DNA of 64,000 nucleotides. Source: Gemmatimonadaceae bacterium (GTDB lineage: Bacteria > Gemmatimonadota > Gemmatimonadetes > Gemmatimonadales > Gemmatimonadaceae). Positions within the stretch are counted from its first letter, which is position 1. Each line of letters opens with the position of its first letter. The notes under the pieces were generated by a model. The model searched no databases. It saw nothing but the letters and a program-made list of their open reading frames with translations, and was not told where the DNA came from. The DNA lies in NCBI GenBank assembly GCA_025358925.1, contig JANYHT010000036.1, positions 1 through 64,000 on the forward strand, in the 5' to 3' direction. This document shows positions 1 through 64,000 of this stretch, one piece after another. The translations under genes and the position numbers were made by a program.

Positions 1-1
1 G

Positions 2-670
2 GCGTGGCCGCACGATCCAGAAGCGTTCACGCAAGGACTCGTGTGGCACGATGGCACGTTGTTCGAAAGCACGGGCCAAGTCGGCAAATCAAGTATTCGC
101 GAAGTGGAACTCAAAACAGGGCGCGTGCTGCGCAAACGCGATGTGCCCGAACCGTATTTTGGTGAAGGCATCGTGCTTGTTGGTAACAGCCTCTTTGAAA
201 TCACTTGGACGTCGGGCGTGGCGTTTGAGTACGACGCGAAAACCTTCGCGCCCATCAAACAGTTCAAATACGAAGGCGAAGGATGGGGACTCGCGACCGA
301 CGGCACGTCCATCATCATGAGCGATGGCACCGCGGTCATTCGCTGGCGTGATGCGTCCACATTTACTGTACAAAAAAATATCACCGTCACCGATCACGGC
401 ACGCCGGTGACGCAGCTCAACGAATTAGAATGGGTAAAGGGCGAGATCTGGGCAAACGTATGGCAGAGCGATCAAATCGTCCGTATCGATCCGGCCACGG
501 GCAACGTGTTGGGTTGGATTGATCTCGCCGGCATCTTGCCGCCGATGGATCGACGCGGATCAGAGGATGTGCTCAACGGCATCGCGTACGACGCCACGGC
601 TGATCGCCTGTTCGTGACCGGCAAACTGTGGCCAAAGCTCTTCGAAATCACGCTCAAAAAACGAAGCTGA
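2..670 (+). CDS. Glutaminyl-peptide cyclotransferase, 5'-truncated by the window edge
   Basis: The reading frame is open from base 2, so the true start lies upstream of the window. The visible part (about 222 residues) begins with the hallmark HDPEAFTQGL and continues with a GTLFESTGQ stretch, both typical of the glutamine cyclotransferase family (PF05096). Members fold as a five-bladed beta-propeller, usually exported, and cyclise N-terminal glutamine to pyroglutamate. The C-terminal part (NELEWVKGEIWANVWQSDQI, then PRLF-like VTGKLWPKLFEI) is also family-typical and complete. It converges on the next gene with only 14 bases between the stop codons and no obvious terminator. The family call is secure; the substrate is inferred. 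Confidence 0.9.
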   Translation, partial: AWPHDPEAFTQGLVWHDGTLFESTGQVGKSSIREVELKTGRVLRKRDVPEPYFGEGIVLVGNSLFEITWTSGVAFEYDAKTFAPIKQFKYEGEGWGLATDGTSIIMSDGTAVIRWRDASTFTVQKNITVTDHGTPVTQLNELEWVKGEIWANVWQSDQIVRIDPATGNVLGWIDLAGILPPMDRRGSEDVLNGIAYDATADRLFVTGKLWPKLFEITLKKRS

Positions 671-684
671 ACGCGAACATCCTG

Positions 685-3021
685 TCAACGCAGACGCACC
701 ACGCTGTAGCGCATGACGGACGGCAGCGCGCTACCGTTCGACGATAACGTGAGTAACGCGCTGGCACCGGAGGCGATGCCGAAGCGGACATAACTGCTCG
801 TGCCGCCCGCCAGCGTGATGCGCTGCGTGACGTTGTTTTGCAACGAGCGCGTCGCGATGGGATAGACGCCGAGTGCGGTGCCACCCGAAAAGCGCAACCC
901 TGGATAGATGCTACGGAAATTCCAGGCGGGTAACACGTATCGGGAATCGAGCGCAGCGGTCTCCGCCGCACTGTAATCGTCGGCCATCACTGACACTGCC
1001 CAATCGCGCAGATAGTCACCGAACTGTCCGCCGGGGAGCACGTTGGACAGATTGGCAACGCCGGTGGTCTTCGAATTCACGAGAGCGCGATAAAACGGAG
1101 CTTCACCGCTCGCGCCTTGTCGACCTGCGGCAAAGCGCAAGAAATTCCACGTCGCACCACGCGTTGCCAACGAATCATTGGGAGCATAGGGTGAATTGAT
1201 TTCCGGATTGATGAGGAACGAGTAAAAGCGTGCGAAATTTTGCGACGCGTAGTTGCTGAAGGCGTCGGCCCGTGTCGGCGTACTGCTCACATCCTGCAGC
1301 GTCAAATTTTGCCGCGACGAGAAGCCGGATATGCGGAAGTAGAGGAGTTCTTCCGCCGTGTGTGCGAGGCCCTCATCCAACCATGTTTCCTCTGTCGAGG
1401 CGGCGCCGACATTGACGTACAAACGTCGCGACGAGTTGATCAGATGTTGAAATTCGTGCGCGGTGGTGCTGAGGTTAAGCCGTGTGACGTTGTCTTTCGT
1501 TCGCTTATTGCCATTCACCGTGCCGTTCGGATCCGGTACGAGCAGGTAGAACATCTCCGCTTCATTCGACGCCGGGCAGGCCTGTAGTCCGCTGCGCGCG
1601 ACCTTCGGATAGAGATCGCGTTGAAAGAAAAATCCGCCAATCACATATCCTGCATTGGCCGGCGTGAGCGCGTTCACCGCGCTTGAATAAAACAGGATGA
1701 CTTTCCCGTAGCCGCTAATATTGGTTGGCGCGCCAAAGGCCGTGGTATCCATTGGAAAGACGAGTGTGTCCCACGTGGCCGCGACGGTCGCATATTCCGC
1801 GTCCGTGTACCCACCTGTTGGATTCGCCGTGTCGGATACGATGATGGAATTCGTGCCGACTGCTGCCACACGACCGGTGCGCGTGTCGGGATTGCTACAA
1901 CCGCTACTGGGGTTGGCATTGAGTTTGAGAATATCCCCAACTTTCACGTCGACCAACTGCGCGGTGGACGGGCGGAGTGCCTTGCTCGTTTGCCATTCAC
2001 GCGCGACGCTCACGAGCGGCGAAAGCTCGCGTCGTTCCATCTCATGACGCTGCACTTCGGCCGCTACGATCGGCGAACCATCAAACGCGGTGCTGATTGA
2101 AAAATTTGGTGCGTTCGCGATGCCCGCCAGCAGCGTGCCTGCAATAGCTACGGAGGTGGGGCCTGTGTTGCCAAGCGCGTACACCTCGAGCGGCGTCACC
2201 GCGCTGAATGAGGGCGACGTGGAGATGAGCGCGAGTCCAAATTCTGCGTTCACACCGACGGGCGCGCCAAGACAGGCGCTGGCACTGGTCGCACCGGCGA
2301 CTGGCGTAAATACTTCGCCAAGTGCGAGTACGCGCGGCGTTGTTGTTCCGCAGGAGGAGGCGCCGGCTGGCAGCACCGTAACCGGCACGGTATCAGCACG
2401 TCCCGCTGACGCGGCGACAATACGAGCAATACCGACGCTGCGCGCGGTCACTGTGCCGAGGGTGCTCACGCTGGCCACGGTCGCATCGAGTGACGTGAAA
2501 TCGAGCGCTTGGCTGGCGATGTCATTGCCGTACTGATCGCGGGCCGCCGCACGAATGCGGAGCGTGTCGCCCACGCCTAAGAACGCCAATTCCGGCGTGG
2601 CAATGACCGATGTTGCCGGGCCTGGCAACACTGTGGCGGTAAAAATGACAGGTGCAACGCCTGTGACGACTGCAGTCACCGTTGCTGGACGATTCGCGAC
2701 GGTGCCCAGTGTCCAGATTGTCTGTGCGACGCCGCTGCTGGTCGTGAGGCTCGAACTTGGATTGACGGTGCCTGAGCCAGCACTGGCGTCCCAATCAACA
2801 CGAGCCCCAGAAATAGTTTTTCCACCGGCGTCAGTCACGATCACCGTCAATGGAACGCCGAGGGTTGATCCAGCGATTCCACTCTGTGTCGCACCGCTCT
2901 GAACGCGGACAAGTGACGGCGTGGAGCTGGGGCCCGTCGTGTCACCGGTGTTGTGCTTCGAGCATGCGTTGAGCACGCCAAAGCACAGTACGCCGAGCGC
3001 AATTGTTCGAGTAAGTCGCAT
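685..3021 (-). CDS. Ig-like-domain lipoprotein with a HEXXH metallopeptidase-like domain
   Basis: A 778-residue product. I chose the ATG at 3021 because it gives a lipoprotein signal (MRLTRTIALGVLCFGVLNAC); a longer frame reaches 3111 but adds an unlikely leader. After the lipobox there are bacterial Ig-like modules (VIVTDAGGKTISGARVDW, then a Big_2-like ATVASVSTLGTVTA), followed by a long C-terminal region containing HEFQHLIN about two-thirds along and a downstream ETWLDEGLAHTAEE. A HEXXH with a distal Glu is the zinc-site pattern of gluzincins such as peptidase M30, so a surface protease is plausible, but catalysis is inferred. Divergent from the next gene with 42 bases between starts. Confidence 0.7.
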   Translation of the reverse strand: MRLTRTIALGVLCFGVLNACSKHNTGDTTGPSSTPSLVRVQSGATQSGIAGSTLGVPLTVIVTDAGGKTISGARVDWDASAGSGTVNPSSSLTTSSGVAQTIWTLGTVANRPATVTAVVTGVAPVIFTATVLPGPATSVIATPELAFLGVGDTLRIRAAARDQYGNDIASQALDFTSLDATVASVSTLGTVTARSVGIARIVAASAGRADTVPVTVLPAGASSCGTTTPRVLALGEVFTPVAGATSASACLGAPVGVNAEFGLALISTSPSFSAVTPLEVYALGNTGPTSVAIAGTLLAGIANAPNFSISTAFDGSPIVAAEVQRHEMERRELSPLVSVAREWQTSKALRPSTAQLVDVKVGDILKLNANPSSGCSNPDTRTGRVAAVGTNSIIVSDTANPTGGYTDAEYATVAATWDTLVFPMDTTAFGAPTNISGYGKVILFYSSAVNALTPANAGYVIGGFFFQRDLYPKVARSGLQACPASNEAEMFYLLVPDPNGTVNGNKRTKDNVTRLNLSTTAHEFQHLINSSRRLYVNVGAASTEETWLDEGLAHTAEELLYFRISGFSSRQNLTLQDVSSTPTRADAFSNYASQNFARFYSFLINPEINSPYAPNDSLATRGATWNFLRFAAGRQGASGEAPFYRALVNSKTTGVANLSNVLPGGQFGDYLRDWAVSVMADDYSAAETAALDSRYVLPAWNFRSIYPGLRFSGGTALGVYPIATRSLQNNVTQRITLAGGTSSYVRFGIASGASALLTLSSNGSALPSVMRYSVVRLR

Positions 3022-3063
3022 CCGAGATGATAACGCTGAAGTGAACGCAGAGGAGTAAGGCGG

Positions 3064-3537
3064 GTGTACATTCCCATGACGATCGTACGAGACCGAAGGT
3101 CGGTCCGACACGCGTTCCGTACGCGCGGATGGCGATCAACAATGGTGCTGTTGTTGTACCTCGTGGCCATCAACTGTTCCGACCGAACGCGTCCGCGTAT
3201 TATCGGCTGGTGGAAGTCGTCGGAGCCGGATGAGCTTCCACAGATGTTGAACGTCGACTTGCCGTTTCGGTATCCGGTGGCTTTGTACCTGCGCCGTGTG
3301 CAGGGAAACGTTATGCTGCGGTTGCACGTCGACCAGAGTGGTCGTGTTGTTCCAGAAAGTACGCGCGTTGTAGAATCGTCAGGTGAGGTGTCGCTGGACT
3401 CTGCGGCGCTGGCTGGCGTTGATCGCTTGCGTTTCCGTCCGGCACGTCGGCGCGGTGCCGCTGTTGCCGTTTCGCTGTTGTTTCCCGTGCATTTCAGGCA
3501 CCCCGAAGGGCTGCGGCTCCCGGGAGATTCTCTGTGA
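3064..3537 (+). CDS. Membrane-anchored TonB C-terminal domain protein
   Basis: A 157-residue protein. The GTG at 3064 is supported by AGGAG at 3051-3055, eight bases upstream. Residues about 27-38 (MVLLLYLVAINC) form a membrane anchor or a non-canonical lipobox. The C-terminal half (VQGNVMLRLHVDQSGRV, then SLDSAALAGVDRLRF, FRPA) matches the TonB_C fold (PF03544), which normally contacts TonB boxes of outer-membrane receptors. There is no proline-rich periplasmic linker, so it is not a classic TonB. The stop overlaps the GTG start of the cystathionine synthase gene, implying co-transcription. Confidence 0.65.
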   Translation: MYIPMTIVRDRRSVRHAFRTRGWRSTMVLLLYLVAINCSDRTRPRIIGWWKSSEPDELPQMLNVDLPFRYPVALYLRRVQGNVMLRLHVDQSGRVVPESTRVVESSGEVSLDSAALAGVDRLRFRPARRRGAAVAVSLLFPVHFRHPEGLRLPGDSL

Positions 3538-4976
3538 GATATGTCATGGCAACCACCGTTTCCGCTGACGACGTGACACAAGGTGAACACCTGCGTCACC
3601 GCCTTCCCTATGACAGTGTACTCGAAACCATTGGCTGGACGCCGCTGATTCGGTTGTCCCGAGTGACCAAGGGCACGCGGACTCCGGTGTACGGCAAGGC
3701 CGAATTTTTCAATCCCGGCGGCAGCGTGAAGGACCGCATCGGGCTTCAAATGATCGAATCGCACGAACGCGCCGGTCGACTGAAGCCCGGCGGGACGATT
3801 GTTGAAGCAACGGCGGGCAATACGGGCATTGGGTTGGCGATCGCCGCTGCACTCAAGGGCTATCGGTGCATTTTCACGATGCCGGATAAGATGTCGCAGG
3901 AAAAGGTGCGATTAGTGCGAGCGTTCGGGGCCGAAGTGATTATTACGCCGACGGCGGTCGCACCGGATCATCCACAGAACTATGTGCAGATGGCCAAGCG
4001 CATCGCAGCCGAAACGCCGGGTGCAGTACTCGCTGGACAATTTGAAAATCCGGCAAATCCTGAGGCGCATGCGACCACCACCGGCCCCGAGTTGTGGGAG
4101 CAGACGGAAGGGCGTATTACACACTTTGTTGCAGCAGCCGGCACGGGCGGCACGATTACAGGCGTGGGTCATTATCTCAAATCAAAAAACCCCGCCATCA
4201 AGATTATTGCGGCCGATCCGATGGGTTCGGTGCTCGCGGAGTTGTGGCGTACGAAAGGCGAGGGCCATCCCACGGGCGCGCCGTACAAGGTCGAAGGCGT
4301 CGGGCAAGACTATATCCCGAAGACGCTCGACATGGATGTTGTGGACGAATTCATCACGGTCAGCGACAAAGATGCATTTGCGATGGCGCGCAAACTGACG
4401 CGGGAAGAAGGATTATTTGTCGGCGGTTCGGCAGGCATGATTACGCACGCTGCGCTGACGCTTGCGCGCCGTCTTGACGACCCGAACGCGTGTGTGGTGA
4501 CGTTCTTGTGCGATACGGGCGAGCGCTACTTGTCGAAAGTGTTTAATGACGAGTGGCTGCGTGAAAATCAGTTGCTCGATGTTGAATCGACCAGCATAGA
4601 AGCGGTGCTGGGCCGCAAAGATGCCAGCACACCGGTAATTGTTGGCGTGGCACCGGGTGCGTCCGTGCGGCAGGCGATTCGGCTTATGGCGTTGCACGAC
4701 ATTTCGCAGCTGCCTGTGCTGGACGGTACGATGTGCGTGGGTAGCGTCGCGGAGTCGCAACTCACGTCCAAGAGTTTAGCCGATCCGAAGGTGTTGGATT
4801 TGAGTGTTGGCGATGTCATGGATCAGCCGTTTCCAGTGGTCGAAGCCGGCCAACCAGTGGAAAGTGTCGCGAAGCTGTTGTCCAAGTCCAATCGCGCGGT
4901 GTTGATGCGTAAAGACGGCATTATGCAGGGCATTGTGACGCGTTTTGACGTCCTCGAATATTTGATGGGACGCTAA
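3534..4976 (+). CDS. cbs: Cystathionine beta-synthase with C-terminal CBS pair
   Basis: A 480-residue PLP enzyme of fold type II, expected to condense serine and homocysteine to cystathionine or to act as an O-acetylserine-type sulfhydrylase. The PLP lysine is Lys66 in NPGGSVKDRIG. The substrate loop EATAGNTGIG (91-100) and phosphate-binding GTGGTITGVG (about 203) are present. From about residue 350 on there are two CBS modules (VGVAPGASVRQAIRLM and VGDVMDQPFPVVEAGQPVES), a Bateman pair that may sense adenosyl ligands. The N-terminal haem domain of animal CBS is absent. GTG at 3534 has GGGAG seven bases upstream; an ATG at 3546 is the alternative start. Confidence 0.9.
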   Translation: MRYVMATTVSADDVTQGEHLRHRLPYDSVLETIGWTPLIRLSRVTKGTRTPVYGKAEFFNPGGSVKDRIGLQMIESHERAGRLKPGGTIVEATAGNTGIGLAIAAALKGYRCIFTMPDKMSQEKVRLVRAFGAEVIITPTAVAPDHPQNYVQMAKRIAAETPGAVLAGQFENPANPEAHATTTGPELWEQTEGRITHFVAAAGTGGTITGVGHYLKSKNPAIKIIAADPMGSVLAELWRTKGEGHPTGAPYKVEGVGQDYIPKTLDMDVVDEFITVSDKDAFAMARKLTREEGLFVGGSAGMITHAALTLARRLDDPNACVVTFLCDTGERYLSKVFNDEWLRENQLLDVESTSIEAVLGRKDASTPVIVGVAPGASVRQAIRLMALHDISQLPVLDGTMCVGSVAESQLTSKSLADPKVLDLSVGDVMDQPFPVVEAGQPVESVAKLLSKSNRAVLMRKDGIMQGIVTRFDVLEYLMGR

Positions 4977-5008
4977 ACGCTGCGTTGGTTGGCGCATAGA
5001 ATTCGCGC

Positions 5009-6034
5009 ATGAACATCACCGTGTTATTGGGCGGCGTGAGCGCCGAGCGCGACGTGTCGTTGTCGTCGGGTTTGCGCGTCGCCGTGGCGTTACGTGAACG
5101 CGGACATCGCGTGATTTGTCTCGACCCGGCCGAGGGTGTGTTGTCGCGCGAAGCGGAAGCTGCGTTGCTTGCGGCAGGTGTTGGCTCGTCGCCCCCATCA
5201 CTTGATGCGTTGTCCGGCTTGGCCGTGCGATCGCTCTCGCCCACGCTGGGTACGCTGCCGGATGTGCGGGAGGCCGACTGTGTGTTTCTCGCGCTGCATG
5301 GTGGCCAAGGCGAGGACGGCACGGTGCAAGCGTTGCTCGATATGGCGGGCGTGACATACACGGGCAGCGGGCATTTGGCGAGTGCGCTGGCGATGGACAA
5401 GCAGCTCAGCAAAGTGGTGATGCGGTCGGCTGGCGTGGCGACCGCAAACTGGCTTATGGCACCACGGCACGGCATGGATGCGCACGAGGTGGGTCGGCAT
5501 CTGGATTGGCCGGTTATTGTGAAACCGTCCAAACAAGGGAGTACGGTTGGGCTGGCCATCGTCCGTGCGCCGGAGGAGCTGCAGGCAGCCATCACCGAGG
5601 CGTTTCGGTTTGACGACGAAGTGATGGTGGAACGCTTCGTGCCGGGACAGGAGCTGACCGTTGGCATCTTGGGCGACGACGTGCTGCCGACGATCGAGAT
5701 TAAGCCCGCAAAGGAGCTGTACGATTACGAGTGCAAGTACACGCCGGGAATGGCGGAGGAGTTCGTCGCCGATCTATCGCCCGAAGTTCAGTCAAAGCTG
5801 GCGGATCAGGCGCGCCGTGTTTTTACGGCGCTCAAACTGTCGGGGTATGCGCGGATCGATTTTCGATTGGACCCGCACGGGCAACCGTGGTGTTTGGAGG
5901 CAAACACGTTGCCGGGGATGACGCCGACCAGTCTTATTCCATTGGCGGCTCAGGCGGCGGGCGTCTTGTTTCCCGACCTGTGCGAGCGCATCGTGCATCT
6001 GGCGCTCGAGTCGGCGCGACAAAAAGCAGTGTAA
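5009..6034 (+). CDS. ddl: D-alanine--D-alanine ligase
   Basis: A 341-residue ATP-grasp ligase making D-Ala-D-Ala for peptidoglycan in the cytoplasm. The N-terminal GGVSAERDVSLSSG and the HGGQGEDGTVQALLD segment are Ddl signatures. VIVKPSKQGSTVG and MVERFVPGQELTVG belong to the ATP-grasp fold, and the C-terminal RIDFRLD and EANTLPGMTPTSL carry the metal and product-binding residues. Length is normal for the family. No clear Shine-Dalgarno precedes the ATG. It lies 32 bases after cbs and 50 before the rhomboid gene, all on the same strand. Confidence 0.95.
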   Translation: MNITVLLGGVSAERDVSLSSGLRVAVALRERGHRVICLDPAEGVLSREAEAALLAAGVGSSPPSLDALSGLAVRSLSPTLGTLPDVREADCVFLALHGGQGEDGTVQALLDMAGVTYTGSGHLASALAMDKQLSKVVMRSAGVATANWLMAPRHGMDAHEVGRHLDWPVIVKPSKQGSTVGLAIVRAPEELQAAITEAFRFDDEVMVERFVPGQELTVGILGDDVLPTIEIKPAKELYDYECKYTPGMAEEFVADLSPEVQSKLADQARRVFTALKLSGYARIDFRLDPHGQPWCLEANTLPGMTPTSLIPLAAQAAGVLFPDLCERIVHLALESARQKAV

Positions 6035-6084
6035 CAAACGCAAACGTTTCGTCAGGTCGTCAAGTGCAGTCTTCGCCCGATACC

Positions 6085-7014
6085 ATGGCCCACGCGTCGT
6101 ACGACGAGTTTGAACCCAGCCGCAGCACCCCCGCCGTGTACTGGCTCATTGGCCTGTGCGTTGCGGTGTTTTTTGTGCAGCAAACATTGGTTGGCGATGC
6201 CAACATGGCGAACGCGCTTGGCTATTCGCCGGGTGACATCGCCGCGCACTCGTTGTGGACGGTAGTCACGTACATGTTCGTGCACGGCGGGCTGCTGCAC
6301 CTCGTGCTCAATATGTGGACGTTGTGGTTGTTTGGTCCGCGTGTTGAACGTGCGTGGGGCAGTAGTACGTTCACGTGGTTCTACTTGTGGTGCGGACTTG
6401 GTGGTTGGGCATTTCACTACATGTTTGAGCGTCAGGGTGCGGCGCTGATTGGTGCTTCGGCGGCCATTCTCGGGGTGGCGGTGGCGTATGCGTCGCGTTG
6501 GCCTGACGACGAAGTATTGTTTTTTGGTATTGTGCCCATGAAGGTGCGGTGGTTAGTGGTGTTCATGGCCATCATCAACGTGGCGTTTGCGATTTTGGAT
6601 CAAGGCAGTGCGGATGGTACGGCGTACTTCGCACACATTGGCGGCATTTTGGCGGCGCTAATTTATTTGCGAACGCCGAGCGCGCAGAGTTTGGATCGCT
6701 TTCGTCGTCGCATTGCGCCCGCGCCTGATTACGGCGATGAGACGCCGCGCCCGGTGCCGAAAAATTCGTCACGTCCGCGTGACCGCGACGTGGATGATAT
6801 TGTTGCGCAGAGCAAGGCCGCAGTAGCGCGCGTGCGTCCCGCGCAGCAACCCGGTGTTGTGGCGACGGCGATGGTGGCGTCGGTACCGCCTCCGTCAACG
6901 GCGCTTGATGCCGTGTTGGATAAGATTGCCGCTGAGGGGCTCACGAGTTTGACGACGGCGGAAAAGTTGTTGTTGGATGAATGGTCGAAACGCTTACGCG
7001 AGCTTGGGCAGTAG
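6085..7014 (+). CDS. Rhomboid family intramembrane serine protease
   Basis: A 309-residue inner-membrane protein. About six hydrophobic segments lie in the first 200 residues. The catalytic serine sits in GASAAILG and the partner histidine in YFAHIGGILAA, the rhomboid Ser-His dyad (PF01694). The HGGLLHLVLNMWTLWLFG segment is the conserved HxxxN oxyanion helix. After the membrane domain a charged cytoplasmic tail of about 100 residues (basic and proline-containing, then a helical ending LLLDEWSKRLRELG) has no recognised domain. The frame is open further upstream, through ddl in another frame, but ATG 6085 is the first start that avoids a deep overlap. Confidence 0.88.
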   Translation: MAHASYDEFEPSRSTPAVYWLIGLCVAVFFVQQTLVGDANMANALGYSPGDIAAHSLWTVVTYMFVHGGLLHLVLNMWTLWLFGPRVERAWGSSTFTWFYLWCGLGGWAFHYMFERQGAALIGASAAILGVAVAYASRWPDDEVLFFGIVPMKVRWLVVFMAIINVAFAILDQGSADGTAYFAHIGGILAALIYLRTPSAQSLDRFRRRIAPAPDYGDETPRPVPKNSSRPRDRDVDDIVAQSKAAVARVRPAQQPGVVATAMVASVPPPSTALDAVLDKIAAEGLTSLTTAEKLLLDEWSKRLRELGQ

Positions 7015-7031
7015 TCGCTTAGTTTTCGAGC

Positions 7032-7424
7032 ATGCCAAAACCACAACTGCTTGAGACGTTTCCGAATCCATACGCTGATCGGGACTACGAAATATTTATG
7101 GAGACGACGGAATTCACGTCGCTTTGTCCGTTAGGGGGCATTGAGAGCGATGCGGCCGAGTTGCTGTTGCTGGAGGGTGGGGCGCCGGACTTTGCGACCA
7201 TTCGGATTACGTATCGGCCGGCGGCCAAGTGCATTGAGGCGAAGAGTCTCAAGTTGTATTTCTGGAGTTTTCGGAACGACGGAATTTTTTATGAGCGTGC
7301 GGTAAATCGCATCCTCGATGATTTGGTGGCGGTGTGTGCGCCGAAGCAGATGACGGTGGTTGGGGATTTCAACGTGCGGGGCGGTTTGAAGAGTGTGATT
7401 TCGGTGCGGTGGCCGCAGGGGTAG
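7032..7424 (+). CDS. queF: NADPH-dependent preQ0 reductase QueF, with an insertion near the active site
   Basis: A 130-residue type I QueF that reduces 7-cyano-7-deazaguanine to preQ1 in queuosine biosynthesis. EFTSLCPL holds the nucleophile Cys32; PDFATI supplies the catalytic Asp53; the ESKSLK-like IEAKSLKLYFWSFRNDG is diagnostic. In the Bacillus enzyme Cys55 and Asp62 are seven residues apart; here they are 21 apart because about 14 residues (GGIESDAAELLLLE) are inserted. The FHE of the Bacillus enzyme is FYE here, keeping the glutamate. The C-terminal FNVRGGLKSVISVRWPQG is truncated relative to the longer Bacillus form. The family call is firm; activity with the insertion is presumed. Confidence 0.88.
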   Translation: MPKPQLLETFPNPYADRDYEIFMETTEFTSLCPLGGIESDAAELLLLEGGAPDFATIRITYRPAAKCIEAKSLKLYFWSFRNDGIFYERAVNRILDDLVAVCAPKQMTVVGDFNVRGGLKSVISVRWPQG

Positions 7425-7521
7425 GGATTAGGGAATAGGGATCGGAGATAGGGGTTGGCTGCGGGCAGGAGAGGGTTATGTTCCGAGTCCGGTCTGGGCG
7501 GGACGCTGCTCGGGCTGGAAT

Positions 7522-7594
<73 letters not shown>

Positions 7595-7615
7595 CTGGTA
7601 TGTGCTTATAAAACA

Positions 7616-7651
7616 ACGGCCTGCCTCGATCATATCGGGGCAGGCCGTTTT
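7616..7651 (+). terminator. Rho-independent terminator after tRNA-Phe
   Basis: A stem that starts ACGGCCTGCC and closes with GGCAGGCCGT is extended inward to about 17 pairs around a CAT loop, and is followed by TTTT. It ends the tRNA transcript. Confidence 0.88.
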
Positions 7652-7654
7652 GCT

Positions 7655-7674
7655 TGGTGTAATTCTGGTGTAAT
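7655..7674. repeat. Short direct repeat TGGTGTAAT x2
   Basis: Two copies of TGGTGTAAT separated by TC lie just after the tRNA terminator, at the expected boundary of the integrated material. It could be a recombinase arm site or chance; I see no third copy at the other end. Confidence 0.35.
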
Positions 7675-7843
7675 CGCCCCTGGAGTCCGATGGCGAGCCG
7701 AGCCTAGATTGCAGTTGGAGCTGGGCGCGATTCAATTCTTGGCAAGACTCGGCGGTAGTTCACAGTCGCCTGATGCTCGCTGCGGTCAGCACTTGAGCAT
7801 GCATGCCGCCGCAGGAAGAGCTGACATCCACCCGGGATGGCCT

Positions 7844-8696
7844 ATGACAATCGCTATTGCGCTAAAAGTTGGAGACTGCGTTGTGCTTGGTGCTGACAGC
7901 GCATCCAGCCTGATGGACGGCAAAGGAGAGCTGCTTAACGTCTATTTCAACGCCGAGAAGATCGTTGATCTCCGTTGGATCTTCGCATTGGCTTGGTTAC
8001 GTACGGACTCGGTGGGATCGCGGACGGTCCATCACGACACATGCGAAGGATCTGCGGCGAAAGCTCGCTACCGCTGGCGACCCGCTATCCATCGACAAGG
8101 ATGCGTATACCGTCGAGGAAGTCGCAGAGCGGGTCCAGCGCTATTTCGTCGACGATCTCTACAAGACCGAGTGGCCTCGAGTCTCCAAGGACTCTGACGG
8201 AAACGACGTAAATACCTACGCTTCAATGGGTTTCTTGGTTGCTGGTTACAGCGCCAATGCCAGTGAGGGTGAGGTGTGGCGTGTCGAGGTCGATCCCGTA
8301 GGACACATCGAGCGCATGCCGGTGTTCAAGGTCGGGGAGTCGGGAGTCGACATTAAAGGACAGCCTGAGGCGGTCCACCGCCTCGCTTTTGGGTGGTCAC
8401 CTCGAATTCTCGAGGGACTTGTCGCCTCTGGCATTCCGGTTGCGGATGCACGACAGTTCTTGATGGCGCAGGGTGCAGCACAGCTAGTTCAACCGTCGAT
8501 GCCGCTTCAGGATGCCGTCGACTTGGTGAACTATCTATGTGAGGTTACCGCGGGGTTCGTTCGGTTTATTCCCGGCGGGCCAACCGTGCACCCTCCAATT
8601 GACATCGCGACGATCAATTTCCACGAAGGGTTCCGGTGGGTGCAGCGGAAACACTATTATAGCCCAGCGCTGAACCTACCGATTACCTGCGTGTAA
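7844..8696 (+). pseudogene. Proteasome-like Ntn-hydrolase family gene broken by two frameshifts
   Basis: Starts ATG 7844 as MTIAIALKVGDCVVLGADSA, the N-terminus of the Ntn-hydrolase (proteasome/HslV-like) family. The frame stays homologous to about 7970 (NVYFNAEKIVDL), then continues one frame back at about 7978-8022 (LRIGLVTYGLGGIAD), then again one frame back from about 8028 to the stop at 8696 (RSITTHAKDLRRKL and GFLVAGYSANASEGEVW). Two successive single-base losses explain this. Each segment is well conserved, so either decay is recent or these are sequence errors. It was probably cargo of the tRNA-Phe element. The biological substrate of this family in such islands is unknown to me. Confidence 0.7.
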
Positions 8697-8721
8697 CGGT
8701 TCAATAAGAAGAGAGGAACTC

Positions 8722-8913
8722 ATGCAAGAAAGGAACTCCAATCGTTCAGGGCCAGCGATCGGTGCCGCAACGACGGCTGCGCCTGGCGTGACGGTGCGCT
8801 CTATTTCATCGCTTCCGGCTGCGCGTACTCTGTCAGCTTCGACTACCCAGAGTATCAAGGAAGCGATAAAGATTTCACAGCACGCGACTCAGCCACAGCA
8901 GAAGTCGAAGTAA
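8722..8913 (+). CDS. Small hypothetical protein (63 aa)
   Basis: Begins 25 bases after the Ntn-hydrolase-like gene, with GAGAGG just upstream of the ATG. The product is low-complexity, rich in Ser, Ala, Thr and Gln, and ends KISQHATQPQQKSK. It has no signal peptide, membrane segment or recognised domain. A strong terminator follows at 8937, so it probably closes a two-gene unit with the upstream gene. The position and ribosome site support it; the sequence alone does not. Confidence 0.45.
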   Translation: MQERNSNRSGPAIGAATTAAPGVTVRSISSLPAARTLSASTTQSIKEAIKISQHATQPQQKSK

Positions 8914-8936
8914 ATCCCGAGCGCAAGAGACCTGCG

Positions 8937-8975
8937 AACCGGAGGCACAAAGTGATTTTGTGTGCCTCCGGTTTT
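8937..8975 (+). terminator. Rho-independent terminator
   Basis: AACCGGAGGCACA pairs perfectly with TGTGCCTCCGGTT across an 11-base loop and is followed by TTTT on the plus strand. It closes the Ntn-hydrolase/63-aa unit. Confidence 0.85.
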
Positions 8976-8989
8976 CTTTACGAGACGCG

Positions 8990-10136
8990 CTAGAACCGCG
9001 CCTCGAGCTTATCCATCGCTGCCGAAAGGTGCGCTCCGTTCTGTTGTGCATACCGTTCGACCATCGCCAGCGTCTTGTGGCCGCTGATGCGCTTAACGGT
9101 GGGCAGGTCGATGTCGGCCTGAACGAGGTGCGTGATCGTGGTATGCCGCAACGTGTGACGGACTACAAGATCAGGATCCAGTCCGGCCGCAGTTACTACC
9201 CTCCGGAACGGGATGTGAATGTCCAACGCGTGTCCACTCTTCGCGGTCGGTGAGGGAAACAGCCATGGTGATTCGTGGGCCGTCGCCTCCATCCAATCTT
9301 GAAGGAACGTCGCGACACGCGCTGTGATGGGTTGCTCTCTTGCGCCGGCCTTTGCCTTCGGGATGAAGATGATGCGCCGCTCGACATCGATGTTTTCGTG
9401 TCGAATGGACAAATTTCCATGCGACGCATCGACGTCTCGACGCCGATGACGATGAAGGGGTAGACCTGCGGGTTCTGATCCTGCTTGGCGCACTCGATGA
9501 GTCGCGCCACCTGCTCGACGGTCAAGTACGTTATGCGCCCCTGGGATTCCGTGAGCCGCTTGATCCGTGTGGGTCGGCGGTCAATCCAGCCCCAATCGAT
9601 TGCCATGTTGAACAGGTGAGACAGCACGGCGAGTTCTCGATTGATCGTCGCGGGCTTGGTTTGCGTCGCTTTGCCCTCACCGCGCACGATTGTCTTTCCT
9701 CGCGGTCTGACCTCAACGGCCTCCTTCGCGCGCTGGTGTTTATAGCGTTCGATGTCGAGAGGACTGATCTTCGAGAGGGGCATGTCTCCGAAGAAGGGAA
9801 TCAGGTGCGACTGCAGCCGCTGGCGCTTCATCCGAAGGTCCTTGCCGTCGGTTGCCGCCAAACGCTCGAGATACGTAGTCGCCGCCGCTCGGAATGACAT
9901 CGCAAGCTTGCGCCCCTTGGGGAGTGCGAGTCGACCATTGCGGGCATTGCTGCGCTGCTCTCGATGAACTGCTCGGCATGGGTACGCGTCGTGCCGTCCG
10001 ACTCACGACCGACCACGCGATGAATGCGCGCACCGTCGACCATGATGTTGATGCTGTATACGCCGTCGCCTTACGCGTCGCGCGCGAAGGTGATGCCATG
10101 CTCAGTGACCGCCCTACCGGCCTCCAACTGGTTCAT
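8990..10136 (-). pseudogene. Tyrosine-recombinase integrase, inactivated (one stop, two frameshifts)
   Basis: Reading the minus strand from ATG 10136: MNQLEAGRAVTEHGITFARD, then an in-frame TAA, then GVYSINIMVDGARIHRVVG in the same frame. A frameshift near 9950 leads to NARNGRLALPKGRKLAMSF and the core-binding domain (RQRLQSHLIPFFGD), and a second near 9425 leads into the catalytic C-terminus. The catalytic set is otherwise there: Arg in SMRRMEI, Lys in IPKAKAGAREQP, HTLRH, SGHK and the Tyr of MVERYAQ. The family is the phage-type site-specific recombinase with an arm-binding N-terminus. Three lesions imply a dead gene. It lies 2.4 kb from the tRNA-Phe, on the opposite strand. Confidence 0.85.
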
Positions 10137-10151
10137 TGCCGCGCGTGTTAA

Positions 10152-10256
10152 ACGCGAAACTTGCGAGCCACGCGCGTCGTGCCCCACGTCGACGTCGACG
10201 TCGAGCGCCGGGCGCTCACGCAGTACGCGTCGCTGGTCGCGGACCGTGCGCCATGA
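10152..10256 (+). pseudogene. IstA transposase remnant (C-terminal ~34 codons)
   Basis: Only the tail of an IS21-type IstA remains: a frame reading RATRVVPHVDVDVERRALT and ending QYASLVADRAP, with its TGA overlapping the ATG of istB by four bases, the usual istA-istB arrangement. A TAA at 10149 ends the upstream extension, so the DDE catalytic core and the left end are gone. Confidence 0.6.
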
Positions 10257-11074
10257 GTACGCTCCGCGATCGCCTGCGCGCGCAGCTCGCCGACTGCAAG
10301 ATGCCCGGCGCGCTCGAAGCCGTCGATGACATTCTCCGGCGCATTGATGCCGGGGAACTCACCGCCGGTCCGGCCATGGAAACGCTGCTCGGCAGTCACA
10401 TTGCGCTTCGCAATCAGCGCCGCTTGCAAACCGCAATGCGGTGCGCGCGGCTCCCGGCAGTGAAGACACTCGACGACTTTGACTTCACGTTTCAGCCGTC
10501 GGTGAAACGCGATCAGCTGGAGAGTTTGCACACCCTCCAGTTTCTCGAGCGCAAGGAAAACGTCGTCTTCTTCGGCCCGCTTGGCGTTGGCAAAACGCAC
10601 CTCGCGAACAGTCTCGCCGTGATCGCGGCGGAGCGCGGAAGACGCGCCTACTACGCCACGCTGGCGGATTTAATCACGTGGCTCGAAGACGCGCAGCACG
10701 CAGGCCATCTCACGCGTCGGCTCCGTACGCTCGTGTCGCCGAGTCTGATGGTCGTTGACGAAATCGGCTACCTGCCGATCTCCCGCACCGGCGCGCAGCT
10801 GTTCTTCCAGCTCATGAGTCGCCGCTACGAGCACGCGTCGACGGTGCTCACGAGCAACAAGGCCTTTGAAGAATGGGGCGAGGTGTTCGGCGACGACGTG
10901 ATGGCCGCCGCGCTCATCGATCGCCTCGTGCATCACTGTCACATCGTCAATATCCGCGGGAACAGCTACCGCATGCGCGAGCACCGCGCGCTCGCCAGTC
11001 GGCTCGCGCCCACCGCCCCGCCCGAGCCGCCGCACGACTCCCGTGAACGCCGCCCTCGCCGACAGGAGGCCTAA
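10253..11074 (+). CDS. istB: IstB-like ATPase of IS21 family
   Basis: A 273-residue AAA+ ATPase that assists IstA transposase in target selection. Walker A is GPLGVGKTH and Walker B LMVVDEIGYLP; the family block LTSNKAFEEWGEVFGDD and the C-terminal RLVHHCHIVNIRGNSYR are present. The start is ATG 10253, overlapping the TGA of the IstA tail. It looks intact and full length although its partner is missing. The tail is proline- and arginine-rich. Confidence 0.93.
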   Translation: MSTLRDRLRAQLADCKMPGALEAVDDILRRIDAGELTAGPAMETLLGSHIALRNQRRLQTAMRCARLPAVKTLDDFDFTFQPSVKRDQLESLHTLQFLERKENVVFFGPLGVGKTHLANSLAVIAAERGRRAYYATLADLITWLEDAQHAGHLTRRLRTLVSPSLMVVDEIGYLPISRTGAQLFFQLMSRRYEHASTVLTSNKAFEEWGEVFGDDVMAAALIDRLVHHCHIVNIRGNSYRMREHRALASRLAPTAPPEPPHDSRERRPRRQEA

Positions 11075-11105
11075 CCCCCCAACCGGGCTCACCCCCCCAC
11101 TCAAG

Positions 11106-11153
11106 TGCGCAATTCCTGTTGGTGAAAATGCGCAATTCTTCTTGGTGTTGACA
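11106..11153. repeat. IS21 right-end internal repeats and terminus
   Basis: TGCGCAATTCCTGTTGGTG at 11106-11124 is repeated with two changes at 11129-11147, followed directly by TGTTGACA ending in CA. IS21 ends characteristically carry such multiple subterminal repeats that bind IstA. Confidence 0.65.
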
Positions 11154-11261
11154 GAAGTGAAGATCAAGAGACCAAGGCTCAACGCCTTGTACCTGTCGGC
11201 TGCCCGGGCACCGCGTGCAGGCGACCAAACGACACCACGCGGTCAAGGGAGGGACAGCCGG

Positions 11262-11547
11262 ATGGACTACATCAGTGACTTACCGCCGCGACTCCAGCGG
11301 GCATGGACCGAATTTCTGCAGCGATACGAGTGGAACCACGTCGGTACGCTGACCACCGAACGGATCGAGTTGAGCCGCGACGCCTTTGCCAGACGATTCC
11401 TCAACCAGTACACCCGCGTACTGGCCAGACGGGCCCAGCGGGCACTCCATTGGTGCGCCGTCGTCGAAGGCGATCCGAATCGAAGACCGCCGAACTCATC
11501 TCCACTTCGTGATCGGCGGGACCGCCGACCTCGCCCTCTTGCATTAA
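11262..11547 (+). pseudogene. HUH/Rep-like protein remnant, frameshifted
   Basis: Starts ATG 11262 (MDYISDLPPRLQRAWTEF) and shows FARRFLNQYTRVLARR and ALHWCAVVEG. Near 11475 the frame changes by one base and resumes as IEDRRTHLHFVIGGTADLAL, ending TAA 11547. The His-hydrophobic-His (HLH) strand after an ALHW..VEG strand resembles motif 2 of HUH replication-initiator endonucleases. The catalytic Tyr region is missing, so this is a short N-terminal relic. The identity is inferred from the motif pattern only. Confidence 0.4.
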
Positions 11548-11563
11548 GTAGCGCGCTATATAA
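11544..11563. promoter_or_regulatory. Candidate MarR operator overlapping the marR promoter
   Basis: TTAAGTAGCGCGCTATATAA is a 20-base near-palindrome (two mismatched pairs) overlapping a perfect -10 (TATAAT, 11559-11564). It matches the pattern TTAnnTnGnGCnCnAnnTAA shared with the site at 12117. This suggests autorepression. Confidence 0.5.
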
Positions 11564-11574
11564 TACTGCGCGAT

Positions 11575-12054
11575 ATGAATCGTACCTCGACGCCGAAAAT
11601 ACCGGCTCCACCCGCCGCCGCCCTCGCGCTGGACGAACAGCTCTGCTTCGCGTTGTACTCGGCGTCGCTGGCAATGAACAAGCTCTATCGAGGGCTCTTG
11701 GCGGACTTGGGCATCACCTACCCGCAGTATCTCGTCATGCTCGTGCTTTGGGAGCGCGACGGCCTCCGAATTTCCGACATTGGTGAGCGACTCTATCTCG
11801 ATTCGGCCACGCTCACTCCATTGCTTAAGCGACTCGAAACAGCAGGATTGTTGCAACGTGCGCGCGCGATAGACGATGAGCGCAGTGTGATTGTGACGCT
11901 CACGTCTTCCGGTCGGACGCTGCGCAAACGGGCGCGCGCGATTCCGCCGCAGGTGGCATGCGCGGCACTGGCGCCGGACGTAAAGGACGGTGGTCGGTCG
12001 GTACACCGTGCGCTGCGAACGCTTCGTGATCGGGTGCTCGCGAACAGCGAGTGA
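11575..12054 (+). CDS. OhrR-like MarR family repressor
   Basis: A 159-residue winged-helix regulator. [16 protein letters not shown] places a cysteine at residue 24, matching the peroxide-sensing Cys of OhrR proteins, and [16 protein letters not shown] is the OhrR dimer/effector helix. The DNA-binding part is [20 protein letters not shown] followed by the wing ([11 protein letters not shown]). The family represses target genes until the Cys is oxidised by organic hydroperoxide. The ATG lies only 10 bases after the -10 TATAAT, so the transcript may be nearly leaderless. The normal partner ohr is not here; an exported hydrolase gene follows. Confidence 0.88.
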
Positions 12055-12116
12055 CGCAGCGCGGACTGCCGTCCCCTCGCACAGCAACGCACGAACTCGC
12101 GCCACGTCGGAACCAT

Positions 12117-12136
12117 TTAGATCGTGCACGATTTAA
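12117..12136. promoter_or_regulatory. Candidate MarR operator upstream of the hydrolase operon
   Basis: TTAGATCGTGCACGATTTAA has a perfect 12-base palindromic core (ATCGTGCACGAT) and near-perfect 20-base symmetry. It lies in the 150-base gap between the regulator and the hydrolase gene, and shares 13 of 20 positions with the site at 11544. Confidence 0.5.
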
Positions 12137-12204
12137 TAGCGCACAGTGTACATCCAAACCGTTGGTTGCCTGCCTCACCGATCATCCCTCCGGAGTGCTT
12201 CGCC

Positions 12205-13020
12205 ATGCACCACTCGATGCTTGCTTTTCCAACGTTCCGCCGAGCGGTAGCGTTGCTCGCGGCGTTGACGCTACCGACGTCAACCGCTGTTTACGCGCAA
12301 GTCACGCCGACTGCACATAAGCCGTCCATCGTGCTCGTACACGGTGCGCTTGCTGACGCGATGAGTTGGTCGCGCGTCATCGCACTCCTTGAGAACGGCG
12401 GCTACCACGTAACGACCGTCGAGAATCCACTCACGTCGCTCGATGCCGATGTGACAACCACGAAACGGATGATCGACGCACAAGTGGGTCCAGTTGTTGT
12501 TGTTGGGCATTCGTACGGCGGAGCGGTGATCAGCAACGCGGCGACGGGTAATGCCAATGTGAAGGCGTTGGTGTACATCGCCGGATTGGCACCGGACTCA
12601 GGCGAAGCAGTCTCGGCGAACCTCGACAAGTATCCATCGCCGCTCTCGACCGCATTCGCGCCCGATGCCGCTGGATTTCTGTATGTCGACCGCGTGAAGC
12701 TGCGTGATGTATTTGCGGCCGATCTCCCGATCACCGAAACAGGCGTGCTTGCTGCGACGCAAAAGCCAATCAACAGCGCGATTTTTCAGTCGACGCTCTC
12801 TGCGGTCGCTTGGAAGCACATTCCCTCGTGGTATCTCGTCGCGCAGCAGGACCGTGCGATCAATCCGGAGTTCGAACGCCTCCTTGCCAAGCGCATGCAC
12901 GCGACGACCGTTGAAATCGCCTCCAGTCACCTGCCGATGCTGTCGCACCCGGCCGCCGTGGTGCGCCTCATCGAGCAAGCAGCAATGTCCTCGTCTGCAT
13001 CAACCTCCAAGGAGTACTGA
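12205..13020 (+). CDS. Exported alpha/beta hydrolase
   Basis: A 271-residue protein. ATG 12205 is chosen because it gives a signal peptide ending AVYAQ; longer frames reach 12124. The nucleophile elbow is GHSYGG (Ser103), the oxyanion strand IVLVHGALADAMSW, and the catalytic His is probably in SSHLPMLSHP near the end. It resembles the ester/amide hydrolase group of salicylate-esterase type (PF12697). The substrate cannot be read from sequence. It sits two bases upstream of the isocitrate-lyase-like gene and behind the MarR regulator, so the pair is probably hydroperoxide- or electrophile-induced (inference). Confidence 0.85.
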   Translation: MHHSMLAFPTFRRAVALLAALTLPTSTAVYAQVTPTAHKPSIVLVHGALADAMSWSRVIALLENGGYHVTTVENPLTSLDADVTTTKRMIDAQVGPVVVVGHSYGGAVISNAATGNANVKALVYIAGLAPDSGEAVSANLDKYPSPLSTAFAPDAAGFLYVDRVKLRDVFAADLPITETGVLAATQKPINSAIFQSTLSAVAWKHIPSWYLVAQQDRAINPEFERLLAKRMHATTVEIASSHLPMLSHPAAVVRLIEQAAMSSSASTSKEY

Positions 13021-13022
13021 AC

Positions 13023-13868
13023 ATGTCACCGACCGATCGTGCGCTTCTGTTTCGGCAGTTGCACGCAGCGAATGCCGACGCGCTGCTGGTGTTACCAAAC
13101 GCGTGGGATGCGATGAGTGCGCGCGTGGTCGAAGCGGCGGGCGCCCGCGCGATTGCGACCACCAGCGCCGGCATTTCGTGGGCACTGGGTTTTCCTGATG
13201 GACAAGGCCTCACGCGTGAGGCGATGATCGACGCCGTTCGCTGTATTGTGCACGCGGTGCGTATTCCGGTGACAGCCGATATCGAGAGCGGCTACGGCGA
13301 CGGCTCGCCCAGCGCAGTCGCCGAAACAGTGCGTGGTATCATCGCGGCGGGCGCGATTGGCGTGAATCTCGAAGACTCGCCCGGTCGTGATGGTGCGGCG
13401 TTACTCGACGTTGCCGTGCAGAGCGCTCGACTATCGGCCGCGCGCGATGCGGCTGCGGCATCGGGCGTACCCGCGTTCATTAATGCGCGCGTGGACACGT
13501 ATTTGAGGCAGGTTGGCGATGCGAACGATCGATTTGACGAGACCGTGCGTCGCGCGCGCGCGTACGTTGCCGCGGGTGCGGATGGCGTGTTTGTGCCGTT
13601 GGCACCGGACGCGGATACGACTCAGCGACTGGCGGCGAGTGTTGGCGCGCCGTTGAACGTCATCGCGGGGCCTGGATCTCCATCAGTGACCGAACTACGC
13701 GCGTTGGGCGTGGCGCGCGTAAGCGTTGGGCCGGGCCTTGCTCGATCAGTCATGGCGCACATCCGCCGTGCGACGACAGAACTCCTTGGTGCAGGGACGT
13801 ATGAGGCGCTACGCGAACAGATTTCATCGCCTGAGGCGAATGGTCTGTTCGCGAAGCGCGAAAAGTAA
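13023..13868 (+). CDS. Isocitrate lyase/PEP mutase superfamily protein
   Basis: A 281-residue TIM-barrel enzyme. LLVLPNAWDAMSARVVE opens the family; VTADIESGYGDG (Asp86, Glu88) and GVNLEDSP (Glu117, Asp118) supply the Mg2+ site; INARVDTYL and the ATGxD-like YVAAGADGVFVP follow. The KKCGH loop of true isocitrate lyase is lacking, so it belongs to the PEP-mutase / oxaloacetase / carboxyphosphoenolpyruvate-synthase-like branch, with C-C or C-P lyase chemistry on a 2-oxo acid. The exact reaction is unknown. It is the last gene of the regulator-hydrolase group and a terminator follows. Confidence 0.85.
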   Translation: MSPTDRALLFRQLHAANADALLVLPNAWDAMSARVVEAAGARAIATTSAGISWALGFPDGQGLTREAMIDAVRCIVHAVRIPVTADIESGYGDGSPSAVAETVRGIIAAGAIGVNLEDSPGRDGAALLDVAVQSARLSAARDAAAASGVPAFINARVDTYLRQVGDANDRFDETVRRARAYVAAGADGVFVPLAPDADTTQRLAASVGAPLNVIAGPGSPSVTELRALGVARVSVGPGLARSVMAHIRRATTELLGAGTYEALREQISSPEANGLFAKREK

Positions 13869-13909
13869 TCACGTTGCATGGAAGTACGACTCGGCAAATA
13901 CACAGCGTG

Positions 13910-13940
13910 ACGGACCCAGGGATTATGCTGGGTCCGTTTT
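13910..13940 (+). terminator. Rho-independent terminator
   Basis: ACGGACCCAG and CTGGGTCCGT pair perfectly across an 8-base loop and run into TTTT. It ends the regulator/hydrolase/lyase unit. The rest of the gap to 14137 contains no gene I can support. Confidence 0.88.
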
Positions 13941-14137
13941 GGTTCGCGTTACGTCATATGCGCAATTGTGACATGCAATGTGGATTGGTTGCTCAGAGGC
14001 CGCATTCCCAGAGACCCGCTCCGCGAAGCGATTTCACCAGCGTGAACTGTCATGTTGCATCGTTGCGTGAGGTTGATACGCTCGCGCAAGCCATCGTGCT
14101 CGTGACGGCCATGGGGTTGGATGTGAGAACGGAATAA

Positions 14138-17100
14138 TCAGAACGTGTATCGAAGACCGGCCTGCAATTGCCAGCGTGACTGCAGATCATCGACTTGATA
14201 CGGTGTTCCCGCCAATGGATCGAAGCTGAAGTTTGGCGTGCTACCGACGCCCCGCCCCGAACGATACGCGAGCGGATACACGTTCTGATTATTCAGGTTC
14301 GGCACGAAGTAGAACTTCCCCCAGTTATTGTTGAGCAGATTCGAGACATTTAGTACATCGAGCGTCAACTGTAGATTGTGCGGCGTCGCACTTTGATCCA
14401 CGCGAATGTCCTGCGACAATCGGAGATCAGCGCGGTGATTCCATGGCGTGCGCGCGCCGTTTCGTTCGGCAACTTGGCCGCGATGCGAATTGAGGTACGA
14501 GTCGGAACTGATAAATCTGTCAAGATCAGTCCATATCTGTGCCGGTGTACGCATGTCAACCAATCCAGCCGGACGACTTGACGGAATAAGGTTGATTTCG
14601 CTTTGGGTGCGCGGAATGTAGATCAGGTCATTATTTGCCGACCCATCGTTGTTCACGTCGCCGGTATAGACATACGAGAACGGACTTCCGGACTGCCCGG
14701 TATAGACAACAGACGCCGACGTGGCGGTGCGAGTGCTCCACGCGTGGTTCCAGCTCGCAGTTGCGACGACACGATGCCGGATGTCGAAATTTGAGTACAC
14801 GAGCGGATACTTGTTTGCTTCGTACAATTGATTGTATTCGACATTTGACTGCGGTGAATTGCGTTGTCCGTTGGCGATGTCCTTGGATCGCCCAAACGTG
14901 TAGGCGCTTGTGAGATCAAATCCGTCGCCAAATGTTTTGCGCAAACTCGCCGTGAGGTTGTAGCGGAAGCCTTGATTGGTGTTACTCAGCACATACACGG
15001 CCGAATACGGATTTGCCACACCGATTGGCGCGATCAAGCGCGATGCTGGATAAATTGGCCGAGGATCCGCGCCGCCCAAATTGCCGCTCGACGTCGGAAT
15101 ATCTTGGTTCGTGTAGAGAATATCCTTCAACACTTTCGTGTACGACCCTTCCAACGTCAACCGCGTACGCGCGGGCAACGTCATATCGACGGCCAGATTT
15201 CCGCGCGCCATTTGCGGTTGCACATATTTGTTGTCGATCAAGTTGATTTCGTACACGTTGCCTTGTTTGTACAGTGAATTAATCGTGCTCTGCTGATTCG
15301 GGTCGATGATCAGAGGTACACTGGTCAAGGTCGCGTTGTACGCAGGTCTGTAGTCCACATTGGCAAACTGGATGCCGTTGTTCAGAAACGGATACGCGAA
15401 CCACGCGAACGGCATGCGTCCCTGAAATACACCAACGCCGCCGCGTACGACCAACGCGGATTGCGGCGCGACATCCCACGTGAAGCCGATGCGTGGCGCC
15501 ACGGTAATCGAACGACCGTAGTCGTTCGCATACTTCGCAAATGGTTGCGCGCCGTCGGCGGACGTGAAATTCGCGAAGGTCGATGCTTGCGACGCTTTGT
15601 CGGTGGTGGTCGCTTCGATGCGAACGCCGAGTGAAAGTCGAAGGTTTGATGCAAGCGCGATTTCATCCTGGACGTATGCGCTGGGCGTAAACACGTTAAA
15701 ATCAGCGCTCGGCGTGCCACTAACTGCGCTGAGCGTGTTGTTGTTTACGCTGTACGTGGCGCGAATACGGTTTGGCTGCCCCGCGAGGAATGCGGCGAGA
15801 TTTGGATACTGCCAGCGCCCGTTGTACGAGTTCAGAAACGTGTATTGCACTTTGTACATCTCATTGTGGGACCCGATGGTTACGGTGTGCCTGCCGCCAC
15901 TCCACGTGAGATTGTCGGTGAGTTCGAGCGTGCTCGTATGCTGGCGATACACGGCTGACTCACGGTCGCTGCCAGCGTTGATCTGGCCATACCCAAGGTC
16001 CGCGATCTCGATTTGCGGAGAAATTTGTGTGCCGTACGGTGTGCGTTTGTCGCTGACGACTGAGAAGCCGCCAATCAAACTGTTCGACAGGCTGTTGTTA
16101 ACCTGCGTCTTTAGTTCGGCCACCAATCCATTCGTGGTGCTGTGATGTACGAAGTCCTGCGAAGCGAGCTTGTTCAGCGACTGGCCACGTTCAAGGTTGC
16201 CCGCCTCGGCTGACACAAAGTTATCGCGTACCGTAAGCACTGAATTGCCGACGTTCGCATCGATGCGGGCGAGAAATTTCTGACTGTTTGCATTGATCGT
16301 ATAATTGCTGATCGACCCGGGATCGAAGCCAGTAAACCCTGCACGTGCGGCATATGATTTAAGTGAGTCGCGCACCAACGCTGCCACGTTTGCCGTGAGC
16401 AGGGCGCCCGTTGATCCAGGTGCAAACAATACAGGGTCGGTGTGTCGTGAAACCTCTGCGTTCAGAAAGTAGAACACTCTGTTTGTGAGGAGAGGACCGC
16501 CGAGTCTTGCCCCGATTGAATAATTCTGAAAACCCGTGGGCAATGCACCGGAAAGGCCACGCCCGATGAATGACGGCGCCTGACCAAAGGTGTACACCGA
16601 ACCGGTCGTGCTATTCGTGCCCGCCCGCGTCACCGCGTTCACGCTTGCTCCAGTAAAGCTGCCGATCTTCACGTCGAACGGTGAAAGGGAAACGGATACC
16701 TGTTCGACCGCGTCGAGAGAGATTGGCTGTGTGCGCGCTAACCCACCGGGCGTCCCAGTCGGTACCGATGCGGTTGAGCTTCCCGACGATTGACTAAATC
16801 CAAACGCGTCGTTCGAACTGGCACCGTCGATCGTGAAGTTGTTGTAGCGGAAGTTCGAACCGGCAAACGAGACGCCATTGCCCTCCGGCGCGAGTCGCGT
16901 CATGTCTTGCAAGCTGCGCGACACTGTCGGAAGGCGCTGCAGTACTCGCTCGCTGACTTCCGTACTCGTGCCGGTCTTCCGAGCCACCTGTACGAGGTCT
17001 GCCGTCACGCCAATCAGTGCGAGTTGCACCGACGTTCGCTCTAGCGCGTAGTCGCGAGTCGACGAAAGACCCAATGTCACCGACAGATTGTGAATAGCGA

Positions 17101-17368
17101 GTGCTTTGTAACCGATCGCTGTCACCAGCACCGAATACGGATTGCCAGGCCGCAGATTCGCAGCGGTAAAGCGTCCATCGTCGTGCGAGCGAATCAGTAG
17201 TCGTTGCCCTGTCGGCTCAAAGATGATCGTGACGAGCGCATTCGGTACGATGACACCGCTGGCGTCGTGCACTGTGCCGGACAGCGAACCACTGGTGATC
17301 TGTGCGTTTGCCATTGCGGAGCATAGTGCCACCACCAATGCAGTGCTTGTGATCAGAAAAGAGCGCAT
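14138..17368 (-). CDS. Oar-like TonB-dependent outer-membrane receptor
   Basis: A 1076-residue protein from ATG 17368, chosen because it opens with signal peptide MRSFLITSTALVVALCSAM; ATG 17413 is a longer alternative. A carboxypeptidase-regulatory-like domain follows (SGTVHDASGVIVPNALVTI), then a plug with NNFTIDGASSNDAFGF and PISLDAVEQVSVSLSPFDVK, and a long barrel ending in QLQAGLRYTF with terminal aromatic. The layout matches Oar/TonB receptors common in Gemmatimonadota, Myxococcota and Acidobacteriota. The substrate is unknown. It is divergent from the response regulator, and the shared 266-base gap holds an 11-bp direct-repeat motif that could control both. Confidence 0.88.
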   Translation of the reverse strand: MRSFLITSTALVVALCSAMANAQITSGSLSGTVHDASGVIVPNALVTIIFEPTGQRLLIRSHDDGRFTAANLRPGNPYSVLVTAIGYKALAIHNLSVTLGLSSTRDYALERTSVQLALIGVTADLVQVARKTGTSTEVSERVLQRLPTVSRSLQDMTRLAPEGNGVSFAGSNFRYNNFTIDGASSNDAFGFSQSSGSSTASVPTGTPGGLARTQPISLDAVEQVSVSLSPFDVKIGSFTGASVNAVTRAGTNSTTGSVYTFGQAPSFIGRGLSGALPTGFQNYSIGARLGGPLLTNRVFYFLNAEVSRHTDPVLFAPGSTGALLTANVAALVRDSLKSYAARAGFTGFDPGSISNYTINANSQKFLARIDANVGNSVLTVRDNFVSAEAGNLERGQSLNKLASQDFVHHSTTNGLVAELKTQVNNSLSNSLIGGFSVVSDKRTPYGTQISPQIEIADLGYGQINAGSDRESAVYRQHTSTLELTDNLTWSGGRHTVTIGSHNEMYKVQYTFLNSYNGRWQYPNLAAFLAGQPNRIRATYSVNNNTLSAVSGTPSADFNVFTPSAYVQDEIALASNLRLSLGVRIEATTTDKASQASTFANFTSADGAQPFAKYANDYGRSITVAPRIGFTWDVAPQSALVVRGGVGVFQGRMPFAWFAYPFLNNGIQFANVDYRPAYNATLTSVPLIIDPNQQSTINSLYKQGNVYEINLIDNKYVQPQMARGNLAVDMTLPARTRLTLEGSYTKVLKDILYTNQDIPTSSGNLGGADPRPIYPASRLIAPIGVANPYSAVYVLSNTNQGFRYNLTASLRKTFGDGFDLTSAYTFGRSKDIANGQRNSPQSNVEYNQLYEANKYPLVYSNFDIRHRVVATASWNHAWSTRTATSASVVYTGQSGSPFSYVYTGDVNNDGSANNDLIYIPRTQSEINLIPSSRPAGLVDMRTPAQIWTDLDRFISSDSYLNSHRGQVAERNGARTPWNHRADLRLSQDIRVDQSATPHNLQLTLDVLNVSNLLNNNWGKFYFVPNLNNQNVYPLAYRSGRGVGSTPNFSFDPLAGTPYQVDDLQSRWQLQAGLRYTF

Positions 17369-17495
17369 GACGACCAGAGCTGGAGAAAGACCAATCGGAC
17401 GCGCCTTCGACATTGTGTCATCGCATGCCCGGTGGATCAAGGCAGGTTATGATGCGGGATCTCATCACAACGTCGTTGCGTTGTCATTTGTACTA

Positions 17496-17517
17496 TTCTT
17501 TGTGGGTTCTTAGTGGA
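17496..17517 (+). promoter_or_regulatory. 11-bp direct repeat, candidate response-regulator box 1
   Basis: TTCTTTGTGGG followed directly by TTCTTAGTGGA: two TTCTT half-sites exactly 11 bases apart, one helical turn, as in PhoB-type boxes. It lies 118 bases before the response-regulator start and matches 18 of its first 20 bases to the site at 19936. Confidence 0.6.
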
Positions 17518-17634
17518 GAATCGTGTTGTCGTCGCTAGACAATCGCTGAGTCGTTACTTTCTCGATACAAAAGGGCGATTTTCCGATTTGTGCGCTGCTG
17601 CTGCAAGCCGTTCACCCGTCTACGAGCGTCGTCC

Positions 17635-18333
17635 ATGTATCACACCGACAGTATCCTGATCATTGAAGACGATTTCCATATTCGTCGCGCGGTTGCTAAC
17701 GCACTGAGCGAGACGGCACGCACGATCACCGAGGCATCGACCGGTCGCGAAGGCATCGAACGCGCGGCGGTCGATCATCCCGATTTGATCGTCCTCGATC
17801 TCGGGTTGCCCGACCAAGAAGGCATTGACGTGTGTCGTCGACTTCGCAGTCAATCAAGCGCGCCCATCGTTGTGCTGTCCGCTCGGCACTCTGACGACGA
17901 AAAGGTTCAACTGCTGAATGCTGGTGCAGATGATTACGTCACGAAACCGTTTAGTATTCCGGAGTTCGTAGCGCGCGTGCACGCGCAATTGCGTCGAGCG
18001 AACTTATATGGCGCTGCGGACGAAACAACAGTACTCCGAGTGCATGATCTGATGATCGATGTCTCGCGGCGCACGGTGATGCGGGGGGAGGATTCGATAC
18101 ACCTCACGCCCGTGGAATGGAATATTCTGCGTGTCCTCGTCACGCAGGCCGGACGCACGCTCACGCATCGACAAATATTTCACGCGGCGTGGGGCCGATC
18201 GTTCGGTAATCCGCAGCAGCACTTGCGTGTCCATGTCACGCATCTTCGTCGCAAGATCGAACGCGATCCGACATCACCGGAAATTATTATAACGGAACCG
18301 GGAGTCGGCTATCGTTGTGAATTGCTCCCATGA
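17635..18333 (+). CDS. KdpE-like OmpR/PhoB family response regulator
   Basis: A 232-residue regulator. The receiver domain has the acidic pocket EDD (11-13), phosphoacceptor Asp55 (LIVLDLGLPD), Ser82 and Lys104 (YVTKPF). The C-terminal winged helix shows HLTPVEWNILRVLV and VHVTHLRRKIERDP, ending TEPGVGYRCELLP, which is KdpE-like. ATG 17635 is preferred to an upstream start with a Cys-rich leader. Its stop overlaps the kinase start (ATGA). No kdpFABC genes are nearby; the next operon is an RND pump, so its targets probably differ from potassium transport. Confidence 0.9.
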   Translation: MYHTDSILIIEDDFHIRRAVANALSETARTITEASTGREGIERAAVDHPDLIVLDLGLPDQEGIDVCRRLRSQSSAPIVVLSARHSDDEKVQLLNAGADDYVTKPFSIPEFVARVHAQLRRANLYGAADETTVLRVHDLMIDVSRRTVMRGEDSIHLTPVEWNILRVLVTQAGRTLTHRQIFHAAWGRSFGNPQQHLRVHVTHLRRKIERDPTSPEIIITEPGVGYRCELLP

Positions 18334-19904
18334 CTCGCAGCGAGATTCGCCGGTGGCTGTTTTGGCTTGTGCTGCTGGCCGTCGTGACCGCGACGTTTCG
18401 ATCATTGCGCGGATACTTGGGTCAGGTGCATGTGGCGATCCTGTATCTCCTACTCGTGCTCGTGGGTAGTAGTCGTGGAGGTCGCGCCCTCGGCCTGACC
18501 TTGGCGGCGCTCTGTTTCGCATTTATTGACTACTATTTTCAGGCGCCATACGACACGCTCGCCGTTGGTCTTGGTGTTGACTGGGTGACCCTGTTTGCGT
18601 TTTTGTCGACGGCGACGGTAGCAACCAATCTTCTGGTTCGCGCGCGAAACGAAGCAGCGGAGGCAAGTCGACGCACCGAAGAGGCGCGCGCGTTATCCGC
18701 GCTCGGCGCCGAGACGTTGCGGCACGCGAGTCCAGAGGACGCGCTCATAGCCATCGTCTCGATTATTCAGCATGAGCTGCAGATCGCGCGATGCACGCTC
18801 TATCCGTGGTCAGCAATTCGCGGTCTCGGTGAAGCGAGGAATAGCGTGTCCCCGCATGGCGCAAACATCTTGGCGATCGTGGACACCACTGTCGTGGTCT
18901 CCACCGCTGAGCAAGGAAGTGCCTTTATCGTGCGTGGTTCTGGGCAACCAGTGGCGTTGGCGACCACGCCCACGGATGCTGTGCCCTCATCGACGTTCGA
19001 CGATGCGCGTGTCCTGCTCCTTCCGTTGCGCATTGAGCAACGCGTTGTCGGCGTACTCACCATTGCCGACGTGAAACCATTGACGCTGGACGCCGCGCAG
19101 CGACGCTTTGTGACGGCGCTCGCGTATTTCGCCGCTGTTGCGGTGGAACGCGAGTATCTCGCGGCGGCTACCGCGCATGCGGCGGCGTTGCGTGAGGCGA
19201 ACCGTCTCAAGGACATCGTGCTTGCGTCGGTCTCGCATGATCTTCGCACGCCGCTCACGACGATTAAGGCGCTGGCGCAGAGCGAAGCGATGCACGGCAG
19301 TGTGCTCGGTCTGGCGATTGAAGAGCAAGCGGATCGCTTGTCGCGATTGGTGAGTGATCTCTTGGAGATTTCTCGACTGCGCGGCCACGAGCTGCCGATG
19401 GAGGTGGAGATAAATACGGCCGAAGATCTCATCGGTGCGGTGGTGCGACAGACGCGCGGAATTCTCGATGGGAAGCGCATTCAGGTGTCGCTGGATGACC
19501 ACGCGACCACGCTTATCGGCAGTTTTGACTTTGTGCACGCGCTTCGTAGTCTCGGCAATTTAGTGGAAAACGCCCTGCGATTTACGCCGATGCATGGTAT
19601 CGTCGAGATCAGTGCAGCGCGACGTGATCGCTGGCTCTCGATCAGTGTTGCAGACCGTGGACCTGGCGTATCGACGAGCGAGCGTGAGGAAATTTTTGAG
19701 CTGTTTTATCGTCGTGAAGGCACGGCGGCGGATGTCGGACACGCGGGAATGGGGCTTGCTATCGCGCGTCAACTTGCAGAGGCGCAGGGCGGAACGGTGC
19801 ACTACACACCACGGGCCGGAGGTGGAAGTGTCTTTACCTTGCAGCTGCCGTCGGTCGATTTCGCAGAGCCGCGTGACGAGCAGACGCAGGACGAGTTGAC
19901 GTAA
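18330..19904 (+). CDS. KdpD-like sensor histidine kinase lacking the N-terminal KdpD/Usp domain
   Basis: A 524-residue inner-membrane kinase. Residues about 8-105 form the DUF4118 four-helix membrane domain (VHVAILYLLLVLVGSSRGGR). A GAF-like region follows (about 120-275), then HisKA with His303 in LASVSHDLRTPLTTIKA and HATPase with N-box LGNLVENALRF, G1 DRGPGVS and G2 GMGLAIA. Classic KdpD is about 900 residues and begins with KdpD and universal-stress domains; those are absent, so the kinase keeps only the C-terminal half and probably senses another cue. The gene overlaps the regulator by four bases. Confidence 0.9.
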   Translation: MTRSEIRRWLFWLVLLAVVTATFRSLRGYLGQVHVAILYLLLVLVGSSRGGRALGLTLAALCFAFIDYYFQAPYDTLAVGLGVDWVTLFAFLSTATVATNLLVRARNEAAEASRRTEEARALSALGAETLRHASPEDALIAIVSIIQHELQIARCTLYPWSAIRGLGEARNSVSPHGANILAIVDTTVVVSTAEQGSAFIVRGSGQPVALATTPTDAVPSSTFDDARVLLLPLRIEQRVVGVLTIADVKPLTLDAAQRRFVTALAYFAAVAVEREYLAAATAHAAALREANRLKDIVLASVSHDLRTPLTTIKALAQSEAMHGSVLGLAIEEQADRLSRLVSDLLEISRLRGHELPMEVEINTAEDLIGAVVRQTRGILDGKRIQVSLDDHATTLIGSFDFVHALRSLGNLVENALRFTPMHGIVEISAARRDRWLSISVADRGPGVSTSEREEIFELFYRREGTAADVGHAGMGLAIARQLAEAQGGTVHYTPRAGGGSVFTLQLPSVDFAEPRDEQTQDELT

Positions 19905-19935
19905 CGGGATCAACCAGTCCGCGATGTCGCGTACG

Positions 19936-19957
19936 TTCTTTGTCGATTCTTAGTGCC
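19936..19957 (+). promoter_or_regulatory. 11-bp direct repeat, candidate response-regulator box 2
   Basis: TTCTTTGTCGA followed directly by TTCTTAGTGCC, the same tandem arrangement as at 17496. It lies 75 bases upstream of the efflux operon's first start (20032), an appropriate distance for activation. Confidence 0.6.
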
Positions 19958-20031
19958 CTCTCAATTTACGATACTGCCAATGGAAGCGGCGAGAATGCAC
20001 GCCGCGTCGTACAACCTTAGTCCTCAGATTC

Positions 20032-21180
20032 GTGTTTTCTCCTCTGCTCACGCGTACACTCGCAATGCGCGTGATTGCGGCGGGCGTCGCGTCCATCGCG
20101 TTCACGTCGTGCAGTGTCCCCGTCAACGCCGAACACACGGCGATGCCCCTGCCGCCTGGCGAAGTGCATTTCGATGCGGACTCGCCAAAGTTAGCGACAC
20201 TGCACATCGATACCGTTCGCGCGCGCGCTGAGCGGGTGCTCGCGACATTGCCCGCGCATGTCAGCGCGGACGAGAATCATACTGCCCGCGTACTCTCGCC
20301 TGTGACTGGACGCGTTACGGCGCTCTTAGTACAGCCCGGCGATCGCGTGCAGGCGGGTCAAGCACTCGCGCGTCTGATTTCAGCGGATGCCAGTCAGGCC
20401 AGTAGTGAGGTCGCGCGCGCGCGCGCGATTGTCAGCGTTACCGATGCAGCGCTCACACGCGCCAGTGATCTCTACACGCATCACGTGATTGCCATGCGAG
20501 AACTGGAGCAGGCGCGTTCCGACGCGGCGCAAGCACATGTGGAGGAATCGCGCGCCCGCAATCACCTCATGCAGCTTGGCTTGGCGCCGGATGCCACCGG
20601 AACGGACTACGTCCTTCGGGCGCCCATCGACGGTGTAGTGGTGGAGCGCACGGTCAATCCAGGAGCTGAGGTACGACCTGATGCATCCGTACCGTTGTTC
20701 ACGATCTCCTCGATGAGTCAGGTGTGGCTGACAGCACGCGTGTACCAGAAAGAATTGCCATATGTGCAAAACGGCGTGCGTTTGGTGTTCACGACCGAGG
20801 CGATGCCCGGTCGTTCGTTTGAAGGTCGCGTGTCGTTTGTTAGTGCAACACTTGACGCGACGACACGCACCGGACTTGTACGGGCAGTTGTTACGAATGC
20901 CGATGGTGCGCTCCGTCCGGAGATGTTTGGGGAGGCGCGATTGCTCACGCCAGACAAAAATGCGACGCCCGTTATTGCAACGCGTGCACTGATTACGCAC
21001 GGCCGCGAAACCATCGTGTACGTCGAACGTACACCGGGCACATTTGTGCGCCGCGTCGTACGTGTCGGAGACGATGATGGCACGTGGGCGAGCATTGCCG
21101 ACGGTTTGCGCGTTGGAGAGCGCGTGGTGACCGACGGATCACTTCTGTTAGACGCTGAAGCGAACCACGTTCCCGGATGA
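20032..21180 (+). CDS. RND efflux periplasmic adaptor (membrane-fusion protein), lipoprotein
   Basis: A 382-residue adaptor of the HlyD/CusB group. GTG 20032 opens the frame; ATG 20065 is a good alternative giving MRVIAAGVASIAFTSC, a lipoprotein signal. The lipoyl half-motifs are HTARVLSPVTGRVTALLVQP and TDYVLRAPIDGVVVERTV, flanking a helical hairpin (about 130-190). The beta-barrel part (QVWLTARVYQKELPYVQNG) and membrane-proximal part follow. It bridges the inner-membrane permease and the TolC protein. Its stop overlaps the permease start by four bases. Confidence 0.9.
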   Translation: MFSPLLTRTLAMRVIAAGVASIAFTSCSVPVNAEHTAMPLPPGEVHFDADSPKLATLHIDTVRARAERVLATLPAHVSADENHTARVLSPVTGRVTALLVQPGDRVQAGQALARLISADASQASSEVARARAIVSVTDAALTRASDLYTHHVIAMRELEQARSDAAQAHVEESRARNHLMQLGLAPDATGTDYVLRAPIDGVVVERTVNPGAEVRPDASVPLFTISSMSQVWLTARVYQKELPYVQNGVRLVFTTEAMPGRSFEGRVSFVSATLDATTRTGLVRAVVTNADGALRPEMFGEARLLTPDKNATPVIATRALITHGRETIVYVERTPGTFVRRVVRVGDDDGTWASIADGLRVGERVVTDGSLLLDAEANHVPG

Positions 21181-24100
21181 TTCGGCAAATCGTACGCTTT
21201 GCGTTGCGCCAGCGTGTTCTTGTGCTTGGTGCGACGGCGGTGGTCATCGTCGTGGGTGTGCTGGCATTTCGTGGATTGGCCGTCGAAGCGTTTCCGGATG
21301 TCGAAGACGTGCACGTGCAGATCATTTCGCAGTGGCCCGGACACGCCGCGGAGGAAATCGAACGGGCTGTGACGTTACCGATTGAGCGACAGATGAATGG
21401 GCTGCCGCAGCTCTCGAACTTGCGTTCAACGTCAATGTTTGGCTTGTCCGTTGTGACACTCACTTTTGAGGATGGCACAACGGATTACTTCGCGCGCCAG
21501 CAGGCGCTCGAGCGTTTGCAAAGCGTGACCGTTCCGCCAACGGTGCTCCCCGGTCTTTCGTCGTTATCAAATTCGACCGGGGAAATATTTCGCTATACCG
21601 TTCAAGGCGCGCGCTCACTCACCGATTTAAAAGCGATTGAAGACTGGGTAATCGAACCGGCGATTCGCACCACAAGCGGAATTGCAGATGTGGTGTCATT
21701 TGGCGGTCAGGTCAAGCAATATCAGGTTGATGTCGATCCCGCCAAGCTGCAGGCATATGGCGTGACGTTGACGCAAGTCGAACAAGCAATTGCCGGCGCC
21801 AATATGAATGCTGGCGGTGGCTATCTCTCGCACGGTTTTGAGCGGCAGGTGGTGCGTGGCGTGGGACTGTTCACGTCAATTCACGACATTGCCGATGTCG
21901 CGATTGCCACACATGACGGGACCGCAGTCCGTGTCCACGATATTGGCGCGGTAAGTATTGGTGGCGCACCGCGTGAAGGGATTGTTGCCAAAGACTCGAT
22001 AGACGACGTGGTCGAAGGCATCGTGCTGATGCGCAAAGGAGAGAATGCGCTGCAGGTGCTTGATCGACTGCGCGTCAAAGTCGCCGATATCAATCGCACG
22101 CTGCTCGCGCCCGATGTTCGGATCGTGCCGTATTACGATCGCGCCGCGCTGGTGAAGCACACTGTCCGCACCGTCGAAGAAAACTTGGCGATTGGTGCGG
22201 CGCTTGTGCTGCTCATTCTTATCGTATTCCTGGGCGATTGGCGAAGTGCGTTAATCGTCGGAGTCATTATTCCGATATCGCTGCTCTTTGCGTTCATCCT
22301 CATGGCGTGGCGCGGCGTCTCGGCAAATCTTATTTCGCTTGGCGCGGTGGACTTTGGCATCATCGTGGACGCTGCGGTGGTGATGGTGGAATCGTTTCTT
22401 GTGCGACTCGCACTCGCCCCGCCAGCGACGGCCGAGCAGCTGCGGCGCACCCATGAACACGAGATCGAGGCACCGATTGGTGCGGTAACGCCGAGTATGG
22501 TGGTGACCGACGGTGTGGATTTTGCGCGTCGGGCGTCCGTGGAAGCGCGACACCGCTTGGCGGTCATTGCAGAATCGATGGGTCGTCCAATTGTTTTTGC
22601 GAAAGCGATTGTCATCACAGCCTTCTTACCAATTTTCACATTTCAGCGTGTCGAGAAGCGCATCTTCTCCCCGATGGCGTACACGCTGACGTTTGCGTTA
22701 CTGGGTTCGCTCTTGCTATCGCTAACTCTTGTGCCGGTGCTGGCGAGTTTCTTTATAAAGCCAACGCCTGGTGCCGCGGAACCGATGGCGGCGCGCTGGC
22801 TGCAGCGTCGCTTTGCGCCGATGCTTGAGTGGGTGCTTCGGCATTCGCGCGCAACGTTGTGGGGAGCGGCAGTCGCGCTGCTGCTCACCTTAGGTATCGC
22901 CACGCAACTCGGCACTGAGTTTCTGCCCGCGCTGGATGAGGGCAACATCTGGCTCACTGTGACGATGCCCGTTGGTATCGCATTGGATCAGGCGAAGCAG
23001 GTTGAGCGAAAAGTGCGAGGCGTGTTACAACAGTACCCACAAGTTGCGCGCGTCGTCACGCATCTTGGTCGGCCTGACGATGGGACTGACCCAAAAGGCG
23101 CGAACAATCTGGAAGTATACGCGGACTTGATTCCCCGCGAACTTTGGGGAGTGGTGCAGGACAAAGAAGAAATCATTCAAAAAATGCGCAAACAGTTAGA
23201 GGCCATTCCAGGCATTGACCTCAACTTCTCGCAGTACATCAAGGATAACGTCGAGGAGGCGCTCTCTGGTGTGAAGGGTGAATTGGTGGTAAAGATTTTT
23301 GGTCCCGACCTTGCGGTGCTGCAACAAAAGGCCGTTGAGGTGCAGCAAGTGCTCAATGGTGTGCGCGGTGTTGCTGATCTGGGCGTGGATCAGCAGTTTG
23401 GCCAACCACAAGTCCGGGTAGAGTTTGATCGGGCTGCGCTCGCGCGCAACGGGATCGCAATGAGTGATGCCGCTGATGCGTTAGAGACCGCGGTGGGCGG
23501 ACGGGCGGTTACCCAGATGTTGGAGCAGGACCGCGTGTTTGATGTGCGCGTTCGATACGTCGGTGCGTCACGCGATAACATTCGCGCGCTGTCGCAGCTG
23601 CCCGTGTACGGTGCGGACGGACATGTCGTTCCGCTTTCGGCGCTCGGACTAATTATCACGGCCGAAGGTGCATCGCGTATTTCGCGCGAAGCAAATGAAC
23701 GGCGGATTGCCGTGAAATGTTCTGTCCGCGGACGTGATGAGGGTGGTTTTGTGACCGAGGCACAAGCAGCAGTGGCACGTCATGTCACGTTGCTGCCGGG
23801 CTATCATCTCGTGTGGGGCGGGCAGTTTGAAAATCAGCGACGGGCGACGCAACGACTCGCGGTGATTGTTCCGACCAGTATCGCGCTGATTTTTCTCCTG
23901 CTCTTCAGCGCCTTTGGTTCAGTGAAATATGCCGTGCTTGTGTTGGCGAATTTACCGTTCGCGCTGATCGGCGGTGTGCTGACGCTGTGGATGCGGCACA
24001 TCAACTTGAGTGTGTCCGCGGCTGTTGGATTTATCGCCCTGTTTGGCATTTCTGTGCAAAATGGCGTGCTGTTAGTTGAAGAGTTCAATCATCGGCGCGC

Positions 24101-24356
24101 TAACGGACACAACCTGCGTGATGCCGTTCGACTCGGCACGATGGATCGCTTGCGACCGATCACCATGACCGCGTTAATGGCTGCACTCGGCCTGTTGCCT
24201 GCGGCACTTTCTACCAGCATTGGTGCCGAAACGACGCGACCGTTTGCCAGCGTGATCGTGGGCGGACTGGTGAGCGCCACGTTACTCACGCTGCTGTTGC
24301 TTCCGTTGCTTTACATCATGTTTCACGAGGATCCGCATGTTGAAATTCCGCGCTAG
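21177..24356 (+). CDS. CusA/CzcA-type heavy-metal RND efflux permease
   Basis: A 1059-residue inner-membrane proton/metal antiporter. It shows the RND N-terminus (RVLVLGATAVVIVVGVLAFR), two large periplasmic loops and 12 helices. TM4 reads DFGIIVDAAVVMVES, keeping the two Asp and the Glu of the HME-RND proton relay (DFGxxVDxxVxxxE). This signature separates the heavy-metal family from multidrug AcrB pumps. I cannot tell whether it exports Cu/Ag, Co/Zn/Cd or Ni. It is cotranscribed with the adaptor, an unknown lipoprotein and TolC. Confidence 0.92.
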   Translation: MIRQIVRFALRQRVLVLGATAVVIVVGVLAFRGLAVEAFPDVEDVHVQIISQWPGHAAEEIERAVTLPIERQMNGLPQLSNLRSTSMFGLSVVTLTFEDGTTDYFARQQALERLQSVTVPPTVLPGLSSLSNSTGEIFRYTVQGARSLTDLKAIEDWVIEPAIRTTSGIADVVSFGGQVKQYQVDVDPAKLQAYGVTLTQVEQAIAGANMNAGGGYLSHGFERQVVRGVGLFTSIHDIADVAIATHDGTAVRVHDIGAVSIGGAPREGIVAKDSIDDVVEGIVLMRKGENALQVLDRLRVKVADINRTLLAPDVRIVPYYDRAALVKHTVRTVEENLAIGAALVLLILIVFLGDWRSALIVGVIIPISLLFAFILMAWRGVSANLISLGAVDFGIIVDAAVVMVESFLVRLALAPPATAEQLRRTHEHEIEAPIGAVTPSMVVTDGVDFARRASVEARHRLAVIAESMGRPIVFAKAIVITAFLPIFTFQRVEKRIFSPMAYTLTFALLGSLLLSLTLVPVLASFFIKPTPGAAEPMAARWLQRRFAPMLEWVLRHSRATLWGAAVALLLTLGIATQLGTEFLPALDEGNIWLTVTMPVGIALDQAKQVERKVRGVLQQYPQVARVVTHLGRPDDGTDPKGANNLEVYADLIPRELWGVVQDKEEIIQKMRKQLEAIPGIDLNFSQYIKDNVEEALSGVKGELVVKIFGPDLAVLQQKAVEVQQVLNGVRGVADLGVDQQFGQPQVRVEFDRAALARNGIAMSDAADALETAVGGRAVTQMLEQDRVFDVRVRYVGASRDNIRALSQLPVYGADGHVVPLSALGLIITAEGASRISREANERRIAVKCSVRGRDEGGFVTEAQAAVARHVTLLPGYHLVWGGQFENQRRATQRLAVIVPTSIALIFLLLFSAFGSVKYAVLVLANLPFALIGGVLTLWMRHINLSVSAAVGFIALFGISVQNGVLLVEEFNHRRANGHNLRDAVRLGTMDRLRPITMTALMAALGLLPAALSTSIGAETTRPFASVIVGGLVSATLLTLLLLPLLYIMFHEDPHVEIPR

Positions 24357-24795
24357 CGCTGAGAGAAGGGTGAGATGGGTCGCCGTGTTGTTTTTGCTCA
24401 CGGCGTGCACGCCCGCAATGCGCGAGTACGGTCAACGTCCGCAGCCGCTTGCGCGTGATTGGCTAGACACAAAAAAAACGTTGCCGATGGATACATCCGT
24501 TTGGCGTCTTTCGACCAACGGCACAGATCTCACAGTGCACGTGTTGGTTCGGTCAAACGGTGTGGGCGGAAAACCACAGGAAGTGCTTTCGCGCCGTGGC
24601 ATCTGGTATGTGCGCGGTAGGCTTGCGGATACGCAGCGAGTCATCTGCTTTAATCGTCGGCCCGGGCGCGCGGCGTCCTCGTGCATCCCGTTTGTCCTGG
24701 ACACGATGCGTGATGGACGACTGCGGTTGGTGCTGCGTGAGTATGTTGGCACGCACGAGACGGCACCACGCACGCTGATCGAGCGACGACCGTGA
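24337..24795 (+). CDS. Hypothetical lipoprotein within the RND operon
   Basis: A 152-residue protein overlapping the end of the permease gene by 20 bases and the TolC gene by four. The N-terminus VRWVAVLFLLTAC is a lipoprotein signal with a good lipobox. The mature part has no domain I recognise; it contains two cysteines (VICFNRRPG and SSCIPFV) 15 residues apart and beta-type strands. Its place between pump and outer-membrane channel suggests a pump accessory, but that is inference. Confidence 0.75.
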   Translation: MLKFRASAERRVRWVAVLFLLTACTPAMREYGQRPQPLARDWLDTKKTLPMDTSVWRLSTNGTDLTVHVLVRSNGVGGKPQEVLSRRGIWYVRGRLADTQRVICFNRRPGRAASSCIPFVLDTMRDGRLRLVLREYVGTHETAPRTLIERRP

Positions 24796-26030
24796 GGCGC
24801 GTGCAGATCGTGTGGCTGCTTTCGCTCTTCGCAATATCGACGGGTCAGGCGCAGTCGGTTGTTGATGGACCAACGGCTGTAGGACTCACTCTGTCGCAAG
24901 CGGTAGCCCTCGCGTTACGGCACAATCTCGACGTCCGTACAGCGCGAAGCACGATCGATTCCGCCAGCGCGGAAGGGCGCATCGCGCGCGCAATTCCCAA
25001 TCCGCTGTATATCGGCAGCCCAAACTCGCCATATCAATACGGCGCGAGCATACCGCTCGATGTGGGGCCGCAACGTCTCTACCGGGTTCGCGTTTCCACC
25101 TTCGGTATCGCGGCCGCCAATTTGGATGCGCGCGATGTGCAGCGGCAGGTCACGCTGTCAGTGCAGCGCGCGTTTTATGACGTGTTGCTGAGCGACGCAC
25201 AACGTGCGCTTGTCATCTCGCGACGCACGCTGCTGGCGCAACTGCATCTTGCGGATTCTGCACGAGTTCGCGCGGGCGATATTCCGGAACGCAATTTGAC
25301 TCGCAGCGCTATAGAACTTGCGCGCGCAGATGCGGATCTTGTACACGCGACGCTTGACGCGGAGAATACACGTTTATCCTTGCAGGCACTGCTCGGTGCA
25401 ACGGTGCCGGACGCTGCGCTCGTGCTCGATGGCACGCTGTCCACACCGAATGTACAGCTCCCGGGATTGGACACTTTATTGGCGCGCGCGACACGCGACC
25501 GCCCTGACCTTGCGGCGGCACAGCGTCGTATCGAGCAAGGACGTGCGCGCCGCCATCTCGCGGCGGCGTCGCTCATTCCAATTCCGGAGTTGACATATGT
25601 TCGACAGTTCAGCGCGCCGTTCGAATCGGGGCGTTATTACTCGTTGGGCCTGCAATTAGAAGTGCCGATTTTCAACATGTATCGTGGGCAGCGGGAACGA
25701 GCGGACGCCGCGAACGCCATCGCTGGATACGCGAACGAGCGTATCGTCGCGCAAGCCCAGCGCGATGTGACCAGCACCCGTCAGAATGCTGTAGCGCAGC
25801 AATCCATTGTCGAACAATTGACCGGTGCACTCAGCGATGCGGTGGATCGCAACGTCACAGCGGCAGAGTACGCCTACGCGCATGGCGCGACGTCACTTCT
25901 CGACGTGCTCGATGCCGTTCGCGCGCAGCAAGAATTACGGAGCGCGTATTTGCTTGCGGTTCATGACTATTGGGTGGCGTTATTCATGCTGGATGCTGCG
26001 GTCGCGATGCCAACCTCGCGCACACCGTGA
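24792..26030 (+). CDS. TolC family outer-membrane efflux protein
   Basis: A 412-residue protein starting at GTG 24792 (GTGA overlap with the preceding stop). A signal peptide ends TGQAQS. Two outer-efflux-protein repeats are visible (LTLSQAVALALRHNLDVRTA and LPGLDTLLARATRDRPDLAAA), each starting the long helices of the tunnel. It forms the outer-membrane channel for the upstream adaptor and permease (CusC/CzcC role). It is the last gene of the operon; 91 bases follow before the molybdoenzyme gene. Confidence 0.9.
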   Translation: MRRVQIVWLLSLFAISTGQAQSVVDGPTAVGLTLSQAVALALRHNLDVRTARSTIDSASAEGRIARAIPNPLYIGSPNSPYQYGASIPLDVGPQRLYRVRVSTFGIAAANLDARDVQRQVTLSVQRAFYDVLLSDAQRALVISRRTLLAQLHLADSARVRAGDIPERNLTRSAIELARADADLVHATLDAENTRLSLQALLGATVPDAALVLDGTLSTPNVQLPGLDTLLARATRDRPDLAAAQRRIEQGRARRHLAAASLIPIPELTYVRQFSAPFESGRYYSLGLQLEVPIFNMYRGQRERADAANAIAGYANERIVAQAQRDVTSTRQNAVAQQSIVEQLTGALSDAVDRNVTAAEYAYAHGATSLLDVLDAVRAQQELRSAYLLAVHDYWVALFMLDAAVAMPTSRTP

Positions 26031-26121
26031 TCGCAGTGGTGGAGCAGCGAAATTTCGTCTATACTCGAATTGGCGGACAACACACCAGCCGCGGAGGGGC
26101 TGTCCTGCCGTGAGGAATACG

Positions 26122-26730
26122 ATGACGACACGTGGATTTGTCGGCAAGCGACCAAGTACAGACGACGCGACGCGACTGCCACCAGGTCAATACCAGACGC
26201 ATGATTTTCCGGTGTTGTCGAAGGGTGCCACGCCGATTGTCGACCTCGCCACCTGGACGTTTACCGTCAACAACGGTGTTCGCCCTATCAAACAGCGGTC
26301 GTGGGCAGAATTTGACATGTTGCCGAAAACGACGTGGCGCGGCGATATCCACTGCGTCACGAAGTGGTCGAAGTTTGACACGATGTGGGAAGGCGTGAGT
26401 ATCGACGACGTGCTGCGGTCAGCGGGCATTGCGGCACCAACGGCGTATGTGCTGGCGAAGAGTTACGACGAGTACGACACCAACATCCCGATGGCTGATC
26501 TCGTAGGCGGCCAGGCAATGATTGCGACACGGTTCAACGGGGCGCCGCTAGCGGCCGAACACGGTGGTCCAGCGCGACTTTTTGTGCCGCATTTGTATTT
26601 TTGGAAAAGCGCGAAATGGATTCGCGGACTACGCTTCACGACTCGTGACGAAGCGGGTTTTTGGGAGTTACGCGGCTATCACATGTATGGCGACCCTTGG
26701 CGAGAGCAGCGCTACACAAATGATCTGTAG
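26122..26730 (+). CDS. Sulfite-oxidase-like molybdopterin oxidoreductase
   Basis: A 202-residue cytoplasmic protein with no signal peptide. ATG 26122 has a GAGGA Shine-Dalgarno; GTG 26110 is in frame upstream. The oxidoreductase molybdopterin-binding domain (PF00174) is shown by WRGDIHCVTKWS, whose Cys78 would ligate Mo, and by HGGPARLFVPHLYFWKSAKW and GFWELRGYHMYGDPWREQR. No dimerisation or haem domain. It lies two bases before a flavin reductase gene, the standard pairing for this subfamily. The natural substrate is unknown; sulfite or S/N-oxide chemistry is the family guess. Confidence 0.88.
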   Translation: MTTRGFVGKRPSTDDATRLPPGQYQTHDFPVLSKGATPIVDLATWTFTVNNGVRPIKQRSWAEFDMLPKTTWRGDIHCVTKWSKFDTMWEGVSIDDVLRSAGIAAPTAYVLAKSYDEYDTNIPMADLVGGQAMIATRFNGAPLAAEHGGPARLFVPHLYFWKSAKWIRGLRFTTRDEAGFWELRGYHMYGDPWREQRYTNDL

Positions 26731-26732
26731 CA

Positions 26733-27491
26733 ATGGCTGAGTCGCTGCATTGGCGTAGCGGCGTGATCGAACGCATCGCGCGCACGACGCCCAGCGTGAC
26801 GAATCTCTGGGTACGCGCCGCGGTGGCCCCGCACATCGCCGGACAACACATGGACGTGCGGCTCACGGCGCCCGATGGCTATCAAGCGCAGCGGAGCTAT
26901 TCGACTGCATCGGCACCGGGTGCACCGCTGATCGAGCTTGCGGTGGAAGCCCTAGAGGACGGCGAGGTGTCGTCGTATTTGTGCGAGATAGCGCAGGTTG
27001 GTGACACGGTCGAATTGCGTGGGCCCATTGGTGGCCATTTTATTTGGCCGCCTGACGAGTCGGGCCATGCGTCGGGTGCCGTGCTCTTGGTGGGGGGCGG
27101 CTCTGGCGTTGTGCCGCTGGTGTCGATCGTTCGAAGCCGGGCCGCGCGTAACGGGGCAGTGCGGGCCGCATCGCCAATGCTGCTCCTCTATTCGGCCCGC
27201 TCGTGGGAAGAGCTAATTTATCGCGATGAACTCATCGCGTTTGAAGCGAATGATCCGACGTTCATGCTGCGTTTTATGACGACGCGTGGTGAAAAGCATC
27301 GCGACGTGGATTTTGATCAGCGCCTTAACGAGATGTTGCTGCGCACGGCGCTAGCGCATTGGGGACAGACGGCGCAACTCGTTTACGTGTGCGGATCAAA
27401 CGCATTCGTCGAAACCATCACGTCGACACTCGTACATCAGTCGATCCCCGCCGAACGAATTCGCGCGGAACGCTACGGCGGCACGAGCTAG
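26733..27491 (+). CDS. FAD-binding ferredoxin-reductase-type oxidoreductase
   Basis: A 252-residue FNR-superfamily protein. The FAD site is QRSYSTASAPG, the nucleotide site LLVGGGSGVVPLVSIVR, and VYVCGSNAFVETI with a final aromatic-containing RYGGTS completes the NAD(P) domain. It should pass electrons from NAD(P)H to the upstream molybdoenzyme. It lacks the C-terminal 2Fe-2S domain found in PaaE, though it sits next to the paa genes. Its last four bases overlap the convergent enoyl-CoA hydratase gene. Confidence 0.85.
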   Translation: MAESLHWRSGVIERIARTTPSVTNLWVRAAVAPHIAGQHMDVRLTAPDGYQAQRSYSTASAPGAPLIELAVEALEDGEVSSYLCEIAQVGDTVELRGPIGGHFIWPPDESGHASGAVLLVGGGSGVVPLVSIVRSRAARNGAVRAASPMLLLYSARSWEELIYRDELIAFEANDPTFMLRFMTTRGEKHRDVDFDQRLNEMLLRTALAHWGQTAQLVYVCGSNAFVETITSTLVHQSIPAERIRAERYGGTS

Positions 27492-28279
27492 CGCGCGCGA
27501 AAACCAGCGATGGCGTTTCGTGTGAATTCTGACAACACCATCGTGCCGCTCATCCGTGCACGGTCGGCGAGCAGTTCGTCCCAATGTTCGGTGCCGGCCC
27601 AAAAGACTTGTTTGAGTTGCGCCATCGCTTCTGGATTGGAGGCGGCGAGTGTAGTCGCCAAGGCATCAACTGCGTGGTCCATCGCGGTCGCATCATCGAA
27701 GAGCCGCGCATACAGCCCGTGTCGTTCGCCCCAAGCGGCGTCGCGCCAATCGGCGTCAACGGCCATCGCGCTAAATGCCGCGAGCCCAATTTTTCGTTCA
27801 ATGACTGGCCCGACAACAAACGGACCAATACCGATCGCCAACTCGCTCAATTTTGCTGATGCCGTATGCAACGCCATACTGAAATCCGACGCGGCGATAA
27901 GTCCCACAGCGCCGCCAGCGGCCTTGCCATGCACTCGCGTGATCACAAATTTTGGCGCGCGAATCATCGCCAGGATAACGCCCGAAAATCCACTGAAAAA
28001 CTCTTGCCCCTGCGCGATGTTGGCGATCGACGTCAACTCGTCGAACGATGCTCCGGCACAGAACGGTCCAGACCCACCGCTTTGGAGCACAATGACACGG
28101 ACATCGGGGTGCGCGCCCATGGCGGTTACATCGGCCGCGAGTTGGCGAAGCAGCGACCCCGGAAGCGAGTTGCCTTTCGGATGTTGGAACGTGATGCGCG
28201 CGATCCCATCGCTGATGTGCACATCCACGTAACCGTCGATGACGGGCACAGAAGCGGAGTCGGTGGCATTGATCGTCAT
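27488..28279 (-). CDS. Enoyl-CoA hydratase/isomerase family protein
   Basis: A 263-residue crotonase. The oxyanion-hole segments are FCAGASFDEL and GKAAGGAVGLIAASD, and the catalytic Glu is in KLSELAIGIGPF. The first Glu of two-Glu hydratases (the CE of GGGCE) is Gly here, as in methylglutaconyl-CoA hydratases. It could provide the PaaF step (2,3-dehydroadipyl-CoA hydration), otherwise unseen in this cluster, or act in leucine breakdown. It is divergent from paaA with a 76-base gap that should hold both promoters. Confidence 0.82.
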   Translation of the reverse strand: MTINATDSASVPVIDGYVDVHISDGIARITFQHPKGNSLPGSLLRQLAADVTAMGAHPDVRVIVLQSGGSGPFCAGASFDELTSIANIAQGQEFFSGFSGVILAMIRAPKFVITRVHGKAAGGAVGLIAASDFSMALHTASAKLSELAIGIGPFVVGPVIERKIGLAAFSAMAVDADWRDAAWGERHGLYARLFDDATAMDHAVDALATTLAASNPEAMAQLKQVFWAGTEHWDELLADRARMSGTMVLSEFTRNAIAGFRAR

Positions 28280-28355
28280 GCCGACAAGCTAGTCGCGCGT
28301 TTCAATTGTCGAACCCCGTTGGCCGCAGCTGTTGGCCGTTGGTAGATTTCTTCTC

Positions 28356-29324
28356 ATGGAACAGACTACGCCCATGCACACAGACGATCCGTCCCTCGTT
28401 GCCGCGTTCGAAGCACGAATTGCCGCTGGCGAAAGCATCGAGCCAAAAGACTGGATGCCGGAGCGCTATCGCAAACAACTCACACGGATGATGTCGCAGC
28501 ACGCGCACTCCGAAATTGTGGGCATGCTCCCGGAAGGCAACTGGATTACTCGCGCGCCCAGTTTACGCCGCAAGATGTCGCTGATCGCGAAGGTGCAGGA
28601 TGAGGCGGGGCATGGCTTGTACATCTACTGCGGAACAGAAACGCTTGGCGTGGATCGTCACGAGCTCGTGCAGCAACTGTTGGACGGTCGCGCGAAATAT
28701 TCGAGCATCTTTAACTATCCGACGTTGTCCTGGGCGGACATGGGCGTGATTGGATGGTTGGTGGACGGCGCGGCGATTGTGAATCAGACGGTACTCGCGA
28801 AAGCGTCGTACGGACCATATGCGCGCGCCATGATTCGCATTTGCAAAGAAGAGAACTTTCATAAGCGGCAAGGCCTCGAGATTTGCGCGACGCTCGCGTC
28901 GGGCACACCAGCGCAAAAGGCGATGGTGCAAGACGCGGTGAATCGGTTCTGGTGGCCGGCGCTCATGATGTTTGGGCCGAGCGATACGGATTCGCCAAAC
29001 TCGGCGGAGTTGTTGAAGTGGCGCGTGAAGCGAAAGACCAACGATGAACTGCGTCAACGTTTCATCAATCTCACGGTGCCGCAGGCGCAAGCGATGGGTC
29101 TCACGTTGCCCGATCCCGACTTGATATTCAACGAGACGACCAAAGATTGGGAGTTTGGAGAGATCGACTGGAGCGAGTTTTTCGAAGTCATCAAAGGCAA
29201 CGGACCATGCAATCACGAGCGGTTGGCAGCACGACGTGATGCGCATGCGAACGGCGCGTGGGTGCGTGATGCGGCAGTCGCATACGCGGCGAAACACGAC
29301 GCGCGCGCCACTGCGGCCGCGTGA
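28356..29324 (+). CDS. paaA: Phenylacetyl-CoA 1,2-epoxidase subunit PaaA
   Basis: A 322-residue catalytic subunit of the diiron multicomponent monooxygenase. Iron ligands are visible in two ExxH motifs, EAGH (83-86) and EENFH (Glu166, His169), with Glu53 (HSEIVG) a further candidate. [29 protein letters not shown] and [18 protein letters not shown] are PaaA signatures. It epoxidises the aromatic ring of phenylacetyl-CoA with O2. ATG 28356 chosen. The stop overlaps the paaB start (ATGA), starting a tightly coupled paaABCD set. Confidence 0.95.
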
Positions 29325-29632
29325 TGACGACCAGCACCGACGCGGTCATCGATACGCAGTGGCCGTTATGGGAAGTGTTTACGCAAGCCGAGCAGGCCGC
29401 GCCGCATGAACATGCGGGCAGCGTGCACGCGGTGAATGCAGAGATGGCGTTGCAGAACGCGCGTGATGTGTACGCGCGGCGCGGTGAAGCGATCAGCTTG
29501 TGGGTGGTGCCGAGTGATGCGATCACGGCCTCGACGCCAGGCGATGCGGGTCCATTTTTTGATCCAGGAAACGACAAGGCTTATCGTCATCCACAGTTTT
29601 ATAAAGCACCGCGTGGAGTGCGCGTCTTTTGA
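29321..29632 (+). CDS. paaB: Phenylacetyl-CoA epoxidase subunit PaaB
   Basis: A 103-residue subunit. [20 protein letters not shown] and [20 protein letters not shown] are family signatures (PF06243). PaaB bridges PaaAC heterodimers into the active complex. It overlaps paaA by four bases; its TGA is nested in the next start region. Confidence 0.93.
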
Positions 29633-30420
29633 GCGGCACTGGCGTAGCCGGTGTGCGTGTTGAGCCTGTTGCCAATCCGCTCGTGGAATATCTCTTGCGA
29701 CTTGGCGATGATCGGTTGGTGTTGGGTCACCGACTGTCGGAGTGGTGCGGCCACGGACCAATTCTGGAAGAAGACATTGCCATTTCGAACATCGCGCTGG
29801 ATTTGGTGGGTCACGCGAGCGCGCTGCTTGCACTCGCTGGCGAGTTAGAAGGCGATGGTCGCACCGAAGACACGCTCGCCTATTTTCGCGAAGCGGTGGC
29901 GTATCGCAACACCTTGATCGTTGAATTACCGAAAGGCGATTTCGCATTCACGATTGTACGTCAATTTTTGTTTGACGCGTACAGTGTGCTGTTGCTTGAT
30001 GCGTTGTCGCGCGCGACCAACGAGCGCGTTGCCGCGATTGCGGCCAAGTGTTTGAAGGAAGACAAGTATCATTTGCGACACAGCAGCGAATGGGTAGTGC
30101 GGTTGGGTGATGGCACCGAAGAAAGCCATGCGCGTGCGCAGCGTGCGCTCGATGATCTCTGGCGTTTTACGGCGGAGATGTTTGATCATGATGCCGTGGA
30201 TGCGGCGGTAGTGGACGACGGCATTGTGGTGGATCACGAGGCGATTGCTTCGCGTTGGCGCGCCATGGTCACCGATGTGGTGCAGCGTGCCACGTTGTCA
30301 TTGCCCGTTGATGGCGCAATGCGTCGCGGTGGTCGTCGCGGCCGTCACACCGAGCATCTCGGGCACATGTTAGCCGAAATGCAAATCGTTGCGCGTTCGC
30401 ATCCGGGCGCGACGTGGTGA
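29629..30420 (+). CDS. paaC: Phenylacetyl-CoA epoxidase subunit PaaC
   Basis: A 263-residue structural partner of PaaA. LRLGDDRLVLGHRLSEWCGH and ILEEDIAISNIALDLVGHAS are PaaC hallmarks, as is KCLKEDKYHLRHSSEWVVRL. Most diiron residues typical of PaaA are not needed here. TTG 29629 overlaps the paaB stop; GTG 29653 is the alternative start. The C-terminus (RGGRRGRHTEHLGHML) is conserved. Confidence 0.92.
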   Translation: MSGTGVAGVRVEPVANPLVEYLLRLGDDRLVLGHRLSEWCGHGPILEEDIAISNIALDLVGHASALLALAGELEGDGRTEDTLAYFREAVAYRNTLIVELPKGDFAFTIVRQFLFDAYSVLLLDALSRATNERVAAIAAKCLKEDKYHLRHSSEWVVRLGDGTEESHARAQRALDDLWRFTAEMFDHDAVDAAVVDDGIVVDHEAIASRWRAMVTDVVQRATLSLPVDGAMRRGGRRGRHTEHLGHMLAEMQIVARSHPGATW

Positions 30421-30929
30421 ACGACGCCGTTGCGTCGGCCATGCCATCGCGCGACGAGATCTACACGATTCTCAACAGCGTGATGGACCCGGAAGTGCCG
30501 GTGATCAGCGTGGTGGAACTGGGTATCATCCGCGATGTCGTGATCACCGGCGCGGCAGTGCACGTGACGGTAACACCGACGTACTCTGGCTGCCCCGCCA
30601 TGCACGAAATTGAAGCGGACATTCGGTCGGCGCTGTTAGCGCACGGCATGCGCGATGTCACCATCGCGACGGTCTTTGCACCGGCGTGGACGACCGATTG
30701 GATTGGCGCGGAGGCGCGCGAGAAGATGCGCGCCTATGGTATCGCGCCGCCGGGTCGAGCGGAGCCGCAGGGACTGATCACGTTGTCGCGCCGTCGACCA
30801 TCAGCGCAGTGCCCGTTTTGTGGATCGGCGGATACGCGATTGCAAAGTGAGTTTGGCTCGACCGCGTGCAAAGCCATTCACGTGTGCAACAGTTGTCGTC
30901 AACCGTTCGATGAGTTCAAAGCGTTTTAA
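30414..30929 (+). CDS. paaD: PaaD, epoxidase Fe-S/maturation factor
   Basis: A 171-residue protein. The N-terminal MIP18/DUF59 domain has MDPEVPVISVVELGI and TPTYSGCPAMHEI; the C-terminus is a zinc-ribbon-like CPFCGSADTR with HVCNSCRQPF. PaaD is required for maturation of the phenylacetyl-CoA epoxidase. GTG at 30414 or 30417 starts the frame inside the end of paaC. paaE does not follow; the next gene is a peptidase-like hydrolase. Confidence 0.92.
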   Translation: MVNDAVASAMPSRDEIYTILNSVMDPEVPVISVVELGIIRDVVITGAAVHVTVTPTYSGCPAMHEIEADIRSALLAHGMRDVTIATVFAPAWTTDWIGAEAREKMRAYGIAPPGRAEPQGLITLSRRRPSAQCPFCGSADTRLQSEFGSTACKAIHVCNSCRQPFDEFKAF

Positions 30930-30953
30930 TCACGCCCTCACTACGAGTCAGCT

Positions 30954-32267
30954 ATGCGTCGTTTCATTCCGTTTCTCGCGTTGTTTGCTGCGTTGCAACT
31001 CCCAGCACAAACCATCACGAGCGATCCGCGACTGAATGCGGAAATTGATCGACGCACCGCCGCAATCGTCGACAAAGTAGTGGCATGGCGACACGACATT
31101 CACCAACACCCTGAACTCGGCTACCAAGAAAAACGGACCGCAGCGCTTGTTGCGGCGCATCTCAAATCGCTTGGGCTTGTCGTGCAGGAAAACGTTGGTG
31201 GCATTGGTGGAGTGGTGGGCATTCTAAAAGGTGGTAAAGCGGGGCCCACCGTGGCATTGCGCGCGGATATGGATGCACTGCCAATCACGGAGCAGGTGGA
31301 TTTACCGTTCAAGAGCACCGTACGTACCGTGTACAACGGGCAGGATGTCGGTGTGATGCATGCGTGTGGTCACGATACGCATGTGGCGATGTTGATGGGC
31401 ACGGCCGAAGTGCTTGCGGGCATGCGCGCCGAGCTGCCGGGCACTGTGAAATTTATTTTTCAGCCAGCTGAAGAAGTGCCACCACGTGGTGGTGCCGCAG
31501 CACTTATCGATGCCGGTGTGTTGGAAGGCGTAGACGTGATTTTTGGATTGCATGTGGGTCCCGGCGAGCTTGGCTCTATTGGCTATCGTGCCGGACCAAT
31601 ACAGGCCAGTGCTGACAATTTTCGGATCGTTATTCACGGCCGTGGCGGGCACGGTGCGATACCGGCAAACACGATTGATCCGATTGTCGTTGGTGCACAG
31701 GTGGTTGGGGCATTGCAGACTATTGTGTCGCGACAAATCGACCTGACCGTCGCACCAGCCGTTGTCACCGTGGGTGCGTTTCACGGTGGCGTGCGCGAAA
31801 ATGTCATCGCCGACAGCGCTTTTATGATTGGTACGATTCGCACGTTCGATCCACGCATTCGCACCAGCATTCATTCGCGGATGAAACGCATTGCGGAAAG
31901 CATCGCGGAAGCCAGTGGTGCAACGGCGACGGTGACGATCGAGTTGGGTTATCCCGTCACCGCGAACGATCCGGCCATCGTCGCGCGCTTTATTCCGACG
32001 TTGAAACGCGTAGCGGGCGCGGCGGGTGCGAGTGAGCATGGCTTAACGATGCCATCAGAAGATTTTTCACGATACGCAGAAAAAGTGCCTGGCTTCTTTT
32101 TCAATTTGGGTGTGACGCCTGCGGACCAAGATCCAAAGACGGCGCCAAGCAATCACTCACCACTCTTTCAAGCCGACGACAAAGCGCTACCTGTCGGTGT
32201 GCGTGCCATGAGCAACGTCGCGCTCGACTATCTCCGCGGCGGTGTGCCGCAGAAGATTGTCCCGTAA
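30954..32267 (+). CDS. Exported M20 family amidohydrolase (IAA-amino-acid-hydrolase-like)
   Basis: A 437-residue protein with signal peptide MRRFIPFLALFAALQLPAQ. Metal ligands appear in HACGHDTH (Cys138, His140) and QPAEE (Glu173/174), and the dimerisation domain begins near FRIVIHGRGGHGAIP. This is the ILR1/HipO-like aminoacylase group that frees aromatic or acyl acids from amino-acid conjugates. Its place 24 bases after paaD suggests release of phenylacetate or indoleacetate from amides for the pathway; that is inference. Confidence 0.87.
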   Translation: MRRFIPFLALFAALQLPAQTITSDPRLNAEIDRRTAAIVDKVVAWRHDIHQHPELGYQEKRTAALVAAHLKSLGLVVQENVGGIGGVVGILKGGKAGPTVALRADMDALPITEQVDLPFKSTVRTVYNGQDVGVMHACGHDTHVAMLMGTAEVLAGMRAELPGTVKFIFQPAEEVPPRGGAAALIDAGVLEGVDVIFGLHVGPGELGSIGYRAGPIQASADNFRIVIHGRGGHGAIPANTIDPIVVGAQVVGALQTIVSRQIDLTVAPAVVTVGAFHGGVRENVIADSAFMIGTIRTFDPRIRTSIHSRMKRIAESIAEASGATATVTIELGYPVTANDPAIVARFIPTLKRVAGAAGASEHGLTMPSEDFSRYAEKVPGFFFNLGVTPADQDPKTAPSNHSPLFQADDKALPVGVRAMSNVALDYLRGGVPQKIVP

Positions 32268-32298
32268 ATCGAGCGCGACCGTTGTGTGATGCGTAATG

Positions 32299-33330
32299 CT
32301 AGTGCGTGATCACGAAGAACCACGTAGCGAGCAGTGGTCGTGATGGACCGCGGCCGCCGGCTGGCGTTGGCGCACCAGCAGGGGCAGTGCCGTATTCCAG
32401 TGCGACGACGTACGCGATGTGTTTGATGGGATCGACGGAAATGGTTTTTGCACCAGCCATCGTCTTCACCGTGGCAACAACGGTGTATTTGTCGGGCGCA
32501 TCCTGATGCACCACCGTAATGTTGCCATCGCGGCCAGCGGGAATGTAAATGAGCTTCTGGCTTGCATCGTAACCCAATGCATCGACACCGTCGCCGTTCG
32601 TAATTTTCGCGACAACCTTACCTGTTGCGGCGTTGACTACGACGGACGTTTTTCCACAACCAGAGAAGATGCGATTGGACGGCCGATCATACGCAATGCC
32701 CGTGGGTCCGTCGCAGCCTTCCAGTGGCCATGATGCGAGTACCTTCATCGATTTCGCGTCGAGCACCTGAATGGTATTCTTGCTTTCGTTGTTGACGAAG
32801 AGCTTTCCTTTGCCGTCGCTCGCGGCCCCTTCCGGCGCGTTGTCTTCCAGCTGCGCCGTGCCAACGATGTCACCGGTTTTCGGATCAATGGCAATCGCCG
32901 TGCCCGGCTTGCTGTGATTTGTGAGGATCATACGGTCTGAGAACTCGTCGTACATGATGCCATCAAGACCGCCAACCTTCACCGGAATTTTCTTGATGAA
33001 CGCGAGTGATTTCAGATCAAACATCGTCACCGAAGAGTCACCACCGTTCGTGGTGAATCCGTGATTTGCTTTTGGCGCGAGTCCAATACCATGGGTGCGC
33101 GGCGTGTCGGGAATGTCGCCAATGACTTTTCCGGTCGGTCCGTCAATCACCATGACGTGCGTGCCGCGCGAGACGAAGACGCGTCCGGTGCCAGCTTCGG
33201 CGGTGGAGTAATCGTGACCGCCCTCGCCGCCGATGTTGAACTTCTCAACTTTAAATGTCTGGCCCTGCGCGACACTCGCCGATGCCAGCGCAGCAGCAAC
33301 GACAATTGCGAAACGATCTCGTGTGGTCAT
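32299..33330 (-). CDS. YncE-like beta-propeller protein, exported
   Basis: A 343-residue periplasmic protein with signal peptide ending SVAQGQ. Repeating blades (FVSRGTHVMVIDGPTGKVIG, FVNNESKNTIQVLDAKSM, VVVNAATGKVVAKI) are YVTN/NHL type. There is no catalytic motif. The C-terminus is Gly/Pro-rich and hydrophobic (RPLLATWFFVITH). It is convergent with the amidohydrolase gene. Its role is unknown; related proteins bind small molecules or scaffold. Confidence 0.8.
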   Translation of the reverse strand: MTTRDRFAIVVAAALASASVAQGQTFKVEKFNIGGEGGHDYSTAEAGTGRVFVSRGTHVMVIDGPTGKVIGDIPDTPRTHGIGLAPKANHGFTTNGGDSSVTMFDLKSLAFIKKIPVKVGGLDGIMYDEFSDRMILTNHSKPGTAIAIDPKTGDIVGTAQLEDNAPEGAASDGKGKLFVNNESKNTIQVLDAKSMKVLASWPLEGCDGPTGIAYDRPSNRIFSGCGKTSVVVNAATGKVVAKITNGDGVDALGYDASQKLIYIPAGRDGNITVVHQDAPDKYTVVATVKTMAGAKTISVDPIKHIAYVVALEYGTAPAGAPTPAGGRGPSRPLLATWFFVITH

Positions 33331-33431
33331 GTGATTTCTCGATAGGGAACGAGCAAAACTTCGGCGCGCTACGCACCGATGAAGCCTAGCGCGCCCGACC
33401 TGTCAGTCGCATGACAAAAACGTTCTCAGTG

Positions 33432-33920
33432 TCAATGAGGGACGGAGGCGCTCCGTTGAGTCCACGCGCACAGAACGTTCGTTTCGGGCTCCGACAACCG
33501 GGCGCGCGGGTGCACCATTGTATAAATACGCGGAGGCATGATGTGCTTGCGCGCATCTCGACACATCCACGCAAGTCGCTGCGCTGGAGTTGGCTCACGT
33601 ATGGTATCTACGGACCAGCGCGAGAAATCGAGATTAGAACGGCCGTGTTGGACGTCATTCGTAAGCAGCCACGAAACAGGGGCAACGTGCGCGTACCAGG
33701 GCCAACGCGTTTCGTCGGAGTGGCAGTCGTAGCAAGAGCGTCGAAGCAGCGAATCGACGCTACTGGGAACAGCGACGAACTCGTTCATTTTTCCGTTACC
33801 GGGCAACTCGCCTTGCGGGCGCTCGGGACGAATAAACTGGATGCCGATCGTGATAACGACAAACAGAGTCGCGGCACTTCGGGCCCGCCTTTTCCATACT
33901 GCGCGGCGGGATGCCAACAT
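33432..33920 (-). CDS. Haem-binding domain protein (CxxCH), membrane-anchored
   Basis: A 162-residue protein. ATG 33920 overlaps the preceding stop by one base (TGATG), implying translational coupling. After a basic leader one TM segment is present (ATLFVVITIGIQF). The haem domain (PF14376) shows SCYDCHSDETRWPWYAHVAP: CxxCH for covalent haem plus the family SDETRWPWY. The C-terminal ends with a PPRIYTMVHP segment. It is probably a periplasmic c-type electron carrier serving the co-encoded dioxygenase-like or E1 proteins, or a sensor; unproven. Confidence 0.8.
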   Translation of the reverse strand: MLASRRAVWKRRARSAATLFVVITIGIQFIRPERPQGELPGNGKMNEFVAVPSSVDSLLRRSCYDCHSDETRWPWYAHVAPVSWLLTNDVQHGRSNLDFSRWSVDTIREPTPAQRLAWMCRDARKHIMPPRIYTMVHPRARLSEPETNVLCAWTQRSASVPH

Positions 33921-34618
33921 CACGGACGTCGCCGTTGTGCCGCGCTGTATCCGGGAACGCCCAAGCCAAGTTGAATATCCCGACGAACTCGCCACACGCC
34001 ATCTGCACCGCGAATTGGGCTCGTGAGGCCGCTGCCACCGCGGCCGATTTCCGCCTCGCGACGTGCGGCGCTGGTCAGAAGCGGATCATCACGAAAGAGA
34101 ATCGAGGCGATATAGTAGGTGCAACACCCCGGCTCGATGACATGCATGTGCACGTGCTGTGGAGAGTTACGCTCCGGATAATGACCAGGTCGAATGGTGT
34201 TAAATCGATATTGGCCGAGGGAATCGGTCATCGCCCAGCCGCGAAGCTGGCCGTGCCGACGCGCGGAGTTTCCAGGTGCGTTCTCGAACGGGCGATAGAT
34301 GCCGGCGGCGTCCGTGTGATACGCGTACACGATAATTCCGGCGGCTGGTACGCCACGCTGGTCACGCACGAATCCGTCGACAATCATTGGCTGTCCCGGT
34401 TCGTCGGGCCGCGCAATTCTGGTTGTCGAGGAGATCGTTGTCGGCAATCCTTCGAAGACACCTTCGCAACCTTCGCACGGTCCGCCGACAATTGGCTCGC
34501 GCACGCGCGCAACTGCACGATTCTGCGCCTGCGCCGAGATCGCAACGACCATGCAGATCACACTGGGAGCAACGTACCGCAACAGCGATGCGCGTGAGAC
34601 GAATAGCTGTGTCTTCAT
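33920..34618 (-). CDS. Exported intradiol ring-cleavage dioxygenase-like protein
   Basis: A 232-residue protein. ATG 34618 is preceded by AGGAG and gives a signal peptide ending ISAQAQ. The dioxygenase_C core has VYAYHTDAAGIYRP, GWAMTDSLGQYRFNTIRPG and HVHMHV. The candidate Fe3+ ligands are the Tyr of AGIY, the Tyr of GHYP and the two His of HVHMH, the protocatechuate-dioxygenase pattern. Export is unusual for aromatic-ring cleavage enzymes. It follows the E1 gene by 34 bases and is coupled to the haem-protein gene. Confidence 0.83.
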   Translation of the reverse strand: MKTQLFVSRASLLRYVAPSVICMVVAISAQAQNRAVARVREPIVGGPCEGCEGVFEGLPTTISSTTRIARPDEPGQPMIVDGFVRDQRGVPAAGIIVYAYHTDAAGIYRPFENAPGNSARRHGQLRGWAMTDSLGQYRFNTIRPGHYPERNSPQHVHMHVIEPGCCTYYIASILFRDDPLLTSAARREAEIGRGGSGLTSPIRGADGVWRVRRDIQLGLGVPGYSAAQRRRP

Positions 34619-34652
34619 CTGGCTCCTGACGAATAGGAAACTCGCTGCGCGA

Positions 34653-36800
34653 TTACATGCCGAGCAGCGATTCCAATCGCTCGGCAATCTGCTCGACGTC
34701 GGGTAAGACAGCGTCGAGCAGTACCTCGTGATACGGCATCGGAATATCCAACGGGGCCAGTCGTTGCACCGGCGCATCGAGATGCCAAAAAGCGTGCTGC
34801 GCGATTGTGCCGGCAATTTCAGCACCGAAACCCGCCGTCATATTGTCTTCGTGCACAATGAGACAACGTCCGGTCGCGCGCACGGAGTTGAGCACACCGT
34901 CGCGATCCCATGGTGCGATGGTTCTCAAGTCGAGCAAATGCACGCGTCCGACAAAATGCGCCGCCGCTTTTACGCAGCGATGCACCATTGCGCCCCACGT
35001 GACGAGCGTGACGTCGCCTCCTTCAACGACGGTGCGCGCTTGACCAAACGGTACGAGGTAATTGTCACCGGGGTAGCGCGCGCTGCCATCGCCCGTCATA
35101 AGCAACGAACGATGTTCGAAGAAGATGGTGGGATTTGCACCACGCATCGCGCTGCGCAACAGGCCAACGGCATCGGCGGCATTCGATGGCATCGCGACCT
35201 GCCATCCATACGCGTGCGCAAATCGTACCTCGTCGCTCAAGCTATGCCATGGATCGCCAACGTCTTTCCCAAATCCGCCAGGCATGCGCACCACAATTGG
35301 AGCAGCGAACCGATTCGCGGTGCGCCACCGCAACGTGCCGCAGTTATTCAATTGCTCAGTGGCGGGGTCGGCGTATTTCCGAAACTGAATTTCTGCGACC
35401 GGCATCAATCCGCCAATAGCCATGCCCACCGCGCGACCAATGATCCCTTCTTCTGACAAACTCGTATCGAAGACGCGCTGCTCGCCAAACTGTTTTTGTA
35501 ATCCTTCGGTGACGAGGTGCACGCCGCCTTTCCGGCCGACGTCTTCACCAAACACCACCACTTTCTGATTGACTTGAAGTTCATGACGCAATGTGCGTCG
35601 TACTGCCTCGGCGAAGCGGAGCAAATCGCCATCGTCAGCGGCGATTGTCGTACCACCTAATGCAGCACGTTCGCTGCTGGTGAGACCACCAAACGCTGCC
35701 GGGATGCTGCCGTCATTGCTCGCGTACACGTGATTGCCGATACCCAGCGCGTCGGGCATCGGTCGCGCACGTGCAGTCTCGAGCGCGGTGTGCACATCAC
35801 GGTCAACTTCCGCTTCGAGCGCGGTCCAATCCGCATTCGACAAGAGTGCCGGCACGAGATACTTACGCAGTCGCGGCAACGGATCACGCGCTGCATCGCG
35901 CTCAATGTCACTTGGCGACCGATACCCTTTCTGGTTGTCGGGACCAGAGTGACTTGAAAGGCGCGGCACGGTGAGTCGAACAAGTGCTGGACCACTACCT
36001 GCGCGCACATACGTCACGGCGTCTGCGAGCAGCCCTGACATTTCATGCGGATTTGTCCCATCGCCGCTCGTCACACGCAGGTTGGTGAACGCCGCGAGAT
36101 TGGTCGCGATGTTTCCACCTGGAGTCTGCATGTCACCCTTTACTGAAATGCCGAGGTCGTTGTCTTCGATATAAAACAGGACGGGCAGTTTGAGCGTGGT
36201 GGCGATGGTGAGTGCCGACCAGAAACCGCTGGTGGCCACCGACGCATCGCCGCCGCATGCAACGGCGATGCTGCCCGCGTATGTGGTATCGCCCAGTGTG
36301 TCGTGATGATACCGAATCGACTGCGCCCATCCGACTGTCGGTGTGTATTGCGCGCCGACATCACCCGCCATTGGCAGAACGATCGGCCCGTGCGCATTCG
36401 GCAGATTGTAGACGACGCCGATGTCACGTCCATCGCTGAAGCCGCCTGCGCGTCCGAGCGGACTGCCGAAGGCATCGTCGAGTGGAACGCCGAGTGCGAG
36501 CAGGAGCGGTCGTGAGCGATAGTACGCGCCAGCTGCGTCATGTCGGTGCGCAATGAGCGAACCGAGGATGATTTGCGCAACGTCGTGACCGCGTGCTGAG
36601 AATTGATAGAGCACCACATGCTCTTTTGGCACCGATGCCCGATTGCGATTGGTTGCTTCTTCAATGTCGTCCAGTTGACGAGACACCAGCGCGCAATAGG
36701 CAATGCGTCGCCAATCGAACGCCGGGCGTGGGACAAGGACAAGTGACGACGCGCTGTTTTTTGCAGCACGTACGGATGTAGTGACCGGCTTGGTTGGCAT
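34653..36800 (-). CDS. Fused alpha-beta E1 of a 2-oxoacid dehydrogenase complex
   Basis: A 715-residue TPP-dependent dehydrogenase combining both E1 subunits. The alpha half (about 1-340) has a GRAGG segment and the TPP motif CGGDASVATSG ending IEDND; the beta half has VFGEDVGRKGGVH, EEGIIGRAVGMAIGGLMPVA and a C-terminal transketolase domain (VTWGAMVHR, DLRTIAPWD). It matches branched-chain 2-oxoacid dehydrogenase-like fusions. It needs an E2 and E3 encoded elsewhere. It lies between the two paa operons, so arylpyruvate oxidation to aryl-acetyl-CoA is a testable role. ATG 36800; TTG 36821 alternative. Confidence 0.87.
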   Translation of the reverse strand: MPTKPVTTSVRAAKNSASSLVLVPRPAFDWRRIAYCALVSRQLDDIEEATNRNRASVPKEHVVLYQFSARGHDVAQIILGSLIAHRHDAAGAYYRSRPLLLALGVPLDDAFGSPLGRAGGFSDGRDIGVVYNLPNAHGPIVLPMAGDVGAQYTPTVGWAQSIRYHHDTLGDTTYAGSIAVACGGDASVATSGFWSALTIATTLKLPVLFYIEDNDLGISVKGDMQTPGGNIATNLAAFTNLRVTSGDGTNPHEMSGLLADAVTYVRAGSGPALVRLTVPRLSSHSGPDNQKGYRSPSDIERDAARDPLPRLRKYLVPALLSNADWTALEAEVDRDVHTALETARARPMPDALGIGNHVYASNDGSIPAAFGGLTSSERAALGGTTIAADDGDLLRFAEAVRRTLRHELQVNQKVVVFGEDVGRKGGVHLVTEGLQKQFGEQRVFDTSLSEEGIIGRAVGMAIGGLMPVAEIQFRKYADPATEQLNNCGTLRWRTANRFAAPIVVRMPGGFGKDVGDPWHSLSDEVRFAHAYGWQVAMPSNAADAVGLLRSAMRGANPTIFFEHRSLLMTGDGSARYPGDNYLVPFGQARTVVEGGDVTLVTWGAMVHRCVKAAAHFVGRVHLLDLRTIAPWDRDGVLNSVRATGRCLIVHEDNMTAGFGAEIAGTIAQHAFWHLDAPVQRLAPLDIPMPYHEVLLDAVLPDVEQIAERLESLLGM

Positions 36801-36900
36801 GATGGCCGAAATGTGGGCCAACGCTGCTTGGAATGGGAGAGCCCATGGGCCACTGTTCGGTGAATGCGTCTCAACGAACAGGGCACACGCGGAACGACGT

Positions 36901-37374
36901 TTAGTGCGCGGCGTCGCTCATTGCATTCTGTTGATCGCGCAGGTCGCGCACTTTGTCATGCGCTGCTGTGACGTCGCTGGCTTGACGTGCGACGATGGGA
37001 CGAATATCTGCCGGCAGCGATTCGTTCAGCGCGTCGGCAAATGCTTTCTTGGCATAGTCTTCGCCGCGCTCGCACTCGTAGAGAATGGCCTTATCGTCGT
37101 TACCCGAAACAGCCGCCTTGATATTCATCCAGCCGCGATGTGCTGCTGCCGCAACATGACCCATATCTGCCGGTTTTCCGCCGAGTCCGGTGACCTTGAC
37201 TTCGAGCTCGTGTGCGAACGTTCCGCGCTGCGTCGCCATCGAAGAAAAAAGTTGCTTGAGATCAGCGCTATCGGCACCTTCTGCCGCAGTCGTAAAACCC
37301 TTTTCACCGTCGCGACAGGTCTCGATTAATCCATTGAGCACGGAAACGGTCTTGTCGTTGTTGTCGGTTGCCAT
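36901..37374 (-). CDS. PA2169/DUF2383 four-helix-bundle protein
   Basis: A 157-residue ferritin-like helical protein (PF09537). ATG 37374 opens VSVLNGLIETCRDGEKGF, the diagnostic start; QLFSSMATQRGTFAHELE and ECERGEDYAKKAFADAL follow, with several Glu/His positions of a possible metal site. A homologous family is often stress- or stationary-phase-linked, but its reaction is unknown. It is divergent from paaG with 85 bases between starts. Confidence 0.85.
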   Translation of the reverse strand: MATDNNDKTVSVLNGLIETCRDGEKGFTTAAEGADSADLKQLFSSMATQRGTFAHELEVKVTGLGGKPADMGHVAAAAHRGWMNIKAAVSGNDDKAILYECERGEDYAKKAFADALNESLPADIRPIVARQASDVTAAHDKVRDLRDQQNAMSDAAH

Positions 37375-37459
37375 CGAGGTTCTCTCCACTGGTAATGTTG
37401 ATAGGAAGGGCGCTTCCAAAGTTCCGATACAAATGGTGCGCCGCGCGATATCCTTATGC

Positions 37460-38251
37460 ATGCCTTATGCCTTCCTCTCCGTTGAGGTCGCTGATGGCGT
37501 GATGCTTATCACGCTCAATCGACCCGACGTGCTCAACAGTTTCACGCTTGCGATGGCGCACGAGCTTCAGCTCGCGCTTCGCACTGCGTCGGAAAGGGAC
37601 AACGTGCGCGCGGTGCTGCTCACTGGCGCTGGGCGCGGATTTTGTGCGGGGCAAGATCTCGCGGAGGCGTTGCCTGTTGGTGATGGGCCGATGCCTGATA
37701 TCGGTGAGATTGTAAAAGCCAGTTACAACCCGATTATCCGTGCAATTCGAACACTGGAAAAACCGGTGATTTGCGCGGTGAATGGCGTGGCGGCGGGAGC
37801 AGGTGCGAATCTCGCGTTTGCGTGTGACATCACGATCGCTGCCGAAGAAGCTTCCTTTGTCGAAAGTTTTGCCAAGCTCGGATTGATTCCCGATACGAGC
37901 GGTACGTTTTTCGTGCCGCGTCTCGTTGGCCTACAACGCGCGACCGGCATGTTTTTTCTTGCAGAAAAGATTCCTGCCGCGAAAGCGAAAGCGTGGGGAC
38001 TCATTTGGGACGTTGTGCCGCTCGCGATTTTGCATGAAACGGCACTGCAATTGGCGAAGTCACTGGCCACGCAAGCGACGCGAGGATTCGGTTTGACCAA
38101 GCGCGCGCTCAATGCATCGTTCGCCAATGGACTTGATGCGCAACTGGAGGTTGAAGCGCAGGCCATGCACGAAGCTGGAAAAACGGCCGACTATGAAGAA
38201 GGTGTTCGTGCGTTCCTCGAAAAACGCAAACCGGTGTATCGCGGGCTATGA
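37460..38251 (+). CDS. paaG: 1,2-epoxyphenylacetyl-CoA isomerase PaaG
   Basis: A 263-residue crotonase that converts the ring-epoxide to oxepin-CoA. Signatures are GRGFCAGQDLAEA, CAVNGVAAGAGANLAFACD and FAKLGLIPDTSGTFFVPRLVG, the last resembling the PaaG block. ATG 37460 is preferred; other ATGs sit at 37456 (out of frame) and further upstream. It starts the paaG-H-I-J-Y-Z operon, in which almost every neighbour overlaps by four bases. Confidence 0.88.
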   Translation: MPYAFLSVEVADGVMLITLNRPDVLNSFTLAMAHELQLALRTASERDNVRAVLLTGAGRGFCAGQDLAEALPVGDGPMPDIGEIVKASYNPIIRAIRTLEKPVICAVNGVAAGAGANLAFACDITIAAEEASFVESFAKLGLIPDTSGTFFVPRLVGLQRATGMFFLAEKIPAAKAKAWGLIWDVVPLAILHETALQLAKSLATQATRGFGLTKRALNASFANGLDAQLEVEAQAMHEAGKTADYEEGVRAFLEKRKPVYRGL

Positions 38252-39438
38252 TTGCGCTTGATGCAACGGCCGTCATAGGGGTTGTAGGTGCGGGTGCGAT
38301 GGGCGCTGGCATCGCACAGGTCGCCGCGACGCATGGTCATCGTGTGGTGTTGGCCGATGCGATGACTGCGTCGCTGACACGCGCGCGCGACGGGCATTTG
38401 AAGGCGATGACGCGTGAGGTGGACAAGGGACGAATGACACGCGTCGATGCAGACGCGGTGTTGGCGCGCCTTACGTACGTCGAGGGCGCAAGCGTTGATC
38501 AATTGGCGGTGTTTGCTGAATGCAGCGTCATCATCGAAGCGATCATCGAACAGCTGTCGGCCAAACAGAGTCTATTCGCGGTGTTAGAATCGATCATTGC
38601 ACCGGATGCAATTCTCGCCTCGAACACGTCGTCATTGTCGATTGCCGCGCTAGGTGGTGCATGCATGCACTCGTCGCGCGTGATTGGTGTGCATTTTTTT
38701 AATCCGGCGCCACTGATGGCATTGGTGGAGATCGTGCCGGCGATTACTACGTCAGCAGAGGTCACAGCACGTGTACGTGCGCTTATTGGTGGATGGGGGA
38801 AAACCACCGTGCTCGCGGCCGACACACCCGGCTTCATTGTCAATCGTATTGCGCGACCGTTTTACGGGGAAGCGATGCGCATCATGGAAGAGGGGATCGC
38901 GGACTGTGCAACGATAGATTGGGCGATGCGTGAGTTGGGTGGATTTCGCATGGGTCCTTTTGAATTGACCGATTTTATTGGGCACGACGTCAATTTTGCG
39001 GTGACGCGGTCGGTTTTCGACGCCACATTTTTCGACGCGCGCTATCGCCCCTCCATTGCGCAGCAACGACTGGTTGAAGCCGGCATGTTGGGGCGCAAAG
39101 CGAAGCGTGGTTTCTACGATTATCACGACGGTGCGGTTGCACCGGAGCCAACGCGCGACACGGTGCTGGGACAACAGATCGTTGATCGTATTCTTGTGAT
39201 GTTGATCAACGAAGCGGTCGATGCTGTGCACGTACGCATTGCGTCTGCGGTGGACATTGAGCAATCGATGACAACCGGCGTGAACTATCCGCGTGGTTTG
39301 TTGGCATGGGGCGATTTGATAGGTCCACCCACGGTACTTACGCGACTTGACGCGCTGTATCACGAGTATGGCGATGATCGCTATCGGGCCAGCGTGCGGT
39401 TGCGTCGCGTCGTGCGTGACGGCGGGAGTCTATTGTGA
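38248..39438 (+). CDS. paaH: 3-hydroxyadipyl-CoA dehydrogenase PaaH
   Basis: A 396-residue NAD-dependent 3-hydroxyacyl-CoA dehydrogenase. The Rossmann motif GVVGAGAMGAGIAQ occupies residues 11-24; catalytic VIGVHFFNPAPLMALVEI and NRIARPFYGEAMRI follow, the last typical of PaaH. It is about 80 residues shorter than the E. coli protein, mostly at the C-terminus. It oxidises 3-hydroxyadipyl-CoA to 3-oxoadipyl-CoA. Overlaps paaG by four bases. Confidence 0.9.
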   Translation: MIALDATAVIGVVGAGAMGAGIAQVAATHGHRVVLADAMTASLTRARDGHLKAMTREVDKGRMTRVDADAVLARLTYVEGASVDQLAVFAECSVIIEAIIEQLSAKQSLFAVLESIIAPDAILASNTSSLSIAALGGACMHSSRVIGVHFFNPAPLMALVEIVPAITTSAEVTARVRALIGGWGKTTVLAADTPGFIVNRIARPFYGEAMRIMEEGIADCATIDWAMRELGGFRMGPFELTDFIGHDVNFAVTRSVFDATFFDARYRPSIAQQRLVEAGMLGRKAKRGFYDYHDGAVAPEPTRDTVLGQQIVDRILVMLINEAVDAVHVRIASAVDIEQSMTTGVNYPRGLLAWGDLIGPPTVLTRLDALYHEYGDDRYRASVRLRRVVRDGGSLL

Positions 39439-39869
39439 CAACAGACGCCTTAGCGCGCGCCGTTGTCGAGAAACTCGTGCGACTGGATGCGTTCTCGCGT
39501 TGGTTAGGCGTGGAGGTGCTCGAGACCGCTATTGGACGTTCCGTCGCACGCATGACGGTACGCGACGAGATGCTCAACGGCTTTGGCACGTCGCACGGGG
39601 GCATCGTGTTTTCGCTTGCTGACAGTGCGTTTGCATTTGCCACTAATGCACAGGGCTTTTTGAGTGTGGCCGTGGATTGCACTGTGAGTTATCCGGTTGC
39701 CGTGCGATCAGGGGACACGCTCACGGCAACCGCGATTGAAGAAAGCAGCAGCAACAGGTTGGCGTTTTGCAGCGTCACCGTCCGCAATCAGCATGACGTT
39801 GTCGTCGGATATTTTCGCGGTACTGTCTATCGTACGCTCAAGCCGCACTTCCCGCCGGATACACCATGA
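39435..39869 (+). CDS. paaI: Hydroxyphenylacetyl-CoA thioesterase PaaI
   Basis: A 144-residue hotdog thioesterase. [20 protein letters not shown] is the PaaI active-site helix with its Asp, and [20 protein letters not shown] the second strand. It releases CoA from dead-end hydroxylated intermediates. GTG 39435 overlaps the paaH stop region. Confidence 0.92.
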
Positions 39870-41089
39870 CCACCGCACAGATTGACGCGTTCATCATCGA
39901 CGGCGTTCGCACGCCGATTGGTAACATTGGCGGCGCGCTGAGCGGCGTGCGGGCAGATGATCTGGGCGCGCACGTCATTGCCGAATTGCTGCGACGGAAT
40001 GCGCAACTCGATCCCGCCCGCATTGCCGATGTGATTTTTGGGTGCGCGAATCAAGCCGGTGAAGACAACCGAAACGTGGCGCGCATGTCGTTGTTGCTCG
40101 CGGGCCTGCCGGTTACGGTGCCGGGCGAGACGGTGAATCGCTTGTGCGCATCGGGGCTGAGTGCCGTGGCCAATGCGGCGCGCGCAATTAAAGTTGGCGA
40201 AGGCGAGGTGTATGTGGCGGGCGGCGTCGAAAGTATGACGCGCGCGCCTTACGTCATGTCAAAAGGGGCGAGCGCGTTCGCGCGTGATGCGCAACTCTTT
40301 GATTCCAGTCTTGGGTGGCGTTTCGTCAACCCGAAGATGAAAGCCATGCACGGCACCGACTCGATGGGTGAAACGGCTGAGAATGTCGCGGCGCAGTATG
40401 GCGTGACGCGTCATGATCAAGATGCGTTTGCTGTACGTTCGCAACAGCGTGCGGCGGCGGCGCGTGCGGCGGGCGTATTCGCGGAAGAAATAGTGCCGGT
40501 CGAAATCGTGCAGAAGAAAGGTGCGGCGGTGGTGATGTCGAGTGATGAATTTCTGCGACCCGATACGAGTCTGGAAACGCTGGCGAAACTCAAACCGGCA
40601 TTTCGTACGGATGGTCAGGGTTCGGTCACGGCGGGCAATGCGTCCGGACTGAATGATGGCGCTGCGGCGCTGCTGATCATGTCGGCGCGTGCGGCCAGCG
40701 ATGTGGGGCTGACGCCTATCGCGCACGTTGTGGCGAGCGCGGCAGCGGGTGTAGAACCGCGTATCATGGGTATGGGGCCGGTACCGGCAACGCACCTTGT
40801 TTTGCAACGTGCGGGGCTCACGCTCGATCAAATCGATGTGATCGAATTGAACGAAGCGTTTGCGGCACAGTCGCTCGCGGTGTTGCGCGAGCTAGGGCTT
40901 GGCGATGACGATCCGCGCGTGAATCCCAATGGGGGAGCGATTGCTCTTGGGCATCCGCTTGGAATGAGCGGAGCGCGATTAGCCCTCACGGCCGCACGTG
41001 AATTACACCGTCGTCGCGCGCGCTATGCGTTGTGTACGATGTGCATTGGCGTCGGTATGGGTTATGCCGTGATTCTCGAACGCGCATAG
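39866..41089 (+). CDS. paaJ: 3-oxoadipyl-CoA thiolase PaaJ
   Basis: A 407-residue thiolase that cleaves 3-oxoadipyl-CoA to succinyl-CoA and acetyl-CoA, and probably also the 3-oxo-5,6-dehydrosuberyl-CoA. The nucleophile is Cys94 in [11 protein letters not shown]; His is in [16 protein letters not shown] and the second Cys in [12 protein letters not shown]. Overlaps paaI by four bases. Confidence 0.92.
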
Positions 41090-41091
41090 TC

Positions 41092-41700
41092 ATGATCTAC
41101 GCATTTGATGGTTTCATTCCGGTCGTGCATGAGTCGGCGTTTATCCATCCGCATGCCGCAGTGACGGGGAACGTGCAGATTGGCGCGAACGTCTATGTTG
41201 GCCCGGGTGCGGCCATTCGTGGTGATTGGGGCGGCATCATCATCGAAGACGGATGTAATGTGCAGGAAAACTGTACGATTCACATGTTTCCGGGCGTGGT
41301 TGTCGTGCTGGAAGCAGGTGCACACATCGGGCACGGTGCGGTAGTACACGGCGCCCGCATAGGTGCGAACGCGTTAATCGGCATGAACGCCGTGATCATG
41401 GACAACGCCGTCATTGGTGAAGGCTGTGTGGTAGGCGCGTTGTGTTTTGTCCCAACGGGCATGGATGTACCGCCGCGCAAAGTGGTGGTTGGCAATCCCG
41501 CGAAGATCGTGAAAGATGTGAGCGACGAAATGCTCGCGTGGAAAAGCGACGGCACGCGTTTGTATCAACAATTACCGAACGCGATGCGACGTACGTGTCA
41601 TGCAGTCGAGCCGCTACGCGCACTACCGGAAAATCGCCCAGTGCAGTCGAGCATGTTGAAGAACTGGCAGGACACCAAACACGAACATACCCAATTATGA
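41092..41700 (+). CDS. paaY: PaaY, gamma-carbonic-anhydrase-like hexapeptide thioesterase
   Basis: A 202-residue left-handed beta-helix protein with hexapeptide repeats (VTGNVQIGANVYVGPGAAI, HIGHGAVVHGARIGANALIG). Metal-binding His residues fall in IHMFPG, HIGHGA and VVHGA. PaaY hydrolyses inhibitory CoA derivatives of the phenylacetate pathway. It starts two bases after paaJ and its stop overlaps paaZ. Confidence 0.92.
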   Translation: MIYAFDGFIPVVHESAFIHPHAAVTGNVQIGANVYVGPGAAIRGDWGGIIIEDGCNVQENCTIHMFPGVVVVLEAGAHIGHGAVVHGARIGANALIGMNAVIMDNAVIGEGCVVGALCFVPTGMDVPPRKVVVGNPAKIVKDVSDEMLAWKSDGTRLYQQLPNAMRRTCHAVEPLRALPENRPVQSSMLKNWQDTKHEHTQL

Positions 41701-43745
41701 CGCTCAAGAACTACGCACTCGGCCACTGGGTCGACGGTGCCGGAAAGTCGGCTGACCTTATTCACGCGGTCACTGGTGAGAAAATCGGTGAAGCGTCGAG
41801 TGGCGGGTTGGATTTCAAAGCGATGACGGAATACGCGCGAACGGTCGGTGGTCCGAAGATGCGCGCGCTCACGTTTCATCAACGTGCGGCGATGCTCAAG
41901 GGTCTCGCGAAGTACATGATGGAGCGAAAGGATGCGCTCTATGCGCTGTCGTCAGCCACGGGTGCAACGAAGTCTGATTCGTGGGTGGACATCGATGGTG
42001 GGATCGGTACGTTCTTCGCCTACTCGAGTCGCGGACGACGCGAGTTTCCAAACGAGACGTATCACGTGGAAGGGCCAGCCGAGTCGTTGTCGAAAGGCGG
42101 GACGTTTGTGGGCCGACATATTGCGGTGCCACTTGAAGGCGTGGCGATTCACATCAATGCGTTCAACTTTCCGTGTTGGGGCATGCTGGAAAAAATGGCG
42201 CCTGCATTGCTCGCGGGCATGCCCTGTATTGTGAAACCTGCAACAGTCACAAGTTTTCTGACCGAAGCGATGTTTCGTCAGATGATTGAGGCAGACATTT
42301 TACCGGAAGGTGCCATTCAGTTGATTTGCGGTAGCGCGGGGGACTTGCTGGATCATGTCACCGAGCAAGACGCGATTGCGTTCACTGGCTCCGCGGTGAC
42401 GGGTCAGATGTTGAAGGAAGGCAAAGCCGTGATGCAACACTCGGTGCGATTCAACATGGAAGCGGACTCGCTCAACTGTTCAATTCTTGGCCCTGACGCT
42501 GTGCCGGGCACCGAGGAGTTTGATTTATTCGTGAAAGAAGTGGTTCGCGAAATGACGACCAAGGCCGGACAAAAGTGTACGGCGATTCGGCGAACGATCG
42601 TGCCGAATGGGATGGAAGAAGACGTGATCAACGCGGTGCGCGCGCGTTTGGGGAAGACGACGATTGGCGATCCGACCGTGGATGGTGTGCGCATGGGACC
42701 ATTGGCGAGCAAGGGACAAGTGCGCGACGTTGGTGCGAACGCGGCAAAGATTCGTGCATCATCAGAATTAGTATTTGGTGGCGATGATTTTGATGTTGTT
42801 GGTGCAGATCGTGACCGCGGTGCCTTTTTTGCGCCGATGTTGATGGCCTGTGCAGAACCGTTTCGCCGTCACGAGCCGCACGATATCGAGGCGTTTGGTC
42901 CGGTCAACACGATCATGCCGTACAACACGCTGGACGACGCCATTGAGCTTGCGAAACTTGGTCGTGGCTCGTTGTGTGGATCACTCATTACAGCGGATCC
43001 AGCCGTCGCGCGCAAAGTGATTTTGGGAGTGGCCGCGTATCATGGACGGTTGCTTGTGCTTGACAAGCACAGTGCGAAAGAGAGCACTGGGCATGGATCG
43101 CCACTTCCAAACCTTGTGCACGGTGGGCCTGGTCGTGCGGGCGGCGGCGAAGAGATGGGTGGCGCGCGTGGGGTGTTGCACTACATGCAACGAGCGGCTG
43201 TACAGGGTAGTCCGAGCATGCTGACCGTAATCACACACGAGTGGAGTCAGGGTGCTGCGCAAACAACAGATGTCGTGCATCCGTTCCGTAAGCATTTCAA
43301 TGAGCTAAACGTTGGCGACACGATTGTCACCGGTACGCGTACGATTACGTTAGATGACGTCGTGAATTTTGCAAACCTCAGTGGCGATAAATTTTACGCG
43401 CACATGGATAACGAGGCGGCGCAGGCGAACGGCGTCTTTACTGGTCGTGTGGCGCATGGGTATTTCATTGTGTCAGCGGCCGCGGGATTATTTGTCGATC
43501 CAGCGCCTGGTCCGGTGCTCGCCAACTATGGATTAGAGAAACTGCGATTTACGAAGCCCGTATATCCCGGCGACACCATTCATGTGCGACTCACGGTGAA
43601 GCAAAAAACGGCAAAGGATACGCCGGTTGATGGAATTCCGCAGGGTGTCGTGGAGTGGGACGTTGAAGTGTTCAACCAGGACAACGAGCCCGTCGCGGTG
43701 TACTCGATTTTGACCTTGGTGAAGGTTAAGACCGCTATCGACTAA
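41697..43745 (+). CDS. paaZ: PaaZ, oxepin-CoA hydrolase / 3-oxo-5,6-dehydrosuberyl-CoA semialdehyde dehydrogenase
   Basis: A 682-residue fusion, the same size as E. coli PaaZ. Residues about 1-520 are an aldehyde dehydrogenase with catalytic Glu255 (FNMEADSLN) and Cys294 (GQKCTAIRR). The C-terminal ~150 residues are an (R)-specific hydratase of MaoC type (DKFYAHMDNEAA and FTGRVAHGYFIVS). It opens the oxepin ring and oxidises the aldehyde. ATG 41697 overlaps paaY by four bases. It ends the operon, with seven bases before the convergent SCO gene. Confidence 0.95.
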   Translation: MTLKNYALGHWVDGAGKSADLIHAVTGEKIGEASSGGLDFKAMTEYARTVGGPKMRALTFHQRAAMLKGLAKYMMERKDALYALSSATGATKSDSWVDIDGGIGTFFAYSSRGRREFPNETYHVEGPAESLSKGGTFVGRHIAVPLEGVAIHINAFNFPCWGMLEKMAPALLAGMPCIVKPATVTSFLTEAMFRQMIEADILPEGAIQLICGSAGDLLDHVTEQDAIAFTGSAVTGQMLKEGKAVMQHSVRFNMEADSLNCSILGPDAVPGTEEFDLFVKEVVREMTTKAGQKCTAIRRTIVPNGMEEDVINAVRARLGKTTIGDPTVDGVRMGPLASKGQVRDVGANAAKIRASSELVFGGDDFDVVGADRDRGAFFAPMLMACAEPFRRHEPHDIEAFGPVNTIMPYNTLDDAIELAKLGRGSLCGSLITADPAVARKVILGVAAYHGRLLVLDKHSAKESTGHGSPLPNLVHGGPGRAGGGEEMGGARGVLHYMQRAAVQGSPSMLTVITHEWSQGAAQTTDVVHPFRKHFNELNVGDTIVTGTRTITLDDVVNFANLSGDKFYAHMDNEAAQANGVFTGRVAHGYFIVSAAAGLFVDPAPGPVLANYGLEKLRFTKPVYPGDTIHVRLTVKQKTAKDTPVDGIPQGVVEWDVEVFNQDNEPVAVYSILTLVKVKTAID

Positions 43746-43752
43746 CGGAGTG

Positions 43753-44400
43753 TCACGACTGCTCGTGCAACAACAGACGCGCGTCGTCAGCCATGCGCTC
43801 CATGTCAAGTTGAAGCGTTCCGTTGTAGATCCCACGTATGCGCCCCTGTTGATCAATCAGCGATAACGTTTCGGTATGCTGTAGGTCGGTCGAGCCATAC
43901 GACCGACCGTCCGTCAAATTTACAAAGTACGATGTGGCGGCGAGTGATTCGATGGTCGAGCGCGGACCGGTCAGCAGTCTCCAGCGCGCATCGACGATCT
44001 CGTGCATTATGGCGTACTCGGCGAGCGCGGCCACGCTATCGCGTTCGGGCTGCACTGTGTGCGAAAGCACTTGAATCCGATTGTCGCTTGGCATCGCGCG
44101 CAGCCATCTCGCCAGGCTGCTCTGCGTGCGCGGACATACGCGCCCGCAGGTGGCGTAAAAAAAGTGCACGACGGTTATGTGGCCGGAAATTTCACGTTCC
44201 GTGACTACGCGTCCGCGTTGATCCACCAGCGAAAATGATTGAACCCGATGCATAGTTGGCGCCGCTGCCGTGCTCACGGAAAGCCATTCCGGGGTGAGGT
44301 CCTGATCTCGGAAATACGGCAACCCATCACGCATTGTGCTGCAGGCAACACACATGACCGTCAAGGCACTACCGACCACGAATGCCGTGATGCGAGTCAT
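43753..44400 (-). CDS. SCO1/SenC family lipoprotein (copper chaperone/thiol reductase)
   Basis: A 215-residue protein with lipoprotein signal ending TVMCVAC. The thioredoxin-like fold has the CxxxC of SCO proteins in ATCGRVCPRTQSSLARW and a distal His in LQHTETLSLID, matching the copper ligands. The family loads CuA of cytochrome oxidase or reduces its cysteines. ATG 44400 overlaps the YwqK-like gene stop. No oxidase gene lies in the window. Confidence 0.87.
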   Translation of the reverse strand: MTRITAFVVGSALTVMCVACSTMRDGLPYFRDQDLTPEWLSVSTAAAPTMHRVQSFSLVDQRGRVVTEREISGHITVVHFFYATCGRVCPRTQSSLARWLRAMPSDNRIQVLSHTVQPERDSVAALAEYAIMHEIVDARWRLLTGPRSTIESLAATSYFVNLTDGRSYGSTDLQHTETLSLIDQQGRIRGIYNGTLQLDMERMADDARLLLHEQS

Positions 44401-44978
44401 TGGGACGACTCCTCTGCGCTGTGCGACGTACCTTGGCATCCCGTGGTGCCCATCAGGCCATACCGACGTCCACCCGTCACGACATAGTTGGCGCGTAATG
44501 CGCCGTATTCGGTCCACATGCGTTGAGCTCCTTCTTCCTGGCCGTGCACGTATTCAAATCGTGTGTACGGCGCTCCCGATTCGTACCATTCTTCCATCAG
44601 CCCATCACCTCGTCCATCCAGATAATGATAGACGAAGCGTCGCGCGCCGTTCGCATACCACCCGCGATGTATGCCGTCCTCACGTCCCGTGCGATAAGTT
44701 CGCGTTTCTCGGACAGCACCGTTCTCAAACCATCCATGCTCCGTGCCATCGCGCTTGCCGTTCACATAAGCCGTTTCACGCTTGATGGAGCCGTCAGAAA
44801 AACGTTCTCGTACGTACCCGGTAAGCGGCATGCCGTGCGACAACTGCACACCATTCGTGATCGTGAGCGTCGAGTCACTCGACTCTTTCGTCTCGGAGGC
44901 GTGACGCGCAATTACCAGCGGATGCCATGATGCAAATCCCGTCAGCGCAGCGCACACGATGAGCGTCAAAACTTTCAT
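44397..44978 (-). CDS. YwqK-like MORN-variant repeat protein, exported
   Basis: A 193-residue protein with a signal sequence. It contains four to five copies of a ~23-residue repeat (GWFENGAVRETRTYRTGRED, GWYANGARRFVYHYLDGRGD, EWYESGAPYTRFEYVHGQEE) of the MORN_2/YwqK type. Annotation pipelines call this family a toxin-antitoxin antitoxin, but no toxin is adjacent, and secretion argues against it. It lies between YHYH and SCO genes with four-base overlaps each side. Confidence 0.82.
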   Translation of the reverse strand: MKVLTLIVCAALTGFASWHPLVIARHASETKESSDSTLTITNGVQLSHGMPLTGYVRERFSDGSIKRETAYVNGKRDGTEHGWFENGAVRETRTYRTGREDGIHRGWYANGARRFVYHYLDGRGDGLMEEWYESGAPYTRFEYVHGQEEGAQRMWTEYGALRANYVVTGGRRYGLMGTTGCQGTSHSAEESSQ

Positions 44979-45733
44979 CTGCCAACGGTGCCTGGGACAC
45001 CGGCGAAACCACTGCCATTGATGTAGGGCGCGTCCGACGACGTGTGATAGTGATAGATGCCCGACGGAAAATCTTTCGTGACGCCAGTATGACCGTGCGC
45101 GGCATCGAGACTGGCGGTGGTGACGAGCTTGCCGTCTTCAAGCGGACCATAGACCGGATACCCGTCGAGCAACACACCAATGAGCGCATCACGTGATAGT
45201 CGTGTGAGGTATGTTGGCTCAACGTGATAGTGATACTGGCCTGTCTGCTGCGGGTGTCCGGCGTATTGATCAAAGGAGTCGATCTCACCAGTGAGCGGCT
45301 GATTGGGCCCTGCATATTGATTGAAGAGCGGCACTCCGTTGGTCGAAATCCCGATCGGACCGAGTGGCGTGGCGGTTGGTGTTGCTAGTCGCGTCGGTGT
45401 GATCGGAATACGAAAAACGAGTGTTTGCTCGATGATGCGATTCGGGTTGATCGCAAACCGTGTATTGCTCCCGTTATACGATTCATATTTTGCATTACCT
45501 GCGCCAAAGTACGGACTTTTGTGATCGGGCAATCCGTTACTGCGAAGGACGACGTCGGTACCTTCGATTGAGACGGTGACACCATTACCAAAGCTCTTGT
45601 ACATGTCGGGCGCGTTGGTTGGGGTCAATGCGGCTGTGTTCGCGACGGTGGAAGTACTGCATCCGTGCAACAGGATTGCGAACGCAATTGCGGTGACGAT
45701 GCGTGTGCGCGGTGAGGTCGCGTAGATCATCAT
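44975..45733 (-). CDS. YHYH-domain lipoprotein
   Basis: A 252-residue protein. ATG 45733 (or 45730) gives a lipoprotein signal ending LLHGC. The YHYH domain (PF14240) shows the tetrapeptide twice, in GQYHYHVEPTYL and GIYHYHTSSDAPY, plus GVLLDGYPVYGPLEDG. Clustered His/Tyr suggests metal or haem binding. It is the first gene of the YHYH-YwqK-SCO operon, so the three proteins probably act together at the membrane. Confidence 0.88.
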   Translation of the reverse strand: MMIYATSPRTRIVTAIAFAILLHGCSTSTVANTAALTPTNAPDMYKSFGNGVTVSIEGTDVVLRSNGLPDHKSPYFGAGNAKYESYNGSNTRFAINPNRIIEQTLVFRIPITPTRLATPTATPLGPIGISTNGVPLFNQYAGPNQPLTGEIDSFDQYAGHPQQTGQYHYHVEPTYLTRLSRDALIGVLLDGYPVYGPLEDGKLVTTASLDAAHGHTGVTKDFPSGIYHYHTSSDAPYINGSGFAGVPGTVGR

Positions 45734-45831
45734 GGTTTCTCGAAAGGCGACCGTTGATTGCAGCGAGGACGCGCATGTGGATAGCTTCACCTATCATAGA
45801 CACGGCATGGCACGCACACCCCACTCAATGA

Positions 45832-45868
45832 ACAAACGGGGGCTGCGAAAAGCGCAGCCCCCGTTTGT
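45832..45868. terminator. Bidirectional terminator
   Basis: ACAAACGGGGGCTGCG pairs perfectly over 16 bases with CGCAGCCCCCGTTTGT across a five-base loop. It lies just after the SusD-like gene on the minus strand and can also stop plus-strand transcripts. Confidence 0.8.
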
Positions 45869-45902
45869 GTACTCGAAATGAAGCGCTCTGCTTAGTCAGC
45901 CT

Positions 45903-47120
45903 TCAGCGCAGATTCATATTCCCTGCGGCTTCTTCCGCACTGATCGGCATGCAGGTACTACGTCCTTTGAGCGAAAGATTGCGTCCCTCGTCGAGCCATC
46001 GACGCAGATCCCATAGCCGTCGTCCTTCCAACCACAGCACCGCACCGCGTTCACGTTGCAAAATCGTCCATGCGTCGGACATCGACGTGGCTGTCAATGC
46101 CGACAACGGATACGTCGCCCGTTCCTGATTGATGAACGACATAGCCGCGACAAAATCATTGCCGCGTAACGCCGCTTCGGCGCGAATGAGCAGCATCTCC
46201 GTCCCTTTCGCCAACGCGACTGGATCGCCGAGCGTGAGATACTTCTTTTGTCGAAAGAAATTGGTCGCGCCGTCCTGTCCCTTCGTGATTGCGGCGCCAG
46301 TCTTAACCGTATCGTAGAGCACACGCGTGTCCCGGTCTGTCACCCACACGGTGTTCCACACCGTCACTTCGCGCCGACTAATCGTTTGTACGGCGAGGTC
46401 GAGATTCTCCCGCGTCGTGTTTGTGGAGAAGAGGGCGTTATGTCGAAACGTGGCGGGCACTAACGCAGCATCCGCATCGGCCGCCGCCCATTTTCCCTGC
46501 CACGCAAGTACCGTCGCGCGGCCCGCCAATGCAGCATTGACGAGTGAAATAGTATTTTGTGCACGCGCGAGTGTGAGCGCTCGTGTAAACAAACTTTCCG
46601 CACGAACGAAGTGGATCGCACTTGGTTGTGACCCGCCTCCATCAATCACCGCGTTGCACACGTTCTCGCCGAGAAAACGATTGGCAAAGCCGGCGTACAG
46701 GTATGCGCGTGGGGTGTTGGCATTGGTCTCGAACGAGGCACCAAGCACCGTCTTCATACGCTCAATCCCGTTCTCTGCCACATACCGAGCCGTGTGCATG
46801 CGGGCCCAATCGCCTCCCACGTCTTCCGGACGAATAGCACCGGCGTTGAACTGCTTTTCCGCAGCAAAGTTTCCAGAGTGCACGAGCTCCAACCCAGCAA
46901 GTGCACCGCGGGTGAGATAATTACCAATGGCGTTGGACAGATCGCCCCCCATGCCGTTCACGAGCGCGGGCATTGCGGAGGGGGTGTTGAGATCGCTATC
47001 CAGTACTGGTCCGGGATTCGTTACATCGAGTTTGCATGATGACATCGCGCCCCCAAGTACGAGAGCGGACAACGTGGCCATCGTTCGTTGACGAAGGGAT
47101 GAACTGCGTATGGTGGTCAT
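45903..47120 (-). CDS. RagB/SusD family outer-membrane lipoprotein
   Basis: A 405-residue lipoprotein (ALVLGGAMSSCKLDVTNPGP) with the SusD tetratrico-helical pattern; GTEMLLIRAEAALRGNDF and RERGAVLWLEGRRLWDLRRW are the C-terminal SusD blocks. It is shorter than typical SusD proteins of over 500 residues. It forms the surface lid of the SusC transporter encoded two bases upstream. Substrate (glycan or peptide) cannot be told. Confidence 0.88.
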   Translation of the reverse strand: MTTIRSSSLRQRTMATLSALVLGGAMSSCKLDVTNPGPVLDSDLNTPSAMPALVNGMGGDLSNAIGNYLTRGALAGLELVHSGNFAAEKQFNAGAIRPEDVGGDWARMHTARYVAENGIERMKTVLGASFETNANTPRAYLYAGFANRFLGENVCNAVIDGGGSQPSAIHFVRAESLFTRALTLARAQNTISLVNAALAGRATVLAWQGKWAAADADAALVPATFRHNALFSTNTTRENLDLAVQTISRREVTVWNTVWVTDRDTRVLYDTVKTGAAITKGQDGATNFFRQKKYLTLGDPVALAKGTEMLLIRAEAALRGNDFVAAMSFINQERATYPLSALTATSMSDAWTILQRERGAVLWLEGRRLWDLRRWLDEGRNLSLKGRSTCMPISAEEAAGNMNLR

Positions 47121-47122
47121 AA

Positions 47123-50071
47123 CTAGAAACTCGTGCGAACGGAGAACAAAAACGTGCGATACGGCGGGAAGACGTAGTAATCGCGGCGAGAGAACGTGCT
47201 GGTGCGCTGATCGGCTACTTCTGGATCAGAGCCAGTATACTTCGTATTCACAAATAAATTTCGACCAGTCAATTGCACGGTTGTTTTCCGTGCCCCCAAC
47301 GTTAGTCGTTTCGGTAAATCGTACGATGCGGAGACACTGCGCAGCTTGACGAAATCGGCGCTTTCGACGAAGTAGCTGTAGTCGCGATCCGTGGCACCGA
47401 GTGCGCAACGCGCGCGATCGAGTGCGTTCACGTTGGCGAGGGCCGCTGGGTTACCTGCCGCTGCGGCGGTGAGCGCCGCCTGTGCCGCAAAACAGGGCTG
47501 CCAGATTTTGAGACCCGCGTTTTGATAGCCGATCGCATTCAGCAAATGGCCACCGCGTTGAATTTCACCCACCGCATCAATGGTGAGGCGACGGAACAAC
47601 GTCAGCGACAACGATGGATTAATGATGCGATCCGGGAATGTCGCGCCGATAAACGCGTTCGAATCCACCACCGGTGCCGCAAATGCAGTTGGATTTGTCA
47701 CCATGCGGCCAATGTATGCCGGAGCGGGCAGCCCTTCCTTTACATAGCTGCGCGACAGCGCATCGATCGTGACGACTTGTCCGCCAAGATCAATCGCCTT
47801 GCTGCGCACTTGCGTGAACTGCAATCGCGCTTCGAGGTCTGCCCAGCGCACTGGATGCATACTGCCGGTCAGTTGCAGTTCAAGACCCGTGTTTTGCAGT
47901 AGTCCAATATTCTCGGCCTGATTGTTGGAGAACCCCTGCGATGGTGGATGCGACACGTTGATGATGGCGTCGCTTGTGCGCTGCTTGAAGTATGTGAACA
48001 CCACGCCAACACGTCCGTTGAAAGCACTGGCGTCGAAGCCGGCCTCCGTTTCCCGTGTGCGCTCGGGACCGAGGTTCGGATTCCCGAGCTGCCCCGGCGT
48101 AAATGCCGCAAGCCCGCCCTCCGCAGCGACGGGATTCCACGTGCGCGTCGCATCGAATGCGCCCGGAGCTTTGCCAGCTTCGCCCACTGCCGCACGCAGT
48201 TTGAACGTTTCGACAAATGTCGTAGGCCAGAATGATTCGTCCGAGACCACGTATGACACGCTCAGCTTCGGATATTTTTGCAAACCGAAACTCTTTCCAA
48301 AGGCACTATTCCCATCGACGCGAAGGCCGGCGGTAATGAACAGCTTGTCGCGCCAGCCCAGCACCTCTTGACCAAAGAAGCCGGCGTTGATGACGCGCTG
48401 TGAGTTGACATCGGTAATCTGTCGCAACGAGCCACTGATCAGTGTCGGTGTACCAGGGCCGGCGAAATTATCTGTTTGCAAATCCGTACTGTTTAGCCGA
48501 CTGTCAAAGAGCTGACCGCCAACGGATGTGGACGACGTGAAGCGTTTCCCGACCGACTGCTTCCACGTGCTGGCATAATCGACGGAGATAAGGGACCGAT
48601 TCCACAACGTCTGAAAATATTGACCCGTTGGCGTGCGCAAATAGCCGAACGGGTTGATAGTGCGAATGTCCGAGTTGTTGTAGTCAAAGCCAACCGATAC
48701 GCGATTCGACAACTGTTCAAATGGTGTCCATGTAGCGGTGCCACCGGTGACGAAATGATCGTTGGCGATGGTATTGGACTTGGAGAAAATTGTATCGTTG
48801 AGCACACAGGTGACGGTCGTTGTGCTGCAACCGCTGCCTTTAAAACCCGATCCTGGACCGCGCGACACATTCAGCAAGAATGCGTCGGCACTGTTGCCAT
48901 CCGAGATCATGGCCGTTCCACGACGCTGATACGACGTGTTGAGTGCGAGTGTGATATTTTTGCGTGGAGCGAAGCCAATGTTAGCGCGAATGCCACCGGT
49001 TTTATTATTGCCGACGCGCAGTACGCCAAACTCATTTTCGAAATTGCCGGAAAGAGCGTAGCTGATACCGCTGCCGGAACCACGCACGCCCAGCGAGTAC
49101 CGGCTTACGGCGCCTTTTTGCAGCCACGAGCCACTGGCGGGGCACGTTGGATCTTCAAACGGAACACCAGCCGCATCGACGACCAGCGGACCACGACATT
49201 GCTTAAGAAAAAGTCCTGTTGCATCGGAGCGCGGACCAAATTGACCCATGCTGTTGAAGCCACCCGCTGCCTCGACGGTCCACGCGGCGGGGCCTTCGCG
49301 ACCGCGCTTTGTGAAGATTTGAATCACACCACCGGATGCTTCGGTGCCGTACAGCGTGGTTGCCGCAGGGCCTTTGACAACTTCGATGCGTTCGATATCG
49401 GCAGCGGCGATGTCATTCAACGGCGATACCGATTGACGTGACGACACGCCGGTTGGAGTATTGCCGTTGAAGATGCGCACGCCATCAACATAGATGAGCG
49501 GGCGATTGCCTTGCGTGATGCTGTTCACGCCGCGAAGACGGATGGTGCCGCCAGCGCCTGGCTGTCCAGAGTTGCCAAGTATGGTGACGCCGGTCGAACG
49601 CCCCTGCAAAATTTGCTGTGTATTTGCGACCGCACCCCGTTCAAATTGCGATGCGTCCACGGTGGTAACCGCGTTGCCGACTTCCTTCTTTCGTTCTTCT
49701 CCAGTGGCCGTGACCACAACGCCGGTGAGGGACACGGAGCTCTTGTTGAGTACAAAATCGACCACCGCGTTTCCGTTGCCCGTGACCACAACACTGCGTG
49801 TTTGCTGCGCATAGCCAATGCGACGCACGGTGACGATGTGAGGACCGACACTCACGTTGGCGAGCAGGTACCGCCCGTCCTCGCCCGTTGCGCGTCCCAG
49901 CGGCGTCCCGGCGACGATAACCTGCGCGGCGACGATGGCTTGCGTATTGTCGGCGTCGATGACGCGACCACTAATAGTGCCGGTGCTTTGCCCAATCGCG
50001 GTGGACAGCGGGAGTACACATACGGTCACGGCGATATACAGCCAGCGACTTCGAAAATTGAGAGGGTGCAC
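47123..50071 (-). CDS. SusC/RagA family TonB-linked outer-membrane transporter
   Basis: A 982-residue receptor. GTG 50071 gives a compact signal peptide (FRSRWLYIAVTVCVLPLSTA); an ATG at 50155 adds 28 residues. A carboxypeptidase-like domain (SGRVIDADNTQAIVAAQVIV) precedes the plug (LQGRSTGVTILGNSGQPGAG, NRPLIYVDGVRIFNG, IERIEVVKGPAATTLYG) and a barrel ending FLFSVRTSF. It pairs with the SusD-like protein encoded downstream. Divergent from the M48 protease gene. Confidence 0.9.
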   Translation of the reverse strand: MHPLNFRSRWLYIAVTVCVLPLSTAIGQSTGTISGRVIDADNTQAIVAAQVIVAGTPLGRATGEDGRYLLANVSVGPHIVTVRRIGYAQQTRSVVVTGNGNAVVDFVLNKSSVSLTGVVVTATGEERKKEVGNAVTTVDASQFERGAVANTQQILQGRSTGVTILGNSGQPGAGGTIRLRGVNSITQGNRPLIYVDGVRIFNGNTPTGVSSRQSVSPLNDIAAADIERIEVVKGPAATTLYGTEASGGVIQIFTKRGREGPAAWTVEAAGGFNSMGQFGPRSDATGLFLKQCRGPLVVDAAGVPFEDPTCPASGSWLQKGAVSRYSLGVRGSGSGISYALSGNFENEFGVLRVGNNKTGGIRANIGFAPRKNITLALNTSYQRRGTAMISDGNSADAFLLNVSRGPGSGFKGSGCSTTTVTCVLNDTIFSKSNTIANDHFVTGGTATWTPFEQLSNRVSVGFDYNNSDIRTINPFGYLRTPTGQYFQTLWNRSLISVDYASTWKQSVGKRFTSSTSVGGQLFDSRLNSTDLQTDNFAGPGTPTLISGSLRQITDVNSQRVINAGFFGQEVLGWRDKLFITAGLRVDGNSAFGKSFGLQKYPKLSVSYVVSDESFWPTTFVETFKLRAAVGEAGKAPGAFDATRTWNPVAAEGGLAAFTPGQLGNPNLGPERTRETEAGFDASAFNGRVGVVFTYFKQRTSDAIINVSHPPSQGFSNNQAENIGLLQNTGLELQLTGSMHPVRWADLEARLQFTQVRSKAIDLGGQVVTIDALSRSYVKEGLPAPAYIGRMVTNPTAFAAPVVDSNAFIGATFPDRIINPSLSLTLFRRLTIDAVGEIQRGGHLLNAIGYQNAGLKIWQPCFAAQAALTAAAAGNPAALANVNALDRARCALGATDRDYSYFVESADFVKLRSVSASYDLPKRLTLGARKTTVQLTGRNLFVNTKYTGSDPEVADQRTSTFSRRDYYVFPPYRTFLFSVRTSF

Positions 50072-50238
50072 GGGGAGGTCGGTGAACGGTGATGGCCGTC
50101 GCCTGTGTCCTGCTGGCGCAGAACATGCTACGACAATGTTGGGAAGAACAATCACACCATAATTTAAGTCACCTCTCGCATCACGTTTCCTGCCAACGTT
50201 CCTGAATCGGCCGTATCACCCTGAGGAGTGTTTTCGAT

Positions 50239-51675
50239 ATGCGAACAACAGCGATCATGATGACAACCGCATTGACTATAGGCGTCGTCGGTTGTGCCAC
50301 CAATCCGGTAACCGGACGACGCGAGCTTTCTTTGATCTCAGAGTCGCAGGAAATACAAATGGGGCGCGAAGCCTCGCAGGGAGATCTCAAGCGCGTCGGC
50401 GAAACCAATCGGGTGGACGCGCAAGCGATGGTCCGTCGCATTGGACAACAGATTTCGTCGAAGTCAGAACGACCAAATTTGCCATGGGAATTTCATCTCC
50501 TCGACGATGCTGCCGTCAACGCGTTTGCCTATCCCGGTGGCTTCATCTTCGTCACGCGTGGCCTCCTGACGCACCTCAATAGTGAAGCCGAGCTGGCTGA
50601 AGTGATCGGGCACGAAATCGGGCACGTGACGGCGAAGCACACGGTCGCATCGATGAGCAAACAACAAGTCGCACAGATTGGACTCGCCGCAGGTAGCGTG
50701 CTTTCTCCGCAAGTCGCGAAGTATGGCGACCTGCTTGGCACCGGCGCCTCGCTGCTATTCCTCAAGTTTGGACGCGACGACGAAACGCAGGCTGACGCGC
50801 TCGGTTTTCGTTACTCGTTGGCGCAGGGGTACGATGTGCGTGAAGCGCCGAAGGTGTTCAAAACACTGTCGCGACTCGCCGGTGAAAGTGGTGCGCGGAT
50901 TCCCGAGTGGCAAAGCACGCATCCTGATCCCGGCAATCGTGTGCAGGTTGCGGAGAAAAAAGTCGCGGCCCTTCCGCCGGGATCGCTTACGAATGCCAAG
51001 GTCAATCGTGAGGCGTTCCTCAAAACTGTTGACGGCATGGTCTTCGGCGAAAATCCGCGCCTCGGCTATTTCAAAGGCACACGATTTTTGCACCCGGATC
51101 TTCGCTTTCAATTGGATTTTCCAAATGGATGGAAGAGCGTGAACATGCCGGAAGCTGTTGTGTCGCAGAGCAGCGATAATGCGGCTCAATTGCAACTGAT
51201 CCCGGGCCAGGGCACACCAACGCAAGCCGTGCAACAGTTTGTCGGGCAGCAAGGCATTACCGTGCGGCAGAGCGGGCAAACAACCATCAACGGGTTACCT
51301 GCGGTGTTCGCACAGTTTGATGCGCAAGCGCAGGACGGCACGCTGAAAGGCATCGCCGCGGGCGTGCAGTATCAGAACACGACCTACTTGCTGGTGGGTA
51401 TCATGAGCGCTGTCGGTGCGGTGCAACACACGAATGCAATCGACAACGCGATTCGGTCCTTTCGTGCATTAACTGACGCTGCGTCCCTGAACGTTCAACC
51501 AGCCGTTGTGCAGTTGGTCACGCTGCCAGAAACAATGACGGCACAGACTTTTGTGCAACGCTATCCCAGTAGCGTACCCGCGGCGCAGATCTATGTCATC
51601 AACGGTGCTGAAGCGACGACAAGTTTTCCGCGCGGTGCCATCCTTAAACGGGTGATTGGCGGCGTGTCGCCATAG
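50239..51675 (+). CDS. M48 family metalloprotease lipoprotein
   Basis: A 478-residue lipoprotein (TIGVVGCATNPVTGRREL). The zinc site is VIGHEIGHVTAKH with third ligand in DETQADALG, as in BepA/YfgC proteases that monitor outer-membrane assembly. The ~200-residue C-terminal part (FQLDFPNGWKSVNMPEAVVS onward) is a family extension without TPR repeats. Its last base overlaps the next start. Confidence 0.88.
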   Translation: MRTTAIMMTTALTIGVVGCATNPVTGRRELSLISESQEIQMGREASQGDLKRVGETNRVDAQAMVRRIGQQISSKSERPNLPWEFHLLDDAAVNAFAYPGGFIFVTRGLLTHLNSEAELAEVIGHEIGHVTAKHTVASMSKQQVAQIGLAAGSVLSPQVAKYGDLLGTGASLLFLKFGRDDETQADALGFRYSLAQGYDVREAPKVFKTLSRLAGESGARIPEWQSTHPDPGNRVQVAEKKVAALPPGSLTNAKVNREAFLKTVDGMVFGENPRLGYFKGTRFLHPDLRFQLDFPNGWKSVNMPEAVVSQSSDNAAQLQLIPGQGTPTQAVQQFVGQQGITVRQSGQTTINGLPAVFAQFDAQAQDGTLKGIAAGVQYQNTTYLLVGIMSAVGAVQHTNAIDNAIRSFRALTDAASLNVQPAVVQLVTLPETMTAQTFVQRYPSSVPAAQIYVINGAEATTSFPRGAILKRVIGGVSP

Positions 51676-52592
51676 TGCGCCGTCACTGTGCGATATCGCT
51701 GCTCGTGTGCGCGCTGGTGCTGGGACTCTCCGCACCACGGGTCGTTCACGCGCAAACCATCACGCCTCGCGCCTCGCTGCAGTTGGCCATCGCGGAACTC
51801 TCGGCGTTGATGGCGCGCACGGGCCTTGCCGCCGCCTTCAGTACGGTCGTCGACAGTCAAGTGGTGCTGGTGTGGGATGGCGCACCGATTGTACGAGGCA
51901 AGCTTGCGTCAGCGCGCCTATTGCTCGCGCAGAAAGAATTTGCGCTTTTGCAAATCGAGATGACACCAGAACTTGTTGACGTGTCCAACGATGGACAGTT
52001 CGGCGTCTCGTGGGGTGTGTTATTCTCGCGCGATCAACGCGTGCCGACCGCGCCATTGCGTGTGGGGCGATATCTCAGCGCATGGAAGCGCAATGCCGGC
52101 GCCTGGAAGTTGTTAGCTTTCGCTCCGCTCGGCGATGTCTTTCCGATGGCGACCGTCTTGCCGGCTGCGATACCGTCGATTCCGTTCGTCATTGAACTGC
52201 GCGGTGCCGTGTTCGCGCACGCGGACTCAATGTTTTCCGCGATGGCCGGCAAGCAAGGTGCTCCAACGGCATTTGCTGCGTTTGCCGCACCGGACGTCAT
52301 CACATTTCCAATTGATGGCATTGCGATCGGACCGCTCAACGTGAAAACGCGCATGGAAGCGTCCGGTGCGGGCCGTTTGCAATGGGAGTGGAAGTCGATG
52401 GTGGCCGACGGCGCCGCTGACGGATCACTCGGCTTCACCGTTGGTGACGCAATCATTCGGGGCAAGACATCCGATCGTAGTGCGACGATTACGTACTTCA
52501 AGTATCTCACGCTGTGGCGAAAGCAGTCAGACGGTAGCGTGCGATTTCTGACCGATGGCGGAAATGGTCGACCGGTGCCGGCGTCCCGATAG
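51675..52592 (+). CDS. Exported protein with two SnoaL/DUF4440-like domains
   Basis: A 305-residue protein starting GTG 51675, with signal peptide ending RVVHAQ. Two similar NTF2-like halves are visible, each with a strand pattern ending in a Trp-Lys segment (YLSAWKRNAGAWKLLAF and YLTLWRKQSDGSVRFLTDGG). No catalytic residues stand out. Cotranscribed with the M48 protease gene. Confidence 0.7.
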   Translation: MRRHCAISLLVCALVLGLSAPRVVHAQTITPRASLQLAIAELSALMARTGLAAAFSTVVDSQVVLVWDGAPIVRGKLASARLLLAQKEFALLQIEMTPELVDVSNDGQFGVSWGVLFSRDQRVPTAPLRVGRYLSAWKRNAGAWKLLAFAPLGDVFPMATVLPAAIPSIPFVIELRGAVFAHADSMFSAMAGKQGAPTAFAAFAAPDVITFPIDGIAIGPLNVKTRMEASGAGRLQWEWKSMVADGAADGSLGFTVGDAIIRGKTSDRSATITYFKYLTLWRKQSDGSVRFLTDGGNGRPVPASR

Positions 52593-52605
52593 TGGAATTT
52601 TGCAA

Positions 52606-53832
52606 TTACCGCGACTGCTTCGGCAGTTGTGAATCGCTACGCGGACGTGTGTGAATAAGTAACGCTCCGCCAAGCGATACAACGGCGCCGAGAACAAACG
52701 GCCATTGCAACGACGACGCACGCGCAACGGCACTTGCGAGAAACGGACCAACCACGCGCCCCATGGACGCCGCGCTTTGGTAGGCGCCGAGCACGGCACC
52801 GCGTTCGTGCGGTGCAGCGGTTGCGGCGACTAGTCCGCTCATGCTCGGATTGAAGAGTGCGGATCCAACGCCGAATACGGCGAGTGCCACGAGTAACAGC
52901 GCCATCGAGTGCACCGGTGGAATACACGCGAGTCCGATCGCAATGAGAATTGCACCAGCGCGCGTGAGGCTGGCGGCACCAAATCTTTTGGTGAGCTTGC
53001 CAATGGCACCTGCCTGTACCGTCACTGAGATCACGCCGACGAATCCGTAAATCCACCCGAGTGCGCGTGGTCCGACGGCCAAGCGGTTCGCGGCGAAAAG
53101 CGCGAGCGTGCTTTGAAAGAGCGCCACGGCCGCGACGACAATAACGGTTGACCACAGTAAATCGCGCAGCACAGGACGTTTAAACTGCGAGGCTACGCTC
53201 ACGCGTTTGGCGCCCTTCACCGCGCGTTTTTCTGGCGGCAACGACTCAGGCAGGCGAAACCACGTGAGCACAAATGCGACTAGCGACAGCATGGCGGCGC
53301 CGTGCGCGACACGAGCAAGCGCACCAACGTTGTCGGCATTGGTACCAGCGAGAAGTCCGCCCAGTGCTGGACCAAGAATGAAACCCAGCCCGAATGCGGA
53401 GCCGAGTAAGCCGAGCGCTTTCGGTCGTGTCGCGTCGGCGGTGATGTCCGTTGTATACGCATATGCCGCGGAGATATTTCCAGCCGCCAATCCCGCCAGA
53501 ATACGCGAGGCCGCGAGCGAGAGCCCGCTATCCGCATAGGCCAGCATCCACGACGCAGCGGCGTTTCCGAGTAAGGTGAACAACAGAACGGGACGTCGTC
53601 CGATGCGATCAGAGAGGCTGCCCCACAGTGGTGCGCCGACAAGCTGCCCGAGGGAATACAGGCCGAGGAAGAAGATGACCGAGGCTGGATCGACGCCCAC
53701 TTTCTGGGCGTAGAACGGAAACACCGGGATGATCATCCCGAAGCCGATGAGATCGAGAAAAACAACAAGAAATAACGTGGGCACGGCGGCGACCGGGGTA
53801 GCTGTGGCGCGGGAGATGCTATACTCACGCAC
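52606..53832 (-). CDS. MFS transporter, TetA-like drug/H+ antiporter group
   Basis: A 408-residue protein with 12 predicted helices. The motif A loop is GSLSDRIGRRPVLL; the N-terminal FLDLIGFGMIIPVFPFY and GLGFILGPALGG (motif C) are the DHA1/TetA type. The conserved Asp in FLDLIGFG is the usual proton site. Substrate unknown. Confidence 0.88.
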   Translation of the reverse strand: MREYSISRATATPVAAVPTLFLVVFLDLIGFGMIIPVFPFYAQKVGVDPASVIFFLGLYSLGQLVGAPLWGSLSDRIGRRPVLLFTLLGNAAASWMLAYADSGLSLAASRILAGLAAGNISAAYAYTTDITADATRPKALGLLGSAFGLGFILGPALGGLLAGTNADNVGALARVAHGAAMLSLVAFVLTWFRLPESLPPEKRAVKGAKRVSVASQFKRPVLRDLLWSTVIVVAAVALFQSTLALFAANRLAVGPRALGWIYGFVGVISVTVQAGAIGKLTKRFGAASLTRAGAILIAIGLACIPPVHSMALLLVALAVFGVGSALFNPSMSGLVAATAAPHERGAVLGAYQSAASMGRVVGPFLASAVARASSLQWPFVLGAVVSLGGALLIHTRPRSDSQLPKQSR

Positions 53833-53873
53833 AGTACTCCGACCACCAACCGTTCGGCACCCTGTCCCCGCAC

Positions 53874-54326
53874 ATGTCTGACACTGCTCCCGAGAACCGG
53901 CGTGAAACGCGCATTCTCGCAGATCTACAAGACGCGGTCACGCGCATGCATGTGCTCGCGCAGCAACCGCGGCTCGTCGTGGCCAAGGGTAAGCGAACGC
54001 AGGGCGCGCGACCGATGGCCTGGCAAGTGCTGTTTGAGCGGAGTTTTGGTGGCGCGTTGCCGCCACTGCGGTATCGCGGGGTGTCGGCGCGCTCGCTGAT
54101 TGCGGTGCTAACGAATGGGTTCGATAGTGAGCCGACACTGGATCCGTTATGGGCGCACGATCGGCTCAGCGACGCGATGGCCGACGGTCCGGTCATCCAG
54201 GCGTTTCGCGCGGATCGGTTACCGGATGACGTCGCGAGGGCACTGGTGGGTGTGCTGGTGTTTGAGGAAGACGGGCTGCACATCGACGGTGTGCGTGCTG
54301 TGGCCGGTGAGTTGGGCGTGCGCTAA
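53874..54326 (+). CDS. Hypothetical protein (150 aa)
   Basis: A soluble, acidic-basic mixed protein without signal or membrane segments. A helical N-terminus (TRILADLQDAVTRMHVLAQ) is followed by a mixed region with LRYRGVSARSLIAVLTNG. I recognise no domain. It is 28 bases upstream of the AMP-ligase gene and may share its transcript. Confidence 0.6.
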   Translation: MSDTAPENRRETRILADLQDAVTRMHVLAQQPRLVVAKGKRTQGARPMAWQVLFERSFGGALPPLRYRGVSARSLIAVLTNGFDSEPTLDPLWAHDRLSDAMADGPVIQAFRADRLPDDVARALVGVLVFEEDGLHIDGVRAVAGELGVR

Positions 54327-54354
54327 TGCGTAGCTGCGCGTACGTTGTTCGCTC

Positions 54355-55827
54355 ATGTCCCTACTCGATCTCTTCGATCTGTCGCTCGTTGGGCGCCGTG
54401 ATGCGCCGGCGCTAGAATATGAATACGCTGACGGTGTCACGCTGTCGCTCACATTCGGTGCGTTGGAATCCCGAAGCAATCAACTTGCGTATGTATTGCA
54501 GCAGCGTGGAATTCAGCGTGGCGACCGGCTCGCGTTCTACTTGGCGAACTGCGTGGAGATCATCGATCTCTGGTTAGCGTGCGTGAAGCTCGGTGTAATT
54601 GTTGTCCCGATCAATGTGTTGTATCGCGAGCGAGAAATTGGACACATTCTCGCTGATGCCGATCCTCGTGCGGTCGTGACTACGGCGTCGCAGCTCGGAA
54701 CGTTTCCAGACGGCGTGCCATGTTGGACCATCGATGTGCTTTCGTCGGAAGCGTTGTCGATGCCCACAGCACGCGTACACGTGCTGTGCGACGCTACAAC
54801 ACCAGCTGCCCTCGTGTACACATCCGGGACGACCGGTGCGTCAAAGGGTGCCGTCCTGACGCACGGCAATTTTGCGGCGAACGCACTCGCGCTGGTTGCG
54901 TGTTGGCGCATCACGGATCAGGATCGGTATCTCGCCGCACTCCCGCTTTTCCATGTGCATGGACTGGCGAACGGCTTGCATTGTTGGCTCGTCAGCGGCT
55001 GTCACATGCAATTGGTGGAACGGTTCGAGCAAGCGCGGGCGCTCGAGTGGTTTTTCCAATACGAGCCGACAATATTTTTTGGCGTGCCGACGATGTTTGT
55101 GCGCTTACTCGACCTAGCAGCGCATGACGCACGCATGATCGGGAAACGCATGCGACTTTTTGTCTCGGGATCGGCACCGTTGCCCGCGCACGTGCTCGAA
55201 GCCTTTGCAGCCCGCTTCGGTCACGTGATCCTTGAGCGCTACGGCATGACAGAAACATTGATGAACATCAGTAATCCGTATGACGGGGAACGTCGTGCCG
55301 GCACCGTCGGCCTGCCGCTGCCAATGACCGGCGTATGTATCTGCGACGAGGATGGCGCCGTCGTACCGGATGGCGCGAGCGGCGAACTGTGGGTGCGCGG
55401 TCCGAACGTTTGCGATGGGTATTGGCGTCGCCCCGATGCGACCGCCGCAGCGTTTGTCGATGGCTGGTTTCGCACGGGCGACATTGGTGTGCGCGCGATT
55501 GATGGGTACATCACGTTAGAAGGGCGGCGCAGCGATCTGATTATTTCGAGCGGCTTCAATATTTATCCGCGCGAAATCGAAGAGTTGCTGACTGAACAAC
55601 CAGGTGTGCGTGAAGCGGCGGTGATTGGCGTGCCTGACGCCGTTCGCGGTGAGATACCCGTCGCCTATCTCGTGACGGACGACGCATTCGACGCAACGGC
55701 ACTCGAAGCAACGCTGCGTGCGCAGCTGGCCTCATTCAAAGTGCCGCGCCGCTACATCCGCGTCGATGCACTTCCGCGCACCGCGCTCGGCAAAGTGCAA
55801 AAGCATCTTCTACTGACCTCGTCATGA
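54355..55827 (+). CDS. matB: Malonyl-CoA synthetase-like AMP-forming ligase (MatB type)
   Basis: A 490-residue acyl-CoA synthetase. The P-loop is LVYTSGTTGASKGAVLTH; LPLFHVHGLANGLHCWL, ERYGMTETLMN and the C-terminal GLKVQ-like PRTALGKVQKHLL with catalytic Lys complete the family. The LFHVHGL block resembles malonate/methylmalonate synthetases. The very next gene is a MatC-type transporter, supporting malonate activation. It is not PaaK-like. Confidence 0.82.
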   Translation: MSLLDLFDLSLVGRRDAPALEYEYADGVTLSLTFGALESRSNQLAYVLQQRGIQRGDRLAFYLANCVEIIDLWLACVKLGVIVVPINVLYREREIGHILADADPRAVVTTASQLGTFPDGVPCWTIDVLSSEALSMPTARVHVLCDATTPAALVYTSGTTGASKGAVLTHGNFAANALALVACWRITDQDRYLAALPLFHVHGLANGLHCWLVSGCHMQLVERFEQARALEWFFQYEPTIFFGVPTMFVRLLDLAAHDARMIGKRMRLFVSGSAPLPAHVLEAFAARFGHVILERYGMTETLMNISNPYDGERRAGTVGLPLPMTGVCICDEDGAVVPDGASGELWVRGPNVCDGYWRRPDATAAAFVDGWFRTGDIGVRAIDGYITLEGRRSDLIISSGFNIYPREIEELLTEQPGVREAAVIGVPDAVRGEIPVAYLVTDDAFDATALEATLRAQLASFKVPRRYIRVDALPRTALGKVQKHLLLTSS

Positions 55828-57074
55828 GTCCCGCTCAGCTCTCCTTGCTCGCGTTGGTCATGGTCATTATTGCCAGCCTGACCTCGCGCATCAATGTTGG
55901 TGTGCTTGCCGTTGCGCTCGCATGGCCGATTGCCATGTTCGCTGTTGGATGGAAAGTCGATGCATTGATGGCGACGTTTCCCTCATCGCTCTTTCTCACG
56001 CTGCTCGGCGTCACGCTGTTGTTTGGCGTCGCGCAGAGCAACGGCACGATGTCGGCGGTCACACACGCTGCCGTCAGATTGTGCCGGGGAAGCGCAGCAC
56101 TACTCCCACTCATATTTTTTACACTTTCGTTCGCGATCTCATCGTTTGGACCAGGCGCAATTGCTACGACTGCGCTTGTGGCACCGCTGGCGATGGGCAT
56201 TGCGCATCGCGCGAAAGTGCCGGTCTTCCTTACAGCACTTATGGTGGGGAATGGCGCGAATGCCGGCAATTTGTCGCCGATCAGTGCGATAGGTTTGCTG
56301 GTGCAAAACTTGATGAAACAAGCCGGACTCGAAGGCTACGGTTTGCAAGTGTGGGCCGCAAACTTTGCAGCGCATGCGCTTGCCGCGTTGGCAGCCTGGG
56401 CATTGTTTGGCGGACCCGCGTTGTTGAAGGCCGAGCGTGTGATCAGCACGGAAGACCCGGTACATCTCACGTCGCGACATGTACTGACGTTGATAGTCGG
56501 TACGATATGGATCGCCGCTATTGTGCTCTTTAAGGCGAGTCCAGGCCTCGCCGCCTTTGTTGCCGCAAGCGCGCTCGTCATCCTAGGGCTCGGCGACGAT
56601 GCCTCGATGGTGAAAGCGGTGCCGTGGGCGGTCATTCTGATGGTGTGTGGCGTGAGTGTGTTGATCGGTGTGTTGGAGAAGACAGGTGGAATGGATCTGT
56701 TCACCACACTACTCGCACGCATCGCGACGCCGCGGTCGGTGAACGGTACCATCGCGTTTGTGACGGGACTTATTTCGACGTACAGTTCGACGTCTGGCGT
56801 GGTCTATCCGGCATTTTTGCCCGCGGTTCCGGGACTCGTGCAAAAACTTGGTGGCGGCAATCCGTTGCAGATCGCACTCAGTATCAACGTCGGCGCTGCG
56901 ATCGTTGACGTCTCCCCGTTATCGACAATTGGCGCGCTGTGCATCGCAGCGTTACCCGCGGGCAGCGATGCCAAAACGGTGTTTCGTCAGTTGCTCATTT
57001 GGGGCTTCAGCATGACGATTGTAGGCGCGTTGTTTTGTCAGCTCTTCATTGGTCTATTCGCGGCAACCGCGTAA
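55824..57074 (+). CDS. matC: MatC-like dicarboxylate (malonate) transporter
   Basis: A 416-residue inner-membrane protein with about 11-12 helices, of the MatC/ion-transporter superfamily (PF07158). SSFGPGAIATTALVAPLAMG and GNGANAGNLSPISAIGL are characteristic hairpins. Overlaps matB by four bases. Together they would import and activate malonate; no decarboxylase (MatA) is present. Confidence 0.85.
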   Translation: MSPAQLSLLALVMVIIASLTSRINVGVLAVALAWPIAMFAVGWKVDALMATFPSSLFLTLLGVTLLFGVAQSNGTMSAVTHAAVRLCRGSAALLPLIFFTLSFAISSFGPGAIATTALVAPLAMGIAHRAKVPVFLTALMVGNGANAGNLSPISAIGLLVQNLMKQAGLEGYGLQVWAANFAAHALAALAAWALFGGPALLKAERVISTEDPVHLTSRHVLTLIVGTIWIAAIVLFKASPGLAAFVAASALVILGLGDDASMVKAVPWAVILMVCGVSVLIGVLEKTGGMDLFTTLLARIATPRSVNGTIAFVTGLISTYSSTSGVVYPAFLPAVPGLVQKLGGGNPLQIALSINVGAAIVDVSPLSTIGALCIAALPAGSDAKTVFRQLLIWGFSMTIVGALFCQLFIGLFAATA

Positions 57075-57077
57075 CGC

Positions 57078-58116
57078 ATGCAGATGACCTTCCGCTGGTA
57101 TGGCTCACACGATGCTGTGCCGCTGCAATACATTCGCCAAATTCCCGGCGTTCGCGGCATCGTCAGCGCACTCTATGATGTGCCGGTTGGTGCGGCATGG
57201 CCAGTGGCCAGTATTGCAGGCCTGCAAGATCGTATTGCCGACCAAGCGATGACGCTGGCTGTGATAGAGAGTATTCCAGTGCATGAGGACATTAAGCTCG
57301 GGCGACCATCGCGTGACGCGTTTATCGATGCGTATTGCACGAGCATCGCGCGTGTCGGCACCGCCGACGTGCCCGTCGTGTCCTATAACTTCATGCCCAT
57401 CTTTGATTGGACGCGCACCGCGTTGGCGATGCCGTTGCTCGACGGTTCAACGACCCTTGCCTACGAGCATGCAGCACTGGAGCGCATGGACTTGTCGCGT
57501 GGCACGGGCGAACTCCCCGGATGGAGTACGGCGTATGATGCTGACGCCCTACGTGCATTGCTAACGGCATGGCGCGCTGTTGATGGAGAGCAGTTGTGGG
57601 AAAATCTCGCGTATTTTCTCGAGCGAGTAATTCCGGTCGCCGAGTCGGCGGGCGTGCGAATGGCGATTCATCCCGACGATCCGCCGTGGCCAATCTTAGG
57701 ATTACCGCGTGTCGTCGTTGACGCATCGTCGTTGCGTCGTGTGCTCTCACTCATAGATCGTCCAGCCAACGGTCTCACGTTCTGCACCGGTTCACTCGGC
57801 GCATCAGCCGGAAATGATCTGCCGTCAATGGTCCGAGAGTTTGGCGCCCGGTCACGGATTCATTTTATGCACTGTCGCAATGTGCAACGCACCGCATCGC
57901 GCGACTTTCACGAAGTGGCACATTTTAAGTGCGTGTGGTGATGTGGATATGCACGGTGTGATGCAGGCACGGTGCGACGTTGGATTTGCAGGTCCGATGC
58001 GTCCGGATCATGGGCGCATGATTTGGGGCAAGACCGGGAAGCCAGGCTACGGTCTACATGATCGGGCGCTCGGTGCGATGTATTTGCAGGGGTTGTGGGA
58101 GAGAGTCTCCTCCTAG
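57078..58116 (+). pseudogene. uxuA: Mannonate dehydratase, interrupted by one frameshift
   Basis: ATG 57078 opens MTFRWYGSHDAVPLQYIRQI, the UxuA start. The body keeps AIHPDDPPWPILGLPRVV and [11 protein letters not shown]. The frame ends prematurely at 57941 after FHEVAHF, but an adjacent frame continues [12 protein letters not shown] to [13 protein letters not shown] and stops at 58116. Removing one T from the TTTT run near 57922 restores the full protein. It may be a true frameshift or a homopolymer error. The enzyme dehydrates D-mannonate to 2-keto-3-deoxygluconate in hexuronate breakdown. It lies three bases after matC. Confidence 0.8.
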
Positions 58117-58478
58117 TCTTCTTTACTGCTCGTGAACATCGCGCCAAGTACCATACTGATGAGACTGATGACGATCGACCCCAACAAGGCCGCCACGAAC
58201 CCGCGCACGGTGAATGCAATGTCGAATCGTGCCGCCACCCATGCGGTGAGCATTAGCATCAACGCGTTCAACACCAGCGTAAACAACCCCAACGTGATAA
58301 GCTGAATTGGGAACGAGAAAAATGAGAGGACGGGTCGAATGAACGTGTTGACGATACCGAAAACCAGCGATAGCCCAACGAGACCTTGCCAACTTCCGGT
58401 GTAACTAATGCCGTCGATAAACCGAGCCGTACACCATAGCGCGACCGCATTGATCAGCAAACGGATGAGCAGTCGCAC
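58113..58478 (-). CDS. Phage-holin-4_2 / YvlD family membrane protein
   Basis: A 121-residue protein with four helices. GTG 58478 is used; longer frames have no membrane logic. [20 protein letters not shown] and [20 protein letters not shown] are family typical (PF04020). Function unknown despite the holin name. Its tail overlaps that of uxuA. Confidence 0.85.
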
Positions 58479-58493
58479 GATACGAGGATTTGG

Positions 58494-59930
58494 GTGGACG
58501 CCACGAGTACACGGTCGCACGCGATGACGCTGGTCGCGTCGTTGAAGGTAACAGTCACGCCGCCACCTACGCCTTCGCAACGGCTCGCGCCGGAGTTGCG
58601 GCGCCTTCGCGCGTGGGCGCTGGCCAAGCACATCGCTGGTGGCGTGCAGGACGACGCGTTCCTTGCACTCATCCAGCGCATTGACCCGACCGCGATGCAC
58701 GATGCGCCGCCGATCGACCAATTTGTCGACGGTGAGATGGCATTCAATGCTGTCATCGACGCTTTGAACTTGGCGCGCGAGGAAGTGTTGCTGGAGACGT
58801 ACATTTTGCGCGATGATCGCGTGGGTGAACGCGTCAAGCACGCGTTAATTGCGGCGTCGCGACGCGGCGTGCGCGTGAGCGTACTCGCCGATGCGCTTGG
58901 ATCAGTTGCCACGGCTGATGTGTTTTGGCGTTCACTCGAAGCCGATGGCGTGACGGTGCGGCTCTTTCACCGTGTTTGGCATCGGCCACTCGAGGCGCTG
59001 AAACGCGACCATCGCAAGATCATCGTCATTGACCGCTTCGTTGCGTTCACTGGCGGGATGAATATTGGCGTGGAATACGGATCCTCCATCCACAAAAAGG
59101 GCGACGCTTTTCGCGACACAGTCATTCGTGTTGAAGGGACCGTGGCGCGCGAACTTGCGGCCGTGTTTGCGGAGGGGTGGGATCGCGCAGAGGGGCCGCC
59201 GTTACCCGGACTCGAATATGTGTCGTGGAGAACGACCATTGTTTCACCGCACGAGCACGGACTTCGTCGACTCGGCGCGCGCGCATGGCGGGCGCGCGTC
59301 GCCCGCAGATTAGCGCGACGTGAAGATCGACGTCGTGGACGTCGTGTGTTACGTGAGTTGACAACGACCCGTGAGCGTGAGCGCACGCTGTTGGTGCTCG
59401 ATCCACGCCCGGGTCGCGGCCAGCGAGAAATGATTGCCGTGCTCGCGGCATTGCTTGGCGGCGCGCGCAAACACCTGTGGATTACCACGCCGTATTTCGC
59501 GCCACCCACGCGCGCCATTCGATTGTTAGTTGCAGCGGCGTGTCGGGGCGTGGATGTTCGACTGCTGTTGCCTGGACCGCGCGCTGACGTTCCCCTCGCA
59601 CGGCACGCGGCGCATGGGGCGTACACGCGATTGCTGGCGAGTGGAGTGCGCATCTTTGAATATGAAGCGGCAACGCTGCATGCGAAGACGATGGTGGTGG
59701 ATGGCTACGCGAGTGTGATCGGATCGTCCAACCTCGACTTTCGTTCATTGTGGCTCAATGCCGAATGCAACTTGCTGATCTTTGATACGGTGTACGGACA
59801 GGTGCTCGAGGATACCTTTGCCGCAGACGTGCAAACGAGTGTTGAGATTACGCGTGCCGAGTGGCAGAAGCGAACGTTGCGGCATCGCATGTGGGATCGC
59901 TTTGCGCGTAGTGTGCGGTGGGCGTTGTGA
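58494..59930 (+). CDS. Phospholipase D-like cardiolipin synthase
   Basis: A 478-residue enzyme with two HKD motifs: HRKIIVIDRFVAFTGGMN and HAKTMVVDGYASVIGSSN. These mark the bacterial cardiolipin synthase group that joins two phosphatidylglycerols. The usual N-terminal membrane hairpin is weak; a helical, non-membrane leader is present. The region between the motifs has a long Arg-rich insertion (RARVARRLARREDRRRGRR). GTG 58494 or ATG 58524 starts. Divergent from the holin-like gene. Confidence 0.85.
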   Translation: MDATSTRSHAMTLVASLKVTVTPPPTPSQRLAPELRRLRAWALAKHIAGGVQDDAFLALIQRIDPTAMHDAPPIDQFVDGEMAFNAVIDALNLAREEVLLETYILRDDRVGERVKHALIAASRRGVRVSVLADALGSVATADVFWRSLEADGVTVRLFHRVWHRPLEALKRDHRKIIVIDRFVAFTGGMNIGVEYGSSIHKKGDAFRDTVIRVEGTVARELAAVFAEGWDRAEGPPLPGLEYVSWRTTIVSPHEHGLRRLGARAWRARVARRLARREDRRRGRRVLRELTTTRERERTLLVLDPRPGRGQREMIAVLAALLGGARKHLWITTPYFAPPTRAIRLLVAAACRGVDVRLLLPGPRADVPLARHAAHGAYTRLLASGVRIFEYEAATLHAKTMVVDGYASVIGSSNLDFRSLWLNAECNLLIFDTVYGQVLEDTFAADVQTSVEITRAEWQKRTLRHRMWDRFARSVRWAL

Positions 59931-60006
59931 TCGCAGGCGCCGTAGCTGGCGGGTTACGCTTTCAATAAGCGTAGCGAGCGGTGCCGCAGATCAGTAAACT
60001 ACTGAT

Positions 60007-60201
60007 ATGGAACGCGTGGTCGGAATCTTGGAGTCGCACGAGGCTGCGGCGCAGGCTGATCGCGCTGAACTAGCGGCAATGACGTCACAGCAGCGCCTTG
60101 ATCGCGCGCTCGATCTCATCGCGTGGTACCGGGAGAGCCGTGGAGAGACTGAACAAGGATTTGCGCGAGTTGCTCGAATTGTTCAACTCGAACAACGTTG
60201 A
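60007..60201 (+). CDS. Small partner protein of a nucleotidyltransferase module (64 aa)
   Basis: ATG 60007; product helical and acidic (DRAELAAMTSQQRLDRALDL, ending RVARIVQLEQR). Such small proteins often sit just upstream of minimal nucleotidyltransferases. It overlaps the truncated partner that follows. Likely non-functional alone. Confidence 0.5.
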   Translation: MERVVGILESHEAAAQADRAELAAMTSQQRLDRALDLIAWYRESRGETEQGFARVARIVQLEQR

Positions 60202-60225
60202 CTTCCTTGTTGTTGGAGGCCATGT
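60140..60225 (+). pseudogene. Truncated nucleotidyltransferase (N-terminal fragment)
   Basis: GTG 60140 opens ERLNKDLRELLELFNSNNVD and FLVVGGH, the N-terminus of a nucleotidyltransferase-fold protein in which VVGG begins the active site. Homology stops at about 60225, where unrelated sequence begins; the catalytic Asp pair is lost. Confidence 0.5.
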
Positions 60226-60375
60226 GCCGCGCGCTCGTGTTACTTCAAAACATTTTTTTCTGCGGATCGACGAGCCACACCTCGCGCACACCCAAATCGA
60301 GATAGGCGTCACGTTTGTATTCGCGATCATACACGCGCGACGAACGGCCGCGTTCGCGGTGTCGTGGGCAATCCG
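60215..60375 (-). pseudogene. Uma2 family endonuclease remnant
   Basis: The minus strand reads RVYDREYKRDAYLDLGVREV then WLVDPQKKMF, the C-terminal core of Uma2 (DUF820) proteins, whose REYKRDAYL helix and VWLVDP strand are diagnostic. A frameshift in a run of seven A then gives FEVTRARGTW. Only about 50 codons remain; it abuts the truncated nucleotidyltransferase fragment. Confidence 0.55.
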
Positions 60376-60810
60376 CGGTCGGTGGTGCTCGACCGTGGCC
60401 GCCTGATTAGCGCAGCAGCCAAAGGATGAGAGCCAGTGAGATCAGGCCGACCAGTGCCGCGCCGAAGATCAGAGCGGTGCTGGGGATGGAATTCTTAGTG
60501 CTGGGAGAATGATCGGGGCACTATCGAATGGAGCCTCACCGGAAGAATGTGGTCGTCATGAGGTCACGGGTATCGTGACGGCAGCAAGCATAGTGGCGAC
60601 AAGCCTCGTCGCGACCCCCAATCCAACGAGGCGGCGCATGCGGGCCGCCCTGTGCTAACGCGTTTTCACTGCGTCAGACGGCCGTCATCAGACGATGGCT
60701 CACTGTGCCTCACGGCAAGCCTCGGCGTCCGTCGCAGGCGTGGTGTATCTGATCAACGAACTGGAGACGGTACCTGCGAGCATGACCGGCGCACTTAGTG
60801 CATTTATTAG
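60376..60810. other. Degenerate stretch, no supported gene
   Basis: On the minus strand at 60407-60500 a short frame ends in one hydrophobic helix (STALIFGAALVGLISLALI), resembling a C-terminal membrane tail. A GGCGGC/GCCGCC hairpin lies at 60630-60649. A plus-strand frame at 60695-60814 (39 aa) has no clear ribosome site. I can assign none of these. Confidence 0.4.
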
Positions 60811-61257
60811 CTAGTCAAGCACCGTCTGGTGCCGAGACGTGATCGGCGTATCGGTGAGCTGCCACTGTGCACACAACGCGCCGAGGAGTTCCATCAACGG
60901 AATAAGAGCTAACGCGAGAAACCAGTACCATGGATAGTACGGGATTGGCGGATGCAGCAGATGCTTAAGTCCTGCCCACGCGTATCGCCCCGTAGCGACG
61001 GCACCGACCCACGCAGCCCGCGCGTGATCGAGGCGACACGCCACGTACCCGGCGAGAACGCAGGTTGCTACGAGCACTGCGCGCGATGCCCACGTAAGCA
61101 CGGCACTCGCGCCGACAAGTTTCTCGAAGTCACTCCCTATTCGTAAACTCGCCGCGTCAGGATATGCGACATACGCCATACCCCACGTATTCGCATACAA
61201 TGCGAGAAGAGCGACGACGCTTCCCGCAACAATTGCCACGACTCGTTTCAAATTCAC
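60811..61257 (-). CDS. Hypothetical four-helix membrane protein
   Basis: A 148-residue protein. An N-terminal helix (VVAIVAGSVVALLALYA) is followed by two more (VLTWASRAVLVATCVLAGYV) and one near the C-terminus (PWYWFLALALIPLMELLG). No domain recognised. Isolated on its strand between the degenerate stretch and mlaD. Confidence 0.65.
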   Translation of the reverse strand: MNLKRVVAIVAGSVVALLALYANTWGMAYVAYPDAASLRIGSDFEKLVGASAVLTWASRAVLVATCVLAGYVACRLDHARAAWVGAVATGRYAWAGLKHLLHPPIPYYPWYWFLALALIPLMELLGALCAQWQLTDTPITSRHQTVLD

Positions 61258-61374
61258 CGTAGGCCTCGCTAGTTGATCGCCGTCGCTGCCACCAATGTGA
61301 AGACTAGCTCGAATCGCCGAATCTCCGAATTAGCAACTATTTACAAAGGTTTCCCACACCTCACTCTTGAGACA

Positions 61375-61395
61375 GCGCCCGGATGTGCCGGGCGC
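61375..61395. other. GC-rich hairpin
   Basis: GCGCCCGG and CCGGGCGC form a perfect eight-pair stem around ATGTG, in the gap downstream of mlaD on the minus strand. There is no T-tract, so it is not a standard terminator; it may stabilise the mlaD transcript end. Confidence 0.4.
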
Positions 61396-61464
61396 AACGC
61401 ATCCGGTTGGATGCACTTGTGACCTCTCGCGTCAGCTCGGCTACGAACTGTGTTCGTTACCACC

Positions 61465-62478
61465 TTAAAACACCCGCACATTGATATACCGCTTCGGATT
61501 TTTCTTCACATCCGCCACCAACGCCCGTAACTCCATCACCAACGAATCACTGTTTTGATATAATCGCGGATCGTTCAGCATCCGACCCAGCGTTCCCTGC
61601 CCGCTGTTGACCTTCGCGAACACAGAATCGGCACGCGATACCGCAACCGATAAACGCGCTTGCGTGCCATTCACATCATCGGCCAGTTTCCGCAACGAGG
61701 CCGTCGCTTGCACAAGATCACGCGCGGCGTTCTGCGAGTTGGTAACAATGGTTTGTAATTCGCCACGACTCGTTGCCGAATCAACACGGCTCGAAAAACG
61801 ATTGAGGTTTGCCGCCGCCGCGTTCACCGTCGTCAACCCAAGTCGAACGTCCGTACTAATGTGATCCAGATTGCGCGACTGCAGCTGCACCGTCTTGGCT
61901 AAATCAGCCGACAGCGCTGCGAAATTCCGAATTGATTCGCGCAATTCTTTCGCTGCCTTGTCATCAAAGGCGACTTGTACGCGATCAGATACTTTCGCCA
62001 CGTCGCCCGCAATGCGGCCCGCTACGGATGTGAGTTGTGCAATGTCGGGCAACACCGCGCCGGCCAATGTATCACCGGCGGTATGCGCTTCAACCAACGC
62101 CGCGCGCAGTTCACGATCTGCCGGCACACCTGACGCATCGGCAACAGTCACTTGCCATTCACCAAACAGGCTTGAGGCCACCAATAGCACCACAGGATCG
62201 GCGGGCAACGGCACACCGCGATCAATGCCCAGCTTAAGCACCACCCAGCCACGTTCACCCAACGTGATACTCTCGACCTGTCCAGCACGAACGCCGCGAA
62301 TCACAACGGGATTGCCCAACGCCACGCCGCCCACTTCACGCGTGCGCACGACGACGTGTCGCGTCTTCCCACCGATGTCGGCCTGCCGCAACCACAGTAC
62401 CGCGATCACGAGGACGACCGCCACCACGAGTACACTCGCGCCGACGAGAAAGTCATTCGTGCGTCGTTCCGAAGTCAT
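61465..62478 (-). CDS. MlaD family MCE-domain lipid-transport protein
   Basis: A 337-residue protein, ATG 62478. One N-terminal TM (ASVLVVAVVLVIAVLWL), then an MCE domain (VVVRTREVGGVALGNPVVIR) at about residues 40-115, then a long helical/coiled-coil region (residues 130-300) of the kind that extends as a tube. It would bind lipids between membranes in an Mla-like ABC system. It follows mlaE by 14 bases; the ATPase gene is not between them. Confidence 0.88.
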   Translation of the reverse strand: MTSERRTNDFLVGASVLVVAVVLVIAVLWLRQADIGGKTRHVVVRTREVGGVALGNPVVIRGVRAGQVESITLGERGWVVLKLGIDRGVPLPADPVVLLVASSLFGEWQVTVADASGVPADRELRAALVEAHTAGDTLAGAVLPDIAQLTSVAGRIAGDVAKVSDRVQVAFDDKAAKELRESIRNFAALSADLAKTVQLQSRNLDHISTDVRLGLTTVNAAAANLNRFSSRVDSATSRGELQTIVTNSQNAARDLVQATASLRKLADDVNGTQARLSVAVSRADSVFAKVNSGQGTLGRMLNDPRLYQNSDSLVMELRALVADVKKNPKRYINVRVF

Positions 62479-62492
62479 GTGTGAAGCCTCGT

Positions 62493-63290
62493 CTACCGAA
62501 GTGTACGACCCGTGAGCCAGACCACTGCCCAAAATGCATCAAGCACGAGAATCATGACTGCCGAGATGACCACGGCACGGGTCGCGTTGCGGCCAACACC
62601 TTGTGCGCCGCCACTTGTCGTGAGCCCAGCACGGCATCCAATCAATGCAACGGCCGCACCAAAGCTCGCCGCTTTCACAAGCCCGTAGCGCACGTCAAAG
62701 TCCACGAAAAAAATACGTACACCTTTAAGAAACTGTGGCGTTGTCACGTCGAGCAGGCCGATGGCTGCCAACCATCCAGATGTGACGCCCACCATCATAG
62801 CCACACCAACGACGACCGGAAACATCAATGTCGCTGCCAACACGCGTGGCACGACGAGATAACTCATCGGATCAAACGTGAGTGTTTCGAGTGCATCGAT
62901 CTGTTCAGTGACACGCATGGTGCCCAATTCGGCCGCGATATTTGCGCCAACACGGCCCGCGAGCGCGAGGCCGGTGAGCACGGGTGCGAGTTCGAGTGTC
63001 ACGGTTTTCTGCACCAACGTACCAACGAAATACGGCGGCACGATGTCGCCCACCGAGTAGCTCGCGAGCAGTGCGAGCACGATGCCAGTGAAGATCGCGA
63101 TGAAAATACCAATCGGCAGCGAACCCACGCCTAACGTGCGGGCGTGCAAGGTGAACTGGGGCATCCAACTGCGCGTATCGCGTGAGGCGCGCACAACATC
63201 GCGCACAAAGCGCGCACCAGTTCCAATACTTTCTACCGATTCGCGAACGCCTCGACCAACCGCCCTGACGACCGCGACAACTGATGTCAT
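62493..63290 (-). CDS. MlaE family ABC transporter permease
   Basis: A 265-residue inner-membrane permease, ATG 63290. GLALAGRVGANIAAELGTMR and VTEQIDALETLTFDPMSYLV are MlaE family signatures. It partners an MCE protein and a cytoplasmic ATPase in phospholipid transport. It overlaps the upstream DUF4010 gene by four bases. Confidence 0.92.
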   Translation of the reverse strand: MTSVVAVVRAVGRGVRESVESIGTGARFVRDVVRASRDTRSWMPQFTLHARTLGVGSLPIGIFIAIFTGIVLALLASYSVGDIVPPYFVGTLVQKTVTLELAPVLTGLALAGRVGANIAAELGTMRVTEQIDALETLTFDPMSYLVVPRVLAATLMFPVVVGVAMMVGVTSGWLAAIGLLDVTTPQFLKGVRIFFVDFDVRYGLVKAASFGAAVALIGCRAGLTTSGGAQGVGRNATRAVVISAVMILVLDAFWAVVWLTGRTLR

Positions 63291-64000
63291 GGCCAAACGA
63301 ACCAGAGCCCAATGCCGCCGGCTGCCGCAAGCGCGAGTAAGCCCAAAACGGCGCGCCACCGATATCCGTTCTCACCAAAGGCAATGGACAGACCAATCTT
63401 GAGCGCGGTGTTCGACAACACGCCAATACCAATCGCTTGTGCGGCCAGCAACGTCATCTGCGGATCGCTGCCTAGGCGCGCCATAGAAAATGTCAGGGCA
63501 TCCATGTCGGTGAGGCCGAGGAGGGTCGCTGACATCAACACGCCCGTGTTGCCGATGCGTTGTTGCATGAACGCAATCACGAAGAGGACGATCTGGAAGG
63601 CGAGTGCCATTTGCAGCGAAGACGCGAGCGCGAGCGGATTTTGCATGGACGCGAGCGAGCTCGATTCAACTCCTGAAGGAAGTACACTGGTCGACGACAC
63701 GTGACGCGCTCGCCACAACGCACGCGCTACGATCAACACCCCAACAACGAATGGCACCACCAGCAGCGGTAGCGCGGCGATCGCGACGGCTGGACGCAGC
63801 ACGGCGCTTACCACGGCGATGCGCGGCAGCAGCATGGTGCACGCGGCAATCACGCCGAGGGCGAGTGGTTGTGCCAGCGTGGGATTGTCGCGACTGCGCC
63901 GACTGAAGTTGAGTGTGACAGCGGTCGACGACACGAGACCACCGAGCAATCCGGTGAGTACTAACCCGCGTGTTTCACCGATACTCCGTCGCGCGAGATA
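63287..64000 (-). CDS. DUF4010 (MgtC/SapB-like) membrane protein, truncated by window edge
   Basis: The minus-strand frame is open to the window end, so the N-terminus is outside. The visible part carries GLVLTGLLGGLVSSTAVTL, the start of the DUF4010 domain (PF13194), several helices and GLTDMDALTFSMARLGSDP. Function unknown. It is translationally coupled to mlaE by a four-base overlap. Confidence 0.85.
   Translation of the reverse strand, partial: YLARRSIGETRGLVLTGLLGGLVSSTAVTLNFSRRSRDNPTLAQPLALGVIAACTMLLPRIAVVSAVLRPAVAIAALPLLVVPFVVGVLIVARALWRARHVSSTSVLPSGVESSSLASMQNPLALASSLQMALAFQIVLFVIAFMQQRIGNTGVLMSATLLGLTDMDALTFSMARLGSDPQMTLLAAQAIGIGVLSNTALKIGLSIAFGENGYRWRAVLGLLALAAAGGIGLWFVWP

Follow-up and report, generated by a model that had tools for sequence, protein, structure and literature searches.

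Gene content of the locus

The DNA under study comes from a Gemmatimonadaceae bacterium with a 4.0-Mb assembly in 72 contigs, whose closest named relatives are Gemmatimonadaceae and Gemmatimonadetes MAGs; the window is the whole analysed stretch of 64,000 nucleotides. Genes for a divergent outer-membrane protein, a response regulator, a histidine kinase, an adaptor, a permease, a small lipoprotein and a TolC-family protein follow one another in this order, and two boxes of the same orientation lie in the promoter gaps around the two-component system:

14138..17440, minus strand: divergent outer-membrane barrel protein, start TTG 17440 or ATG 17368; PF25183, PF13620
17497..17515, plus strand: box 1, TCTTTGTG-GGT-TCTTAGTG, upstream of the regulator gene and pointing to it; unchanged in the nearest species (G018)
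17536..17541, plus strand: weak candidate -10 element TAGACA, at +39 relative to the box 1 start, predicted from the sequence
17635..18333, plus strand: KdpE-clade OmpR/PhoB response regulator, 232 aa, recognition helix LRVHVTHLR
18330..19904, plus strand: short KdpD-like histidine kinase, 524 aa, domains DUF4118-GAF-HisKA-HATPase
19937..19955, plus strand: box 2, TCTTTGTC-GAT-TCTTAGTG, at the pump promoter
19959..19966, plus strand: weak third half-site after box 2
19967..19972, plus strand: -10-like TACGAT, at +30 relative to the box 2 start, as in G018
20032..21180, plus strand: RND periplasmic adaptor, start GTG 20032 or ATG 20065; TIGR01730 above cut-off
21177..24356, plus strand: CusA/CzcA-type RND permease; TIGR00914, 943 bits against a cut-off of 701
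24337..24795, plus strand: small probable lipoprotein of the operon; no family matches
24792..26030, plus strand: TolC-family outer-membrane factor; PF02321

The regulator combines a receiver domain (PF00072) with a winged-helix domain (Trans_reg_C, PF00486), the composition of an OmpR/PhoB response regulator. Its best NCBIfam model is KdpE (217.7 bits, below the equivalog cut-off of 325), and the KdpE structures 4kny and 4kfc top its named solved matches, which bears out an earlier note on this DNA that had called it KdpE-like. The paired kinase is devoid of the N-terminal part of KdpD, the model match starting at KdpD position 396 of 895. As in the CzcRS, CusRS and CopRS systems, the regulator-kinase pair stands beside a heavy-metal RND pump; in contrast to them, the regulator is closer to KdpE and scores far below the cut-off of the CzcR/CopR/SilR subfamily model TIGR01387 (158 bits against 279.2). 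The permease, placed among the heavy-metal (CusA/CzcA) RND permeases by its score, would transport a metal cation. Its nearest solved relative is the CzcA-like RND permease ZneA (PDB 4k0e), from which the window operon differs by an additional small lipoprotein gene; distant relatives of this lipoprotein stand after the permease in two other loci (L104 and L113).

Several neighboring genes are of other kinds. An IS21-type IstB ATPase gene (10136-11074) marks a mobile element about 3 kb from the outer-membrane gene. The TolC gene is directly followed by genes with molybdopterin oxidoreductase and flavin reductase-like domains (25825-27491), the reductase being kept in G018, and further downstream of the pump operon by phenylacetate catabolism genes (27488-30420; enoyl-CoA hydratase, PaaA/PaaC-family).

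Candidate operator sites

The earlier note had described two sites with half-sites 11 bp apart that agree at 18 of their first 20 bases, and each of these points proved exact: the 22-bp boxes occupy 17496-17517 and 19936-19957 on the plus strand, and the half-site spacing seen on inspection is exactly 11 bp within each. When at most three mismatches are allowed, the two boxes are the sole matches to the joint pattern in the window (none in 100 shuffles) and in the whole 4.0-Mb assembly again only there, the pattern read backwards giving three matches. The window contains nine same-strand pairs of 20-mers that agree at 18 or more positions, so such agreement alone is not rare; being unconvincing by itself, it was set behind the comparison with related genomes. 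It is position and conservation, not the 18/20 match, that make the box pair real.

In G018, whose regulator is 98% identical, both boxes are identical over 22 bases, with the two intergenic regions around them at 86% and 88% identity, and the gene order is kept from the outer-membrane gene through the lipoprotein. Two additional G018 contigs (C317 and C177; L057 and L111) carry 3' parts of a permease gene that are 99-100% identical to that of the window, and represent either strain variants or a duplication.

Conservation of the boxes upstream of orthologous pumps

A kinase-based search retrieved about 40 loci. Pairs of TCTTWGTG half-sites matching at least 13 of 16 positions within the 200 bp after the kinase stop occur at period 11 in 5 of 39 loci, compared with none or one locus at each of the other periods from 8 to 18 and an average of 0.025 in shuffled sequences. 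A permease-based search added orthologues in six other genera, and the pump-locus count refers to those 11 loci, from five genera and beyond the window and G018, for which upstream sequence is available. In 10 of these 11 orthologous loci (permease 68-74% identical) the first pump gene is preceded by a TCTTWGYG pair with a period of 11 and a match of 13/16 or better; the loci are unevenly sampled, five coming from one genus and three from another, and thus do not amount to 11 independent cases. No more than two pump loci carry such a pair at any other period. Since the degenerate half-site TCTTWGYG was composed after some of the pump loci had been viewed, the tests of period and geometry are the cleaner ones; a scan without any assumed sequence likewise peaks at period 11, with 8 of 12 loci versus 0-5 at the other periods from 8 to 30.

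Six of the 10 box-bearing loci (L047, L100, L103, L105, L108, L110) have the orthologous regulator-kinase pair as a direct neighbor. A further arrangement, regulator-kinase-box-outer-membrane protein-adaptor-permease, is found in a named MAG (L117), and regulator-kinase-box-outer-membrane protein in a genome of another family (G255, locus L195); the box contains TCTTTGTGATTTCTTAGCG in both. The earlier note had named loss of the motif under a retained gene order as the observation that would speak against it, and among the relatives compared no such loss occurred. Its broader claim of one regulator with a tandem site both at its own gene and at the pump is borne out for the pump, where the site recurs at period 11 only, and is weaker for the regulator gene, where the site is confined to some relatives. 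The G048 and G148 kinase genes (L103, L108) and the L117 permease gene look split over frames, either from assembly errors or from real frameshifts.

Promoter architecture and proposed mode of control

The boxes hold a fixed place in the pump promoters. The distance between the start of the box and a TAnnnT element is exactly 62 bp in 8 of 10 relatives, a coincidence that shuffled downstream sequences never approached (at most three loci on one shared offset in 5000 trials), and a second recognisable box stands at +32 in 5 of 10. The window and G018 have a single box with TACGAT and TAGGAT, respectively, at +30. As 30 equals 62 minus 32, this box corresponds to the proximal position, which overlaps the -35 region. 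A similar layout characterizes the kdpFABC and kup promoters of the family, where several loci have boxes at a distance of 32-33 bp from each other and 8 of 13 have TAnnnT at +29.

A PhoB-type activator takes over the contact made by the -35 element, and geometry of this kind is that of a tandem site in place of -35. The pump promoter thus appears to be built for such an activator. It shares with the pho box, a case of class II activation, the head-to-tail 11-bp repeat replacing -35 and the fixed distance to -10, and differs from it in the regulator clade and the half-site. We propose that a regulator dimer would bind head-to-tail on two TCTTWGYG half-sites 11 bp apart and that, because box 2 extends over the -35 position and starts 30 bp ahead of the -10 element, the regulator, once phosphorylated, most likely acts as an activator of the adaptor-permease-lipoprotein-TolC operon in the manner of PhoB, presumably with a metal as the inducer. 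In relatives, a distal box 32 bp further upstream is usual and lies on the same face of the helix. Taken as a whole, the two boxes are very probably tandem sites of the regulator encoded between them, part of a KdpDE paralogue that would serve as activator of a CzcA-type pump and, in some of the lineages, of its own genes. The earlier note was right in its account of the site, in the type of regulator it named and in taking the pump as a target.

The same overlap with the -35 position would also allow the regulator to act as a repressor, a protein bound at box 2 blocking polymerase. We consider this improbable, given that the fixed box-to--10 distance fits activation and that the layout is common to the kdp and kup promoters, KdpE being an activator in E. 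coli (PMC3264566).

Box 1 most likely mediates autoregulation of the regulator-kinase operon, a reading less secure than control of the pump. Boxes of like orientation lie upstream of the regulator in G018, L009, L050, L194 and L199 and inverted ones in L049 and L200; many relatives have none. The distance from box to -10 varies, being 39 bp in the window and L009, 53 in L050 and 30 in L194. The candidate TAGACA of the window does not match TAnnnT; L009 has TAGAAT at the same distance.

Box 1 was also considered as a site acting on the divergent outer-membrane gene, and this was rejected, as the box points to the regulator and, among the pump loci, the outer-membrane gene adjoins the regulator only in the window and G018. 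A role of the box at this gene found no support. The gene product, a TonB receptor in the earlier note and perhaps TonB-like, matches a barrel (PF25183) and CarboxypepD_reg, with no plug match at E<=0.001.

Relationship to KdpDE and possible change of specificity

The genome of the window encodes a second KdpE-like pair, located beside kdpFABC (L075) and away from the pump locus; the regulator of the window is linked to the RND pump and not to kdpFABC. The potassium-linked paralogues of this genome and its relatives precede kdpFABC or kup, with the related box TCTTWAYG-n3-TCTTWAYG at these promoters; the pump-linked system is a KdpDE paralogue. The kinase tree splits, with 99/95 support, into all members linked to kdpFABC or a K+ permease and all pump-linked members together with others; a small group of neither context (L040-L044) is placed with the potassium-linked members. 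Resolution is lower in the regulator tree.

The KdpE site of E. coli is TTTATA-N5-TTTACA, and R193, R200 and T215 are needed for its recognition (PMC3264566). All three residues are kept in the window regulator, which shares with the KdpDE systems of E. coli and Pseudomonas the regulator clade and the 11-bp direct repeats. Measured against TTTA(T/C)A repeats with a 5-bp spacer, the period of 11 is the same and the half-sites of the window, TTTGTG and TTAGTG, differ. Pseudomonas kdpFABC promoters contain TCTTTACG-n3-TCTTTATG, in the same frame and period as the window boxes. The window system thus departs from KdpDE in its target, a metal RND pump instead of kdpFABC, in the truncated kinase, in the helix LRVHVTHLR and in the half-site (TTWGYG versus TTTAYR/TTTAYG for KdpE).

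The recognition helix follows the clades, being LRVHxT[N/H]LR on the pump-linked side versus LRVYx[A/G]HLR in most potassium-linked members. G at half-site position 6 was counted in 24 of 30 cases with the H195/T197 type, in 5 of 24 with Y195 and in none of 20 with V195; as the cases are related by descent, the counts are not independent, and counterexamples exist (L076, L201, L069), so the link between helix and specificity is put forward as a hypothesis. It is conceivable, and we suggest it tentatively, that a paralogue of the KdpE lineage moved from the control of potassium to that of metal (and other) efflux, its half-site changing from TTWAYG to TTWGYG via Y195H, A/G197T and often H198N, with the layout of two tandem boxes 32 bp apart and a fixed -10 being kept. 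The helix changes would then be the cause of the altered half-site. A strict rule by which H195 means G was discarded in view of the exceptions; residue 195 is also outside the base-contacting positions listed from the comparison with PhoB.

The kinship of the two systems raises the question of cross-talk: the boxes could be real operators of a different KdpE-type regulator, for example the kdp-linked paralogue, which would read them alone or along with the pump-linked one and so couple the pump to the potassium or osmotic state. The presence of both pairs and related boxes in one genome is consistent with this, as is the use of TCTTTGTG by some potassium promoters (L051, L076). The relatives argue mostly in the other direction, since in most loci the box goes together with the efflux-clade pair, and since it is missing in G092, which has the pump orthologue and where the only kinase found belongs to the potassium clade, in effect a natural negative control; G131 is the exception, with box and pump present, yet only a potassium-clade kinase found. 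Together with the different helices and half-sites of the two clades, this makes shared control quite unlikely. In G119 the box and the pump are on one contig and the efflux-side regulator on another, which suggests that the regulator acts in trans. That the boxes match by chance or are left over from a small duplication, and play no part in regulation, is scarcely credible despite the nine comparable 20-mer pairs of the window, and is contradicted by the period- and position-specific conservation before orthologous pumps and the exact retention in G018 amid diverged flanks.

The proposed control by the KdpE-like pump-linked regulator connects a lineage of potassium-type regulators with metal efflux and gives a two-component system of a poorly studied phylum a concrete predicted operator and target. 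In the open-licence literature we found no paper that describes RND metal pumps of this phylum under the control of a KdpE-like regulator; the present analysis adds the membership of the boxes in the KdpE box family, the promoter layout with two boxes, the split into clades and the possible change of specificity. With their common promoter layout, the potassium- and pump-linked paralogues would allow one to test cleanly how small a number of protein changes is enough to re-address a regulator, and the specificity shift, if true, would be a compact natural case of regulator rewiring.

Further candidate members of the regulon

A search of this genome for TCTTWGYG pairs with up to two mismatches gave 12 matches versus 17 in the reversed control, and the best extra match (C1:61801) is inside a coding region; for these reasons no further target is claimed in the genome. 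On the efflux side, L038, L039 and L042 stand before an MFS transporter, and the role of the clade may extend to a broader range of efflux or envelope functions. In G136 and G140, both of one genus, there are further boxes before small membrane-protein genes beside the pump, which are possible extra members of the regulon. The boxes at L047:1424-1442 and in L107, where the box is on the strand opposite to the pump, are associated with a TatA-like ORF and a shared membrane protein of ~194 aa.
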